From the NCBI GenBank assembly GCA_012719445.1, contig JAAYAH010000010.1, forward strand, positions 1-53,767: a DNA stretch of 53,767 nt, written 5' to 3'. Source of the stretch: Actinomycetales bacterium (GTDB lineage: Bacteria > Actinomycetota > Actinomycetes > Actinomycetales > Kineosporiaceae). The translations under genes were made by a program, and so were the position numbers. This document shows positions 1-53,767 of this stretch, piece after piece; position 1 is the stretch's first letter, and every line of letters begins with the position of its first letter. Below the pieces are notes generated by a model. The model had not been told where the DNA came from. It made no database searches and saw only the letters and a list, made by a program, of their open reading frames with translations.

Positions 1-1213
1 AGAGCGGGAGCAGGGTGTACCGCCCCTCCCCCGGAGCATCCGTGCCCAACGCCAACACCGCAGCCACCACCGTCGCGGCCGCCAACCCCGCCCTCAACCG
101 CCACGACCACGCCGAATACACCAGCCCCACCACCGCAAGGACCAGCAACACCGCCCCCGGCAACAACGCCGTCTCGTTGGGCCAGTCCAGGCCCTCCCGC
201 CACCCCTGCTGGTGGTCCCGCCAGAACACGTTGGTGTCCGGAGCGGTCAGCAGCCCTCGCCACGACGGCGCGAAGACCGGCAGCCATCCCTCGTCCCGAC
301 GCGCCTCCGGGTACTGCTCGACCACCCGGTAGTACGGGCGGCTCATCGCCCAGACGACGAGGGCGAACGCAGCCCCGCCGACGGCCTCCGCCAGCAGGGC
401 ACCGCGGGGTGTGGTCCGGCCGAACCGCACCGCCCAGCCGAGCAGGAGCAGGACCACCACCAGCCCCAGCACGTACCCGAAGACGATCCCGGTCGCGAAC
501 CCGAGACTGAGCTGCCAGGCTGCGACCACCCACCCGGCCAGGACCCACCCCGGGCTCACCCGGTCCCGGCGAAACCCCTCCCGCGCCGACCACCCGTGCC
601 CACGCACCAACAGACCCAACGCCAACGCGATCCCACCGATCGAATACACGTTGAGATGGGTCACCTGGCCACTGCGCCACGGCGCGAAGGCGAGCGCTGC
701 ACCCGCGACCAGTGCCCCGGGAACCCTCGCCCCGATCACCCTGGCCAGCACGTACCCCCCCACGAAGGCCAACGCGGCCGCCACGAGCACCGCCAGGTTC
801 ATCTGGACCACCGCCCCGGTGAACCCCTCCCCCGAGACGAAGGTCAGCGGCGCGTAGCCCAGGGTGACGTCGGTGAACGCGAGGTTGTCCGGGGTGCCCA
901 TGAAGGCAGGTGTGGTCCAGAAGTCCCCACCGCCACCGCGCAGCAGCCTTCCCGCCCAGGCCAGCTGCCAGCTGATCAGCATCGGGTCCCCGGTGTCGCC
1001 CGGCACGGTGGTGCGCAGAGTCCTGGCCAACGGCCAGGTGTGCACCACCGCAAGAACCACCCCCGCCACACCGACGACAAGACCCTCCACCACCGACCGA
1101 CCCCGCCCCCGCCACCAGAACGGGCCCCGGCCACCCACCCGACCAGGACGATCCTCCCGGTCCCGCGGCTCTGCTGTGGTCGCGTATTCGGCAGAGGGCG
1201 TCGTCCCCTGCAC
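1..1213 (-). CDS. Multi-pass membrane protein, GT-C glycosyltransferase-like (partial)
   Basis: At least 404 residues are visible and the C-terminus lies beyond the left edge. After a basic N-terminus (about 45 residues) there is a hydrophobic helix, then a loop with GDTGDPMLISWQLAW and a GTPDNLAFTDVTLGYAP stretch, then at least seven more hydrophobic segments. An acidic motif in the first external loop followed by many helices is the layout of GT-C polyprenyl-phosphate-sugar glycosyltransferases and related membrane proteins; I cannot name the substrate. The GTG at 1213 was chosen because it opens the frame that stays hydrophobic throughout and has AAGGTGAT just upstream. It follows hadB on the same strand after about 285 bases, where a hadC, tRNA-Trp or secE might have been expected by analogy with mycobacteria. 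Confidence 0.6.
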   Translation of the reverse strand, partial: MQGTTPSAEYATTAEPRDREDRPGRVGGRGPFWWRGRGRSVVEGLVVGVAGVVLAVVHTWPLARTLRTTVPGDTGDPMLISWQLAWAGRLLRGGGGDFWTTPAFMGTPDNLAFTDVTLGYAPLTFVSGEGFTGAVVQMNLAVLVAAALAFVGGYVLARVIGARVPGALVAGAALAFAPWRSGQVTHLNVYSIGGIALALGLLVRGHGWSAREGFRRDRVSPGWVLAGWVVAAWQLSLGFATGIVFGYVLGLVVVLLLLGWAVRFGRTTPRGALLAEAVGGAAFALVVWAMSRPYYRVVEQYPEARRDEGWLPVFAPSWRGLLTAPDTNVFWRDHQQGWREGLDWPNETALLPGAVLLVLAVVGLVYSAWSWRLRAGLAAATVVAAVLALGTDAPGEGRYTLLPL

Positions 1214-1227
1214 CGTTCATCACCTTC

Positions 1228-1262
1228 GATCACGGATGCCGGACATCATTGATCACGGATGC
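1228..1262. repeat. Short direct repeat GATCACGGATGC x2
   Basis: The 12-mer GATCACGGATGC occurs at 1228-1239 and 1251-1262, a 23-base period, immediately upstream of the start of the membrane protein gene that runs leftwards. This spacing is about two helical turns, so a regulator site is possible, but no regulator is recognised. Confidence 0.5.
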
Positions 1263-1316
1263 TACGCGGGCGGGAGTGGGAAATGGTGCGGTTCAGCACA
1301 TTGCCAGGAACGCGAG

Positions 1317-1411
1317 ATCCGAGCGAGATGTCAGGACCCGGCGACGGCGCCATACCACCGCGACGGGACGACCGTCCCCAGGGTCGCATCCGAGCGCGAC
1401 GTCAGGGTCCG
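1317..1411. repeat. Imperfect 24-base direct repeat, two copies
   Basis: ATCCGAGCGAGATGTCAGG at 1317 recurs as ATCCGAGCGCGACGTCAGG at 1388; about 20 of 24 bases match and the period is 71 bases. It sits in the non-coding gap between hadB and the membrane protein. I see no gene in 1214-1497 other than these repeats. Confidence 0.5.
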
Positions 1412-1497
1412 ATGACAGGAGTCCGCCGCCGCGGGTGGACGGCCGGACCGCCGGACGGCTCCGGCGGGACTCCCCTCCCGGGGAGCGAGGGCACCGC

Positions 1498-1932
1498 TCA
1501 GGGCAGGCGGACGACGACCTGCGCCCGCCCCAGCACCCGGTCACCGGCGCTGACGGCGGTCAGGTCGACCCGGACGGTCCGGGCCTCCTCGTCACGGGTA
1601 GCGACGGTCCCGCCGACCGTGATCGCCGTCCCCTCGTCGTCGTCCGGCACCGGGACCGGCTTGGTGAACCGCACACCGTAGGAGACGACCGCGCCGGGAT
1701 CGCCGCACCAGTCGGTCACCAGGCGGACGGCCGTCGCCATGGTGAACATGCCGTGGGCGATCACGCTGGGCAGGCCGACCGAGGTGGCGACCCTGTCGCT
1801 CCAGTGGATCCGGTTGAAGTCGCCGCTCGCGCCCGCGTAGCGCACCAGGTCGACGCGTCGTACCGGGTAGGCCTGCTCGGGCAGGTTGTCTCCGACGGAG
1901 ACGCTGTCGAAGGTCGGCCTCATCTCACTCAC
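1498..1932 (-). CDS. hadB: (3R)-hydroxyacyl-ACP dehydratase, HadB-like subunit
   Basis: A 144-residue single hot-dog protein of the MaoC family. The hydratase motif is visible as YAGASGDFNRIHWSDRVA, with the Asp/Asn and His expected of the catalytic subunit, followed by IAHGMFTMA. In mycobacteria HadB pairs with HadA (or HadC) as a dehydratase of the FAS-II elongation cycle. The start overlaps the last 8 bases of hadA, so translation is probably coupled. The order tRNA-Thr, tRNA-Met, rpmG, hadA, hadB matches the mycobacterial locus, but no hadC follows here. Confidence 0.88.
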   Translation of the reverse strand: MSEMRPTFDSVSVGDNLPEQAYPVRRVDLVRYAGASGDFNRIHWSDRVATSVGLPSVIAHGMFTMATAVRLVTDWCGDPGAVVSYGVRFTKPVPVPDDDEGTAITVGGTVATRDEEARTVRVDLTAVSAGDRVLGRAQVVVRLP

Positions 1933-2386
1933 CCCTCACGACCAGGGTCGACACGACGGTGCTCACCGGCTCTCCCGCCCCGGCGGGGGCGACGGGCTCC
2001 GTGCCGATCTCGACGCGCGTGGTCACCATCGCATGTCCGCCCACGGCCTTCACCGCGTCGACGTGCAGCGTTGCCACCAAGCGGTCACCGGCGACGATCG
2101 GCCGGTGGTGGGTGAACCGCTCCTCGCCGTGGACGACGCGGGAGAAGTCGATCCCCGCCTCGGGATCGTTGATGACCTGGGCCTCTGCCCGCTGGGCGAC
2201 GATCACGGCGAAGGTCGGAGTGGCGATGACGTCCCGGTGGCCGAGGGCGCGCGCCGCCTCGGGATCCGTGTGCACCGGGTCCTGGGATCCGATCGCCTCG
2301 GCGAACTCGCGGATCTTCTCCCTGCCCACCTCGTAGACCGCGGCCGGCGGGTACACCCGGCCCACGATGTCGGGGTTGACGGCCAT
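1925..2386 (-). CDS. hadA: (3R)-hydroxyacyl-ACP dehydratase, HadA-like subunit
   Basis: A 153-residue MaoC-like protein starting MAVNPDIVGRVYPP and carrying YEVGREKIREFAEAIG and DPVHTDPEAARALGHRDVIATPTF, characteristic of the substrate-binding HadA/FAS1-like N-domain. The family works as a heterodimer with HadB, in which the catalytic residues come from HadB. Its stop lies inside the start of hadB. It is separated from rpmG by about 220 bases containing a strong hairpin, so hadAB may have its own promoter or depend on read-through. Confidence 0.88.
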   Translation of the reverse strand: MAVNPDIVGRVYPPAAVYEVGREKIREFAEAIGSQDPVHTDPEAARALGHRDVIATPTFAVIVAQRAEAQVINDPEAGIDFSRVVHGEERFTHHRPIVAGDRLVATLHVDAVKAVGGHAMVTTRVEIGTEPVAPAGAGEPVSTVVSTLVVRGE

Positions 2387-2556
2387 CGGCTCATCCCTTC
2401 GTCGTGCCCGGCGCCGAGGACGTCGGACGGGATCTGCTGCGCGAGGGAGACCCTAGCGGGACAGCTCCCGGTCGCCGTGCCCGGCTACCGGGACGCCCGC
2501 GGGCCCGGGCCGTGGCCGCCGGTCCCTGCCCGGCCGCCGGCGATGGACAAACGGGT

Positions 2557-2583
2557 GACGACCGCCCCGCTGGGGCGGTCGTC
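2557..2583 (-). terminator. Hairpin after rpmG
   Basis: A perfect 12-bp stem, GACGACCGCCCC pairing with GGGGCGGTCGTC, around a 3-base loop (2569-2571). It begins 24 bases past the rpmG stop. There is no clear U-tract, which is usual for terminators in high-GC actinobacteria. Confidence 0.7.
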
Positions 2584-2606
2584 GTCGATGTCGGCAGCGG
2601 TACCCG

Positions 2607-2777
2607 TCAGCGGGTCTCGCGGTGACCGGTGTGCTTGCGGCACCGCGGGCAGTACTTCTGCAGCTGGAGACGGTCCGGGTCGTTGCGACGGTTCTTCTTC
2701 GTGATGTAGTTCCGCTCCTTGCACTCGGTGCACGCCATCGTGATCTTGGGGCGGATGTCCTGGGTCTTGCTGGCCAC
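2607..2777 (-). CDS. rpmG: 50S ribosomal protein L33
   Basis: A 56-residue protein reading (M)[18 protein letters not shown] then [18 protein letters not shown] and [16 protein letters not shown]. The two CxxC pairs (CTEC and CPRC) show the zinc-binding form of L33. The GTG at 2777 is chosen because it gives the family's usual N-terminus and has AGAAGG seven bases upstream; the longer upstream frame is not conserved in type. It lies between tRNA-Met and hadA on the same strand. Confidence 0.95.
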
Positions 2778-2862
2778 GAGGCAGCCTTCTCTCGATGTCG
2801 GAGCGAACGATGTCGCAGGGACGCCATGTGCCGCGCGGGCACGCGAAGAACGAGGATACGAC

Positions 2863-2879
2863 ACCAGCCGATGGCTGGT
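2863..2879 (-). other. Short hairpin between tRNA-Met and rpmG
   Basis: ACCAGCC and GGCTGGT form a perfect 7-bp stem with a 3-base loop, about 20 bases past the tRNA-Met 3' end. It could help end or process the tRNA transcript; TATCCT just downstream on the minus strand (2853-2858) could be a -10 box for rpmG. Confidence 0.35.
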
Positions 2880-2897
2880 CCGAGCACCTCGCCCGCC

Positions 2898-2970
2898 GTA
2901 GCGGAGGCCGGACTTGAACCGGCGACACAGCGATTATGAGCCGCTTGCTCTACCGACTGAGCTACTCCGC
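2898..2970 (-). tRNA. tRNA-Met (CAT), elongator type
   Basis: A 73-base cloverleaf beginning GGCGGAGTAGCTCAG on the minus strand, anticodon loop CTCATAA with anticodon CAT, T-arm GGTTCAAGTCC, acceptor end CTCCGCTA. The CCA is not encoded. The first pair is G-U at the acceptor end rather than the C-A mismatch of initiators, and the D-arm is ordinary, so it is read as elongator Met. Confidence 0.93.
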
Positions 2971-3008
2971 CGCAGTGGTGGACGGCGCGGACGCCGCCCA
3001 CCGATCAG

Positions 3009-3081
3009 AGCCCCGATAGGGAATCGAACCCTAGACCTTCTCCTTACCATGGAGACGCTCTGCCGACTGAGCTATCGGGGC
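3009..3081 (-). tRNA. tRNA-Thr (GGT)
   Basis: A 73-base cloverleaf beginning GCCCCGATAGCTCAG on the minus strand, anticodon stem CTCCA/GGAG enclosing GGT, T-arm AGGGTTCGATTCCCT, acceptor end ATCGGGGCT. No encoded CCA. It is 38 bases upstream of tRNA-Met and is probably co-transcribed with it. Confidence 0.93.
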
Positions 3082-3178
3082 AACGGTCGTTCAGGGTACA
3101 CGGCCTACCCGCCAGGGATGAAATCCGTTCCGACCCGTGCCGCGGACCCGGGATCACGTGCCGCCGGGCAGCCACCGA

Positions 3179-3958
3179 TCAGGGCTGGGACACGGCGACA
3201 GCCTGCCCCTCGGAACCGCATCCCGCGACGACGCGCCGGATGCTCGCCAGCTCCGCCTTGTCCACGCTGAGCTGCCACCGGCGCTTGACCGCGACGAAGC
3301 GGGCGACGTACTCGCAGGCACGATCCGGGTCCTCCGGCAGCCACCCCCGGATGTCGTCGTCGCCCTTGCCCCGGTTGAGCCGGGCCGACACCGCGAGCAG
3401 GTTCTCCGGGCTGTTGGCGAACTCCGTGCGCCGGGCCTTCGTCCATGCCCAGGCACCGGACCGCCAGGCCTCGGCGAGCGGCACGACGTGGTCGATGTCG
3501 ATCTCGGACCGGCCGCCACGCCGGAACTCGATCCGCCCGTCGCCGTACGGGTCGTCGATCAGGACACCGCTCAGGACGACGCACCGCGAGCCGCTCCGGT
3601 ACCGGACCTCGGCCAGGTCACGGGCCAGCATGTCGTCGCGGGTGTCGCATCCGTTGTCGTCGATGTCGAACCATCCCCGACCGAAGGCCGTCCTCCGGTA
3701 GCTCCTCCGGTGCGACTCGTTCGCGACCAGGAGCCCGTCGACATCCGCCTCGTTGACCGTCCGCACCCGAACGGATCCCCGGTCCCGCGGGGACGGCAGG
3801 GCGCACCCGCCGAGCACGACGCCGAGAACCATCGCGCCGAGGACACCGAAGACCGTTGCCCGGACGGAGGTGGCCGCCCCCAGCCCTCCGCGGGCAGCAG
3901 ATCGGGCACCGACGGGCGCGGGGACGACCTCGGGCCCGGGTCCCGCGTTCACGAGCAC
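3179..3958 (-). CDS. Lipoprotein-type HNH family endonuclease (DUF1524/GmrSD C-terminal-like)
   Basis: About 259 residues. A hydrophobic segment ends in the lipobox VLGGC (Cys52), predicting a secreted, membrane-anchored protein. The C-terminal half has the HNH signature DIDHVVPLAEAW (His157) and SPENLLAVSARLNRGKGD (Asn and Lys of the motif), typical of DUF1524-type nucleases that are found alone and secreted in many actinomycetes, perhaps for extracellular DNA degradation. The four Cys at about 104, 125, 213 and 247 could form disulfides. The GTG start at 3958 has only a weak ribosome site; a start some 20-30 residues later is possible. Confidence 0.8.
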   Translation of the reverse strand: MLVNAGPGPEVVPAPVGARSAARGGLGAATSVRATVFGVLGAMVLGVVLGGCALPSPRDRGSVRVRTVNEADVDGLLVANESHRRSYRRTAFGRGWFDIDDNGCDTRDDMLARDLAEVRYRSGSRCVVLSGVLIDDPYGDGRIEFRRGGRSEIDIDHVVPLAEAWRSGAWAWTKARRTEFANSPENLLAVSARLNRGKGDDDIRGWLPEDPDRACEYVARFVAVKRRWQLSVDKAELASIRRVVAGCGSEGQAVAVSQP

Positions 3959-4112
3959 CCATCCATGATCAGAGCCACCCCCGACAGCAGGCGTCCATGG
4001 TCAGGAGAGTGCCACACGCAGCGGCAGAACGGGAGATACAGCATCGAATATCACATACCTTCGAGAATCGGGGCGTTCTGGGGCCTGCGAGCGGGGACGT
4101 TCGGGGGCTGGA

Positions 4113-6563
4113 TCAGGCCGAGCCGTCCAGCACCCGGCGCAGTACGGTCGAGCGGACGCCGAGCTGCCCCGCCTGGTCAGCCCCCCAGCACCAGAGCGAC
4201 CCGCCGGCCGTGACGGCACAGGAGTGGCCCCACCCCGCGGCGACGAGCCGCCACCGAGCCGCGCGACCGAGCCGCGCCGGGCCGGCGTCCCGGCCCGGCG
4301 CGCCGTCCCCGATCCGCCCGTTCCAGGCAGCGCCCCAGCACCACAGGCTGCGGTCGGACCGAACGGCGCAGGTGTGGCTCTCCCCTGTCCTGACCCAGCT
4401 CCAGGCGGTGGTCCCGACGACCGGTACCGGACCGCGCCGGTCCGTCCTGGTCCCGTCACCGAGCCGCCCGTCCCAGTTGGCACCCCAGCACCACACGCTG
4501 CGGTCGGAGCGGAGGGCGCAGGTGTGGTTGCCCCCGGCGGTGACCCCCCGCCAGTCGGTGCCGATCCCCGCACGCACCGGCGTCGCCCTCGCGGTCGTGG
4601 TGCCGTCGCCGAGCTCGCCGTAGGAGTTGTCGCCCCAGCACCACACGCTGCGGTCGGAGCGGAGGGCGCAGGTGTGGGTGGCCGCGGCGCTGACCCTGCG
4701 CCAGCCGCCGTCCGGCCGGACCCGCACCGGCCGCGGACGTCCACCGGCCGTGCCCGCAGCCCCCGGGACGCCGACACGCGACCCGAGTCCCCAGCACCAC
4801 AGGGACGCGTCGGCCCGGACGGCGCAGGTGTGGTTCGCCCCCGCCGAGACGGTCGCCCATCGGGACGAACCGCCGACCCGCACCGGAACGGCGCGGTCGA
4901 CACGGCTCCCGTCGCCGAGCTGCCCCTGCCCGTTGTACCCCCAGCACCACAGGCTGCGGTCGGACCGGACGGCGCAGGTGTGCGCACCGCCCGCCGTCAC
5001 CGACACCCAGGACCAGCCCGGGGCCACCCGGGCCGGAGCCCGCCCGCCGCGAGCCCCACGACCGCCGAGCTGCCCCTGACGGTTGTCACCCCAGCACCAC
5101 AGGCCGCGGTCGGACCGGATCGCGCAGGTGTGCTGCCGGCCGGTGACCACCACCGTCCAGACCGAGCCGGTGCCGACCCGCCCTGGACGGGCCGAGGTCA
5201 GCGACGGCAGGACCGTTCCGTCACCGAGCCGGCCGGAGCCGTTGTCACCCCAGCACCACAGGCTGCGGTCGGACCGGATCGCGCAGGTGTGCGAGCCTCC
5301 GGCCGAGACCCGGCGCCACCGGTGGTCGCCGCCGACCCGCACCGGGACGTGCCGGTCGGTCGCGGCGCCGTCCCCGACCTGCCCGGTCGCGTTCGCCCCC
5401 CAGCACCACAGGGCACCGCCCGGACGAAGGCCGCAGCTCGCGCCGTCCCCTGCGGTCGCCCCCGACCAGGCCGAGGCGCGATCCACCCGGGTCGGAACCG
5501 CCCGGTCGGAGGTGGTGCCGTCGCCCAGGCCCCCGGAGACGTTGCCACCCCAGCACCACAGAGACCCCTCCCGTCGCAGCGCACACGCGTGGTCGTGCCC
5601 CACCGAGACCTGGGTCCAGGTCGCGTCCGTGCCCACCCGCACCGGGACGGCCCGCGGGTCACCTGCGTACTCGGCGCCCGTCGCCGCGATGCTGCCCCAG
5701 CACCACAGCGAGCCGTCCCTGCGGACGGCACAGGTCCCGGCGCCTCCGACCGAGATCCGGGCCCACACCGCCCCCGCTCCGACCTGGACCGGTCGGGAGC
5801 GGTCGGTCGTGGTGCCGTCGCCGAGCTGCGCCCGCCCGTTCTCGCCCCAGCACCACAGGGACGCGTCGGCCCGGAGCGCGCAGGCATGCCTGCCCCCGAC
5901 GTCGACAACGGTCCAGGCCGCCGCAGGAGGGTCACCGGGCCCGGCCCCGCCGGTGACCGGCACCGGCTCGTCCCTGTCCTCCGTCGAACCGTCACCGACC
6001 TGGCCGTTGCCGTTGGCGCCCCAGCACCACAGGCTGCCGTCGGCCCGCACGGCGCAGGTGCTGTCGCCACCGGTGGAGACCATGGTCCAGACGAGGGCAT
6101 CCCGCCGATCCGTCGCCACCGGTCCCGCGGCCGCCGGGGTCGAGCCCGCGCCCACCGGTCCGGCAACCGCGCCCGCCGGGGTCGTGGACGGCGAGGTCCT
6201 GGACGCCGAGGCCGTGGACGGCGAGGTCCTGGACGCCGGCACCCGGACCGGGCGGCGCCGCTCGGCGACGCCGGGCACCCCGAGTTGGCCGAACTCGTCG
6301 CTCCCCCAGCACCAGAGGGAGCCGTCGAGACGGAGGGCACAGGTGTGGGATCCACCGGCGGAGACGGTGCGCCAGGTGGCGGACTGCGTCGCGGGGGTCG
6401 ACAGGGCCCGGGTCGCCGAGGAGGTCCGGGCCCGGGTCGCCGCCCCACCGGGCAGAGCGGCGGCCGACGGCCCGGTGAGGGACGTCGTCGTGATCACCAC
6501 GGCCGCGAGACACGGCACCCACCGGATGTCGCGGTCCCCCGCTCCCCGTCGCCTGCTGCCCAC
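4113..6563 (-). CDS. Secreted protein with fourteen RCC1-type repeats
   Basis: About 816 residues. After an arginine-rich n-region and the hydrophobic segment WVPCLAAVVITTTSLTG, ending near AAA, the rest is repeats of about 50 residues with a core HTCAxRxDxSLWCWGxNxxGQLGDGT. I count fourteen LWCWG or VWCWG cores. RCC1-family proteins fold as seven-bladed propellers, so fourteen repeats would make two. The function is unknown; such proteins in bacteria are mostly predicted binding scaffolds. The GTG at 6563 is chosen because CGGAGG lies about ten bases upstream and it gives a clean signal peptide; an ATG at 6650 is the alternative. Between the first two repeats is a Ser/Thr/Pro-rich insert containing a doubled RTSPST. 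Confidence 0.85.
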   Translation of the reverse strand: MGSRRRGAGDRDIRWVPCLAAVVITTTSLTGPSAAALPGGAATRARTSSATRALSTPATQSATWRTVSAGGSHTCALRLDGSLWCWGSDEFGQLGVPGVAERRRPVRVPASRTSPSTASASRTSPSTTPAGAVAGPVGAGSTPAAAGPVATDRRDALVWTMVSTGGDSTCAVRADGSLWCWGANGNGQVGDGSTEDRDEPVPVTGGAGPGDPPAAAWTVVDVGGRHACALRADASLWCWGENGRAQLGDGTTTDRSRPVQVGAGAVWARISVGGAGTCAVRRDGSLWCWGSIAATGAEYAGDPRAVPVRVGTDATWTQVSVGHDHACALRREGSLWCWGGNVSGGLGDGTTSDRAVPTRVDRASAWSGATAGDGASCGLRPGGALWCWGANATGQVGDGAATDRHVPVRVGGDHRWRRVSAGGSHTCAIRSDRSLWCWGDNGSGRLGDGTVLPSLTSARPGRVGTGSVWTVVVTGRQHTCAIRSDRGLWCWGDNRQGQLGGRGARGGRAPARVAPGWSWVSVTAGGAHTCAVRSDRSLWCWGYNGQGQLGDGSRVDRAVPVRVGGSSRWATVSAGANHTCAVRADASLWCWGLGSRVGVPGAAGTAGGRPRPVRVRPDGGWRRVSAAATHTCALRSDRSVWCWGDNSYGELGDGTTTARATPVRAGIGTDWRGVTAGGNHTCALRSDRSVWCWGANWDGRLGDGTRTDRRGPVPVVGTTAWSWVRTGESHTCAVRSDRSLWCWGAAWNGRIGDGAPGRDAGPARLGRAARWRLVAAGWGHSCAVTAGGSLWCWGADQAGQLGVRSTVLRRVLDGSA
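4120..6370. repeat. DNA-level repeat array coding for the RCC1 blades
   Basis: The 14-fold element CCCCAGCACCACA with CGGTCGGACCG-like flanks recurs about every 150-160 bases on the plus strand. Several blades are near-identical at DNA level, for example those around 4930, 5090 and 5250, which suggests recent duplication or gene conversion. Confidence 0.75.
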
Positions 6564-6994
6564 GGCTTCTCGACCTCCGCTCGCCCGACCGGACCCGGTC
6601 GCGCCGCGACCTCTTCCGGCACGCCCGGCAAGGCACGCTAACCAACCCATCGCCCCCGGACCGTCGCGACAGGCGGCAACACGCACAACCCGCGCCGTCC
6701 GGAACAGTTCACCCGTCGTCACGTGGGCCGACGGCACCGTCCAGCGGGGAGGACCGGACCTCCCGGGTCGTCGTGGCGGACGACGTGCTGCCGGGCGTCG
6801 TCCAGCCGGGCGACACGGCGGTGACGCGCATGGCGGCGGTCGCGTGGGCCGATCGTGCGCGTCGCCGGACGGCACGGCACGATCACGTCACGGTCAGGGG
6901 CCGACCCGGCCCCCGGACGACGTCAACGTCCTCCACCACGACCGTCAGGAGCACCACACGCACAGCCTCTCGACAGCCGATCCCCGACAGGGAA
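6564..6994. other. Gap of about 430 bases without a recognised gene
   Basis: It holds the alternative upstream start region of the RCC1-repeat gene (ATG at 6650) and otherwise no frame I can support on either strand. GC is as high as in coding DNA, so long open frames here mean little. No tRNA, strong hairpin or clear promoter was seen. Confidence 0.5.
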
Positions 6995-7414
6995 TCAGTA
7001 GGCGACCTTGAGGGCGGCCACCCCGAGGACCGCGTCGACCTCCTCCGGCGACGCCACCTCGATCCGCACCGCCGTGCCCTCGGCGTAACGCCGGGCACCG
7101 GCGATGAGGTCCAGGACCCGGTCCGGGAGCGCGCTGTCCCCCGCCGCGTGGACCGCACGGTCACCGAGGGCGAAGGACGCCAGGAACCGACCGGCCCCCG
7201 GAGACAGGTACACGATGATCCGCTTGCCCCTGCGGACCCTCAGCGACCAGCCGAGCTTCGCCGAGGAGGACCCCCAGGCCCCGGCGTCGGTCCCGTGAGC
7301 CTCACCCAACTCCCGGACCACCCGGTCCCACAGCGCTCGGGACGCCCCGAGGGCCGCGGTCAGCTCCTCGTCCGCCGGTGGCTCCGACCTGTTGACGAAC
7401 GCGTTCTGGAGCAT
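6995..7414 (-). CDS. DUF3788 family protein
   Basis: 139 residues with WGSSSAKLGWSLRVRRGKR, IIVYLSPGAGRFLASFALG and a C-terminal stretch typical of DUF3788, a family of small cytosolic proteins with no known activity. The ATG at 7414 gives the family-type N-terminus MLQNAFVNRSEPPADEEL and has GAGGAGGGG directly before it, though the spacing is short; an ATG at 7438 would add eight residues. It is divergent from the pnuC-nadR operon and may share the intergenic control region. Confidence 0.75.
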   Translation of the reverse strand: MLQNAFVNRSEPPADEELTAALGASRALWDRVVRELGEAHGTDAGAWGSSSAKLGWSLRVRRGKRIIVYLSPGAGRFLASFALGDRAVHAAGDSALPDRVLDLIAGARRYAEGTAVRIEVASPEEVDAVLGVAALKVAY

Positions 7415-7504
7415 TCCCCTCCTCGTGATCGCACCCATCGTAATCCCGTCCCGCCGTGGTCACGGCGGAACCCAGGGGGATGGCGACACGCGCCGGTGAA
7501 CTGC

Positions 7505-7523
7505 TATCGTCACTATGACGATA
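7505..7523. promoter_or_regulatory. Perfect palindrome upstream of the pnuC-nadR operon
   Basis: TATCGTCACTATGACGATA: two 8-base arms, TATCGTCA and TGACGATA, with a CTA spacer. It lies 48 bases before the pnuC start, close to where a -10 box would be expected (TATCGT itself is a possible -10). A dimeric repressor is likely. NAD-salvage genes in actinobacteria are often controlled by the Nudix-related NrtR, but I cannot match this site to a known consensus with certainty. Confidence 0.65.
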
Positions 7524-7570
7524 ACCATGAGCGGCGACCGGCCAGCTCCCCGGCCCGGAGGACTCCACCC

Positions 7571-7917
7571 GTGCGGGACATCCTCGAGCCCCTGCTGGCG
7601 CCCTTCACCGCGACCGCGTTCGAGCTGTTCGGCGCGTCCACCACCTGGGGGGAGGTCGCGGGGTGAGCCTCCTCGCCGCCTGGGGACAGACCCGCAAGAA
7701 GCTGGAGTCCTGGTGGCTGTGGATCACGGCTGACCTGATCTACGTCCCGCTGTACCAGTACAAGGGACTCACCCTGACCGCCCTGCTCTACCTCGGCTTC
7801 CTCGCCCTGTGCGGGCTGGGGTTGCGCTCCTGGACCCGGGACCTGCGCAGCCGCCCGGGCCACCGGGCCGCCGAGGTCCCCGAGGTCCCCGCCTCGGCCC
7901 AACTGGACCTCGCGTGA
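7571..7917 (+). pseudogene. pnuC: pnuC, nicotinamide riboside transporter, internal deletion
   Basis: The first 30 residues, starting at a GTG with CGGAGGA upstream, end in ELFGASTTWGEVAG, a PnuC-type N-terminus, and then hit a TGA at 7664-7666. In another frame the sequence resumes with AAWGQTRKKLESWWLWITAD, IYVPLYQYKGLTLTALLY and FLALCGLGLRSW, which is the PnuC C-terminus. About 100-120 central residues, holding most of the transmembrane helices of this roughly 210-residue transporter, are missing. The gene should be non-functional as a transporter. Its stop overlaps the nadR start (GTGA), which shows they were one operon. A C-terminal fragment from GTG 7663 could still be translated. Confidence 0.82.
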
Positions 7918-9164
7918 CCGGCAGTCGCTCCGGCGGCCCCTCCGGCGGGGGCACGGCGCGGCACGGGCTGGTGATCGGCAAGTTCTACCCGCCGCACGCC
8001 GGCCACCACCACCTCATCGAGACGGCGGCCCAGCACTGCCGTCGGCTCAGCGTCGTGGTCATGGCGGCCAGCAGGGAGTTGGTGCCGCTGGATGACCGGG
8101 TCCGCTGGCTGCGCGCCGCCCACCGGGATCTCCCCGGGCTGGAGGTGGTCGGGGTGACCGACGACGTCCGCATCGACTACGAGGACCCCGAGGTGTGGAG
8201 CCGACACGTGGACCTGGTCGAGGCGGCCCTGGCGCGAATGGTCGTCACCGCCGTCCGCCCCGGCGAGGAGGGCCCGTCGACGGACGTGGACAGGGCGACC
8301 TCGGCGACGGTCGACCTGGTGGCCACCAGCGAGCCCTACGGTGCCGAGCTGGCCAGGAGGCTCGGCGCGGCGCACCTGCTCGTCGACCAGGCCAGGACCG
8401 CCCACCCGGTGTCGGGCACGGTGGTGCGGGCCGACCCCGTGGGCTGCTGGGAGTGGCTGCGCCACCCGGTCCGGGCGGGGCTCGCCCGGCGGGTCGCCGT
8501 GCTGGGGGCGGAGTCGACCGGGACGACGGCCGTCTCCCGGGCCCTGGCCGAGCGGCTGCGCGCCCGCAGCGGCGTGTGGTCCACGACGGGCTGGGTGCCG
8601 GAGTACGGGCGCGTCTACACCGAGGAGCGGGTGGCGGTGCAGCGCGCCCAGCACGCCCACGCGGGGCGGCCGGGCGTGCCCGTGGTGGAGGACCTCGTGT
8701 GGACCCCCGAGGACTTCACCGCCGTCGCCCGCCGCCAGCAGGACCTCGAGGACGCCGCGGCCGGGGCCGGGTCACCGGTCCTGGTCTGCGACACCGACGT
8801 CTTCACGACGTGCGTCTGGCACACCAGGTACGTAACGGCGGAGCGGGTCGGGACCGCCGCGGCGTCCGCCATCCCCTGGTCCGGGCTGCCCCTGCCACCC
8901 GGCCTGCGGCACCTGGCCGAGAGCCGACGAGCAGACCTCTACCTGCTCACCGAGCAGGACGGCGTCCCGTTCGTCCAGGACGGCCTGCGGGACGGCGAGC
9001 ACCTGCGGTCGTGGATGACGGAGGAGTTCCGCGCCCGGCTCACCGAGACCGGTCGACCGTGGGTCTCCCTCACCGGCACCCTCGGGGAGCGGGTCGAGCG
9101 GGCGCTCCGGGCCTGCGACGACCTGGTCTCCGCGGGGCGGACGTTCGCGGCTCCCCTGGGGTGA
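7914..9164 (+). CDS. nadR: NadR-like NMN adenylyltransferase / ribosylnicotinamide kinase
   Basis: 416 residues. The N-terminal nucleotidyltransferase domain has IGKFYPPHAGHHHLIE (the HxGH motif at about residues 28-31), which makes NAD from NMN and ATP. The C-terminal kinase domain starts with VLGAESTGTTAVS (about residues 196-208), a P-loop in which the usual Lys is Thr, and continues with EYGRVYTEE and VCDTDVFTTCVWH. No N-terminal DNA-binding domain is present, unlike enterobacterial NadR. It overlaps pnuC by four bases; with pnuC broken, the enzyme would depend on internally produced substrate or another importer. Confidence 0.9.
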   Translation: MTGSRSGGPSGGGTARHGLVIGKFYPPHAGHHHLIETAAQHCRRLSVVVMAASRELVPLDDRVRWLRAAHRDLPGLEVVGVTDDVRIDYEDPEVWSRHVDLVEAALARMVVTAVRPGEEGPSTDVDRATSATVDLVATSEPYGAELARRLGAAHLLVDQARTAHPVSGTVVRADPVGCWEWLRHPVRAGLARRVAVLGAESTGTTAVSRALAERLRARSGVWSTTGWVPEYGRVYTEERVAVQRAQHAHAGRPGVPVVEDLVWTPEDFTAVARRQQDLEDAAAGAGSPVLVCDTDVFTTCVWHTRYVTAERVGTAAASAIPWSGLPLPPGLRHLAESRRADLYLLTEQDGVPFVQDGLRDGEHLRSWMTEEFRARLTETGRPWVSLTGTLGERVERALRACDDLVSAGRTFAAPLG

Positions 9165-9362
9165 CCCGGGCCGTCACGACGGTGCACCTCCTGGCCGCCC
9201 GCGACCCGACCGGCGACAGCACCGCACCCAGCTCGCCGTCCGGAATCCGACGGAGTGGCGGGCCGTGAGGATCTCGGCACCCGCCACGGGACCTCGGGCC
9301 GTCCTCGGCCGACCCTCGGTGAGAAAGGATCGGGAGTCCGGTCCGACAGCGTGAGGGGACGG

Positions 9363-10742
9363 ATGTCGCCAGTGGGGTCCGCGACGGGTGCGCCATCGGT
9401 GGCCACGGGAGATCCTGAGCCGACGCTCCTGGAGGACTCCCCGCCGAGGGGCTCGTCGGGATTCGCGGTGGTCGACCTGGAGACCACCGGGCTGGCGGCC
9501 AACCACCACGACCGGGTGGTCGAGGTCGCCGTCGTCCTGCTGGCCACCGACGGAACGGTCATCGGGGAGTGGACGAGCCTCGTCGACCCGCGCCGCGACG
9601 TCGGCCCCACCTGCGTGCACGGGGTCAGGGCCAGGGACCTGGTGGATGCCCCGGAGTTCGCCGACATCGCGGTCGAGCTCGCCGGCCTGCTGGCCGGGCG
9701 GGTCCTCGTGGCACACAACCTCCCGTTCGAGGTGCGGTTCCTACGGGCCGAGTACGGCAGGCTCGGCTGCCCCGACGTCCCACTGGCTCCGGATCGCGGC
9801 GTGTGCACGATGCGACTGGGCACCCGGTACCTGCCCGGCGCCCCCCGCTCCCTCGCGGACTGCTGCGCCGCCGCCGGATGGACCCACGAGGACGCCCACC
9901 AGGCCCTGACCGACGCCCGCGCCGCCGCCCGGCTGCTCGGCTGCTACCTGGACCGGATCGACGGCACCGAGGACTGGCCGCTGCTGCCACGGGAGGCACT
10001 GTCGTGGTCCTGGCCGGAGGTGCCGGCACCGCCGTCAGCCCGCCCGGCGTTGACCCGCGAACGGCTCGTCGCGCAACGCCTCTCGGCGGCGCAGCGCCTG
10101 CTCGCCCGGCTGGCCCCGGCACTCCCCCGGGTGCCCGACCCGTCGGCGGCCGGCTCCTACCTCGGGGCACTGGACGACGCGCTCGCCGACCGGAAGATCG
10201 ACGCCGCCGAGGCGGATGCTCTCGTCGCCCTGGCCACCGGCCTCGGCCTGGATCGGGGCGCCGTGGAGACGTTGCACCGTTCCTACCTGGTCAGCCTGGC
10301 CATGGCCGCCGGGGAGGACGGCGTCCTGACGGACCACGGACGGGCGGACCTGGACGATGTGGCCGTGCTGCTGGGGCTGCCCGGCGCCGCCGTCCAGGAG
10401 GCACTGCGGGACCGGCGGGATCTGCCGGGCCGGCGGGATCCGTGGGACGGGCGGGGGTTCGGCTGCGGGACCGCGGAGGTCCTCGGCAGCCTGCGCCTCC
10501 GGTCGGGAGACAGGATCTGCTTCACCGGGGAGATGAGCCTCAGCCGCGAGGAGCTCACGGCACGCGCCGTCCGGGCGGGGCTACGGGTGACCAGTGCCGT
10601 GTCCCGGATGACGACCATGCTCGTGTGTGCGGACGCCGACTCCCTGTCCGGCAAGGCGAGGAGGGCCCGCGAACTCGGCATCCGCATGGTCTCGGAACCG
10701 AAGTTCCACCAGCTCCTGACGACGATGGCCACCGGGTCCTGA
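9363..10742 (+). CDS. DEDDh 3'-5' exonuclease with C-terminal BRCT domain
   Basis: 459 residues. The DnaQ-like domain has motif I FAVVDLETTG (Asp38, Glu40), motif II VAHNLPFEVRFL, and motif III HQALTDARAAARLL. In motif II the usual FD is FE, so one metal-ligand Asp is replaced by Glu. A middle helical region (about residues 210-340) is followed by a BRCT domain, RLRSGDRICFTGEMSL to VSEPKFHQLL. The layout resembles epsilon-like proofreading/repair exonucleases of actinomycetes. The ATG at 9363 with GAGGGGAC upstream is preferred over an earlier in-frame ATG because the intervening part is not family-like. About 200 bases upstream are empty. Confidence 0.87.
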   Translation: MSPVGSATGAPSVATGDPEPTLLEDSPPRGSSGFAVVDLETTGLAANHHDRVVEVAVVLLATDGTVIGEWTSLVDPRRDVGPTCVHGVRARDLVDAPEFADIAVELAGLLAGRVLVAHNLPFEVRFLRAEYGRLGCPDVPLAPDRGVCTMRLGTRYLPGAPRSLADCCAAAGWTHEDAHQALTDARAAARLLGCYLDRIDGTEDWPLLPREALSWSWPEVPAPPSARPALTRERLVAQRLSAAQRLLARLAPALPRVPDPSAAGSYLGALDDALADRKIDAAEADALVALATGLGLDRGAVETLHRSYLVSLAMAAGEDGVLTDHGRADLDDVAVLLGLPGAAVQEALRDRRDLPGRRDPWDGRGFGCGTAEVLGSLRLRSGDRICFTGEMSLSREELTARAVRAGLRVTSAVSRMTTMLVCADADSLSGKARRARELGIRMVSEPKFHQLLTTMATGS

Positions 10743-10857
10743 GCCGCCGACCGACGGTCGTGGTGTCCCGGGCCATCAGCTCAGGTCCCCTGGAGCCGGT
10801 CGTCCCTCCCGACCTCAATGCCGTGGTCGACCGGACATGGCGTTCCCCGAGCTGTCC

Positions 10858-10880
10858 CACGAGGGAGCAAACCCTTCGTG
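10858..10880. terminator. Hairpin between convergent exonuclease and yajQ genes
   Basis: CACGAGGG and CCCTTCGTG pair with one bulged base around AGCAAA, in the 158-base gap between two convergent genes. A bidirectional terminator is plausible but the stem is modest. Confidence 0.4.
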
Positions 10881-10900
10881 ACCTGGGAAGACGCTCCGGG

Positions 10901-11395
10901 TCAGCGGTAGTTGACGAACTGCAGCGCGATGTCCAGATCGGCGTCCTTGAGCAGAGCGATGACCGCCTGGAGGTCGTTGCGGCTCTTGCTCGACACCCGG
11001 AGCTCGTCGCCGGTGACCTGGGTCTTGACGCCCTTCGGCCCCTGCTCCCGGACGATCTTGCCGATCTTCTTGGCGTTCTCCTGGCTCAAGCCCTCCTTGA
11101 TACCGGCCTCGATCCGGTACTCCTTGCCGGAGGGCTTCGGCTCCCCGGCGTCGACGGCCTTGAGAGAGACGCCGCGACGGATCAGCTTCGTCTGGAACAC
11201 GTCGTAGACGGCCTTGACCCGGTCCTCGCTGTTCGCCCTCATGACGATGGTCTCGGTACCGCTCCAGGCGATCGCCGCTCCGGTGCCCTTGAAGTCGTAG
11301 CGCTGGGCTATCTCCTTCGCGGCCTGGTTGAGAGCGTTGTCGACCTCCTGCCGGTCCACCTTGCTCACGACATCGAACGACGACTCGCCAGCCAC
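10901..11395 (-). CDS. yajQ: YajQ family (DUF520) nucleotide-binding protein
   Basis: 164 residues with [49 protein letters not shown] and [19 protein letters not shown]. The family consists of two ferredoxin-like domains and binds nucleotides and nucleic acid; in Xanthomonas and Pseudomonas it binds cyclic di-GMP. The usual length is about 160-165. An ATG start with GAGAGGGG upstream. It is divergent from tRNA-Tyr. Confidence 0.95.
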
Positions 11396-11485
11396 GCTGC
11401 AACCCCTCTCACAATGCCTGTGCGTCCGTACCCCTGGGGCTTGCTATCCTTCCATCCGCCACCGGGGCTCGACGCCCGCGGGGTT

Positions 11486-11570
11486 GGCGGGTTGCCCGAG
11501 CGGCCAAAGGGAGCGGTCTGTAAAACCGTCGGCACAGCCTACGATGGTTCGAATCCATCACCCGCCACCA
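11486..11570 (+). tRNA. tRNA-Tyr (GTA) with encoded CCA
   Basis: An 85-base class II tRNA: acceptor GGCGGGT pairing with ACCCGCC, anticodon loop CTGTAAA (GTA), long variable arm around TCGGCACAGCCTACGA, T-arm ATGGTTCGAATCCAT, then A and encoded CCA. It stands alone on the plus strand and borders the accessory stretch that follows. Confidence 0.95.
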
Positions 11571-11579
11571 GTACCACGG

Positions 11580-11617
11580 AGGGCCCCTGACCTGCGGAGA
11601 CGCAGGGGAGGGGCCTT
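11580..11617 (+). terminator. Terminator after tRNA-Tyr
   Basis: Stem AGGGCCCCT / AGGGGCCTT interrupted by a small internal loop, then CCTGCG / CGCAGG around GAGA, starting 10 bases after the tRNA. The following CTTCGC is not a U-tract, but the stem is strong. Confidence 0.7.
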
Positions 11618-11644
11618 CGCATGTGAGGCCCTTGGTGACCGCTG

Positions 11645-11938
11645 TTGACCGTGTTGGCCCACCCCCGCCGGGCCCGCTGGCACCTGCACTTCACCCCGAC
11701 CTCAAGTTCCTGGCTGAACCTGGTCGAACGGTGGTTCAAGAACCTCACCGACCGGCGACTACGCCGTGGGGTCTTCACCAGCGTCCCTGACCTCATCGAG
11801 GCCATCATGACCTGGGTCGAGCACGGCAACACCGACCCGAAGCCCCTCGCCTGGCACGCCGGAGCCGAGGCCATCATCACCAAGGTCCGCCGAGGCCGAA
11901 CCACCCTTGCACAAGTCAAATCAAATACACACCACTAG
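11645..11938 (+). mobile_element. IS630-type transposase, C-terminal fragment
   Basis: About 97 residues corresponding to the end of an IS630-family DDE transposase: WHLHFTPTSSSWLNLVERWF, holding the final catalytic Glu, then RRGVFTSVPDLIEAIMTWV and NTDPKPLAWHAG. The region with the first two catalytic Asp residues is absent and no frame for it was found upstream; homology starts abruptly at about 11646, some 75 bases after tRNA-Tyr. It is a dead remnant. No terminal repeats could be assigned. Confidence 0.85.
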
Positions 11939-11982
11939 GGTGAGGCCAAGTCGGACGATTCGCTCGCTGGGAAGAGGGCTGC

Positions 11983-12342
11983 ATGGACCCCGTCGGCTTG
12001 GTCATCCTCGCTGTGCTGGTGACCTTCTTCGGCGGGCTGGGTCTCGCTGCCTTGGTGTGGGGGTGGATGCTTCCGTGGCTGAGAGAGCATCAGTCTCCGC
12101 GCACGACTGGCCTGATCTACCTGGGTGTGGCGGCTTTCGTGGTGATGAGCGGGCTGTCGGACGATGCGGATCTTCCGAAGTGGCTGGCCGACGGCTTGTC
12201 GAACTGGGCGATCGCTCCGCTTCTGTTGTCGGCAGTGGCAGCAGGTGGCCTGGCTTGGCGGGACAAACGCAGCGCCGATCGTGGCTCATCGTGCGACGGG
12301 CATGAGGCCGCCGGGCCTGGTCCGGCGGGTCGTCTGCCGTAG
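11983..12342 (+). CDS. Small membrane protein of unknown function
   Basis: 119 residues with three predicted helices: about residues 4-28 (LVILAVLVTFFGGLGLAALV), 42-58 (TGLIYLGVAAFVVMSGL) and 73-92 (NWAIAPLLLSAVAAGGLAW), then a polar tail. The ATG has AGAGGG a few bases upstream. Third-position GC is lower than in the surrounding genes, in keeping with foreign origin of this stretch. No family recognised. Confidence 0.6.
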   Translation: MDPVGLVILAVLVTFFGGLGLAALVWGWMLPWLREHQSPRTTGLIYLGVAAFVVMSGLSDDADLPKWLADGLSNWAIAPLLLSAVAAGGLAWRDKRSADRGSSCDGHEAAGPGPAGRLP

Positions 12343-12454
12343 GTGAGCCGCACTCCCGTCGGGCCGTAGGCCCCGGCGGTTGGGCCGCGTCAGCGGCGTC
12401 TTGATCTCAGAGAGGTCAATTCGGCAAGTTCCCGTCGGTGAACTGCCTTCGCTG

Positions 12455-13147
12455 TCAGACGGTGACGCTGGTGATGGCCCGTGCGATCTCGTGCATGTCG
12501 GTGACGACAGCGTCGGCGTCGGCGAGGGTGACCGGCTTGTGGGGCCGGTTGGCGTAGCCGATGACGCGGGTTCCTGCTGCGCGGGTGGCCTGGATGTCGG
12601 TGACGGCGTCGCCGATGAGCACGCACCGGTCGGGGGCCTGGTCGAGGCGCTGCACGGCGGTGGCGAGCAGGTGAGGGTGGGGCTTCATCAACCGCGGATC
12701 GTCCGGGTCACGACCCACGACATCGGCGACGTGGCCGGTGAGGTGGCGGGTGTCGAGGTAGCTCCGGATCGCGTCGGCGGTGTTGTTGCTGACGACGACC
12801 GGCCGCCCGGCGGCCTGGCAGGCGTGGAGGACCTCGACCGCCCCGGGTGTCGGCGCGGCGGTGTCGATCGCCTGGATCTCCGCGTCGTGGAGAGCCTGCT
12901 CCACGGCGTGGGCGGCCTCGGGAGAGACCTCGCCTGCGTGGCGGAGGACGGCCATCGGGTCGCGGGTGGTCAGGACCTCGCCGTCGAGCGGGGCGTGAGC
13001 AGCCGGGACGGCGCGGAGGTCATCGGCGATGTGGTGGGCGGGAGATCCGGCGAAGACCGAGCACACGGGGCCGTCGAAGTCCGGCAGCACCGCGTGGGTG
13101 CTGCCGACGACGCGGGCCGGGGCGGCCGGGTTCTGGGGGCTGGTCAC
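12455..13147 (-). CDS. HAD family hydrolase
   Basis: 230 residues. Motif I is LPDFDGPVCSVF (Asp23, Asp25), motif II VVVSNNT, motif III MKPHPHLL (Lys) and motif IV CVLIGDAVTDIQAT. This is the phosphoglycolate phosphatase-like subfamily with a helical cap between motifs I and II; the physiological phosphate ester is unknown. The GTG start overlaps the stop of a short upstream remnant (GTGA), so it was formerly the second gene of an operon. Such a hydrolase is often found in mobile or regulatory cassettes of streptomycetes; that last point is from memory. Confidence 0.83.
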   Translation of the reverse strand: MTSPQNPAAPARVVGSTHAVLPDFDGPVCSVFAGSPAHHIADDLRAVPAAHAPLDGEVLTTRDPMAVLRHAGEVSPEAAHAVEQALHDAEIQAIDTAAPTPGAVEVLHACQAAGRPVVVSNNTADAIRSYLDTRHLTGHVADVVGRDPDDPRLMKPHPHLLATAVQRLDQAPDRCVLIGDAVTDIQATRAAGTRVIGYANRPHKPVTLADADAVVTDMHEIARAITSVTV

Positions 13148-13248
13148 AGTGAGCGGTCCCGGGCGATGGAGGACTGCATCGCGTCGAACCAGGCCCGGTA
13201 CTGGTCCACGTGCGCAGCACCCACGACGCGATCAGGAGGCGGGAGACG
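13144..13248 (-). pseudogene. C-terminal remnant of a gene upstream of the HAD hydrolase
   Basis: The minus frame reads VVGAAHVDQYRAWFDAMQSS to a TGA that overlaps the hydrolase start by GTGA. It has no start, and an in-frame TGA precedes it at about 13249. The HVDQYRAWFDAM type of ending recalls C-termini of actinomycete regulatory proteins, but the fragment is too short to name. It overlaps the end of the lipoprotein gene, so the break probably lies near 13230. Confidence 0.5.
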
Positions 13249-13669
13249 TCACCGTGACGGAGGCGATGGCCACAGCATCTTCCTCGTTCCGACACGGGGA
13301 CGGGATCTCATACCCTGATCCCATCGGATCGCTGATATCCCCTCCACCCCCCGAGAAGGTGTCCCCGACGCGAATCGTGACGTCACCGACGTCGATGGAC
13401 TGACCGTCCGAGTGCAGTCTTGACCCCTCGGGCCAGATAATCACCTGTTGTATCCCGGCAGACTGCATGGCGAGGCAACCGCCCTGGCCGCGAACGAGTT
13501 CTCCCCCGATGCCCGCGTCCATACCGCCGTCGGTCCTCCGCTCGACCAGGGCAGTCGTCCCTCCGTGTTCCTGGGTCTCGATTCCTTCATCCCCTGAGCA
13601 CCCGCCCAGCAGCGGCGCAACCACCAACCCCAGGAGGAGAACCTGCGGGCCGCGTCTCGGAATGCGCAT
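13232..13669 (-). CDS. Putative lipoprotein of unknown function
   Basis: About 145 residues. A basic start (MRIPRRGPQ), a hydrophobic stretch and the lipobox LLGGC give a lipoprotein signal. The mature part has GGCLAMQSAGIQQVIIWPEG, SIDVGDVTIRVGDTFSGGGG and a lone C-terminal Cys. A Cys in GGCLAM, IIWPEG and a VGD-plus-GGG element make a beta-rich pattern seen in small secreted actinomycete proteins of unknown role. The ATG at 13669 is chosen because GAGG lies six bases upstream. Confidence 0.6.
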   Translation of the reverse strand: MRIPRRGPQVLLLGLVVAPLLGGCSGDEGIETQEHGGTTALVERRTDGGMDAGIGGELVRGQGGCLAMQSAGIQQVIIWPEGSRLHSDGQSIDVGDVTIRVGDTFSGGGGDISDPMGSGYEIPSPCRNEEDAVAIASVTVTSPAS

Positions 13670-13797
13670 CATCCACCTCACACGAGCGTGACGCTGGACC
13701 CGGCGGAGTCGCCGTGGACCGCATGGGCGAACGTGTCCCTCAGTCCTGGAGGACCGCGGAGCAGCCGCCCGGCGGACCGTACCACTCGTGATCGCCG

Positions 13798-13830
13798 CTG
13801 GACTCGACGAGCGCCCCTCGTCGAGTCCAG
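13798..13830 (-). terminator. Strong hairpin after the paralogous membrane protein pair
   Basis: A perfect 14-bp stem, CTGGACTCGACGAG with CTCGTCGAGTCCAG, around a CGCCC loop. It lies about 60 bases past the stop of the second DUF6463-like gene and ends that transcript. No U-tract. Confidence 0.78.
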
Positions 13831-13888
13831 CACCTTCCGGCCTTCACCGGTCATGCCATGGGGCGGGCGGTCCCGATGATCCGGTGCC

Positions 13889-14302
13889 CTACCCGTGCGC
13901 CTTCGAGCGAATCCCCCCACCGCTGCCGAGTGACTCCGGGGTTCCTGCTCCCCCGGTGCGCGCCACGACGATGCCGTACCCGGCGAGCACCAGACCGAGC
14001 CAGAACCCGGAGGCGGGGACCGCGAGGGCCCCGAGCAGGAAGCACACGAGCGAGACCCAGCCCATCGACTCCGGGACGGTCCCGAGCCGTCGCTGCGCCC
14101 ACCGGGTCACCACTCCGACGATGATGAAGGGAACGCCGAGGTAGAGCAACCAGAAGAACGCCTGGCGTTCGGCGTCGGTCTCGCCGGCATTCACGTACCC
14201 GTCGCCGAGCAGGTCACGGAACTCACTCCACCCCATCACCATGATCAGCAGGAGATGGAGGACCCCCAGGCCGATCCACAGTTCACCGATGCGTCGTCTC
14301 AT
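13889..14302 (-). CDS. DUF6463-like membrane protein, second copy
   Basis: About 137 residues with four predicted helices: IGELWIGLGVLHLLLIMVMG, FFWLLYLGVPFIIVGVV, WVSLVCFLLGALAVPAS and FWLGLVLAGYGIVVA. The pattern MRRRIGELW, VTRWAQRR, LGTVPESMGW is shared with the gene just upstream, showing a tandem duplication. The ATG at 14302 is used by analogy with the paralogue; a GTG four codons earlier is possible. Its start lies inside the end of the upstream copy. The function of the family is unknown. Confidence 0.78.
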   Translation of the reverse strand: MRRRIGELWIGLGVLHLLLIMVMGWSEFRDLLGDGYVNAGETDAERQAFFWLLYLGVPFIIVGVVTRWAQRRLGTVPESMGWVSLVCFLLGALAVPASGFWLGLVLAGYGIVVARTGGAGTPESLGSGGGIRSKAHG

Positions 14303-14723
14303 GACGCGGTTCACCCCTCTCGTAGCTCACGAATCCGTCGCTCGGGTCCCCGGGGAGCTGCGGACCTCTCCCCTGGTGCCTGGACACCGCGATGGTGCCG
14401 ATCCCGAGCGCGATGCCCAGCCAGGCTCCCGACAGCGGTGCCACCAGCGCCCCGATTCCGAAGGCGACCACGGTGATCCAGCCCATCGACTCCGGGAGCG
14501 TCCCGGTACGCCGCTGAGCCCACCTGGTCACGACCCCGGTGGTCAGGATCGGCACGCCCATGAAGAACCACCCGAAGAAGGCGTCCCGCTCGACATCGCC
14601 GTGGATGCAGTTGATCGGGCCGTCCGCGAACACGTCCTGGACGGTGCTCCATCCGCCGATGGTGACGCCGACGAAGTGGATGACGGCGAACGCGATCCAC
14701 AGCTCACCGATGCGACGTCTCAT
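14283..14723 (-). CDS. DUF6463-like membrane protein, first copy
   Basis: 146 residues with the same architecture: MRRRIGELWIAFAVIHFVG, FFGWFFMGVPILTTGVVTRWAQRR, GTLPESMGWITVVAFGIGALVAPLSG and an IALGIGTIAVSRH end. The periplasmic segment contains INCIHGDVER, where the paralogue has VNAGETDAER; both keep acidic residues. The stop falls about 20 bases inside the next gene, so translation is likely coupled. Confidence 0.78.
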   Translation of the reverse strand: MRRRIGELWIAFAVIHFVGVTIGGWSTVQDVFADGPINCIHGDVERDAFFGWFFMGVPILTTGVVTRWAQRRTGTLPESMGWITVVAFGIGALVAPLSGAWLGIALGIGTIAVSRHQGRGPQLPGDPSDGFVSYERGEPRHETTHR

Positions 14724-15039
14724 GGTTGTTCCTCACCCGTTCCGTGGTGGCTCCCGCAGTCCTGTGGTGTGAGCGCGGCGTACCGGCGCCACCGCTCCGG
14801 CCCCGCACCCGCAGCCTCGTCGACCGGGACCGGGACGAGCATCGGAGCGTGGTCGGGGAGCGCTCCTCCCCCGGGTGGAGTCGTCCGGCCGGTGCCCCGG
14901 AGGACCCGGTCATGCGCAGCCGACCCCGGGGACTCGGTCATGCGCAGCCAGCCCCGGGGGGACTCCGTCACGCACGGCCGGCGCTCCGGGGGACTCCGTC
15001 ACGCGCACCGGTCCCCTCCGGGACGGGAGCGAGGACCGC
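14724..15039. other. Gap of about 315 bases containing a degenerate tandem repeat
   Basis: No supported gene. The right half is a four-copy repeat listed separately; the left half has no recognisable feature. Confidence 0.55.
14903..15020. repeat. Degenerate tandem repeat, about 30 bases x 4
   Basis: Units start at about 14903, 14931, 14961 and 14992 (periods 28, 30, 31). Each begins GACYCSGTCAYGC and ends in a CCCCGGGG- or CTCCGGGG-like tract. On the minus strand the core reads GCGTGACGGAGTCCCC or GCATGACCGAGTCCCC. It lies just past the response regulator stop. It is not an array with spacers. Confidence 0.75.
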
Positions 15040-15690
15040 CTATCGCGGGTGGACGAGCCCGTGGTCGTACGCGAAGATCACGATCTGGACCCGGTCCCGC
15101 AGGCCGAGCTTGGCGAGGATGTGACCGACGTGGGTCTTGACCGTCGCCTCCGACAGGTGCAGCCGACGGGTGATCTCGGGATTCGTGTAGCCGGCGGCGA
15201 TCTCCAGCAGCACCGTGCGCTCACGGTCGGTGAGGCAGGAGACGGCCTCCTCGTCGACGTCCAGCTCCCTCGCGTGCACGAGGTGGTCGAGCATCCGGCG
15301 GGTGGTCGACGGGGCGATCACCGCGTCACCGGCGTGCACGGTACGGATGGCGGTGAGCACCTCGGCGGACGTCGCGTCCTTGAGCAGGAAGCCGCTCGCC
15401 CCGGCCCGCAGCGCCGCGTAGGCGTACTCGTCGAGGTCGAAGGTGGTCAGCGCGATCACCCGGGGTGCGTCCGGGCGGGCGACGATGCGGCGGGTGGCCT
15501 CGACCCCGTCCAGCCGGGGCATCCGGATGTCCATGAGGACGACGTCGGTCGGGATGCGGGTGACCACGGCCACGGCCTGCTCGCCGTCCGGCGCCTCCGC
15601 GACGACCTTCATGTCGTCGCTCGCCTCGATGACCATGCGCAGGCCGATCCGGACCAGTTCCTGGTCGTCGACGAGAGCGACCCTGATCAT
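15040..15690 (-). CDS. NarL/LuxR-type response regulator
   Basis: 216 residues. The receiver domain runs from MIRVALVDDQELVRIGL with Asp8/Asp9, the phosphorylated Asp54 in VVLMDIRMPRLDG, and Lys in GFLLKDATSAE. A LuxR-type helix-turn-helix follows: LTDRERTVLLEIAAGYTN to LSEATVKTHVGHILAKLGLRDR. The start ATG overlaps the kinase stop (ATGA), so it is the second gene of the pair and is activated by that kinase. Targets are unknown; the neighbouring esterase and DUF6463 genes are candidates. Confidence 0.93.
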   Translation of the reverse strand: MIRVALVDDQELVRIGLRMVIEASDDMKVVAEAPDGEQAVAVVTRIPTDVVLMDIRMPRLDGVEATRRIVARPDAPRVIALTTFDLDEYAYAALRAGASGFLLKDATSAEVLTAIRTVHAGDAVIAPSTTRRMLDHLVHARELDVDEEAVSCLTDRERTVLLEIAAGYTNPEITRRLHLSEATVKTHVGHILAKLGLRDRVQIVIFAYDHGLVHPR

Positions 15691-17105
15691 CGGTTCCCCC
15701 TGTCCCCTGCCCGCCGAGGCAGCTCCGCGCGGACGACGAACCCGGGGTCCCGGCGCTCGGCCACGAGAGTCCCGCCGACGGCGGTGACCCGCTCCCGCAG
15801 CCCCGGGAGTCCCGCCCCGGCCCCCGGGACCGGCGTGCGCGGTCGCTCGCCGTCCACCCCGTCCGGGTCCCCGCCGTCGTCGCAGACCCGGAGGACGAGC
15901 CGGTCGGCGTGCCACCCCAGGTCCACCTCGGCGGTGGCGCCGCGACCGGCGTGCTTGACGGTGTTGGTCAGCGCCTCCCGAACGACGTGGTACGCCGCGA
16001 GCTCGGCGGCCGGACCGAGATCGACCGGGGTTCCCGAGGTGGACCTGGTGACCCGGATCCCCGAGCCCGAGACCCGCTCGCACAGGGCGTCGAGCTCGGC
16101 GAGCGACGGTTGCGGGGCGGACGGCGGGTCTCGGCGCGCGTCGGTGCCGGGGCCGGCCCGGCCGTCGGGCGATCGCAGCACCCCGAGCATCCCGCGCAGG
16201 TCGTGGAGCGCGTCACGGGCACAGGCGGAGACCGTGTTCAGCACCTCGACCGCGCGGTCGGGGGACCGCGGGGCGACGGCGGCTCCGCCCTCCGCCTGCC
16301 GGACGATCACCGCGAGGGAGTGGGCGACGATGTCGTGCATGTCCTGGGCGATCCGGGCACGTTCGGCGAGAGTCGCGTCCCGGGCCGCCTCGGCCCGCTC
16401 GACGGCCTCGAGCCGGGCGTGGACGACATGCGCCGTCCCGAGCCCCCAGGCCGCGAGGACGGCGATGGACAGGGCCAGCGCGACGTAGATCCGGTACTGG
16501 ACACTCGGGTACTCGTCCGGGACCGTCATCCCGATCCGGACCAGGGAGAGCCCGACGCCGCCGAGGGCCCCGAGCAGGGCGAGCAGGCTGAGCCGCCGGG
16601 ACGCGGCGACGGCGACCCCGTTGAGGACCGGCAGGAACACCAGGCTCGACGGCATGAACAGCATCGGGAACCCCGCCATGACGGAGTGCGCCGACCCCAG
16701 TTGCCCGTTCGGAGCGATCACGACGACGAGCATGGCCGCGCAGGCCACGACGTAGCCGACGACCGGGACCGACCGCCGGGTCGCGGGGGTCAGGTGGAGG
16801 ATCCCGAACGCGACCAGGACGGCGACGGCCCACCCCCGGGACAGCTGCAGCGCGAGCATCGAGCTGACCGTCACCGGGAGGAGCACCGCGGCGAGCACGG
16901 TGGCGGCGAGCACGTCCACGACGACCGGGTGCGCGTTCGGCAGCACCCCCTGTCGATGTCGCGACGCGGTCGGCAGGAGACGGCGGGCTCCCCGTGGGAC
17001 GTCGGGGGGCCGGGTCGGGAGGTCGGGGGACCGTGCCGGGAGGTGACTGGCCGCCCCGGAAGCCCGAGGGGTGGACACCGGGGTCTCCGGGGTCGGCGCG
17101 GTCAC
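15687..17105 (-). CDS. Sensor histidine kinase, HisKA_3 type
   Basis: 472 residues. A proline-rich N-terminus (about 55 residues) is followed by five or six predicted helices (about 60-240), a short coiled linker, the dimerisation and phosphorylation site ERARIAQDMHDIVAHSLAVI with the reactive His, and a HATPase domain with AAYHVVREALTNTVKHAG, VCDDGGD and GAGLPGLRERV. There is no large extracellular sensor domain, so sensing is probably within the membrane, as in many NarL-type kinases of actinomycetes. The GTG at 17105 gives the best N-terminus. Confidence 0.9.
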   Translation of the reverse strand: MTAPTPETPVSTPRASGAASHLPARSPDLPTRPPDVPRGARRLLPTASRHRQGVLPNAHPVVVDVLAATVLAAVLLPVTVSSMLALQLSRGWAVAVLVAFGILHLTPATRRSVPVVGYVVACAAMLVVVIAPNGQLGSAHSVMAGFPMLFMPSSLVFLPVLNGVAVAASRRLSLLALLGALGGVGLSLVRIGMTVPDEYPSVQYRIYVALALSIAVLAAWGLGTAHVVHARLEAVERAEAARDATLAERARIAQDMHDIVAHSLAVIVRQAEGGAAVAPRSPDRAVEVLNTVSACARDALHDLRGMLGVLRSPDGRAGPGTDARRDPPSAPQPSLAELDALCERVSGSGIRVTRSTSGTPVDLGPAAELAAYHVVREALTNTVKHAGRGATAEVDLGWHADRLVLRVCDDGGDPDGVDGERPRTPVPGAGAGLPGLRERVTAVGGTLVAERRDPGFVVRAELPRRAGDRGNR

Positions 17106-17106
17106 G

Positions 17107-17277
17107 TCATGATCGTAGAGTCCCCCGCCACGCCTCACCCGCACCCCTCCCGCGTGCGGGCACCGTTTCGCGGAACCTCCTCGCGAGCAGGGCGTGGAGG
17201 GTGACCCAGGGGTTGGGCTCCCCGTACCCGTCGGGATGCATCCGGTCCGACCACGCGACCGCCGGATCGGTGATCAT
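17107..17277 (-). pseudogene. Short C-terminal-like coding fragment between esterase and kinase genes
   Basis: A 56-residue frame reads MITDPAVAWSDRMHPDGYGE, then NPWVTLHALLARRFRETVPA, and stops two bases before the kinase start. Third-position GC is about 90%, as in genuine genes. The DRMHPDGYGEPNPW element recalls the catalytic His block near the end of SGNH hydrolases, so it may be the tail of a lost esterase next to the intact CE2 gene; other families cannot be excluded. No full-length frame precedes it. Confidence 0.4.
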
Positions 17278-17293
17278 CGGAACGCCGTACCCG

Positions 17294-18454
17294 CTACCAC
17301 CTCAGCGGCAGGGTGTCGATGACGTCGTCGAGCCGGCTGGAGATGAGCTCGTGGTCGGCGAGGGACGGGTGCCAGTGGCAGCCGGTGTACTCCATGCCCT
17401 CGTCGCTGTAGTACCAGTAGCGGACGCGATGGTCGCCCTGCGCGTTGCGCTCCCGGACGATCTGCTCCGTGGTCTCGGCCAGCAGGGTCGTGCCGTAGAC
17501 GTGCGTCGCGCTGACCACGATGACCGTCCTCGGGCCGTACCTGGCCCGGAGCGTGTCGAGGAAGCCGTGGTAGGAGGCGCGGAAGTCGTCGACCAGGGCC
17601 TCCGGCAGGGTCCACTGCTCACCCGGGTTGAGCGGGGTGGAGAAGTCGTTGATGCCCAGGCCGACCACGACGAGCTGAGGTCTCCAGGTCACCGGCTTCT
17701 TCCAGACGTCGCCGTCGACGCTCAGCAGCGCCCTGTCGTAGTAGGTGCGGTAACTGGTCCCGGGCTCACCACCACCGTAATTGCGGACCATGCCGCGACC
17801 GGAGAAAGCGTTGATCTGATAGTCCGCCCCGAGCTTCCGCGCGGTGAGGGCGGCGAAACCGAGATCCGCGTTGGTGGTGCGGTTGACCTCCTCACCGGTG
17901 CACTCCCTGGTTGTGGAGGTATTGCCGTACCCGGCCGTGTAGGAGTTGCCGATGAACTCTATCTGCCGATGCCGCGGGGCCGGTCTCGGCAGGATCGCAC
18001 CGCCGGGCACCGCGACGAGACCGCCGAACTCGCTCGTCGTCCACGGGCTCTCGCTGCGCTTGACCAGCCGGACGCTGTGCCTCCCCTTCGACAGGCCCCT
18101 GACCCAGTGGGTGCCGGGGGCCGGGGTGACCAGGGTGGTGACCGTCTTCCCGTCGATCTGCACGTCGTAGTCGTTGTCGGGGTCGTCGAGGACGATCCCG
18201 ACCCCCGTGCCCCGGAAGCGGCCCTCGAAGTAGATGCCGGGCCAGCTGTACCGGACGACGTCCCCCGCGTCGACGACTCTGCCTGCCGTGTGGACCCCGG
18301 CCAGGACACGGCCCGCCCTGGCGGGCGCCACCTGGAACGTCGCAGCCTGCTGCCGCGTGGCCGCAGGGGCGTCCTCGGCGACCGCGGGAGAGACGGCGGA
18401 CAGACAGGTGAGACCGACGAGGCACACGACGGCTGACATGGCGCGATGTTTCAT
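17294..18454 (-). CDS. Secreted CE2-type acetylesterase (SGNH fold)
   Basis: 386 residues. A signal peptide (MKHRAMSAVVCLVGLTCLSA to PAVA) is followed by an N-terminal beta-jelly-roll-like domain (about 35-160; RYSWPGIYFEGRFRGTGVGI) and an SGNH domain. The nucleophile is in IEFIGNSYTAGYGN (Ser171), the Gly/Asn blocks are SGRGMVRNYGG and VVGLGINDFSTP, and the catalytic His is in GCHWHPSLADH (His362). This two-domain form matches carbohydrate esterase family 2, which removes acetyl groups from plant polysaccharides. A good promoter lies about 100 bases upstream, and GAGGAGC precedes the ATG. Confidence 0.88.
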   Translation of the reverse strand: MKHRAMSAVVCLVGLTCLSAVSPAVAEDAPAATRQQAATFQVAPARAGRVLAGVHTAGRVVDAGDVVRYSWPGIYFEGRFRGTGVGIVLDDPDNDYDVQIDGKTVTTLVTPAPGTHWVRGLSKGRHSVRLVKRSESPWTTSEFGGLVAVPGGAILPRPAPRHRQIEFIGNSYTAGYGNTSTTRECTGEEVNRTTNADLGFAALTARKLGADYQINAFSGRGMVRNYGGGEPGTSYRTYYDRALLSVDGDVWKKPVTWRPQLVVVGLGINDFSTPLNPGEQWTLPEALVDDFRASYHGFLDTLRARYGPRTVIVVSATHVYGTTLLAETTEQIVRERNAQGDHRVRYWYYSDEGMEYTGCHWHPSLADHELISSRLDDVIDTLPLRW

Positions 18455-18550
18455 GAGGGCTCCTCACCATCACTACCGGGCAGGCACGCGGGAACTCCCT
18501 CCCGAATAACAACCGAACGGGAGACAATCACGGGAGGCAGGGCGCCCAGC

Positions 18551-18579
18551 AGTGTAAGTTGATGAGGGACGAGCGTCAA
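18551..18579 (-). promoter_or_regulatory. Housekeeping-type promoter for the CE2 esterase gene
   Basis: On the minus strand, TTGACG (18574-18579), a 17-base spacer and TACACT (18551-18556). Both boxes are close to the sigma-70 consensus, unusually so for this GC-rich DNA. The leader would be about 90 bases. The surrounding 18.48-18.66 kb is also distinctly richer in A+T than the rest of the window. Confidence 0.75.
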
Positions 18580-18689
18580 TGAATACATTCGGCTCACGAC
18601 ACCGGAACGCATCCGCTTAACGTTTTCGTACCCTGATCGCGATACCCGGTGATGTATTCCGTCCGCCGCCCGCCGCGACTCGCCTGCGG

Positions 18690-19556
18690 TCAGCCCCGGT
18701 ACCCGGCCTGGTACTCCAGCCGCGCGATCCGGTCCGCCATCGGCGGGTGCGTGCTGAACAGCCGGACCATGCCCTCGCCCCGGAACGGATTGGCGATCAT
18801 GAGGTGGCCGGCGTTCATGAGCTGCCGCTCCGGGGGCAGCGGGTACACCCGCGTGCCGCCCTCGAGCTTGGCCAGCGCGGAGGCGAGAGCCAGCGGATCC
18901 CCGGTGAGCCGGGCGCCGTCCTCGTCGGCGTCGAACTCCCGGGTCCTGCTGATCGCGAGCTGGATCATCCCCGCGGCCAGCGGCGCCACCAGCGACATGA
19001 GCAGCAGCACCAGCGGGTTCGGCCGGTCCTCGTCGTCCCCGCCGAACATGCTGAAGAACACGGCGAACTGCGCGATGGACGTGATCACTCCGGCGATCGC
19101 CGCGGCGACGGAGGAGGTGAGGATGTCGCGGTTGTAGACGTGCATGAGCTCGTGCCCGAGCACGCCCCTCAGCTCGCGCTCGTCGAGCAGGCGGAGGATG
19201 CCGTCGGTGCAGCAGACGGCGGCGTTGCGCGGGTTGCGTCCGGTGGCGAACGCGTTGGGCGCCATGGTCGGGCTCACGTAGAGCCGTGGCATGGGCTGGC
19301 GCGCGGCGGTGGACAGCTCGCGGACGATCCGGTACATCGTCGGCTGCTCCGCCTCGCTCACCGGACGGGCACGCATCGCCCGAATAGCGATCTTGTCACT
19401 GTTCCAGTACCCGTACGCGGTGGTGGCCAGGCCGATCACCGCGAAGATCCAGATGAAGCGACCGCCCCCGACCAGGCTGCCGATCCCCAGCAGCAGCGCC
19501 CAGATCGCACCGAACAGCAGAGCCGTCTTCACCCCGTTCAAGTGACGATGACCCAT
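18690..19556 (-). CDS. htpX: Membrane zinc metalloprotease HtpX
   Basis: 288 residues. Two N-terminal helices (about 10-50) lead to the M48 protease domain with GHELMHV (zinc ligands His135 and His139, catalytic Glu136) and [10 protein letters not shown] (third ligand region, about residue 207-212); two further hydrophobic segments lie between them (about 148-170 and 182-200). HtpX degrades misfolded membrane proteins. The length equals the family norm. It is separated from nuoN2 by about 200 bases, on the same strand. Confidence 0.95.
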
Positions 19557-19733
19557 CGGACGACGCCCGCTCCTCTCCGCATCGGTCCCCTCGCCGACCC
19601 GGTGCCGGCAGGGACGGGTGTTCCCAGCAGGGCAACGACCCGAACCACCCGCACGTTCCCGGCACCGGAGCTGCGAGGCCGCCGGGCGACGGCCGGGCGG
19701 TGAGTCGTGGGTGGGGCGGAACGGCGCCGAACC

Positions 19734-19771
19734 GCCTCAGCGCAGCACGTCGGCAGCCTCAGCGCAGCACG
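19734..19771. repeat. 16-base direct repeat over the nuoN2 stop codon
   Basis: GCCTCAGCGCAGCACG occurs at 19734-19749 and 19756-19771 (22-base period). The second copy contains the nuoN2 stop, so the last codons of the gene are duplicated in the 3' flank. Probably a slippage product. Confidence 0.6.
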
Positions 19772-21282
19772 CCGGGCAGCACCCCGGCGACGACCTGGGG
19801 CAGCACCGAGAAGGCGACGCAGAGCGCGGCGGCCCCGCCGAGGACCAGTCCCTCCGCCGGGCGCACCCGCCAGGTCACCGGCGCCCCGTCCCCGGCACCG
19901 GGAGCCGCGACGAGCAGGGCTCCCCAGCGCAGGTAGTACAGGACGCCGAGGACGACGTTGACCGCAGCGATCACCGCGATCACCCACACTCCGTTGTCGA
20001 CGAGGGGCCGGACGGCGACGAGCTTGGCGACCAGCCCCATCACCCCCGGCGGCAGCCCGGCGAGACAGGCGAGACCGAAGCCGAGCACCGCGGCCGCGAC
20101 CGGCTCCCTCCTGGCGAGCCCCCGGTAGTCCGCCAGGGTGTGCTCCTCCCCCGCCGGGTGGTGCCGGGCGAGGAGGACGACGACGGTGAACACCGCCAGC
20201 GTCGCGGCGGCGTAGGCGACGAGGTACCCGACGGACGCGGCGACCGCCGTCGGCACCGACGCGGCGTCCACCGCGGCACCGAGCGGGAGCAGCACCCACC
20301 CGGCCTGCGCCACCGTCGACCAGGCGAGCAGCCGGACGGCGACCCGCTGCCGCAGCGCGACGAGGTTGCCGACGGTGACCGTCACCGCGGCGAGCACGGC
20401 GACGACGAGACCCCAGGACCCGGCGAGCGCGGGCAGGCCGAGGGCGAGCAGCACCACGACGGCGGCGAGCCCTGCCGTCTTCGAGACGACGGCGAGGAAG
20501 GCGGCGATGGGCAGCGGCGCACCGGCGTAGGTGTCCGGGGTCCACAGGTGGAACGGCACCGCGGACAGCTTGAAGCCGATGCCGGCGACGCCGAGCACCG
20601 TGCCCAGCCCGGCCACCGCGAGCACGGCTCCCGACAGGTCCGGCCCGGACAGGGCGGTCGCGATCCGGTCCAGGTGCAGCTCGCCGGTGGCGGCGTGGAT
20701 CAGGGCGACGCCCAGCAGCAGCAGGCCGAGGGACGCGACGGCGGTGAGCAGCAGGGTGATCCCGGCCTGCGCCCCCTGGGCGTCCCTGCGGAGGGCGACG
20801 AGCCCGACGGCGGGCAGCGACGCGGTCTCCAGGGCGATGACGAGGGTGGCCAGGTCACGGGCACCGGCGAGGGCCGCGACCCCGGCGACGGCGGAGAGCA
20901 GGAGCACGTGGTGCGGGGTCCTGTCCGCTGCGGCCGGGCCGTCGACGGCGAGCAGCAGGCAGCCGAGGGCGCCGACGACGGCGATCGCCTGCAGGGTCAG
21001 GGTGAGGTCGGACACGACGTAGGAGCACGACGGCAGGACCAGCCCGGCCTCCCCGTCCCCGCCCGGGACGCAGACCGTCGACCGCGCGGCACCGTCGACG
21101 GCGAGCCAGGTCACGGCGGCACCCGCGGCCACGAGTCCGGCGACGGCGAGGGCGTCGTGCACCCGGGCCAGGCGGGCCGCCCGCGGCGCCACGGCGTCCA
21201 CGACGAGCACGAGGACGACGCCGAGGAGCGGGGCGACGACCGGGGCGAGTGCTACCCAGTCGACGGACGGCACGCGCGTCAC
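19759..21282 (-). CDS. nuoN: NADH-quinone oxidoreductase subunit N, second copy
   Basis: 507 residues, a proton-channel subunit with about 14 helices. Landmarks: LVIALETASLPAVGLVALRR (the membrane Glu), GIGFKLSAVPFHLWTPDTYAGAP (Lys and the WTPD loop), VSKTAGLAAVVVLL and RVAVRLLAWSTVAQAGWVL. The start GTG overlaps the nuoM2 stop (GTGA). It differs clearly from the other NuoN at the right edge of the window and is more hydrophobic and Ala-rich. Last gene of the nuo2 locus. Confidence 0.93.
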   Translation of the reverse strand: MTRVPSVDWVALAPVVAPLLGVVLVLVVDAVAPRAARLARVHDALAVAGLVAAGAAVTWLAVDGAARSTVCVPGGDGEAGLVLPSCSYVVSDLTLTLQAIAVVGALGCLLLAVDGPAAADRTPHHVLLLSAVAGVAALAGARDLATLVIALETASLPAVGLVALRRDAQGAQAGITLLLTAVASLGLLLLGVALIHAATGELHLDRIATALSGPDLSGAVLAVAGLGTVLGVAGIGFKLSAVPFHLWTPDTYAGAPLPIAAFLAVVSKTAGLAAVVVLLALGLPALAGSWGLVVAVLAAVTVTVGNLVALRQRVAVRLLAWSTVAQAGWVLLPLGAAVDAASVPTAVAASVGYLVAYAAATLAVFTVVVLLARHHPAGEEHTLADYRGLARREPVAAAVLGFGLACLAGLPPGVMGLVAKLVAVRPLVDNGVWVIAVIAAVNVVLGVLYYLRWGALLVAAPGAGDGAPVTWRVRPAEGLVLGGAAALCVAFSVLPQVVAGVLPGVLR

Positions 21283-22868
21283 GAGAGAACACCTCCGCTG
21301 AGCAGGACCCTGACCGCCGGTCCGGTGACGTCGAGCAGCAGCCACGGCAGCAGCCCGAGGGCGAGGGTGGCCAGCACCAACGGCATGACCACCGCCACCT
21401 CGGATCCGGTGGCGTCCACCTCGGTCGTCGTGGCATGCGTCCCCGGCAGCAGCCGCGGCCCGTGCCAGAGCAGGAACAGCACCCGCAGCAGGTAGGCCGC
21501 AGCGATCACGGTGCCGACGGTCGCCAGCACGGCCAGCGGCCGCGCCAGGCCGGCGAGCGCGTCCTCGCCCCGCCAACTGCCGACCACGGCGAGGATCTCG
21601 CCCCAGAACCCGGCGAGCCCCGGTAGCCCGAGCCCGGCGACGGCACCGAAGGCGAGCAGCCAGCCCAGCCGGGGCAGCCGGTCCCGCAGCCCGGAGCCGA
21701 GGAGGACGAGGTCCGTGGTGTGGTACCGGTCCTTGACCGCCCCGGCGACGAGGAACAGCACCCCGGTGATCAGGCCGTGCGCGATGTTGGCGAACAGCGC
21801 ACCCTGCAGGCCCTGCGGCGTCATCGAGGCGATGCCGAGCAGGACGAACCCCATGTGCGCCACCGAGGAGAACGCGACCAGCCGCTTGAGGTCGCGTTCG
21901 GCGAGACAGGCGAGACCGCCCCAGAGGATGCCGGCGACGCCGAGGGCACCGAGCACCGGCGCGATCTCGCGCATGCCGTCGGGGAGGACGGGCAGGGCCA
22001 GCCGGGCCAGGCCGTAGGTGCCCATCTTCAGCAGCACGCCGGCGAGCAGCACCGAGCCCCCGGTCGGGGCGATGGTGTGCGCGGGGGGCAGCCAGGTGTG
22101 CAGCGGCCACATCGGGGCCTTGACGGCGAGCCCGAGCACGATGAGCACGGCGGCCACCACCTGGACGCCGGTGCTCATCCCGGCACCCGACCGCTCGGTC
22201 AGCTCGACGAGGTCCGTCGTCCCGGTCCGCAACGCGACCAGCAGCAGGCCGAGCAGCATCACCGCCGAGCCGAGGGCGGTGAACAGGATGAACCGGTTGG
22301 CGGCGTCCCGGCGCGCCTCGGGGCCGCCCGGCAGCGTCGCGCCGGAGGCCGTGGACCGCTCGGGCTGGGTGTCGTCGCCCCAGTTCGCGATGACGAACCA
22401 CATCGGCACGAGGACGGTCTCGAAGGCGACGAAGAACAGGATCAGGTCCAGCGCGGTGAAGGTGCCCATCGCGCCGCCCTCCACGGCGAGCACGCAGGCG
22501 GTGAGGCCGCGCCGGGCTGGGGCGGCGTCGGAACGCACCAGGTGCCAGCACACCAGCAGCGCCAGCAGCGCGGTGAGCAGCACCAGCGGGACCGAGATGC
22601 CGTCGAGGCCGAGGTGGAACCGGACGCCGAGGGCCGGGATCCAGCTGCCGTCCACCTCCAGCCCGTACCCCGCCGGGTCGAACGGGGCGGCGGCGAGGGC
22701 GGCGAGCACCGCTCCGACGGCGACGGCGGTGGCCACCACCGCCCCGACGAGGGCGGCCGCCCGGTCGCTCAGGGTCCGCCACGTCAGCAGCAGGACCGCG
22801 GTGGCCAGCGGGACGCCGACGATCACCGGCAGCAGCCAGCCGAGCCCGTCGAGGAGCTCCGCGTTCAC
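21279..22868 (-). CDS. nuoM: NADH-quinone oxidoreductase subunit M, second copy
   Basis: 529 residues. Landmarks: DLILFFVAFETVLVPMWFVI (channel Glu), GLAVKAPMWPLHTWLPPAHT with the conserved Lys, GGSVLLAGVLLKMGTYGLAR and ERDLKRLVAFSSVAHMGFVL. A roughly 20-residue hydrophilic insertion (TQPERSTASGATLPGGPEAR) lies after the second block. The start GTG overlaps the nuoL2 stop (GTGA). It is an antiporter-like proton-pumping subunit of the membrane arm. Confidence 0.95.
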   Translation of the reverse strand: MNAELLDGLGWLLPVIVGVPLATAVLLLTWRTLSDRAAALVGAVVATAVAVGAVLAALAAAPFDPAGYGLEVDGSWIPALGVRFHLGLDGISVPLVLLTALLALLVCWHLVRSDAAPARRGLTACVLAVEGGAMGTFTALDLILFFVAFETVLVPMWFVIANWGDDTQPERSTASGATLPGGPEARRDAANRFILFTALGSAVMLLGLLLVALRTGTTDLVELTERSGAGMSTGVQVVAAVLIVLGLAVKAPMWPLHTWLPPAHTIAPTGGSVLLAGVLLKMGTYGLARLALPVLPDGMREIAPVLGALGVAGILWGGLACLAERDLKRLVAFSSVAHMGFVLLGIASMTPQGLQGALFANIAHGLITGVLFLVAGAVKDRYHTTDLVLLGSGLRDRLPRLGWLLAFGAVAGLGLPGLAGFWGEILAVVGSWRGEDALAGLARPLAVLATVGTVIAAAYLLRVLFLLWHGPRLLPGTHATTTEVDATGSEVAVVMPLVLATLALGLLPWLLLDVTGPAVRVLLSGGVLS

Positions 22869-24769
22869 GACAGCACCACCCCCGCGAGACCGACGAGCGC
22901 CGCACCGGCGAACACCCAGACCAGGTACCCGGTGGCCAGGCCGGTCTGCGCCCGGCGCAGCCGCACCCCGCCCCACCGGGTGAGCACCACGGTGCCCCTG
23001 ACCGCCCCGTCGACGACGTCCCGGTCGGCGGCGGCGACCCGGGCGGCGAGCCGCCGGACCGGCCGGACCACGAGGGCGTCCTGCACGTCGTCCAGGCGGT
23101 ACCCGTCCCGCAGGAACGCCCGTTGGCGCTCGGGGAGGGCGTCGGCGACGTCGAGGAAGCCCCGGCGCGGCGCGTTGAGGGCCCAGCCGATGCCGGCGAG
23201 CGAGAGCAGGGTTCCGATGAGCGCGGTGACCGGGGAGATCTCGACCTCGGCGAGCACCTCGGGCGGGTCCAGCAGGACCAGCCCGACGAGCACGGAGGGG
23301 ATCGCGAGCAGGACGAGGGGGACGCTCATCGCCGCCGGCAGGTGGTGCCCGTGCCCACCGGTGTCGGGGTGCGGGTCCCGGTCGGTCCTGGCGATGCCGA
23401 GGTCCGGGTCCCCTCCGGCGATGACCGCCCAGGCCCTGCCCGCGTACAGGCCGGTGAGCAGGCTGGTGACGAGGCCGGCGACGAGCACCGTCCACGCCGT
23501 CCACCCCCCGCCGTGCAGGGCGGCGTGCTCCGCGGCGCTGAGCACGGCCTCCTTCGACCAGAACCCGCCGAGCGGCGGGATGCCGGCGAGGCTGGCCAGT
23601 CCGACGCCGAGCAGCCCGGCGAGCCACGGCCGGGCCCGCCGCAGCCCCGAGTAGTCGGCCATCAGGGTGCTGCCGCCGACCAGGTGGGCGAGGCAGCCCG
23701 CGATGAGGAACAGCATCGCCTTCCAGGTCGCGTGCGAGAGCAGGTGGAAGACCCCCGGCCCGGCACCGGCGGCGTCGGTCGCCACCGCGACCCCGGCGAG
23801 CATGTAGGCCACCTGGCTGATCGTCGAGTAGGCGAGCAGCCGCTTGAAGTCGTCCTGGGCCACGGCGGCCAGCGCGGCGCCGAGCATGGTCACCGCGGCG
23901 ATGCAGGCCGCGACCCGGAGGGCCACCTCCGCGGCGAGGAACACCGGCAGCAGCCGGGCGACGAGGTAGACGCCCGCAGCCACCATGGTGGCGGCGTGGA
24001 TGAGCGCCGAGACCGGCGACGGGCCCTCCATGGCGTCCGGCAGCCAGGTGTGCAGGGGGAACTGCGCCGACTTGCCGGCGACCCCGGCGAGCAGGAGCAG
24101 GGCGGCCAGGGTCACCGTGCCGCCGCCGAGCTCACCCCGCTCCGCCAGCTCCACCAGCCCGGAGACCGACGTCGTGCCCGCGCCGGTGAGCAGGACGACC
24201 AGGGCGAGCATGACCCCGAGGTCGCCGACCCTGGTCACCAGGAAGGCCTTCACGGCGGCCGCCCGAGCGGCCGGCCGCTCGGAGTGGTGCCCGACGAGCA
24301 GGTAGGAGCTGAGCCCCATCACCTCCCAGCCGATGACCAGCAACAGCAGGTCGTCGGCGTGGACGACGACCATCATCGCCGCCGTGAACATGGAGACGGT
24401 CGCCGCGTAGGGGCGGTACCGGGTCGGTGCCTCCGGCGTGCCCTCGCCGTCCAGGTAGGCCGAGGAGTAGATCTGGACGCAGGCGGCGACCAGGGCGACG
24501 GCGACGGCGACGGTCGCCGACAGGGTGTCCGCCCGCAGGTCGAGGTCGAGGACCGTCACCCCGGTGTCGAGGGTGCCGAGGAACCGCACGGAGTGCACCG
24601 GCCCGTCCCGGAGCACCCCCACCAGTTCGACGACGGCCGCGACCAGGGCACCGGCCGTCCCGGCGACGGCCCAGTCCCTCGCCCAGGACCGGGACCGGCC
24701 GACGACCATCCCGAACGCTGCGGCGGCCGCGGGAAGCAGCACGCACAGCACCGCTGCGGACGAGCTCAC
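22865..24769 (-). CDS. nuoL: NADH-quinone oxidoreductase subunit L, second copy
   Basis: 634 residues. Landmarks: DLLLLVIGWEVMGLSSYLLV (channel Glu), KSAQFPLHTWLPDAMEGPSP and VSALIHAATMVAAGVYLVAR, then the long C-terminal part (about 470-634) that should form the lateral helix and final helix. The start GTG overlaps the nuoK2 stop (GTGA). Length is normal. It carries one of the three antiporter-type proton channels. Confidence 0.95.
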   Translation of the reverse strand: MSSSAAVLCVLLPAAAAAFGMVVGRSRSWARDWAVAGTAGALVAAVVELVGVLRDGPVHSVRFLGTLDTGVTVLDLDLRADTLSATVAVAVALVAACVQIYSSAYLDGEGTPEAPTRYRPYAATVSMFTAAMMVVVHADDLLLLVIGWEVMGLSSYLLVGHHSERPAARAAAVKAFLVTRVGDLGVMLALVVLLTGAGTTSVSGLVELAERGELGGGTVTLAALLLLAGVAGKSAQFPLHTWLPDAMEGPSPVSALIHAATMVAAGVYLVARLLPVFLAAEVALRVAACIAAVTMLGAALAAVAQDDFKRLLAYSTISQVAYMLAGVAVATDAAGAGPGVFHLLSHATWKAMLFLIAGCLAHLVGGSTLMADYSGLRRARPWLAGLLGVGLASLAGIPPLGGFWSKEAVLSAAEHAALHGGGWTAWTVLVAGLVTSLLTGLYAGRAWAVIAGGDPDLGIARTDRDPHPDTGGHGHHLPAAMSVPLVLLAIPSVLVGLVLLDPPEVLAEVEISPVTALIGTLLSLAGIGWALNAPRRGFLDVADALPERQRAFLRDGYRLDDVQDALVVRPVRRLAARVAAADRDVVDGAVRGTVVLTRWGGVRLRRAQTGLATGYLVWVFAGAALVGLAGVVLS

Positions 24770-25248
24770 GGGTGGACCTCCTCGCGGGTGGAGGGGGACG
24801 CCCCGGTGTCGGGGCCGTCCACCGGGCCGGACCCGCCCGTGCCACCGGGCACACCCACGGCACCGAACTCCTCGGTGTACGTGGGCGAGGCCTCACCCAG
24901 CTCCCGGACCTCGGTGAGGTCCGGCGTCGCCCGGTGCCGGAACAGCAGCAGCACGACGGCGAGGGCGAGGCCGATCTCGGCAGCGGCGATCGTGATCACG
25001 AAGATGGTGAGGACCTGGCCGCCGAGCAGGGGGTCGGCGGCACCCTGCCGCGCGCCGGTGGGCGCGGTCAGGGCCAGCAGGCCGCCCCTCGGCATCGCCG
25101 CGACCGTGACCAGCAGCACGTTGACGGCGTTGAGCAGCAACTCGGCACCGATCAGTACGAGGACGGCGTTGCGCCGGGCGAGCAGCCCGTAGACGCCGAG
25201 CCCGGCCAGGGCGGCCGCCAGCAGCACGGGACCGAACAGGTGGATCAC
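24766..25248 (-). CDS. nuoK: NADH-quinone oxidoreductase subunit K, second copy, with C-terminal tail
   Basis: 160 residues. The first about 105 form NuoK: GVYGLLARRNAVLVLIGAEL with the membrane Glu, LLNAVNVLLVTVAA, and LTIFVITIAAAEIGLALAVV with the second Glu. A hydrophilic, acidic tail of about 55 residues (TEVRELGEASPTYTEEFG onward, Gly/Pro-rich) follows, where NuoK normally ends. The start overlaps the upstream hydrolase by GTGA and the stop overlaps nuoL2 by GTGA. Confidence 0.92.
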   Translation of the reverse strand: MIHLFGPVLLAAALAGLGVYGLLARRNAVLVLIGAELLLNAVNVLLVTVAAMPRGGLLALTAPTGARQGAADPLLGGQVLTIFVITIAAAEIGLALAVVLLLFRHRATPDLTEVRELGEASPTYTEEFGAVGVPGGTGGSGPVDGPDTGASPSTREEVHP

Positions 25249-26621
25249 GACGCCTCGCTCGTCAACGGTCGGGGTTCCGGGACGGCTCCGCCCAGTTCGG
25301 CGGCGAGCCGGTCGAGGATCTCCGGTCCGGCGCGACGCAGGCCGTCGTGGTGGTGGGTTCCGTCCTCGACCACGCGCACCGCGCCGGTGGCGGCCGCGGT
25401 GGTCCTGGACAGGGCGGGGTCGACGAACATGTCCTCGGTGTAGACGCAGGCCGCGACGGGGACCCGGTTGGCGCGCAGCCGGTCCCGGTCGTACAGCGGC
25501 TCGGTCCAGGACCGCTCGGCGAGCAGGTGCGCGGCCTCGGCCAGCGGCGCGAGGGCGGGATCCGCGGTGACCGTGTGCGGGTGCACCGTCTCGCCGGTCA
25601 GCGGCAGCCGCTCGACGCCGTCCGGCCCGGGGACCGGCTCGTCGCCGTACCCGAGCCGCTGCCGTACCCGGCGCGCCGACCACCCGGTGACCACGCCGCC
25701 CTCGGCGTAGCAGGCCTCGTGCACCAGGGCGTAGAGCGGGCGGGTCGCGTAGGAGACCGCGTCGGCGACGGTGGCGAGGAAGGTGTCCGAGAGCCGTTGC
25801 CCCGGCAGCGACCAGGCGTCCTCGGCGAGCAGGGCCAGCCGGTCCGGCCCGCCTGCCCCGCCGAGGAGGGCGCCGATCTCGGCCAGCCGCCGTGCCGTCA
25901 GCCGCTCGCCGGTCGGCAGGTGCTCCTCGGTCCGTTCCAGGTGCCGCGCCACCTCGGCGAGGACCACCCGGGCCTGCGGGTGGACGGCGTCCAGGTGCCG
26001 CACCCGGCGCTCGGTGGCAGCGGTGGTCGCGACGTAGACGTCGTCCGGGTGCACGCCGACCGGGGGGACACCGCCGGTGACCAGGGCGGCGTCCAGGCCC
26101 TCCGGCGCGAAGGACAGGTAGGTCCAGGTGCAGAACCCGCCGAAGGACTGCCCCAGCGCGGTCCACGGCCGGTCGCCGAGCAGGTGGCGGCGCAGGCACT
26201 CCGCGTCGGCGACGATCGCGTCGGCGCGGAACCGGGCGAGGTGCTCCGCCTGCCGGGACGGGCTGCCGAGCCGGGCGAGGGTGTGCCGGTCCATCGGCGT
26301 CGACCGGCCGGTCCCGCGCTGGTCGAGGAGCAGCACCCGGTAGCGCGCCAGCGCCCACTCCAGCCAGCCGGGGGCGTCCGCGCCGGGACGGGGTGCCCGT
26401 CCCCCGGGACCGCCCTGGAGGAACACCAGGTAGGGCTGCTCCGACCCGGCGTGGGTCGCGGCACGGACCTCGCGCGCGTACACCGTGATCGTGCCCCGGT
26501 CGGGGGCACCGTGGTCGAGCGGGACCTCGATCCGGTGATCCCCGGTGACGACGTGCCCGCTGGTACCCGGTTCGCCGAACACCCTGACCTCGGCCGGCTC
26601 GACGCCGGTCGGTGATCTCAC
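25245..26621 (-). CDS. Alpha/beta hydrolase, proline iminopeptidase-like, inside the nuo2 operon
   Basis: 458 residues. The oxyanion HGGP-type motif is LVFLQGGPGG (about 66-74), followed by LLLDQRGTGRS and the nucleophile elbow TALGQSFGGF (Ser159); the acid lies near YTEDMFVDP and the catalytic His in EDGTHHHDG near the C-terminus. This is the S33 peptidase-like family (prolyl aminopeptidase or tripeptidyl aminopeptidase type). No signal peptide. The start overlaps the nuoJ2 stop and the stop overlaps the nuoK2 start, both by GTGA, so it is translated together with the complex I subunits. A peptidase in this place is not a known part of complex I. Confidence 0.88.
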   Translation of the reverse strand: MRSPTGVEPAEVRVFGEPGTSGHVVTGDHRIEVPLDHGAPDRGTITVYAREVRAATHAGSEQPYLVFLQGGPGGRAPRPGADAPGWLEWALARYRVLLLDQRGTGRSTPMDRHTLARLGSPSRQAEHLARFRADAIVADAECLRRHLLGDRPWTALGQSFGGFCTWTYLSFAPEGLDAALVTGGVPPVGVHPDDVYVATTAATERRVRHLDAVHPQARVVLAEVARHLERTEEHLPTGERLTARRLAEIGALLGGAGGPDRLALLAEDAWSLPGQRLSDTFLATVADAVSYATRPLYALVHEACYAEGGVVTGWSARRVRQRLGYGDEPVPGPDGVERLPLTGETVHPHTVTADPALAPLAEAAHLLAERSWTEPLYDRDRLRANRVPVAACVYTEDMFVDPALSRTTAAATGAVRVVEDGTHHHDGLRRAGPEILDRLAAELGGAVPEPRPLTSEAS

Positions 26622-27127
26622 CGACCGTCACCCCCGCGGGCGACGGCGAGCGCGGCGACGAGGGCGGCGAGCAGCAGGACCGACAGCAGCTCGAACGGCA
26701 GCAGCCAGCCCCCGAAGACGGCCTCGCCGAGGGCCCTGGCGGACCCCCGGCCGTCGTCGATCTCGACGGTGGTGCCGCCGACCGCCACGAGCAGGGTCCC
26801 GGCGACCAGCCCGGTCACGGCGAGCCCGGCGACGGCCGCTGCGACCCGCTGCCCGCGACCGGCGTCCAGATCGTCCCGGCGCCCGATCGGTGCCCTGGTG
26901 AGCATGAGCGCGAACAGGACCAGGACGACGACGGCACCGACGTAGACGAGCAGCTGCACCAGCGCGACGACCTCGGCCCCGAGGACCAGGTAGACCCCGG
27001 CGAGGCTGCCGAGCATGACCACCAGCCAGAGCGCGGCATGCACGACCTGCCTGCTGGTCACCGCGGCCGCGCCCGCGGCAACGGCGAGCACGGCCAGCGC
27101 CGTGAAGACCATCTCCAGACCGCTCAC
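26618..27127 (-). CDS. nuoJ: NADH-quinone oxidoreductase subunit J, second copy
   Basis: 169 residues with five predicted helices; the conserved centre is [28 protein letters not shown]. The periplasmic loop holds [19 protein letters not shown]. NuoJ lies near the Q-site entrance and links the hydrophilic and membrane arms. The start overlaps nuoI2 (GTGA) and the stop overlaps the hydrolase gene. Confidence 0.92.
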
Positions 27128-27867
27128 TCCGGCAGCTCCCGTCGCCCGGGCGTTCCGCCGGCGGCGTCGGCCTTGCCAGCCTCGGCCGCCCTGCCTGCAT
27201 CAGCCGCCTTACGTGACCCGGCCGCCCTCCCGGTCGTGGCCGCCCTGCCTGCCGTCGCCGTCGCCGTCCTCGCCGCCCGCGCGGCGGCCTTCGCGGCCTG
27301 GGCGATCTCCTTGGGCTCCGGGGCCGCCGGGTCGGGCGGCTGGGGAGGCAGGACCGTCGGCATCCACTGGCCGAGGCGCTCCTTCTCGTGGAGCAGGTCG
27401 TGGAGGTCGAACTCCGCGTACTCGAACTCCGGCGACCAGTGCAGCGCGTCGAAGGGGCACACCTCGACGCAGATCCCGCAGTACATGCACAGCGAGAAGT
27501 CGATGGCGAACCGGTCGAGGACGTTGCGCTGCCTCGCCCGCCCGCCCTCGGTCGTCGGGGGCAGCGTCTCCTTGTGCGCCTCGATGTAGATGCACCAGTC
27601 GGGGCACTCCCGCGCGCACAGCATGCACACCGTGCAGTTCTCCTGCACGAGTGCGATGACGCCGCGGCTGCGCGGGGGGAGCACCGGCCGCACGTCGGGG
27701 TACTCCGCCGTGTGCGCCGGTCGGAGCATGACCTTCGCCGTGGTCACCAGCCCGCGCAGCATCCCGCCGCCGAGGTTCCGACCTCCTGGGTCGTGCACCG
27801 GACCGTGACCGTGCCCGTCGTCGCGGCCTGGTGGGCCACCGGTTGACTGCACCCTCACGACTCGCAT
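27124..27867 (-). CDS. nuoI: NADH-quinone oxidoreductase subunit I, second copy, with Ala/Lys-rich tail
   Basis: 247 residues. Two [4Fe-4S] motifs: [12 protein letters not shown] (Cys78, 81, 84, 88) and [12 protein letters not shown] (Cys127, 130, 133, 137), as in NuoI. The N-terminal about 35 residues are Gly/His-rich. After residue about 175 a basic, Ala-rich tail of about 70 residues follows ([20 protein letters not shown] and so on), histone H1-like in composition and absent from ordinary NuoI. AGGAGAGG precedes the ATG. The gene opens the second half of nuo2 after the three-gene interruption; TAGGGT on the minus strand at 27946-27951 is a possible -10 box for it. Confidence 0.93.
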
Positions 27868-28098
27868 CCTCTCCTGCCGGGCCGGGCGCGGGGGCGCGAC
27901 CCCCCGCCGGAGGCCGAAACGGCCGGTGGTATCGGGCGGCGGACCACCCTATCCGGCGTCTGCCGCGGCACCGATGCTCCCTCGGGTCACCGGTCCTCGC
28001 CCGCCGAGACCCCACCTTCGGAGCCCCTGCTCCCGACGCCGGGCCGCTCCCGGTTCGCCAGGGGCGACGGAACCCGACCGAGCGGCGAGGATGGGCGG

Positions 28099-28992
28099 AT
28101 GAACGACACCAGCGGCACCACGGACCCGCTCGGTCCGCCCGACCCCGCCGGCCCGGACCGAGTGGTCGCCTGGTGCGTCGTCCCGTTCGACGGGCGGCGC
28201 CGCGGCCCGGACGAGCGCGCCGAGATGCTGGCCCGGCTCGGGTTCCGCCGGTTCGCCTACGACTGGCGGGCCGAGCACCTGCCGTCGCTCCCCGCCGAGC
28301 TCGCGGCGCTCGCCCGGGCGGGGATCGCGCTGCACGCGGTGTGGTTCCCACCCCGGCTCGACGCCGACGCCCGGTACCTGCTCGACGTCCTCGCCGACGC
28401 CGGCCTGGCACCGGAGCTGTGGACGACGACGATGTTCGACGGCCCGGAACGCCACGACCCGGCGACCCACGCCCGGCTGGTCGCCGAGCACGTGCGGACG
28501 CTGACCCCGCTGGTGGAGGCGGCGGAGACCCTCGGCGCCCGGGTCGGGCTGTACAACCACCTCGGCTGGTTCGGGGAGCCGGAGCACCAGCTCGAGATCC
28601 TCGACGCGCTCGGCAGCCCCCTGATCGGGATCGTCTACAACCAGCACCACGGTCACGCGCACGTCGACCGGTTCGCGGAGCTGCTCGACGCCGTCCTGCC
28701 GCACCTGCTCTGCGTGACCCTGAACGGGACGACGCGGGACGGCGACCGCACCGGCCGGAAGATCCTCCCGCTGGGGCACGGCGAGCTGGACCGGTCCCTG
28801 TTCGCAGCCCTCGACGCCTCCGGGTACCGCGGACCGCTCGCCCTGCTCGGGCACACCGACGACGACGCGGAGCAGCGGCTCGCCGAGAACCTCGACGGGC
28901 TGCGCTGGCTGCTGGACGGCGCGACCGCGGCCGATCCCGGGCGCGCCCCGGAGCCACGGGTCAGCCGGTGGCGGGCGGAGGGGCTGCTCTGA
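28099..28992 (+). CDS. Sugar phosphate isomerase/epimerase-like TIM-barrel protein
   Basis: 297 residues of the xylose isomerase-like (AP endonuclease 2) type. The repeat of strands and helices is visible, with LHAVWFPPRL, ARVGLYNHLGWFGEPEHQLE (metal-ligand region), IGIVYNQHHGHAH, CVTLNG and RGPLALLGHT. The substrate is not deducible. It is the only plus-strand gene within the nuo2 interval, and its last 32 bases overlap the end of the minus-strand GNAT gene. Confidence 0.8.
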   Translation: MNDTSGTTDPLGPPDPAGPDRVVAWCVVPFDGRRRGPDERAEMLARLGFRRFAYDWRAEHLPSLPAELAALARAGIALHAVWFPPRLDADARYLLDVLADAGLAPELWTTTMFDGPERHDPATHARLVAEHVRTLTPLVEAAETLGARVGLYNHLGWFGEPEHQLEILDALGSPLIGIVYNQHHGHAHVDRFAELLDAVLPHLLCVTLNGTTRDGDRTGRKILPLGHGELDRSLFAALDASGYRGPLALLGHTDDDAEQRLAENLDGLRWLLDGATAADPGRAPEPRVSRWRAEGLL

Positions 28993-29575
28993 CCCCGGCC
29001 GCGGGTGGTGCGGGTACGGCGGGCACGGCCTCGACCGCGGCGGTCGGCACGGCGGCGACCTCCTCGGGGTGCCCCGGCCCGGCGCCGGTGAGGTCCTTCG
29101 CCAGGTGCACGAGCCGATAGCCCCTGCCGCCCACCGGGGTGCGGTGCGTCTCCAGGTACCCGTGCCCGCGGTACAGGGTGAGGTTGCCCAGCGAGCGCTC
29201 TCCGGTGAAGAGCAGGATGCGTCGGGTCCCCGGCGGGACCACGCTCTCGACCGCGAGCAGCAGCCGGGTGCCGAGCCCCCTGCGCTGGAGGTCGGGCACG
29301 ACGACCAGCCGCCCGAGGTGTCCGACGTCGCCGTCGACGCGCACCCGGACCGAGGCGACGAGCCGCCCGGCCGCCCGGAGCCCGACGGCGAGGACGTCGC
29401 CGTCGGCGAGCTCCTCCCGCAGCTCGGCGAGGGTCTGCACGAGCGGGGGCAGGGCGAGGTCGTCGTGCGCGGCCGCCTCGGTGACGTAGGCGGCCCGCTG
29501 GAGGGTCAGCACCTCACCGGCGTCCGCCGGACCGAGCCGCACCAGGTCGAACCGGGTCTCCTCGGGAGCGATCAC
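28961..29575 (-). CDS. GNAT family N-acetyltransferase
   Basis: 204 residues. The acetyl-CoA-binding signature is LGRLVVVPDLQRRGLGTRLL (about 95-114), with LFTGERSLGNLTLYRGHGYLE after it. The C-terminal about 35 residues are Ala/Pro/Val-rich and overlap the convergent TIM-barrel gene by 32 bases. No substrate can be named. It lies 32 bases past the acyltransferase gene on the same strand and could be co-transcribed with it and with nuoABCH. Confidence 0.85.
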   Translation of the reverse strand: MIAPEETRFDLVRLGPADAGEVLTLQRAAYVTEAAAHDDLALPPLVQTLAELREELADGDVLAVGLRAAGRLVASVRVRVDGDVGHLGRLVVVPDLQRRGLGTRLLLAVESVVPPGTRRILLFTGERSLGNLTLYRGHGYLETHRTPVGGRGYRLVHLAKDLTGAGPGHPEEVAAVPTAAVEAVPAVPAPPAAGVRAAPPPATG

Positions 29576-29607
29576 GTCTCGACCCTAGGGCCCGTCGACC
29601 GCCGGGC

Positions 29608-31881
29608 TCAGTGCAGCCCCGCCCGGCCCTCGTCCAGGACCGGGTCCAGCGCCGCGGCGAGCACCGGCTGCAGGCCACGGGCCGCGGCGTCGGTGAGGTG
29701 GTTGCGGTCCCGGTAGAGCATCACCCCGTCCCGCACCGCGGGGCAGGGGTCCTTCGCCCGACCGGGGCACAGGTAGGGGGTGAGGTCGACCAGCCGCACG
29801 TCGGGGTAGGCGTCGGCGACCCGGGTGGCGACCGGGTCCTCCGCCAGCGCCGTCTTCCGGGAGGAGGCGCAGTGCTCCCAGTTCCCGACGGCTCCGGAGA
29901 CGCACACCGGGACGTCGACCTCCATGAACGGGGTGTCCCTGAGGTAGACGAGGGTCGCGCCGCTGGCGGCGAGCCGCTCGTGGACCAGGTCCCAGCCGGT
30001 GACGGCGCTGTCCACGCCGTAGCTCTCCGCGTACTGGCTGAGGCTGCCGATCACGATCAGGTCCGGTCGCTCGCGCTCGATCTCGTCGAGGGCCCAGGAC
30101 CGCCAGTCGTCGCACGCCGCGTAGGGCTGATTGGTCCACGGGTGCCTCGTCTTCATGATCATGGGCGGGCAGGCGGCCTTGCTGAGCACCCGGACCCGAT
30201 AGCCGCGTTCCTCGGCGGTGGTCCGCAGCGGGGTGAACCACTGCTCCGCGTGGGAGTCCCCGAACAGCACCACCCGCCGTCCCTGCGGCGCGTCCCCGAA
30301 CACGCACTCCTCGCTCCGGCGCTGGTCCGGCTGGAGCAGGCAGTCCACCGACTCCGGGCGGTTGACCCGCGCCGCACCCGGTCCCGGGGTCACCGGCCCC
30401 GACTCCCGGTGCGAGACGGGGCCGGTCATGGCGGCCTGCAGCACGGTCTGGGACGGCGCGGGGGCTGCTGCGGCGGCGATGCTCGTCGTCGCGAACCCGC
30501 GCAGTCCCATCCCACCGCCGACCGGGACGAGCATGGCGACGAGGCCGACGGCGAAGCTGAACCGCACCGAGGTCGCCACCCGCGGCGAGAACCGGATCGG
30601 CCCCTCCAACAGTCGCACGGTGAGCTCGGCCGGCACCGCCGACGCCGCGGCGAGAGCCGTCTTCACCGGCCAGGGCAGCGATCCGGCGACCCCCTCGGTG
30701 AGGACGATGACCGGCCAGTGCCACAGGTACCAGGCGTAGGACAGCCGGCCGAGGTGGCGCAGGACCGGGTGGGCGAGCAGGTCACCCACCCGCGGCACGC
30801 CGAGGCCCCGCGACAGCTGGTCCCCGGTCCGGTGGTCCCCGGTCCGGTCGCCGCGGCGCCGCCTGGCGTCGAGACCGGCGAGGATCACCAGGGCCGTGCC
30901 GACGGTCGGGACCAGGGCCGCGGTCCCCGGATAGGGCGTGTCGTCGTCGAAGACCACGGCGGAGACCAGCACGAGCGCGAGACCGACCCACCCGGCCAGG
31001 GCGAGCACCGGTCCGACGCCCCGCCTGGTGCTGGCCGCCCAGACCCGGGCGACCACGACGGCCACCAGCGCGCCGGTACCGAACTGCCAGGCCCGGCTCG
31101 GCGAGGACAGGTACGCCACCGGCTCCGCGGTGCGGGTCAGGTGCAGGCTCAGGGCCAGCGACCCCGCGGTGAGCAACAGGCAGGACCCCGCGACGATCGG
31201 CCCGACCCTGCGCCCGGTGCGCCGGGCCAGCCACGCCGCGAGCAGCACCATCGCCGGCCAGACGAGGTAGAACTGCTCCTCCACGGCCAGGGACCAGTAG
31301 TGCAGCAGCGGACTGTGCTCACGGGCCGAGGCCAGGTAGTCGACCTGACCGTCGACGAACCGCCAGTTGGCGACGTACAGCGCCGAGGAGACGACGTCCC
31401 GGGTGATGTCGAGCAGCCGCAGCGGCGGGAGCAGCAGGGCCGCGGCGAGACCGGTCACCACGAGGACGAGGCCTGCGGCGGGGAGGATCCGCCGGGCCCG
31501 GCGGGCGTAGAAGTCGCCGAGTCGCACCGTCCCGCTGCGCCGCACCTCGGCGAGCAGCAGCCCGGTGATCAGGAAGCCGGAGACGACGAAGAACACGTCC
31601 ACCCCGACGTACCCGCCGGTGACCAGGGGGATCCCGGAGTGGAAGGCCAGCACGGCCAGCACGGCCACGGCCCGCAGGCCCTCGACGTCCGCGCGGAACC
31701 GCGGTGGCCGGTCGGCCGATCGCTGCGAGGGGACGGACGACCGTTGCGACGGGGTGGACGACTGGTGCGAGGGGACGGACGACTGGTGCGACGGGGCGGA
31801 CGAGGGGTCACGGGACCCGCCGGGACCGGGAACCGGTGCGGCCGCAGCGGCCGGGACGGTCTCGTGGATCTCGGAGGTCAC
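29608..31881 (-). CDS. OafA/YrhL-type acyltransferase with C-terminal SGNH domain
   Basis: About 757 residues. N-terminal cytosolic region with four 7-residue repeats (SSAPSHQ-type), then the acyltransferase-3 membrane domain beginning RADVEGLRAVAVLAVLAFHS and containing VGVDVFFVVSGFLITG and HYWSLAVEEQFYLVWP. After about 10 helices comes a periplasmic SGNH domain with RRVVLFGDSHAEQW (nucleophile Ser) and a C-terminal DRNHLTDAAA block with the His. The family O-acetylates cell-surface glycans. The GTG at 31881 with AGAAGG upstream gives VTSEIHETVP and is preferred. It follows nuoH2 on the same strand by 115 bases. Confidence 0.9.
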   Translation of the reverse strand: MTSEIHETVPAAAAAPVPGPGGSRDPSSAPSHQSSVPSHQSSTPSQRSSVPSQRSADRPPRFRADVEGLRAVAVLAVLAFHSGIPLVTGGYVGVDVFFVVSGFLITGLLLAEVRRSGTVRLGDFYARRARRILPAAGLVLVVTGLAAALLLPPLRLLDITRDVVSSALYVANWRFVDGQVDYLASAREHSPLLHYWSLAVEEQFYLVWPAMVLLAAWLARRTGRRVGPIVAGSCLLLTAGSLALSLHLTRTAEPVAYLSSPSRAWQFGTGALVAVVVARVWAASTRRGVGPVLALAGWVGLALVLVSAVVFDDDTPYPGTAALVPTVGTALVILAGLDARRRRGDRTGDHRTGDQLSRGLGVPRVGDLLAHPVLRHLGRLSYAWYLWHWPVIVLTEGVAGSLPWPVKTALAAASAVPAELTVRLLEGPIRFSPRVATSVRFSFAVGLVAMLVPVGGGMGLRGFATTSIAAAAAPAPSQTVLQAAMTGPVSHRESGPVTPGPGAARVNRPESVDCLLQPDQRRSEECVFGDAPQGRRVVLFGDSHAEQWFTPLRTTAEERGYRVRVLSKAACPPMIMKTRHPWTNQPYAACDDWRSWALDEIERERPDLIVIGSLSQYAESYGVDSAVTGWDLVHERLAASGATLVYLRDTPFMEVDVPVCVSGAVGNWEHCASSRKTALAEDPVATRVADAYPDVRLVDLTPYLCPGRAKDPCPAVRDGVMLYRDRNHLTDAAARGLQPVLAAALDPVLDEGRAGLH
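31720..31803. repeat. 21-base repeats coding for SSxPSxx heptads
   Basis: Four in-frame heptads, SSAPSHQ, SSVPSHQ, SSTPSQR and SSVPSQR, in the N-terminus of the acyltransferase (about residues 27-54 from the GTG start). A variable, probably disordered segment. Confidence 0.7.
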
Positions 31882-31996
31882 GAACAACCCTTCTCCGGCG
31901 ACTGGCCCGCTCCGTCGGGCGACGAAGTCGTCGACCGTAGTGCCTGGGTGACCGGGTCGCAAGGTGGGGTGGTGGGGCGGCGCCCCCGCCGATCCC

Positions 31997-32968
31997 CTAC
32001 CGGAGGACCACGACCACCGAGGTGATCACGAGCTGGAGCAGCGCGACGGGGACGAGGACGACCCAGGCGAACCGCTGCAGCTGGTCCTCCCGCAGCCGGG
32101 GCCAGGACACCCGGATCCAGATGATCACGAACGCGAGCAGACCGATCTTGACAAGGGTCCACAGCGGCCCGAGCTGGTCGGAGAACGGCCCTCGCCACCC
32201 GCCGAGGAACAGCACCGAGGTCATGCCCGACAGCAGCACCATGCCCGCGTACTCCACGAACAGGAACAGCGCGAACCGCAGCCCGCCGTACTCGGTGTAC
32301 GGGCCGACGACGAGCTCCGTGTCCGCGATGGGCATGTCGAACGGCGAGCGCTGGATCTCGGCCAGCCCGGCCGCGAAGAAGACGAACGCCGCCGGGGCCT
32401 GCCAGAGCAGCCACCACGGCTGCCACGCGTCGACGATCGCGGTCAGCGACAGCGAGCCCGCGGCCATCGCGACGCTGCCCGCGGCCAGCACCACGGGTAC
32501 CTCGTAGGACAGCAGCTGCGCCGCCGAGCGCATGGCGCCGAGCAGGGAGTACTTGCTGGCGCTGGCCCAGCCGGCCATCAGGGTCCCGACGATCCCGACG
32601 GCCGAGGCGGCGAGCACGAACAGCAGGCTCGCCTCGGCGTCCGCGGCCACGATCGTGGCCGACAGCGGGATCACCGACATGGCGACCATGTACGGCACCA
32701 GGGAGACGGCGGGGGCGATCCGGTACACCCACCGGTCGGCCGCGGCCGGGATCACCTCCTCCTTCTGGACGAACTTCACCGCGTCCGCGACGAGCTGCGC
32801 CCAGCCGTGGTAGCCGCCGGCGTACATCGGGCCCATCCGGCCCTGCATGTGCGCCATCGCCTTGTGCTCGAGCTGGCCGACCACGAGCGGACTCACCAGG
32901 AAGACGACGATCACCGCGAGGACCCGGATCGTGACGGACCCGGCGGTGGTGTCCAGCAGCTCAGGCAT
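31997..32968 (-). CDS. nuoH: NADH-quinone oxidoreductase subunit H, second copy
   Basis: 323 residues. Landmarks: VGQLEHKAMAHMQGRMGPMY, then ADAVKFVQKEEVIPAAADRW (Q-site region with conserved acids), GWASASKYSLLGAMRSAAQ, SYEVP and AEIQRSPFDMPIADTELVVG with EYGG. All key acidic residues of the NuoH Q-chamber that I can recognise are present. The ATG at 32968 overlaps the nuoC2 stop by eight bases. Confidence 0.95.
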   Translation of the reverse strand: MPELLDTTAGSVTIRVLAVIVVFLVSPLVVGQLEHKAMAHMQGRMGPMYAGGYHGWAQLVADAVKFVQKEEVIPAAADRWVYRIAPAVSLVPYMVAMSVIPLSATIVAADAEASLLFVLAASAVGIVGTLMAGWASASKYSLLGAMRSAAQLLSYEVPVVLAAGSVAMAAGSLSLTAIVDAWQPWWLLWQAPAAFVFFAAGLAEIQRSPFDMPIADTELVVGPYTEYGGLRFALFLFVEYAGMVLLSGMTSVLFLGGWRGPFSDQLGPLWTLVKIGLLAFVIIWIRVSWPRLREDQLQRFAWVVLVPVALLQLVITSVVVVLR

Positions 32969-33731
32969 CGGTGTCCCGCCCCCCGGTGTCGTCCCCGTCC
33001 CGCACGCCGGACGACTCACCCGGTTCGACCGGCTCACCCGGGTCGACCGGGTCGGCGGAGGGCTGCGGTCTCGGCCCCCACGACGGGTCCGGCACCCCCG
33101 GCGGCTGGACCTTGCGGCGGGCCGGCGCGCCGTGCTGGTCGGACTCCCCCGGTTCCTTGGCCCCCGGCCACGGCTTGACCACCCGGGAGGCCAGCACGAA
33201 CGACTTGCGCAGCGGCGTCCCCTGGAACCCCTCGGGGAGCAGCAGCGGCCGCAGCCCGAGCCCGGCCGGGTCGATGAAGTCCCGGAACTCGAGCCCGAAC
33301 ATCTCGAACGTCTCCCGCTCGTGCCAGGCGGCCCCCGGCCACACGGCGGTGAGGCTGGGCAGCGAGCCCTCGGCGTCGGGCACCCGGGTGCGCAGCAGCA
33401 CCCGGCGGATCCGGCGGCCGCGGTCGGCCGGATCCATGACGTCGGAGTGCCCGTCGGGTGCGGGTGTCGCGGCCACGTGGAGGACGACCTCGAGCGCCGG
33501 TTCCTCGGCGTCGGGGAGGTCGACGGCGGACAGCCAGTCGAAGAAGTCCAGGTGCAGCACGTCGCGGACGTGGGTGGCCGCGAGCAGCCAGGAGCTCGCG
33601 GGGACGTCGAGGCAGGGCACGCCGTCGCCGTCGGTCGAGGCCACGACCTCGACGCCGAGTGCGGCCGACATGCCGCTCGCGATGGCCTCGGCGATGTCCG
33701 CCGGGCTGCCTGAGGTCCAGAGAACGGTCAC
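32961..33731 (-). CDS. nuoC: NADH-quinone oxidoreductase subunit C, second copy, with acidic/Pro-rich tail
   Basis: About 256 residues. The NuoC signature is present: [40 protein letters not shown]. It is not fused to NuoD. After about residue 195 a low-complexity tail follows (Pro, Gly, Asp and Glu-rich). The GTG at 33731 is chosen because it overlaps the nuoB2 stop by GTGA, the junction type used through this operon; upstream GTGs at 33743 and 33746 are alternatives. Confidence 0.88.
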
Positions 33732-35293
33732 CGTCGCTGCCACCACCGTCGACGCTCGGGAAGGATGGTCTGTGGACCGTCGGCGACGCCGAGGCCCTGC
33801 TGCTGCTCGGCCGGGTCGGGGCCGACGCCGGGGAGCAGCCGCCCCGTGAGGGGGACGCCGTGGTCGTCGGGGGCCTCGTCCTGGCGGGAGGGCGTTCCCA
33901 CGAACGGGTCACCGGTCCCACCGGGCACCGGTCCCGACAGCCGCAGGACCTCCGGCCAGGAGCTGCCGGGCGGCAGCGGGTCGAGCTCGGTGCCGCCGGA
34001 GGAGCCCGCCGAGGACCGACCGGGGTCGAAGCCCTGGTTGGCGAGGGACGCGATCTCCTCGATGGACTCGATGATCCTGGTCGGGGGGAGGCCGCCGAAC
34101 CCGGCGGGCGCCGCGACCGGGCTCCCGCCCCGCGACTCCCCCGGGGCGACCTCGTCCGCGCCGGCGGGTTGCCCATCGCCGGTGGAGTCCGGGGCGACGG
34201 CCGGGGGACCGCCGGGGGCCGGCAGCCCCCTGGAGCACCGCGGCCTGGGGTCGGCCAGCACCGCCTGCGCGATCCACTCGGGAGTCACGGTCCTGGGGAC
34301 TCTCGGGTGAGGCTCGTACCGTGCCCGCTCGACGACGCCCTGCACGTCCGGCGACACCGGGTCGGCCTCGGCGACGGCCGGAGCCGGGTCCGCCTCCGCG
34401 ATGACCGGAGCCGGGTCGGACACTGCGGCCACCGGAGCCGGCTCCGGCTCGGCGACCACCCGCACCGGATCGACCGCCGTCGCGACGGCGGCGGAGCGGC
34501 TGAGGGCCCGCTTGCGCCGCTCGGCCAGCCTGCGCCGCTGCTGTCTCGTGTTCGGCCGCGACGGTGTCCCGGGGGCCGGGGCGAGGACGAGCGATGCGGG
34601 TTCCGGGGAAACGGTCGTGCCCGCGTCCGCCTCCGCATCGCCGACGGGCTCCGCCGCGGCCGCGCCCCGCCCCGGGCTCCGGCGGGGTGCCCGCCGTCCC
34701 CTGTTCGGCGGGGACACCAGGGCGCGGGTCGCCGTCGCGGCGGTCACCCGCCGGCCGGGCCCGGTGTACCGGTGACCGAGGTTCTCGCCGGCGATCTTCT
34801 CCTGGAGCTTGAGGATGCCCTGGAGCAGCGCCTCCGGACGGGGCGGGCAGCCGGGGACGTAGACGTCGACGGGGAGGATCTGGTCGACGCCCTTCGTGAC
34901 GCAGTAGGAGTCCCAGTAGGGGCCGCCGGAGTTGGCGCAGGACCCGAAGGAGATCACGTACTTCGGCTCGGGCATCTGCTCCCACAGCCGGCGCACCGCG
35001 GGAGCCATCTTGTCGGTGACCGTGCCCGAGATGATCATGAGGTCGGCCTGGCGCGGCCCGTGGGCGAACGGGATGACGCCGAACCGGATGAAGTCGTGCC
35101 GGGCCATGCTGGCGGAGATGAACTCGATGGCGCAGCAGGCCAGACCGAAGTTGAAGACCCAGAGGCTGTAACGCCTGCCCCAGTTGAGGACGACCCGCAG
35201 CGGTCGCGGGGCGAGGGCGGTGACCCCGCCGACCGTCGGCGTCGGCAGCCGGACCGGTGCCGGTGCGGGGTGCTCGGGCTGTCGGCCGGTCAT
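33728..35293 (-). CDS. nuoB: NADH-quinone oxidoreductase subunit B, second copy, with a ~340-residue C-terminal extension
   Basis: 521 residues, against about 160-230 for ordinary NuoB. Residues about 25-185 are a complete Nuo[11 protein letters not shown] (Cys53, 54), [14 protein letters not shown] (Cys119) and [12 protein letters not shown] (Cys149), the four ligands of the N2 cluster. The rest (about 185-521) is low-complexity, with a basic patch ([20 protein letters not shown]), repeated ADPAP and EADP blocks, and [20 protein letters not shown] near the end. I see no known domain there. The ATG at 35293 has GAGGGACGG upstream. Its stop overlaps nuoC2. Confidence 0.92.
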
Positions 35294-35381
35294 CCGTCCC
35301 TCGTGTCCTCCGTCGTCGGGGCCGTCACCGTGAGGCCCGTGGGATCCGCCGCCGTCGTGCCCGGTGTCGGGCGAGCGCCGG

Positions 35382-35741
35382 TCACGTCCATCGCAGCGCC
35401 AGCCGGCGCCAGGCGTGCAGCAGGCCGAGCGCCAGGACCCCGAGGAAGACACCCATCTCCGCCAGGGTCGCCCAGCCGAAGGCCTCGACGACGGTCGCCC
35501 ACGGGAACAGGTAGACGGCGTCGACGGCGAACACGACGTAGAGGAAGGTGTACAGGTAGTACCGCACCTGGGTCTGCGCCCACCCGTGCCCGACCGGGTC
35601 GACCCCGCTCTCGTAGGTGGTGAGCTTCTCCCGCGTGATCGCCTGCGGCCGTAGCAGACGGTTGGCCAGCATGGCGACCGCGAAGAACAGGACCCCGCCG
35701 GCCACGGTCGCGGCCACCACGACGTACGGATGCGGTGTCAC
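35382..35741 (-). CDS. nuoA: NADH-quinone oxidoreductase subunit A, second copy
   Basis: 119 residues with three helices and the conserved loop [20 protein letters not shown] then [23 protein letters not shown]. The ESG motif and the acid in [11 protein letters not shown] are intact. First gene of nuo2; it stands 88 bases before nuoB2. The region upstream, shared with the divergent SGNH gene, must hold its promoter, but no clear boxes were found. Confidence 0.93.
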
Positions 35742-35930
35742 CCGGCCGACTCTAGCCGCCCGGGTACCACCTGCCAGTCACCGGCTGTCGCTCGTCGCCG
35801 CCGGGGATCACGAACCGTGGCGGTCACCTGACGGATCGCACCGGTTTATTGCGATTCGACCGCACGAGGGCCAGGATCGACAGCCACCAGGACCGTGACC
35901 GCACGGCCCGCTCACCCACCTCAGGACCGC

Positions 35931-37205
35931 ATGATGCGTAGATTCCCGCTGCGACGCCCGGCGCCCGTCGCGGCTGTCGTCGTCTCCACCCTCCTGCTCA
36001 CGGCCGGCGCCGTCACCGTCGCCGCATCCTCCGGTGCGGCGACCTCCCCCGACCTCGCACCACCCGTCGGGTCCGGCCGGTCGTGGACCGGGGCCTGGGC
36101 CTCCAGCCCGCAGCGCCTCACCGGCACGACCTTCACGGACAAGACCCTCCGGCTCATCGTCCATCCCACGACCGGCGGCTCCGCGCTGCGGATCCGGCTG
36201 GCGAACACCTTCGGCAGCGAGCAGGTGACCTTCGACCGGGTCGGCATCGCACTCGCCGCGTCGCCCTCGGCCGCCGGCCTGGTACCGGGCAGCAGGCGTG
36301 CGGTGACCTTCCGCGGCAGGGCCTCGGTGACCGTCAGGGCAGGGGCCAAGGTGGTCAGCGATCCCGTCCCGCTCGGGGTCCGCCACGGGCAGGACCTCGC
36401 CGTCGACCTCTACCTGCGGAACAGCGACGGCGAGGCGGTCACCGGCCACGAGAGCGCCAACCAGGGCTCCTTCGTCGCCGACGGCAGGCACGTCGGCGAG
36501 GTGAGCGGCGAGGCGTTCACCGGGTCCCTGACCTCCTGGTACTGGCTGGACGGCGTGGACGTCGTCCCGCCGCGCGGGATGCGCGGCAGCATCGTCGCCC
36601 TCGGCGACTCGATCACGGACGGCGCGTACTCGGCGTGGAACGGCAACAGGCGCTGGACCGACGACCTCGCGGCCCGGATCCAGCGCCTGCCGGTCCGGCA
36701 CCGGCACGGCGTGCTCAACCAGGGCATCGGCGGCAACCGGATCCTCGCCGACCGCACCGACTGCTGCGGCTCCGGCACCAGCGTCTCGGCGCTGAAGAGG
36801 CTGGACACCGACGTCCTCGCCCAGACCGACGTCAAGTACCTGATCATCGCCGACGGGATCAACGACATCGGCTACAACGCGACCGCCGAGGACCTCATCG
36901 CCGGGATGCGGGAGATCGTGCTGCGGGCGAAGGCGGCGGGCCTCACCGTCATCGGCGGAACCATCACCCCGTACGGCTGCGACGCCGGCTGCTTCGGCGC
37001 GGAGCAGGAGGCCACCCGGCAGACGGTCAACACCTGGGTGCGGACGACGACGCTCCTGGACGGCGTCGCCGACTTCGACCTCGCCGTCCGCGACCCCCAG
37101 CACCCGGACCGGCTGCTGCCCGCGTACGACTCCGACCACCTGCACCTCAACGACGCCGGGTACGAGGCCATGGCCGCGGCCGTCGACCTCCGACTGCTCC
37201 GGTGA
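35931..37205 (+). CDS. Secreted SGNH/GDSL hydrolase
   Basis: About 424 residues. An Arg-rich start, a hydrophobic segment (VAAVVVSTLLLTAGAVTVAA) and a signal-cleavage-like AAT. The N-terminal domain has SWTGAWASSPQ and LRIRLANTFG. The SGNH blocks are IVALGDSITDGAYS (Ser), GIGGNRIL, IIADGINDIGYN and SDHLHLNDAGYEAM (Asp/His). Two Cys pairs (DCCGSG and GCDAGC) are likely disulfides. Probably a secreted lipase or acetyl esterase. It is divergent from nuoA2 and forms a tandem pair with the next gene. Confidence 0.88.
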   Translation: MMRRFPLRRPAPVAAVVVSTLLLTAGAVTVAASSGAATSPDLAPPVGSGRSWTGAWASSPQRLTGTTFTDKTLRLIVHPTTGGSALRIRLANTFGSEQVTFDRVGIALAASPSAAGLVPGSRRAVTFRGRASVTVRAGAKVVSDPVPLGVRHGQDLAVDLYLRNSDGEAVTGHESANQGSFVADGRHVGEVSGEAFTGSLTSWYWLDGVDVVPPRGMRGSIVALGDSITDGAYSAWNGNRRWTDDLAARIQRLPVRHRHGVLNQGIGGNRILADRTDCCGSGTSVSALKRLDTDVLAQTDVKYLIIADGINDIGYNATAEDLIAGMREIVLRAKAAGLTVIGGTITPYGCDAGCFGAEQEATRQTVNTWVRTTTLLDGVADFDLAVRDPQHPDRLLPAYDSDHLHLNDAGYEAMAAAVDLRLLR

Positions 37206-37236
37206 GCCCCACCCCCGTCCCCGGTTCGTGAACGTC

Positions 37237-37266
37237 GTCCCGGCCGGGCTCCGGCACGGCCGGGAC
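37237..37266 (+). terminator. Terminator after the first SGNH gene
   Basis: A perfect 10-bp stem, GTCCCGGCCG with CGGCCGGGAC, around a 10-base loop, 31 bases past the stop. It separates the two paralogous esterase genes, so the second should have its own promoter. Confidence 0.65.
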
Positions 37267-37395
37267 ATCCGGGGAAACGGGCTGCCCCGTTGCTACGATG
37301 CGAGTGCACGACGCGTGGGGCCCCAGCACCGACAGCGGTCCGGCACACCTCGCGAAGGCACGTGACATCCGTAGGCCAGACATCGCAGGTTCGCC

Positions 37396-38931
37396 GTGCT
37401 CCTCGCCACCCCGATCCACTCCCGGCTGCGCCGGCTCCGCCGCGCCGTCTCCTGGGCGCTCGCCCGGCTGAGGCCGGGGCCCTCCACCGTTGCCGCCGCC
37501 CTGGGCTGTCTGCTGGTCGGGCTCGTCTGCGGGACGACCGCCGCGGGCGGACCCCGGCGGACGGGAGGCGAGGTCGCACCGGACTGGACCGGGGCCTGGT
37601 CGGTCAGCTCCCAGCGCCTCTCCACCGGCTGGAACCCGCCCACCGGCCGTGGCCGGTCCCCGAGGACGGTCCCAGCGCCGTCCCCGGTGCCGTCCCCGGT
37701 GCCGTCCTCGGTGCCCTCGCCGGGACCGTCGTCGGTACCGTCCCCGGTGCCCTCGCCGGGACCGTCGTCGCGGCCGTCGCCGGGGACGACCGGCCCGACC
37801 GGCCGTCCCGCCACGAGACCCGCCGCGCCGGAGCCGTTCCCGGTGGACGCGACCCTGCGCATGCTCGTCCGGCCGACCCTCGGCGGCTCCGCGGTGCGGA
37901 TCCGGCTGGCGAACACCTTCGGCGAGGGACCGGTGACGTTCGCCGCGGTCGGGGTCGCGGTCGCGGCGGGCACCGGCCCTGCCCTGGAACCGGAGACCTC
38001 CCGCGCGGTGACCTTCGGCGGATCGCAGACCGTGACCGTCCCCGCGGGCGGTCGGGTGCTCAGCGACCCGGTGGCGCTCGCGCTCCGGTACGGGCAGGAC
38101 CTCGTCGTCGATCTCGGGGTCAGCCGGCACCAGGTGACCGTCACCGGCCACGCCTCCGCGGGCTTCCCCTGCCTCGCGGCCCAGGGGAACCAGGTCGGCG
38201 AGGGGACCGGGGCCCCCTTCACCACCCGGCTCAGTTCCTGGCTCTGGCTCGAGGCGGTGGACGTCGTCCGGGATCCGGGGGTCGGCGACGCGGTGGTGGT
38301 CCTCGGGGACTCACTGGCCGACGGCAGGCGCAGCGGCCCCGCCTTCGACCGGCGCTGGACCGACCTGCTGGCGGCCCGGCTGAACCGGCTCCCGGCGGAG
38401 CAGCGGCACGCCGTGCTCAACCAGGGCGTCGCCGGGAACCGGGTGCTGCGGGCCGCGACGTGCTGCGGTGCGAATGACGCGGCACTGACCCGTCTCGGTC
38501 GGGACGCGCTCACCCAGGCCGGGACCGGCACGGTGATCATCGCTGTCGGGGTCAACGACGTCCGTGACGGCGCGTCCGCCGGGAGCGTCATCGCCGGGCT
38601 GAGCCAGCTCGCCGCCCAGGCCAGGGCCGCAGGGTTGCGGACCGTGGGGGTCACCCTCACCCCGTTCGGCTGCGACCTCGGCTGCCCCGGTGCCGAGGTG
38701 GAGAGCGTCAGAGCCGAGGTGAACGCCTGGATCCGGTCGGGCGAGGCCTACGACGGGGTGATCGACGCCGACCGCATCCTCCGGGACCCCGAGCGGCCCG
38801 ACCGGCTGCTGTCCGCCTACGACTGCGGGGACCACCTCCACCTCAACGACGCCGGGAACGCGGCCATGGCGGCGGGCGTCGACCTCGCCGTCCTCGACGG
38901 CACCGCCGGGGGCGACCGCGCCGTCCGGTAG
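37396..38931 (+). CDS. Secreted SGNH/GDSL hydrolase with Pro/Ser linker
   Basis: 511 residues, a paralogue of the preceding gene: VAPDWTGAWSVSSQRL, VRIRLANTFGEGPVTF, VVVLGDSLADGRRSG (Ser), GVAGNRVL, IIAVGVNDVRDG and GDHLHLNDAGNAAM. It differs by a Pro/Ser/Val linker of about 55 residues inserted after STGWNPPTG, and by the nucleophile block SLADG instead of SITDG. An Arg-rich N-terminus plus VAAALGCLLVGLVCGTTAA forms a signal or anchor. GTG start. Confidence 0.85.
   Translation: MLLATPIHSRLRRLRRAVSWALARLRPGPSTVAAALGCLLVGLVCGTTAAGGPRRTGGEVAPDWTGAWSVSSQRLSTGWNPPTGRGRSPRTVPAPSPVPSPVPSSVPSPGPSSVPSPVPSPGPSSRPSPGTTGPTGRPATRPAAPEPFPVDATLRMLVRPTLGGSAVRIRLANTFGEGPVTFAAVGVAVAAGTGPALEPETSRAVTFGGSQTVTVPAGGRVLSDPVALALRYGQDLVVDLGVSRHQVTVTGHASAGFPCLAAQGNQVGEGTGAPFTTRLSSWLWLEAVDVVRDPGVGDAVVVLGDSLADGRRSGPAFDRRWTDLLAARLNRLPAEQRHAVLNQGVAGNRVLRAATCCGANDAALTRLGRDALTQAGTGTVIIAVGVNDVRDGASAGSVIAGLSQLAAQARAAGLRTVGVTLTPFGCDLGCPGAEVESVRAEVNAWIRSGEAYDGVIDADRILRDPERPDRLLSAYDCGDHLHLNDAGNAAMAAGVDLAVLDGTAGGDRAVR
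37675..37791. repeat. Pro-Ser linker repeat
   Basis: Tandem CCGTCCCCGGTG-type 12-mers within a 36-base higher-order period; GTGCCCTCGCCGGGACCGTC is exactly repeated at 37711 and 37747. It codes for VPSPVPSSVPSPGPSS-type linker sequence. Confidence 0.75.
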
Positions 38932-39333
38932 GCAGGCGAACCCCGGGGCCGTCCGGCAGGCACGCCCCTCGGCCGTGACGATCACCAGAGCGTTACGCTG
39001 CGGAGTTGGGGATTTACGCTACGTGAGTAGCCTGCATCCTCAGGTGGTGACCTTGCTGACACCGGCCGCACACTGATCGCAACCAGGGGTTCCACCAGGA
39101 CCTTTCGGCCCTGGCACGCCGTTACCGCATCGAGACAATCATCGGGAACATGTCCGTGGCCCGCTCGGGTTGGCCTCCCGGAGACTTCTACGATGTCGTG
39201 GACTCCATGACGGAGGTGGGCCGCAGAAGCAGCCCGGCACGGTGTGCGGCCCGACGACGCGTCCTCACCTTCAGCCGAGCACCGTCTCGCCGCCCCGACG
39301 GGGCGGCATGAGTGACAGGACTTGCGGGGACGC
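38932..39333. other. Gap of about 400 bases upstream of korA
   Basis: No supported gene on either strand. Its left part contains the candidate korA control region (listed separately); the rest, including 39060-39330, shows nothing I can interpret. Confidence 0.5.
38993..39033 (+). promoter_or_regulatory. Candidate korA control region with paired TTACGCT sites
   Basis: TTACGCT occurs at 38993-38999 and 39014-39020, 21 bases (two helical turns) apart, each followed by RCG. TTGGGG (39006-39011) and TAGCCT (39028-39033), 16 bases apart, resemble a promoter overlapping the second site. The leader would be about 290 bases, which is long. Confidence 0.35.
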
Positions 39334-41199
39334 ATGAGCAGCAAGACCGTCGAACGGGTCGATCACGTCGTCATCCGCTTCGCCGGTGACTCCGGCGACG
39401 GCATGCAGTTGACCGGTGACCGGTTCACCGCCCAATCCGCGGCACAGGGGAACGACCTCGCCACCCTGCCCAACTACCCGGCGGAGATCCGCGCGCCCCA
39501 GGGCACCATCGCGGGGGTCTCCAGCTTCCAGGTGCAGTTCGCCGATCACGACGTGAACACCCCGGGCGACGCCCCGGACGTCCTCGTCGCGATGAACCCG
39601 GCCGCGCTCGCGGCGAGCGTCTCCGACCTCCCCCGCGGCGCGATCGTGATCGCCGACTCCGACGAGTTCACCCCGCGGAACCTCACCAAGGCCGGCTACA
39701 CCGGCGACCCGCTCGACGACGGCAGCCTGGACTCCTACCAGGTCTACGCCTTCCCGATGACGTCGCTGACGGTCGAGGCGCTGTCCTCCTTCGCGCTCAC
39801 GAAGAAGGAGGCCGTCCGGGCCAAGAACATGTTCGCCCTCGGGGTCGTCTCGTGGCTGTACTCCACCCCCACCGAGCCGACGGAGAGCTTCATCCGGACG
39901 AAGTTCGGCCGCAAGCCCGAGATCATGAATGCGAACCTGGCCGCGCTCGAGGCCGGCTGGTCCTACGGCGAGACGGCGGAGATCTTCGCGGTCAGCTACG
40001 AGGTGGCCCCCGCCGCGACCCCCGCAGGCACCTACCGGAACATCACCGGCAATATGGCCACCGCCTACGGACTCCTCGCCGGGGCGCACCGGACCGGGCT
40101 TCCGCTGGTGCTCGGCTCCTACCCGATCACGCCGGCGTCGGACATCCTGCACCACCTCAGCGAGCTCAAGCGGTTCGGCGTGAAGACCCTCCAGGTCGAG
40201 GACGAGATCGCCGGGATCACCACGGCGATCGGGGCCTCCTACGGCGGGGCGATGGGGGTCACCACCACCTCCGGGCCGGGGCTGGCGCTGAAGACCGAGG
40301 CGATGGGCCTCGCGGTGATGCTCGAACTGCCGTTGGTGATCGTCAACGTGCAGCGCGGCGGCCCCAGCACCGGGCTGCCGACCAAGACCGAGCAGGCCGA
40401 CCTGCTGCAGGCGCTCTACGGCCGCAACGGTGAGGCCCCGATCCCGGTCCTCGCCGCCCGCTCCCCCAACGACTGCTTCGACGCCGCCGTCGAGGCGATC
40501 CGGATCGCGACGACCTACCGGACGCCGGTCCTGCTGCTCACCGACGGCTACCTCGCCAACGGCTCGGAGCCGTGGCGGATCCCGGACCTGGACTCGCTGC
40601 CGGACATGCCGGTCGAGTTCGCCTCCGGTCCCAACGCGGTGGACGCGGACGGCAAACCGGTCTTCCGGCCCTACCTCCGCGACCCGGAGACCCTGGCCCG
40701 CCCGTGGGCGATCCCCGGGGTGCCGGGTCTCGCGCACCGGATCGGCGGGCTGGAGAAGGCCGACGTCACCGGGATGGTCTCCTACGACCCGGACAACCAC
40801 GACCGGATGATCCGGCTGCGCCAGGCCAAGGTCGAGCGCATCCCGGTCCCGGACCTGGAGGTCGACGACCCGACGGGCACCGCGGAGACGCTCGTCATCG
40901 GCTGGGGCTCGACCTACGGGCCGATCAGCACCGGAGCCCAGGAGGCCCGCAGGGACGGGGTCGAGGTCGCGCACGCCCACCTGCGGCACCTCAACCCGCT
41001 CCCAGCCAACGCCGGTGACGTGCTGCGCCGCTACCGCCGCGTGCTCGTCCCCGAGATGAACCTCGGCCAGCTCACCGTGCTGCTGCGGTCCCGGTACCTC
41101 GTGGACGCCGTCGGCTTCAACCGGGTGCGCGGGCTGCCGTTCACCTCCACCGAGATCGCCGAGGCCATCACGAAGTTCGCCCAGGAGGGCACGCTGTGA
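39334..41199 (+). CDS. korA: 2-oxoacid (2-oxoglutarate):ferredoxin oxidoreductase, alpha (gamma-alpha fused) subunit
   Basis: 621 residues. The N-terminal gamma domain starts VIRFAGDSGDGMQLTGDRFT and the alpha domain contains GSYPITPASDILHHLSELKR, VEDEIAGITTAIGASYGGAM, TTTSGPGLALKTEAMG and NVQRGGPSTGLPTKTEQADL. This is the KorA type that oxidises 2-oxoglutarate to succinyl-CoA with reduction of ferredoxin, an alternative to the dehydrogenase complex. The ATG at 39334 gives the usual length. It overlaps korB by four bases. Confidence 0.95.
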   Translation: MSSKTVERVDHVVIRFAGDSGDGMQLTGDRFTAQSAAQGNDLATLPNYPAEIRAPQGTIAGVSSFQVQFADHDVNTPGDAPDVLVAMNPAALAASVSDLPRGAIVIADSDEFTPRNLTKAGYTGDPLDDGSLDSYQVYAFPMTSLTVEALSSFALTKKEAVRAKNMFALGVVSWLYSTPTEPTESFIRTKFGRKPEIMNANLAALEAGWSYGETAEIFAVSYEVAPAATPAGTYRNITGNMATAYGLLAGAHRTGLPLVLGSYPITPASDILHHLSELKRFGVKTLQVEDEIAGITTAIGASYGGAMGVTTTSGPGLALKTEAMGLAVMLELPLVIVNVQRGGPSTGLPTKTEQADLLQALYGRNGEAPIPVLAARSPNDCFDAAVEAIRIATTYRTPVLLLTDGYLANGSEPWRIPDLDSLPDMPVEFASGPNAVDADGKPVFRPYLRDPETLARPWAIPGVPGLAHRIGGLEKADVTGMVSYDPDNHDRMIRLRQAKVERIPVPDLEVDDPTGTAETLVIGWGSTYGPISTGAQEARRDGVEVAHAHLRHLNPLPANAGDVLRRYRRVLVPEMNLGQLTVLLRSRYLVDAVGFNRVRGLPFTSTEIAEAITKFAQEGTL

Positions 41200-42293
41200 G
41201 CACCACGAACCTCCACCTCGACCCCACCGGCCGGCGCCCGGGGCTGTTCGGCGTCCCCACCCTCCCCGAGGGCTCGCCGAAGCTGACGAAGAAGGACTTC
41301 ACCTCGACCGCCGAGGTGCGCTGGTGCCCCGGCTGCGGGGACTACGCCATCCTCGCGGCGTTCCAGTCCTTCCTCCCCGAACTGGGCGTCCCCCGGGACA
41401 ACATCGTGTGCGTCTCCGGCATCGGCTGCTCGTCGCGGCTGCCGTACTACCTCGACACCTACGGGATGCACTCCATCCACGGCCGGGCGACGGCCATCGC
41501 GACCGGGCTGGCCACCACCCGGCCGGACCTGTCGGTCTGGGTGGTCACCGGGGACGGTGACGCGCTCTCCATCGGCGGGAACCACCTCATCCACGCGATC
41601 CGGCGCAACGTCAACATGACCATCCTGCTGTTCAACAACCGGATCTACGGGTTGACCAAGGGCCAGTACTCGCCGACCTCGGAGCAGGGGAAGATCACCA
41701 AGTCCTCGCCGATGGGGACGGTCGACCTGCCGTTCAACCCGGTCTCGCTGGCGCTCGGCGCCGAGGCGACGTTCGTGGCCAGGACGGTGGACTCCGACCG
41801 GGCGCTGCTGACGTCGATCCTGCGCCAGGCGGCGGCCCACCGCGGGACCGCCCTGATCGAGATCTACCAGAACTGCCCGATCTTCAACAACGGCGCGTAC
41901 GAGCTGCTCAAGGACCGGGACGAGTCGGCGGCCCGGCTGCTCCGGCTGGAGCACGGCAAGCCGGTGCGCTCGGGCAGCAGGGGCGTCGTCCGGGACGGGG
42001 ACGGCGGCCTCCGGATCGTCGACCTCGACGAGCTGGGGCCGGACGCCGAGTCGCGACTCGTCGTCCACGACGCGCACGCCGCCGACCCGTCCCTGGCCTT
42101 CGCGCTGTCCCGGCTGGAGAGCCCGGAGATGGCCGGCGTCCCGGTCGGGGTGTTCCGCTCGGTGTCCCGGCCGGCCTACGACGATCTGGTCCGGGACCAG
42201 ATCGCGGTCGCGGTCGACGCGGCGGGCGGGCCGGCGACGCGGGACGACCTCGCCGCGCTGCTCGCGGGCAACGACACCTGGACGGTCGGCTGA
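41196..42293 (+). CDS. korB: 2-oxoacid (2-oxoglutarate):ferredoxin oxidoreductase, beta subunit
   Basis: 365 residues. The iron-sulfur CPGCGDY motif begins at about residue 44, with another Cys in SGIGCSSR and one in IYQNCPIFNNG. The thiamine diphosphate site is VVTGDGDALSIGGNHLIH to NNRIYGLTKGQYSPTS. It forms the catalytic unit with KorA. Starts at a GTG overlapping the korA stop (GTGA). The product, reduced ferredoxin, needs an acceptor; the neighbouring complex I variant is a possible one. Confidence 0.95.
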   Translation: MSTTNLHLDPTGRRPGLFGVPTLPEGSPKLTKKDFTSTAEVRWCPGCGDYAILAAFQSFLPELGVPRDNIVCVSGIGCSSRLPYYLDTYGMHSIHGRATAIATGLATTRPDLSVWVVTGDGDALSIGGNHLIHAIRRNVNMTILLFNNRIYGLTKGQYSPTSEQGKITKSSPMGTVDLPFNPVSLALGAEATFVARTVDSDRALLTSILRQAAAHRGTALIEIYQNCPIFNNGAYELLKDRDESAARLLRLEHGKPVRSGSRGVVRDGDGGLRIVDLDELGPDAESRLVVHDAHAADPSLAFALSRLESPEMAGVPVGVFRSVSRPAYDDLVRDQIAVAVDAAGGPATRDDLAALLAGNDTWTVG

Positions 42294-42306
42294 CCACCGG
42301 AACCCC

Positions 42307-42355
42307 GTGATCGTGGAGGGGCGGCCCGCATCGCGGGCCGCCCCTCCACGATCAC
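42307..42355 (+). terminator. Terminator after korB, perfect 23-bp stem
   Basis: Left arm 42307-42329 and right arm 42333-42355 pair perfectly around an ATC loop, 13 bases past the korB stop. The core is GGAGGGGCGGCCCGC. One of the strongest hairpins in the window. Confidence 0.9.
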
Positions 42356-42538
42356 CTCGCCGGGCTACACCGGGGACCCGCTCCTGACGTCGGCTTTTTC
42401 GGTCATAACGGTCACGGGTTCCCCTGGGGAACTCCTTGACGCACCGGTATCAACCGGGATGAGGTGGACACACTCCCGGTGATCCTCGCCACCACGGGGC
42501 GATCGTGGTCACCGGTCCGCCGACCACCGGAGGTCGTC

Positions 42539-45500
42539 ATGCGGCGTGTCCCGTCCACGAGATCGGTCCGGAGCGGGAGATCTCCCCGGGGCGGCGGGTC
42601 GGCCAGGGCCGCCGCAGCCCTGCTGACGCTGGGATCGCTGCTGACGGCCGCCGTCGTCGGCTCCCCGTCGTCGACGGCGACCGCAGGATCCCTACCCGCG
42701 GGGTCCGTGCCCGCGACGGGACAGCCGGAGGGCCGGGCCCCCGGCGCTCCGGGAACGGCCTCCCACTTCGGGCTGGCCCGCAAGGACTGCATCGGCACCG
42801 CCCGCAACCGCACCTCGAAGGTCTGGTTCACGGTGGCGGGGGGTGCGCTGTCCGACGTCCACCACCCCACCATCGACACCACCAACGTCGAGACGCTGCA
42901 GTTCGTCGTCACCGACGGCGCGACGTTCACCGACCTGTCCACCAGGGACACCACCTACACGGTGCGCGCCCTCGACCGGTCCGGGATGGCCTGCCGGGTG
43001 ACCAGCACGGCCCGCAACGGCCGGTACACCCTGGTCACCGACTACCTCACCGACCCGGCACGGAACGCCGTCGTGCTGCGGGTCGCCCTCACCCCCACCC
43101 GGGCGGGTGACGACCTCGACCTCTACGTCCGGCTGGACCCGACGGTGAACGGCAACGGCGGGGGCGGCTCCGGCAACGCCGGCGCGGACGACGCGGCCGT
43201 CGACACCTCCACCGGAGCACCGGTCCCCGTGGCGAGCGACCCGGTGACCGCGACGACGGCGGCCAACCGCGACTACGCCCGGCCGGTCCACCTGGCCCTG
43301 CGGGCCGACCGGCCGTTCCCGGCGGCGAGCGTCGGCTACGCCGGCACCGAGAGCGACGGGCTGACCGCGCTCGACGCCGGGCACCGCCTCACCCCGACCC
43401 ACGCCGCCGCCGAGGACGGCAACGCGGTGCTGACCGCCAGGGTGCGGCTGCACGGGCCCGGGCACCGGGCCGTGCTCGCCCTCGGCTTCGGCGAGACCCG
43501 GGCCGAGGCCGTCCGGGTCGCCGGTGCCGGCGCGTCGGCCGACCCGGAGGCGACCCTGCGCCGCTACCTCGCGGGCTGGCGTGCCTACGACGCCGGCCTG
43601 CGCCCGATGTCCGGGCTCCACCTCGTCTCGGCCAACGTGCTCAAGGCCGCCGAGGACAAGACCTTCCCCGGCGCGGTCGTCGCCTCGCCGACCAGCCCCT
43701 GGGGACAGGCGGTGACCGCGGGCGATCCGGCGCTGACCTACTTCGGCTCCTACCGCGAGGTCTTCGCCAGGGACCTGTACGAGACCTTCACCGGGCTGCT
43801 GGCCGCAGGGGACCCGGCGACCGCGCGGGACACGGTGCGCTTCCTGTTCGAGCGGCAGCAGCAGCCCGACGGCTCGTTCCCGCGCAACTCGCTGATCAAC
43901 GGCGCAACTGCCCCGGACAGCTTCGGCGTCCAGCTCGACGAGGTCGCCTACCCGATCCTCATGGCCCGCACGATCGGGCTCACCGACGCCGCGACCTACA
44001 CCGACCACGTCCGCCGAGCCGCCGACTTCCTGGTGGCCCACGGCCCGGCGTTCGGCTCCGAACGCTGGGAGGAGCAGAGCGGCTGGTCGCCGTCCACCAT
44101 CGCCGCGGAGATCGCGGGACTGACCGCTGCGGGCTGGATCGCCGAGCGCAACGGCGACGACGCCAGGGCCAGGATCTACCGGGCCGTCGCCGACCACTAC
44201 CAGCGCAACGTCAAGCGCTGGACCCTCACCACCACCGGCCCGCTGAGCGAGGAGCCGTACTTCCTCCGGCTGTCCAAGAACGCCGATCCGGACAGCGCGT
44301 TCACCTACAACCTCGGCAACGGCGGCCCGGACGCCGACCAGCGCGCCGTCGTCGACGCCGGCTTCCTGGAACTGCCCCGGCTGGGGATCCTCGCCGACGA
44401 CGACCCCGACGTGGTGCGCTCCCTCGACGTCGTCGACCGGGTCATCCGCCGACCGCTCACCCCGACGGCGTCGGTGGACGGGCGGTACGGGTTCTACCGC
44501 TACGGCACGGCGAGCGAGGGCACCGAGGACGGCTACGGGGACTGCTGGACCGGCGACCCGACCGACTGCACGGTCGAGGGCAAGCCGTGGGCGGGAGTGT
44601 GCGAGGCCCAGGCCCAGAACCACGGCTCGGGGCACCTGTGGCCGGCCCTGGCCGGCGAGCGCGGCGAGCACGAGCTGGCGTCCGGGCGAGCCGGCACCGC
44701 GCGGCAGCTGCTCGCCGGGATGGCGGGGACGGCGTCGGGGATCGGCCTGATCCCCGAGCAGGCGTGGGAGAACCCCGACCTGCCGCCGTCGCCGTCCGGA
44801 ACCCCGCCGGAGTGCGCCTCGATCGGGTTCTCCCTCGGGAAGGCCGCAGGCAGCGCCTCCCCGCTGACCTGGTCCGCCGCGCAGTACGTGCGGCTGGCCA
44901 CGGCGTTGGCCGACCGCCGGGTGCCCCGGCGCCCGGCCGACACCACCGCCCGCTACCTCGACGGCGCCCCGGAGCGGGTCGACCTGGCCCTGACCGCACC
45001 GGCGGACGGCTCGGTCGTCGAGCGGACCGTGGCCGTGGCCGGGACGACGGAGCCGGGGGCGACGGTCGACGTCTCGGCCGTGAACGTCGACCTGGACGGC
45101 GCCGCCACGGTGACCACCACGACAGCAGGCGAGGACGGGGCGTTCTCCGTCGAGGTCGAGGTGCCGCCGGGCACGGCGGAGCTCACCGCGACCGCCTCCG
45201 GCCCCGGTGCGGAGCCCGCGACCGGGTTCGCCCAGCGCAGCGTGGTCAACGACGTGGTGCCGGGCACGCTGCTGTTCGCCGCGACCGACCCGGACGGCGA
45301 CGACGACGGGCCGGGCAGCTACGCCTACCCGACCGCGGGCGACTTCCACCCGGGCGCGTTCGACCTGCAGGCGTTCGAGGTCTACGACAGCGGGCCGGAC
45401 ACGGTGACGTTCCGGGTGCGGACCAGAGACCTCTCGCCGACCTTCGGCAGCGCGCTCGGCGCCCAGCTCGTCGACGTCCACGTCGCGAGCCCCACCGGCG

Positions 45501-45991
45501 GTGAGACCTCGACGGCGGCGTCCTTCGCGCAGCGCAACTACCGGATCGCCGACCCGGCGGCCTGGAACCGGCTGATCGAGGTGCAGGGGTTCGGGCAGCG
45601 GTTCGTCGACGGCTCCGGCGCGACCGTCGGCAGCGTCACCATCCGCGGCAACCAGCTCACCCGGTGGATCACGTTCACGGTGACCAAGGCGGCCCTCGGC
45701 GGCACGCCGGGCAGCGGCTGGACCTTCGCCGTGGTGCTCACCGGGCAGGACGGGTTCAGCCCCGACCAGGCGCGGGGGTTCGCCGCCACCGCCCAGCCCT
45801 ACCAGTTCGGGGTGTGCACGGCGGCGGCCGTCGCGGCGGGGGACCCGGTCTGCGCCGTCGACCCCGGCGCGGTGCCGAAGGCGCTCGACGTGCTCACCCC
45901 GGCCGGGGTCGCCCAGGCCGAGGTCCTCGACCCGGTCGGGCACGACCCGGCGACGGACCCGGTGACCGTCCCCGGGATCACCGTGCCGTAG
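42539..45991 (+). CDS. Secreted glucodextranase/glucoamylase-like GH15 enzyme with C-terminal binding module
   Basis: About 1150 residues. A signal peptide (RAAAALLTLGSLLTAAVVG) precedes a beta-sandwich N-domain (about 75-340; SHFGLARKDCIGTARN, SDVHHPTIDTTN), the GH15 alpha/alpha barrel (about 350-790; YREVFARDLYETFTGLL, QQPDGSFPRNSLINGA, WEEQSGWSPSTIAAEIAGL with the likely catalytic Glu, and AQAQNHGSGHLWPALAGERG), a bacterial Ig-like domain (about 830-920) and a DOMON-like module (about 920-1130; DDGPGSYAYPTAGDFHPGAF). This order matches glucodextranases. It cleaves glucose from alpha-glucans. GGAGG lies five bases before the ATG at 42539. Preceded by the korB terminator, so independently expressed. 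Confidence 0.9.
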   Translation: MRRVPSTRSVRSGRSPRGGGSARAAAALLTLGSLLTAAVVGSPSSTATAGSLPAGSVPATGQPEGRAPGAPGTASHFGLARKDCIGTARNRTSKVWFTVAGGALSDVHHPTIDTTNVETLQFVVTDGATFTDLSTRDTTYTVRALDRSGMACRVTSTARNGRYTLVTDYLTDPARNAVVLRVALTPTRAGDDLDLYVRLDPTVNGNGGGGSGNAGADDAAVDTSTGAPVPVASDPVTATTAANRDYARPVHLALRADRPFPAASVGYAGTESDGLTALDAGHRLTPTHAAAEDGNAVLTARVRLHGPGHRAVLALGFGETRAEAVRVAGAGASADPEATLRRYLAGWRAYDAGLRPMSGLHLVSANVLKAAEDKTFPGAVVASPTSPWGQAVTAGDPALTYFGSYREVFARDLYETFTGLLAAGDPATARDTVRFLFERQQQPDGSFPRNSLINGATAPDSFGVQLDEVAYPILMARTIGLTDAATYTDHVRRAADFLVAHGPAFGSERWEEQSGWSPSTIAAEIAGLTAAGWIAERNGDDARARIYRAVADHYQRNVKRWTLTTTGPLSEEPYFLRLSKNADPDSAFTYNLGNGGPDADQRAVVDAGFLELPRLGILADDDPDVVRSLDVVDRVIRRPLTPTASVDGRYGFYRYGTASEGTEDGYGDCWTGDPTDCTVEGKPWAGVCEAQAQNHGSGHLWPALAGERGEHELASGRAGTARQLLAGMAGTASGIGLIPEQAWENPDLPPSPSGTPPECASIGFSLGKAAGSASPLTWSAAQYVRLATALADRRVPRRPADTTARYLDGAPERVDLALTAPADGSVVERTVAVAGTTEPGATVDVSAVNVDLDGAATVTTTTAGEDGAFSVEVEVPPGTAELTATASGPGAEPATGFAQRSVVNDVVPGTLLFAATDPDGDDDGPGSYAYPTAGDFHPGAFDLQAFEVYDSGPDTVTFRVRTRDLSPTFGSALGAQLVDVHVASPTGGETSTAASFAQRNYRIADPAAWNRLIEVQGFGQRFVDGSGATVGSVTIRGNQLTRWITFTVTKAALGGTPGSGWTFAVVLTGQDGFSPDQARGFAATAQPYQFGVCTAAAVAAGDPVCAVDPGAVPKALDVLTPAGVAQAEVLDPVGHDPATDPVTVPGITVP

Positions 45992-46062
45992 CCGGGGCAG
46001 CCTGTCGCCGCACCCCCGTAATGGCCGTGCCCCCGGCGCCGAGGTCGGCCTAGGGTCGGGGT

Positions 46063-47037
46063 GTGGATCCACGGGAACGCCAGGGCACCGGCTTCGGTGT
46101 CCTGGCCTACCTGTGGTGGGGGATCTTCCCGCTGTACTTCCGGCTGCTGGACGCCTCCGGCCCGGTCGAGATCGTGCTGCACCGGATCGTGTGGTCACTG
46201 GCCGTCTGCCTCGGCGTCGTCGCCGTCACCCGGTCGTGGACGGCGCTGCGCGAGGTGCTCGGCGACCACCGGCGGGTGGCGTGGCTCGCGACCGCGGCCG
46301 CGATCCTCGCGCTGAACTGGGGCGTCTACGTCTACGCGGTGAACGCGGGGCACGTCGTGGAGGCCTCGCTCGGGTACTTCGTCAACCCGCTGGTGACCGT
46401 GCTGCTCGGGGTCCTCGTGCTCGGCGAGCGGCTACGCGGCGGCCAGTGGGTCGCCGTCGGAGTCGGCACGGTCGCCGTGCTGGTGCTCACGGCCGACTAC
46501 GGCCGGGTGCCGGTCCTCGCGCTGACCCTCGCGGTGTCCTTCGGCGGCTACGGGCTGCTCAAGCACCGGCTCGGCGTCTCGGTCCCGGCGCTGACCGGCC
46601 TGACCGTCGAGGCGCTGGTGCTCACCCCGCCGGCCGTCGCGGTGCTGACCTGGTTCGCCGTGACAGGCCGGAGCACCTTCGCCGTCGACGCCCCGAGGCA
46701 GGGCCTGCTGCTGTCCACGGCCGGGATCGCGACCGTCGTCCCGCTGCTGCTGTTCGCGGCGGCGGCCCGGCGGGTGCAGCTCACCACGATCGGCCTGCTG
46801 CAGTACCTGACCCCGACGCTGCAGTTCCTCATCGGGGTCCTCGTGCTCGACGAGCACATGCCGGCCTCCCGCTGGGTCGGCTACACCCTGGTCTGGGCCG
46901 CGCTCGCCGTCCTCACCGTGGACGGCCTGCGGGCGGCTCGCCAGGACCATCGCCCCGAGGTGACGACTCCGGTGAGCCCCGAGGTGACGGTTCCGGTGAA
47001 CGCGGACGTTCACCGGATGGCAGCGACCCGCCGCTGA
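46063..47037 (+). CDS. rarD: RarD/EamA-family transporter
   Basis: 324 residues with ten predicted helices in two EamA halves. Landmarks of RarD: GVLAYLWWGIFPLYFRLLD, LHRIVWSL, LNWGVYVYAVNAGHVVEASL, GYFVNPLVTVLLGVLVLGER and LLQYLTPTLQFLIGVLVLDE. Members are drug/metabolite exporters of the inner membrane; the chloramphenicol-sensitivity name comes from the founding member. The GTG start has GGTCGGGGT upstream. The last 125 bases overlap the convergent gene at the end. Confidence 0.9.
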   Translation: MDPRERQGTGFGVLAYLWWGIFPLYFRLLDASGPVEIVLHRIVWSLAVCLGVVAVTRSWTALREVLGDHRRVAWLATAAAILALNWGVYVYAVNAGHVVEASLGYFVNPLVTVLLGVLVLGERLRGGQWVAVGVGTVAVLVLTADYGRVPVLALTLAVSFGGYGLLKHRLGVSVPALTGLTVEALVLTPPAVAVLTWFAVTGRSTFAVDAPRQGLLLSTAGIATVVPLLLFAAAARRVQLTTIGLLQYLTPTLQFLIGVLVLDEHMPASRWVGYTLVWAALAVLTVDGLRAARQDHRPEVTTPVSPEVTVPVNADVHRMAATRR

Positions 47038-48016
47038 AGATCTCCTGTGAGCGGCCCGTCGGCGGGGGCGCTCCCCGACCGGAGTCCGTGGGACCCGACT
47101 GGCTCCCCGGACACCTGTGCCCGCCCTGACGGGCACGGCAGTCGCCGTCCGGTGCCGATCCCCGGCAGGACGTGACCCACCCTGGCCAGGACTGCCAGTC
47201 CCCGACGCCCTCGACCCGCAACGCGGCAGGCCAGAGCTCCGACCAGGAGCCCGGGTCGGCGTCAGCCCACTCCTGCGGCCACGAGACCGGGACGTCCCCA
47301 CCGGCGGGAGCGGTCGTGGGTTCCGATCCCGCAGCGGGACCCTGTGCACTCCCCCGCTCCCCCGGCGCGGACGATGCCTCGGGACAGTCCGGCGGCGGGC
47401 CGACCAGGGCGATGCAGTGGGTCGGGATCCCGGCGGCCCCGCCCGCGGCATCCACGAGGATCCCGGCGAAGCGGGAGCGTTCGATCTCCTCCCGCCCGGC
47501 CCCGGGAGCGAGCAGCCAGAACCGGCACATCCCCGCGACGACGTGCCCCGGGACGGTGTCCCCGACGGGCACGGCGCTCTCGACGCGCTGGGGGCCGGAG
47601 GACGTCCCGGAGGTCCGGCCGGGCCGGTCACCGGACGTGGTGACGCCCGGCCGTGCACCGTCCCACGGGACCGGCACCCCGGCGCGGGTCACGGCGACGG
47701 CCAGCCCGCCGACCGACAGGGCCACGACGCAGGCGGCGACCCTGACCGCGGGACCGCCCGAGGCCAAGGGGCCGGACGGCCGGCGGACCGCCTCCGCGGG
47801 CACGCCCGCACCGGCTCCCGCCGCGGCCCGGGCGGACCGGAACGCGGCGAGGGCCGCGGCCTCACCGCGTTCCTCATCCGGGGTCGGCGGGCCGGCCGCG
47901 GCCGCGAGCAGATCACCGAGCGGCAGACCCGCCGTCGTCCCGGACCGGGGGGTGTCCGCTCCGCCGGACGCGTCACCCCGGCTGCTGCGGACACGGTGGA
48001 GGAACCCGCCGCTCAT
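46913..48016 (-). CDS. Membrane protein partner (anti-sigma-like) of the ECF sigma factor
   Basis: 367 residues. An N-terminal cytosolic segment (about 90 residues; LPLGDLLAAAAGPPTPDEER, AALAAFRSARAAAG) leads to one transmembrane helix (VRVAACVVALSVGGLAVAV), then an extracytoplasmic domain with RVESAVPVGDTVPGHVVAGM and a Cys pair-like pattern. Position and topology fit an anti-sigma factor, though no zinc HxxxCxxC motif is visible. The start ATG overlaps the sigma stop (ATGA). The last about 95 residues are low-complexity and run 125 bases into rarD, so the true C-terminus may lie earlier if there is a frameshift. Confidence 0.65.
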   Translation of the reverse strand: MSGGFLHRVRSSRGDASGGADTPRSGTTAGLPLGDLLAAAAGPPTPDEERGEAAALAAFRSARAAAGAGAGVPAEAVRRPSGPLASGGPAVRVAACVVALSVGGLAVAVTRAGVPVPWDGARPGVTTSGDRPGRTSGTSSGPQRVESAVPVGDTVPGHVVAGMCRFWLLAPGAGREEIERSRFAGILVDAAGGAAGIPTHCIALVGPPPDCPEASSAPGERGSAQGPAAGSEPTTAPAGGDVPVSWPQEWADADPGSWSELWPAALRVEGVGDWQSWPGWVTSCRGSAPDGDCRARQGGHRCPGSQSGPTDSGRGAPPPTGRSQEIFSGGSLPSGERPRSPEPSPRGSPESSPRGDGPGEPPAGRPR

Positions 48017-48690
48017 GTCGCCTCGCTCACGACTGGTGACTCGGGAGGCGCGGACCCCATGGCCCGGCCCCGCCGCGCGCTCCGATGCCGCTCCGGCCCG
48101 TCCCCCGCGGCCTCCAACCGTCGGGCGAGCTCCCGCAGCCCCCGATGGGTCGCTGTCCGTACCGCACCCGGTCGTTTCCCGAGGACGGCGGCGGCGCTCG
48201 CCACGTCGAGGCCGAGGACCGCCCGGAGCATGACCGCCTCCGCCTGGTGCCGGGGTAACTCCGCGATCAGCCGCACGGCGGCCGCCGTCGACATGCCCTC
48301 CTCCGCGATGGACGCCGGGTCCCGGTCGTCGGCGAGCACCGGGAGGTCCTCCGGCGGGACCAGCCCGACCGGCCGGCGTCGCTGCCTGCGCCGGTGATCG
48401 ATGCCGCGATGACGCCCGATCGTCATCACCCAGCCCCGGAAGTTGTCCAGGCCGCCGCTGAACTGGTGCAGATCCCGGCAGACCAGGGTCCAGGTCTCCG
48501 CGGCGACGTCCTCCGCGTCGTCACCGCACAGCACGGCCAGGTAGCGGACCAGCCCCGGGTGCACGTGCCGGAAGAGGACGACGAAGGCGTCCTCCTCCCC
48601 GGCCTGGGCCGCCGTCACGTGGGCGTCGGTGACGGGGTCGACGGGCGCGGGTGGGCTGTCCGTGACCGGCCGGCCCGCACGCCCTCGCAT
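48013..48690 (-). CDS. ECF-type RNA polymerase sigma factor
   Basis: 225 residues. Region 2 is AFVVLFRHVHPGLVRYLAVL, DDAEDVAAETWTLVCRDLHQF and GWVMTIGRHRGIDHRRRQRR; region 4 is LPRHQAEAVMLRAVLGLDVA then ASAAAVLGKRPGAVRTATHR. The ATG at 48690 has GAGGGAGATCG upstream. With the overlapping membrane gene it forms a signal-response pair. Possible target promoters were not identifiable. Confidence 0.92.
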   Translation of the reverse strand: MRGRAGRPVTDSPPAPVDPVTDAHVTAAQAGEEDAFVVLFRHVHPGLVRYLAVLCGDDAEDVAAETWTLVCRDLHQFSGGLDNFRGWVMTIGRHRGIDHRRRQRRRPVGLVPPEDLPVLADDRDPASIAEEGMSTAAAVRLIAELPRHQAEAVMLRAVLGLDVASAAAVLGKRPGAVRTATHRGLRELARRLEAAGDGPERHRSARRGRAMGSAPPESPVVSEAT

Positions 48691-48812
48691 CGATCTCCCT
48701 CTCACAGGCCGGACCCGTCGACGTGTCACGGCGCGTGGCACCGTACACGGCCGGAGGCCGTTCACGGGAGGGATCTCTCGCCGCCAGGGCGGACGAGGTC
48801 GCCGTCCGGGGC

Positions 48813-49157
48813 TCAGGACGTCGCGCCCCGTTGCAGGTGCGTGACCAGGCTCATCGCCGCGACGAACAGGACGACGGTCAGGACGACGGTCGCGACCCCG
48901 GTGACGATCGACCACAGCGCGACGTTGCGGGCCGTCCGCGACGCCCGCTCCGCTCCGACCCGGTCACCTCGCTCCCACCTGCGCCCCGCCCGGTGCGTGA
49001 ACAGCAGGGCGACGAGCCCGCCCGGCAGGAACAGCAGGCACGACACCACGGCCAGCACCGGTCGGCTGCCCGGCCGGTCGCCGTCGACGTCGACAGCGCC
49101 CTCGTGCAGGCCATCGCCCTCGTGCGAGCCGTCGCCGTCGAGTACGCCGTCGGACAC
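48813..49157 (-). CDS. Small CD225/dispanin-like membrane protein
   Basis: 114 residues. An acidic, His/Gly-rich N-terminus (about 40 residues) is followed by two helices: VLAVVSCLLFLPGGLVALLF and VALWSIVTGVATVVLTVVLF, linked by a basic loop with THRAGRRWERGDRVGAERAS. The two-helix form with a charged linker of this type is that of bacterial interferon-induced-transmembrane (CD225) homologues. The GTG at 49157 starts right after the methyltransferase stop, so the two are probably co-translated. Confidence 0.75.
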   Translation of the reverse strand: MSDGVLDGDGSHEGDGLHEGAVDVDGDRPGSRPVLAVVSCLLFLPGGLVALLFTHRAGRRWERGDRVGAERASRTARNVALWSIVTGVATVVLTVVLFVAAMSLVTHLQRGATS

Positions 49158-49158
49158 C

Positions 49159-49935
49159 TCACGCCTCTCGACGGCCGGGAACCCGCCCGGTCCACAGGGC
49201 GGCCCCCCGGTGCACGACCGGCTCCGGCAGCCCGGCCAGCTCCTCGTGGATCCGGAGCCGGAGCTCCTCCTGCCGCCGGGACGGCAGGGCGTCGAGGTAT
49301 CCGGCGCAGCCGTGCGAGAGCATCCAGCGCCAGTACGTCGCGGCGTCGGGCACCGGGAGGCACACCTCGAGGTGACCGCGCTCGACGTCGACGAACCCGG
49401 CCTCCGCGAGCACGGCGCCCTGGTCGGGCGGCACCTGGTCACGGAGGTCACGCGGCAGGTACCGGGAGAACTCCTGGATCAGGGCGGGCCCGGGGTCGAC
49501 CGTGCCCGGGCCCGTACCGGAGACTCCGTCCGGAACGGTCAGGGCGAACTGCCCGCCGGGAACGAGCACCCGCCGGACCTCGCGGGCCGCGACCACCGGG
49601 TCGTCCAGGAGGTGCATGACGAAGGCGGCGACCGCGACGTCCTGGCCGGCGTCGGGCAGCTCCAGTCGATGGGCGTCCATGAGCAGCACCTCGGCCCCGG
49701 GGTGGTCCGAGGCGAGCCGGGCCACCATCGCCGGTGCCGCGTCGACGGCGGTGACCCGGCAGCCGGCGGCGAGCGCCCGGCCGGTCACAGCACCCCGGCC
49801 GGCGCCGAGGTCGAGCAGCCGGACGCCGTCCCCGAGCGGCAACGCCTCGACCGTCTGCCCGGCGAAGGTCGCGAAGAACGGGAGCACCTCGTCGAAGACC
49901 CCGGCGACCCGGTCGAACACCGGCACCGTCCTCAT
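49159..49935 (-). CDS. Class I SAM-dependent methyltransferase
   Basis: 258 residues. The SAM-binding motif is VRLLDLGAGRGAVTGRALAA (about 37-56) with VTAVDAAPAMVARLAS after it, then MDAHRLELPDAGQDVAVAAF and FVMHLLDDP. It resembles UbiE/COQ5-type small-molecule methyltransferases. The ATG at 49935 has GGAGGAGGGACG upstream. Substrate unknown. First gene of a short minus-strand unit with the dispanin-like gene. Confidence 0.87.
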   Translation of the reverse strand: MRTVPVFDRVAGVFDEVLPFFATFAGQTVEALPLGDGVRLLDLGAGRGAVTGRALAAGCRVTAVDAAPAMVARLASDHPGAEVLLMDAHRLELPDAGQDVAVAAFVMHLLDDPVVAAREVRRVLVPGGQFALTVPDGVSGTGPGTVDPGPALIQEFSRYLPRDLRDQVPPDQGAVLAEAGFVDVERGHLEVCLPVPDAATYWRWMLSHGCAGYLDALPSRRQEELRLRIHEELAGLPEPVVHRGAALWTGRVPGRREA

Positions 49936-49993
49936 CGACTCGTCCCTCCTCCGGGGTGGGAGCCCGCACCGGCGGCCCGTGCCCATGCCACGA

Positions 49994-50473
49994 TCACGAC
50001 CTGTCCCTCCCGCCGACAACCGGAACGTCGGCCAGATAGCGCCGGAACCCTACCGCGCACGGGGCGAAGCCGAGGTCGACGTAGAACCGGTGCGCGGCGT
50101 CCCGCGAGCCGTTGCTCTGCAGCTGCACCTTGTAGCAGTCGTGCTCCCCGGCGATCCCCACCAGGTGCTCCATGATCGCCCTGCCGATCCCGAGCCGGCG
50201 GGCGGAGGCGGTCACGACCACGTTCTCGACGATCATGAAGGGCCGGCAGTCCCGGGAGAGGTTCGGCACCACCACCCCGACCGCGGTGCCGACCACCCGG
50301 CCGTCGTGCTCGGCGACGCAGAGGTGGTGGCCCGGCGTCCCGAGCACCACGTCCAGGGTCGCCGCGAACCTCTTCGACGGGTCGCCTGCCGGCTCCTCGT
50401 GCAACTCCGCCAGCAGCCTCGCGAGCGCCTCCGCGTCCCTCGGCTCCGCGGCCCGCACCACCGTCGTCGTCAC
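49994..50473 (-). CDS. GNAT family N-acetyltransferase
   Basis: 159 residues with IVENVVVTASARRLGIGRAI (acetyl-CoA loop, about residues 79-98), KVQLQSNGSRDAAHRFYVDL and GFAPCAVGFRRYL at the end. Typical cytosolic aminoglycoside/small-molecule-type GNAT; substrate unknown. GTG start with GGAGGAGGACG upstream. Divergent from the glycerophosphodiesterase gene. Confidence 0.88.
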   Translation of the reverse strand: MTTTVVRAAEPRDAEALARLLAELHEEPAGDPSKRFAATLDVVLGTPGHHLCVAEHDGRVVGTAVGVVVPNLSRDCRPFMIVENVVVTASARRLGIGRAIMEHLVGIAGEHDCYKVQLQSNGSRDAAHRFYVDLGFAPCAVGFRRYLADVPVVGGRDRS

Positions 50474-50704
50474 GCCGCCCGTCCTCCTCCCGTGGCCGCA
50501 CCGGCCGGAGACCCCAGCCTGCCGCCGTCCGCCGTCCCGACGCACATCATTTCCGATCACCCGGCCGGTCACCAGGCCGCCCGGCGCCGAGCCGTTGCGT
50601 GCGGAGGGCCCGGTGCCGGATGTCGAGTGCGGCACCGGTCACCCTCCGGGTACGGTCGGGACGCATCCACCCGACGTCCCCGGACGGGTCACCACGGAGG
50701 TCAC

Positions 50705-51547
50705 GTGCTCCAGCCCTCGTCTGCGGCAGTCCCCGGCCGGCACACCGTCTTCGCCGAGCACCCGGCGGTGGTGGCCCACCGGGGGCTGGGCAGGGGCCTC
50801 GTGTCCGGCCTGCGCGAGAACACCGTCGAGTCGGTCCTCGCGGCCGTCGCGCTGGGCGCCCGGTGGGTGGAGGTCGACGTGCGGCGGACCCGCGACGACC
50901 GGCTCGTCGTCCGCCACGATCCGACCACCGACGACGGGGTGTTCGTTGTCGACCAGACGGCCGAGGAGGTCGAGGCCAAGGGCGTCGTCCGGCTCGAGAC
51001 CCTGCTCGGGGCCCTGCCGGACGGGGTGGGGATCGACCTCGAGCTGAAGACCTCCCTCGAGGACGCCCCCCGCTCGGCCGCGACCTCGACCGCCGCCCTG
51101 CTCTCCCCCCTCGCCCGGACCGCGTCGGCCTCCCGACCGGTGCTGGTGACCTCGTTCGACGCCGCGGCCCTGCTGACGGTCCGCAGCCTGGTCCCCGCGA
51201 TCCCCCTCGGCCTGCTCACCTGGCTCTGCTTCCCCCTGCGCAAGGCGATCCCGGCGGCGGCCCACCTCGGGGTGCAGGTCGTCGGCGTCCACCAGGGGTC
51301 CTTCGTGCCCAACCACCTCGACGGGGCGTCGGTCGACCGACCCGTCGACTACGCCGTCGAGGTCGCGCACCGGGCCTGCCTCGAGGTCATGGCCTGGTGC
51401 CCGGAACCGGACCAGGCGGTCGAGCTCGTCGCGGCCGGGATCGATGCGGTGTGCGTCAACGAGGTCGGCACGGCCCTGGCGACGTTGAACCCGTCGGGCA
51501 CCGCGCTCCCCCACCCGCCGGACAGCACCCCCGAACGCCCTCGGTGA
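50705..51547 (+). CDS. Glycerophosphodiester phosphodiesterase
   Basis: 280 residues. The catalytic motif VVAHRGLGRG and RENTVESVLAAVALGARWVE (His and Glu) are followed by VDVRRTRDDRLVVRHDPTTD and GIDLELKT, all typical of the GDPD TIM barrel. No signal peptide, so a cytosolic enzyme that yields glycerol-3-phosphate from phospholipid head-group diesters. The GTG at 50705 with GGAGGTCAC just before it is the start. It is convergent with the polyprenyl synthase, 14 bases apart. Confidence 0.9.
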   Translation: MLQPSSAAVPGRHTVFAEHPAVVAHRGLGRGLVSGLRENTVESVLAAVALGARWVEVDVRRTRDDRLVVRHDPTTDDGVFVVDQTAEEVEAKGVVRLETLLGALPDGVGIDLELKTSLEDAPRSAATSTAALLSPLARTASASRPVLVTSFDAAALLTVRSLVPAIPLGLLTWLCFPLRKAIPAAAHLGVQVVGVHQGSFVPNHLDGASVDRPVDYAVEVAHRACLEVMAWCPEPDQAVELVAAGIDAVCVNEVGTALATLNPSGTALPHPPDSTPERPR

Positions 51548-51561
51548 CGTCGGCCGCGGGC

Positions 51562-52569
51562 TCAGCGGGTCCGGTCGGCGACCGCCTCGGCGAAGGCGGC
51601 GAGGGCATCGCGCGGCGCCCCCGGCGGCAGCGCGTCCAGCACCGCCACGGCCTCCCCCGCCCAGCGCTGTGCCTCGGCCCGGGCGAGGTCCATCGCGGGG
51701 TGCGCCCGCAACCGGACCACCGCGTCGGCGAGCACGGCGTCGTCGTCGAGGTCCCCGGAGAGCAGCTCGACCAGGGCCAGGGACTCCGCGTCCGCCGAGT
51801 CCTCCGCCGCCCGTGTGACCAGCAGCACCGGCAGCGTCCGCACACCCTCGCGCAGGTCGGTGCCCGGCGTCTTGCCCGACTCCTCGCCGTCGCTGGCCAG
51901 GTCGAGGACGTCGTCGGCGAGCTGGAAGGCGACCCCGACCCGGTCCCCGTAGGCGCCGAGGGTCGCCACGACGTCAGGGGAGCACCCGGCGAACGTCGCC
52001 CCGAACCGCGCGGCGGTCGCGATGAGCGAGCCGGTCTTGTCCGCCAGCACGGCGAGGTAGTGCTGCACGGGGTCCTCGCCCGGTCGCGGCCCCATGGTCT
52101 CGCGGAGCTGGCCGAGGCAGAGCCGCTCGAAGGTGTCCGCCTGGACCCCCACCGCCTCGGCCCCGAGGTCCGCGATGATCCGCGACGCCCTGGCCAGCAG
52201 CAGGTCCCCGGTGAGGATGGCGATCGTGTTGCCCCACACCTCGTGCGCCGAGGGGGCCCCGCGCCGCAACGGGGCGGAGTCCATGACGTCGTCGTGGTAC
52301 AGCGTCGCCAGGTGGGTCAGCTCCATCGCGACGGCGGCGTCCACGATCTGGGGCCTCGTCGGGTCGCCGAAGTACCCGGCCAGCAGGGTGAGCATCGGCC
52401 GGATCCGCTTGCCGCCCGCCTCGATGAGGTGCCGGGACGCCGAGTCCACCAGCGCGTCGGCCTGCCGGACCGACACCCGCAACCGCTCCTCCACTCGCGC
52501 CAGCCCCGCCCTGACCCCGGCCTCGAGGTCGGGATCTGCCAGGACGAGGTCCAGCGCGGCCGCCGTCAC
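51562..52569 (-). CDS. Polyprenyl diphosphate synthase
   Basis: 335 residues. The all-trans prenyltransferase motifs are present: GGKRIRP (52-58), first Asp-rich motif YHDDVMDSAPLRRG (DDxxD, 93-97), and second QLADDVLDLASDGEESGKTPG (219-223). It makes a long isoprenoid chain, probably for menaquinone. The residues before the first motif (AMELTHLATLYHDD) lack large aromatics that would shorten the product. The GTG overlaps the stop of the adjoining nuoN (GTGA), so it is expressed with complex I, which uses the quinone. Confidence 0.93.
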   Translation of the reverse strand: MTAAALDLVLADPDLEAGVRAGLARVEERLRVSVRQADALVDSASRHLIEAGGKRIRPMLTLLAGYFGDPTRPQIVDAAVAMELTHLATLYHDDVMDSAPLRRGAPSAHEVWGNTIAILTGDLLLARASRIIADLGAEAVGVQADTFERLCLGQLRETMGPRPGEDPVQHYLAVLADKTGSLIATAARFGATFAGCSPDVVATLGAYGDRVGVAFQLADDVLDLASDGEESGKTPGTDLREGVRTLPVLLVTRAAEDSADAESLALVELLSGDLDDDAVLADAVVRLRAHPAMDLARAEAQRWAGEAVAVLDALPPGAPRDALAAFAEAVADRTR

Positions 52570-53767
52570 GAGGGTTGGAAGAGCGAGAGCCGCTCGGTCA
52601 GGTCCATCAGCAGGCTGGGGTAGACGCCGAGCAGGATCGTCACCCCGGCGACGACGGTGATGGCGAAGGCGGTCAACGGTCCCGGGACGGCGACGACGGT
52701 GGTGTCCCCGATGGGATCGCTGAAGTACATGAGCACGATCACCCGGACGTAGAAGAACGCGGCGATGACGCTGGCGAGGACGCCGAAGACGACCACGATC
52801 ACCCCGCCGTGCGTCACCCCGGTGGTGAAGTGGTCGACCGCGGACGCGAACACCCCGAACTTTCCGATGAAGCCGCTGGTCAGCGGGATCCCGGCGAGGG
52901 CGAGCAGCAGCAGCGAGAAGGTGCCGGCCAGCCACGGGGAGCGTCGGCCGAGCCCGGCCCACTGGGACAGCCGGGTCGCCTCGCCGCCGAGGCCGCCGTC
53001 GTCGGTCCTGGTCCGGACCAGGGACACCAGGGCGAAGGCGCCCACCGTGGTGACCCCGTAGACGAGCAGGTAGAACAGGGTGCTCCGGACGCCGGTGACG
53101 TCCATGGCCAGGATGCCGATGAGCAGGAACCCGGCGTGGGCGATCGAGGAGTAGGCCAGCATCCGCTTCACGTCGGCCTGGACGACGGCCACGATCGAGC
53201 CGACGAGCATGGTGACGATCGCGACGACGAAGAGCACCGGCTGCCAGTCCCAGCGCAGCCCGGGCATGCCGATGTAGGCCAGTCGCAGCAGCGCGCCGAA
53301 CGCCGCGACCTTGGTCACCGAGGCCATGAAGCCGGTGATCGGGGTCGGGGCGCCCTGGTAGACGTCCGGTGTCCAGACGTGGAACGGCGCCGCGCCGATC
53401 TTGAAGAGCATGCCGATGAGGACCATCGCGGCCCCGGGCAGCAGCAGGAAGTCCATCCCCTCGTTGAGGTTGGTCCGCTCGATGCCGGTGATCCCCAGGA
53501 TGGTCCCGGAGATCTCCGGCAGGCCGACCGACCCGGCGTAGCCGTAGAGCAGCGCGGTGCCGTAGAGGAAGAACGCCGAGGAGAAGGCGCCCAGCAGGAA
53601 GTACTTCAGCGACGCCTCCTGGGAGAGCCGCCGCCTCCGCCGGGCGATCCCGCAGAGCAGGTAGAGCGGGAGGGAGAGGACCTCGAGCGCGACGAACATG
53701 GTGAGCAGGTCGTTCGCGGCCGGGAGCAGCATCATGCCGCCGATGGAGAACAGCAGCAGGGGGTAGG
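52566..53767 (-). CDS. nuoN: NADH-quinone oxidoreductase subunit N (partial, main nuo operon)
   Basis: About 400 residues are visible; the start lies beyond the right edge. Landmarks: ANDLLTMFVALEVLSLPLYL (channel Glu), QEASLKYFLLGAFSSAFFLY, FKIGAAPFHVWTPDVYQGAP, MASVTKVAAFGALLRLAYIG and VKRMLAYSSIAHAGFLLIGI. It conforms more closely to ordinary NuoN than the copy at 19.8 kb. Its coupling to the polyprenyl synthase suggests that it is the end of the standard nuo operon. Confidence 0.94.
   Translation of the reverse strand, partial: YPLLLFSIGGMMLLPAANDLLTMFVALEVLSLPLYLLCGIARRRRRLSQEASLKYFLLGAFSSAFFLYGTALLYGYAGSVGLPEISGTILGITGIERTNLNEGMDFLLLPGAAMVLIGMLFKIGAAPFHVWTPDVYQGAPTPITGFMASVTKVAAFGALLRLAYIGMPGLRWDWQPVLFVVAIVTMLVGSIVAVVQADVKRMLAYSSIAHAGFLLIGILAMDVTGVRSTLFYLLVYGVTTVGAFALVSLVRTRTDDGGLGGEATRLSQWAGLGRRSPWLAGTFSLLLLALAGIPLTSGFIGKFGVFASAVDHFTTGVTHGGVIVVVFGVLASVIAAFFYVRVIVLMYFSDPIGDTTVVAVPGPLTAFAITVVAGVTILLGVYPSLLMDLTERLSLFQPS

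Follow-up and report, generated by a model that had tools for sequence, protein, structure and literature searches.

A prolyl-aminopeptidase-like hydrolase gene between nuoJ2 and nuoK2 of an actinobacterial nuo2 cluster: probably a translationally coupled passenger

Inserts in complex I operons are known from Paracoccus and Rhodobacter; they serve as background here and not as evidence, and a literature search on such inserts returned nothing usable. Likewise, a second nuo cluster was not the subject of any title or abstract opening among the matches listed, and the search yielded no paper naming nuoJ2 and nuoK2 together. With respect to gene spacing, PMC10666635 describes short overlaps as the commonest spacing of prokaryotic genes and as enriched among subunits of complexes, and reports that, across six gene pairs tested, a spacing of about 20 nt left almost no coupling. 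With respect to prolyl aminopeptidases, PMC9147577 describes a multimeric type (S33.008) that occurs in bacteria, fungi and plants, and a Serratia enzyme in which the amino group of proline is bound by Glu204 and Glu232. Here we consider a hydrolase gene embedded in a nuo2 cluster. Our preferred reading, to which we assign a probability of roughly 0.78, is that of a prolyl-aminopeptidase-type passenger enzyme whose gene was inserted a single time between nuoJ2 and nuoK2 in the ancestor of the family, is translationally coupled to its neighbors, was lost at least twice, and does not act on the complex.

The window, i.e. the whole stretch of DNA that was analyzed, comprises 53,767 nucleotides of an Actinomycetales bacterium (contig JAAYAH010000010.1); the genome it stems from is referred to as the source genome. 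The minus strand of the window harbors nuoA2, nuoB2, nuoC2, nuoH2, 4.1 kb of other genes, nuoI2, nuoJ2, the hydrolase gene, nuoK2, nuoL2, nuoM2, nuoN2 and htpX. The features referred to below are:

19759..21282, minus strand: nuoN2; putative start at a GTG sharing 4 bases with the nuoM2 stop
21279..22868, minus strand: nuoM2; 4-base overlap with nuoL2
22865..24769, minus strand: nuoL2; 4-base overlap with nuoK2
24766..25248, minus strand: nuoK2, 160 aa (Pfam); its start shares 4 bases with the hydrolase stop
25245..25248, minus strand: 4-base overlap of hydrolase and nuoK2, kept in all four genomes with the gene at this place
25245..26621, minus strand: hydrolase, 458 aa, GTG start, prolyl-aminopeptidase-like alpha/beta hydrolase (Pfam, homology to a solved chain, alignment)
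26618..26621, minus strand: 4-base overlap of nuoJ2 and hydrolase, kept in the same four genomes
26618..27127, minus strand: nuoJ2, 169 aa (Pfam); its stop shares 4 bases with the hydrolase start
27124..27867, minus strand: nuoI2, ferredoxin-type 4Fe-4S subunit; 4-base overlap with nuoJ2
28099-28992, plus strand: AP_endonuc_2-like TIM barrel, in the nuoH2-nuoI2 interval
28961-29575, minus strand: GNAT gene, in the nuoH2-nuoI2 interval
29608-31962, minus strand: AT3-SGNH acyltransferase, in the nuoH2-nuoI2 interval
31997..33037, minus strand: nuoH2; 4.1 kb of unrelated genes lie between it and nuoI2

The products of the two flanking genes match Oxidored_q3 (nuoJ2, E 1.7e-33) and Oxidored_q2 (nuoK2, E 4.1e-20) of Pfam. 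The first-pass annotation had placed the hydrolase between them with a four-base overlap on each side, and its coordinates and strand proved exact. We note that the open frame by itself is weak proof of a gene, because the DNA has 73% GC and long frames run on both strands across this stretch (621 aa on the minus and 422 aa on the plus strand). A spurious frame is ruled out by homology, namely by the Pfam match, the solved chain 8jgn_A, and the copies in three relatives, which are 64-71% identical.

The hydrolase scores 57.5 bits against PF00561 Abhydrolase_1 (curated cut-off 25.8, E 2e-15) and hence belongs to the alpha/beta hydrolase superfamily. It had been described as S33-type with a full catalytic triad. 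The triad is confirmed: the motif and the alignment to 8jgn assign it to S159, D397 and H425, and all 36 aligned sequences (the source genome and 35 loci; of seven named loci, L064 was omitted) have these three residues, with the nucleophile in a GxSxG elbow. The term S33-type is reasonable but loose, the score against the Pfam S33 model Hydrolase_4 being 22.8 bits and thus below the cut-off of 27. Three proline iminopeptidase models of NCBIfam score 20-30 bits versus cut-offs of 168-500 and none is passed; the protein therefore falls outside the short proline iminopeptidases (TIGR01249, 30.1 versus 259.75 bits; TIGR01250, 24.7 versus 167.65 bits). The closest solved chain is 8jgn_A (AT3g61540), which matches with E 7e-88 from residues 27-448 of the query to 16-446 of the chain (8jgm, E 7e-87). 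Two glutamates, E302 and E344, are likewise invariant in all 36 sequences and may be equivalent to Glu204 and Glu232 of the Serratia enzyme, although the profile alignment with the short enzyme failed over the C-terminal half. The predicted structure has a mean pLDDT of 43.3, too low for fold comparison. The long class of prolyl aminopeptidases presumably spans about 430-460 aa, a range that fits the hydrolase; by homology and by this length it is a predicted peptidase of S33.008-like long type rather than a proven member. Judged from the homology and the invariant triad, its substrate, location and activity would be those of a working cytoplasmic peptidase that removes N-terminal proline by means of Ser, Asp and His.

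Within the window, the gene pairs I2-J2, K2-L2 and L2-M2 also overlap by four bases. In 12 retrieved regions lacking the embedded gene, nuoJ2 and nuoK2 overlap by four bases in 10 cases and by one base in G016, while G005 has a gap of 91 bases; gene starts in this comparison were chosen by script as the start codon closest to the expected place. The four-base link is a habit of the nuo2 operon to which the insert conforms. The double overlap is therefore unremarkable here, as four-base overlaps are the rule of this operon even where nuoJ2 and nuoK2 are adjacent. According to our preferred reading, the hydrolase gene would be transcribed together with nuoI2 to nuoN2 and translated by termination-reinitiation: ribosomes that end nuoJ2 would restart on the hydrolase GTG, and those that end the hydrolase would restart on nuoK2. 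Selection would keep the overlaps because the membrane subunits presumably need matched output.

The family sample consists of 13 genomes, 12 of which harbor nuoJ2. The hydrolase is found between nuoJ2 and nuoK2 in four genomes from three genera, namely the source genome (g1), G001 (g2), and G004 and G007 (g5); both overlaps are exactly four bases in each, and the copies are 62-70% identical between genera. Eight of the 13 genomes possess the nuo2 cluster without the embedded gene: G005 (g6), G003 (g4) and six genomes of g3, with nuoJ2 and nuoK2 in direct four-base overlap in G003 and all six g3 genomes. The gene is thus present at the same place in some relatives and absent from others, most of which have an uninterrupted nuoJ2-nuoK2 pair; it does not occur wherever the complex is encoded (8 of 12 family genomes with nuoJ2 lack it at this position), and the order and class samples described below are alike. 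The remaining family genome, G009 (88% complete), has neither a nuo2-type J nor a hydrolase and is uninformative. All six g3 genomes encode a 40-42% identical enzyme elsewhere, which forms a separate branch of the tree, as well as an additional enzyme of the short type that passes the TIGR01249 cut-off. The four carriers yielded no match to TIGR01249 at E 1e-15, and the embedded gene appears to be their only candidate of its kind at the thresholds used (TIGR01249 profile, E 1e-15); the source genome has one further weak hydrolase match (E 2e-4 over 109 residues). The enzyme itself may be kept by selection because it is the carriers' only recognizable one of its kind. G003 and G005 have no hydrolase match at E 1e-20 and no TIGR01249 enzyme.

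The gap in G005 (L072:5225-5323) contains a frame of 32 codons that is opened by a GTG sharing four bases with the nuoJ2 stop, and whose own stop shares four bases with the nuoK2 start. Within this frame, GDGGAPSLPPTGEMIYP can be aligned with GEDGVARLPLTGEMVYP, an internal stretch of the hydrolase of G007 and G004 around the invariant E344. Compared with G007 and with G004, none of 2000 shuffles reaches the protein or the DNA score; compared with the source genome, 10 of 2000 protein and 2 of 2000 DNA shuffles match the score, and compared with G001 2 and 4 of 2000, respectively. The score summed over the source genome, G001 and G007 is 147, versus 126 for the best of the 2558 further windows of 32 residues taken from this locus; taken singly, the G007 score is reached by none of these windows, that of the source genome by five and that of G001 by two. 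Against the profile, the frame scores weakly (0.9 bits, E 0.0088), and 1 of 2000 shuffles, 766 of which were given a score, did as well. We consider it probable rather than certain that the frame is a relic of the hydrolase after internal deletions. A hydrolase remnant was also considered in the long nuoJ2 tail of G003 and dropped; this tail is read as Pro/Ala-rich.

Trees were computed for six cluster proteins (operon tree) and for the hydrolase, with supports computed on unrooted trees. In the operon tree the family forms one clade (support 100), G001 groups with G005 (86), g5 joins g4 and g3 (94), and g4 joins g3 (80); the source genome joins G001 and G005 with a support of 53, a weak placement. 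In the hydrolase tree, the copies of the carriers form one clade (100) and the source genome joins g5 (85), a placement mildly at odds with the operon tree. Because the carrier G001 pairs with the non-carrier G005 and the carriers of g5 join the non-carriers of g4 and g3, two losses have to be assumed for any position of the source genome. A history in which the junction received the gene independently at least twice, or in which the genera exchanged this operon segment horizontally, would agree with the operon tree, where the carriers are not monophyletic, and with the differing partners of the source genome in the two trees. Such a history is quite unlikely, since the hydrolases of the carriers form a single clade, the support for either of the conflicting placements is weak, and the remnant in G005 points to loss. 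A single insertion before the family split, followed by losses in G005 and in the ancestor of g3 and g4, fits best; the complex genes would have been retained through each of these losses. The weak placement of the source genome, the tree conflict and the weak profile score in G005 weigh against this history.

Divergence of the hydrolase keeps step with that of its neighbors: between the source genome and G007, identity is 70% for the hydrolase, 75% for nuoJ2, 68% for nuoK2 and 67% for nuoL2. For the hydrolase, the pair G004/G007 gives a dN/dS of 0.14 and more distant pairs give 0.39-0.46; these substitution rates indicate purifying selection. Given the triad and dN/dS, a pseudogene was dropped from consideration. 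The earlier impression of more than accidental proximity is borne out insofar as the arrangement is not an accident of one genome, with the same junction and both overlaps in four genomes, one hydrolase clade and purifying selection.

Beyond the family, a sample of the order (297 genomes) contains the hydrolase family in 174 genomes (E 1e-40) and the nuo2-type J in 37 (E 1e-25), with both in 11 and adjacency only in the four carriers; 163 of the 174 genomes with the enzyme family have no nuo2-type J at E 1e-25. A sample of the class (296 genomes) contains the hydrolase family in 69 and the nuo2-type J in 72 genomes, with both in 32 and adjacency only in the source genome. In 8 of the other 31 class co-occurrences the two genes share a contig at a distance of 2.4-5.1 Mb, and in 23 they are located on different contigs; for 10 of these 23 the nuoJ2 locus was read and contains no hydrolase, while in the others a contig end could conceivably fall between the genes. 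Direct reading of class loci (16 of the 72 genomes with nuoJ2) found nuoK2 after nuoJ2 and no hydrolase in 16 of 16, among them L099 with a nuoJ2-nuoK2 interval of 419 bases. Throughout both samples, no hydrolase copy beyond the four carriers was placed beside nuoJ2. The enzyme family and the nuo2-type J occur together less often than by chance in the order (11 versus 21.7 expected, p 3e-4) and more often in the class (32 versus 16.8 expected, Fisher p 4e-6), both figures being confounded by ancestry.

These distributions bear on the first-pass suggestion that the enzyme may work in assembly or processing of the complex, possibly of its tails. As an assembly or maturation factor, the peptidase would trim or quality-control a Nuo2 subunit, for example at a Met-Pro N-terminus, and would be coupled for co-production with its substrate. 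Consistent with such a role are the conserved junction and double overlap in all four carriers, the enrichment of short overlaps among complex subunits cited above, a possible internal Met-Pro start in the translation of NuoH2, and the class-level co-occurrence above chance. We nevertheless regard it as very unlikely, because eight genomes of the family encode the cluster but not the gene (one of them retaining the putative 32-codon remnant only), the enzyme family is common where the nuo2-type J was not found, and the 16 class loci uniformly lack the hydrolase. The suggestion thus fails on the close relatives that keep the cluster without the gene, a comparison of gene content and not of complex activity. 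In addition, an N-terminal exopeptidase would be an odd tool for C-terminal tails. A narrower version, in which this lineage recruited the embedded peptidase specifically for maturing or turning over Nuo2, at a fixed ratio to nuoJ2 and nuoK2 through the double translational coupling, and in which losing lineages bypassed the need, is highly improbable.

Other parts of the cluster are interrupted as well. At 27868-31996 of the window it is split by 4.1 kb, and the intervals of relatives at the same place differ in size. The H2-I2 interval spans 1.1-8.5 kb in seven family genomes besides the source genome (both matches on the retrieved stretch and on one strand). Outside the family, it measures 42-136 bases in four genomes. 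G008 and G012 carry A2-B2-C2 on the strand opposite to I2-N2. Given these inserts and strand switches, breaks in the nuo2 cluster are not rare in the family.

Several further observations concern the composition of the cluster. The nuoB2 gene (33728-35452, minus strand) encodes a Pro/Ala-rich tail of about 310 residues after the conserved domain, and NuoB2 of 11 relatives has 207-269 aa. With respect to nuoD (loci G000:C184:25473-26231 and G005:C11:7827-8585), nuoC2 and nuoH2 are direct neighbors in the cluster and no nuoD separates them. Eleven of the 13 family genomes have a second nuoD-like match (E about 1e-43 to 1e-50) outside the cluster, perhaps the missing subunit; in G006 it lies about 109 kb away from nuoJ2. 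Canonical nuoD- and nuoJ-like genes are located on contig C182, and a Proton_antipo_M protein at the right edge of the contig (52566-53735, minus strand) may mark where the canonical nuo operon ends. No NuoE, NuoF or NuoG gene was recognized in the nuo2 cluster.

Genes for the alpha and beta subunits of a 2-oxoacid:ferredoxin oxidoreductase, presumably of KorA/KorB type, lie near the cluster at 39322-42293 (plus strand), and korA also adjoins it in G006, G027 and G034. A Kor-type oxidoreductase is a possible ferredoxin source for the Nuo2 complex. This neighborhood makes a metabolic module a reasonable rival: proline freed by the hydrolase would be oxidized to glutamate and 2-oxoglutarate, and from the latter the KorAB-type enzyme would reduce ferredoxin for Nuo2, with co-expression and no contact between hydrolase and complex. 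The status of the hydrolase as the only candidate of its kind in the source genome agrees with the module. We consider it unlikely, as G006, G027 and G034 have the korA-nuo2 neighborhood but no insert, and as we infer both the Kor name and the feeding of Nuo2 by ferredoxin.

The passenger reading is supported by an enzyme family that is common without the nuo2-type J, and by a nuo2 cluster that takes inserts elsewhere too. Against it stand the long retention in three genera with exact coupling, which is not required of a pure passenger, and the above-chance co-occurrence of enzyme and nuo2-type J in the class sample. The locus provides a small, clear case of a soluble enzyme gene that would reside inside a respiratory operon without membership in the complex. 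In G005 both four-base overlaps persist in the remnant although the gene is nearly gone, which suggests that selection at this junction protects the translational link between nuoJ2 and nuoK2. Tight coupling alone is a poor guide to function.

Compared with known systems, the hydrolase most closely resembles AT3g61540 (PDB 8jgn, 8jgm), which, going by the gene name, we take to be a plant protein from Arabidopsis: the match is nearly full-length and brings the triad residues and both invariant glutamates into register. We know of no link between AT3g61540 and complex I, and the literature search gave no paper on the activity of this protein among the matches listed. Prolyl aminopeptidase 2 (MEROPS S33.008, multimeric long type) is likened to the hydrolase by length and by its occurrence as given in PMC9147577, a likeness drawn from descriptions of the type. 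The short proline iminopeptidases (S33.001, TIGR01249; e.g. 1azw) share the GGPG, DQRGxG and GxSxG motifs; 1azw_A matches only partially (E 1e-4), the profile also matches the g3 enzymes, and the hydrolase is about 150 residues longer than the TIGR01249 model. With the second actinobacterial Nuo cluster (A2-B2-C2-H2-I2-J2-K2-L2-M2-N2-htpX) of its relatives the locus agrees in gene order and four-base overlaps; it differs from this cluster, in the source genome as in G001, G004 and G007, by the hydrolase between nuoJ2 and nuoK2.
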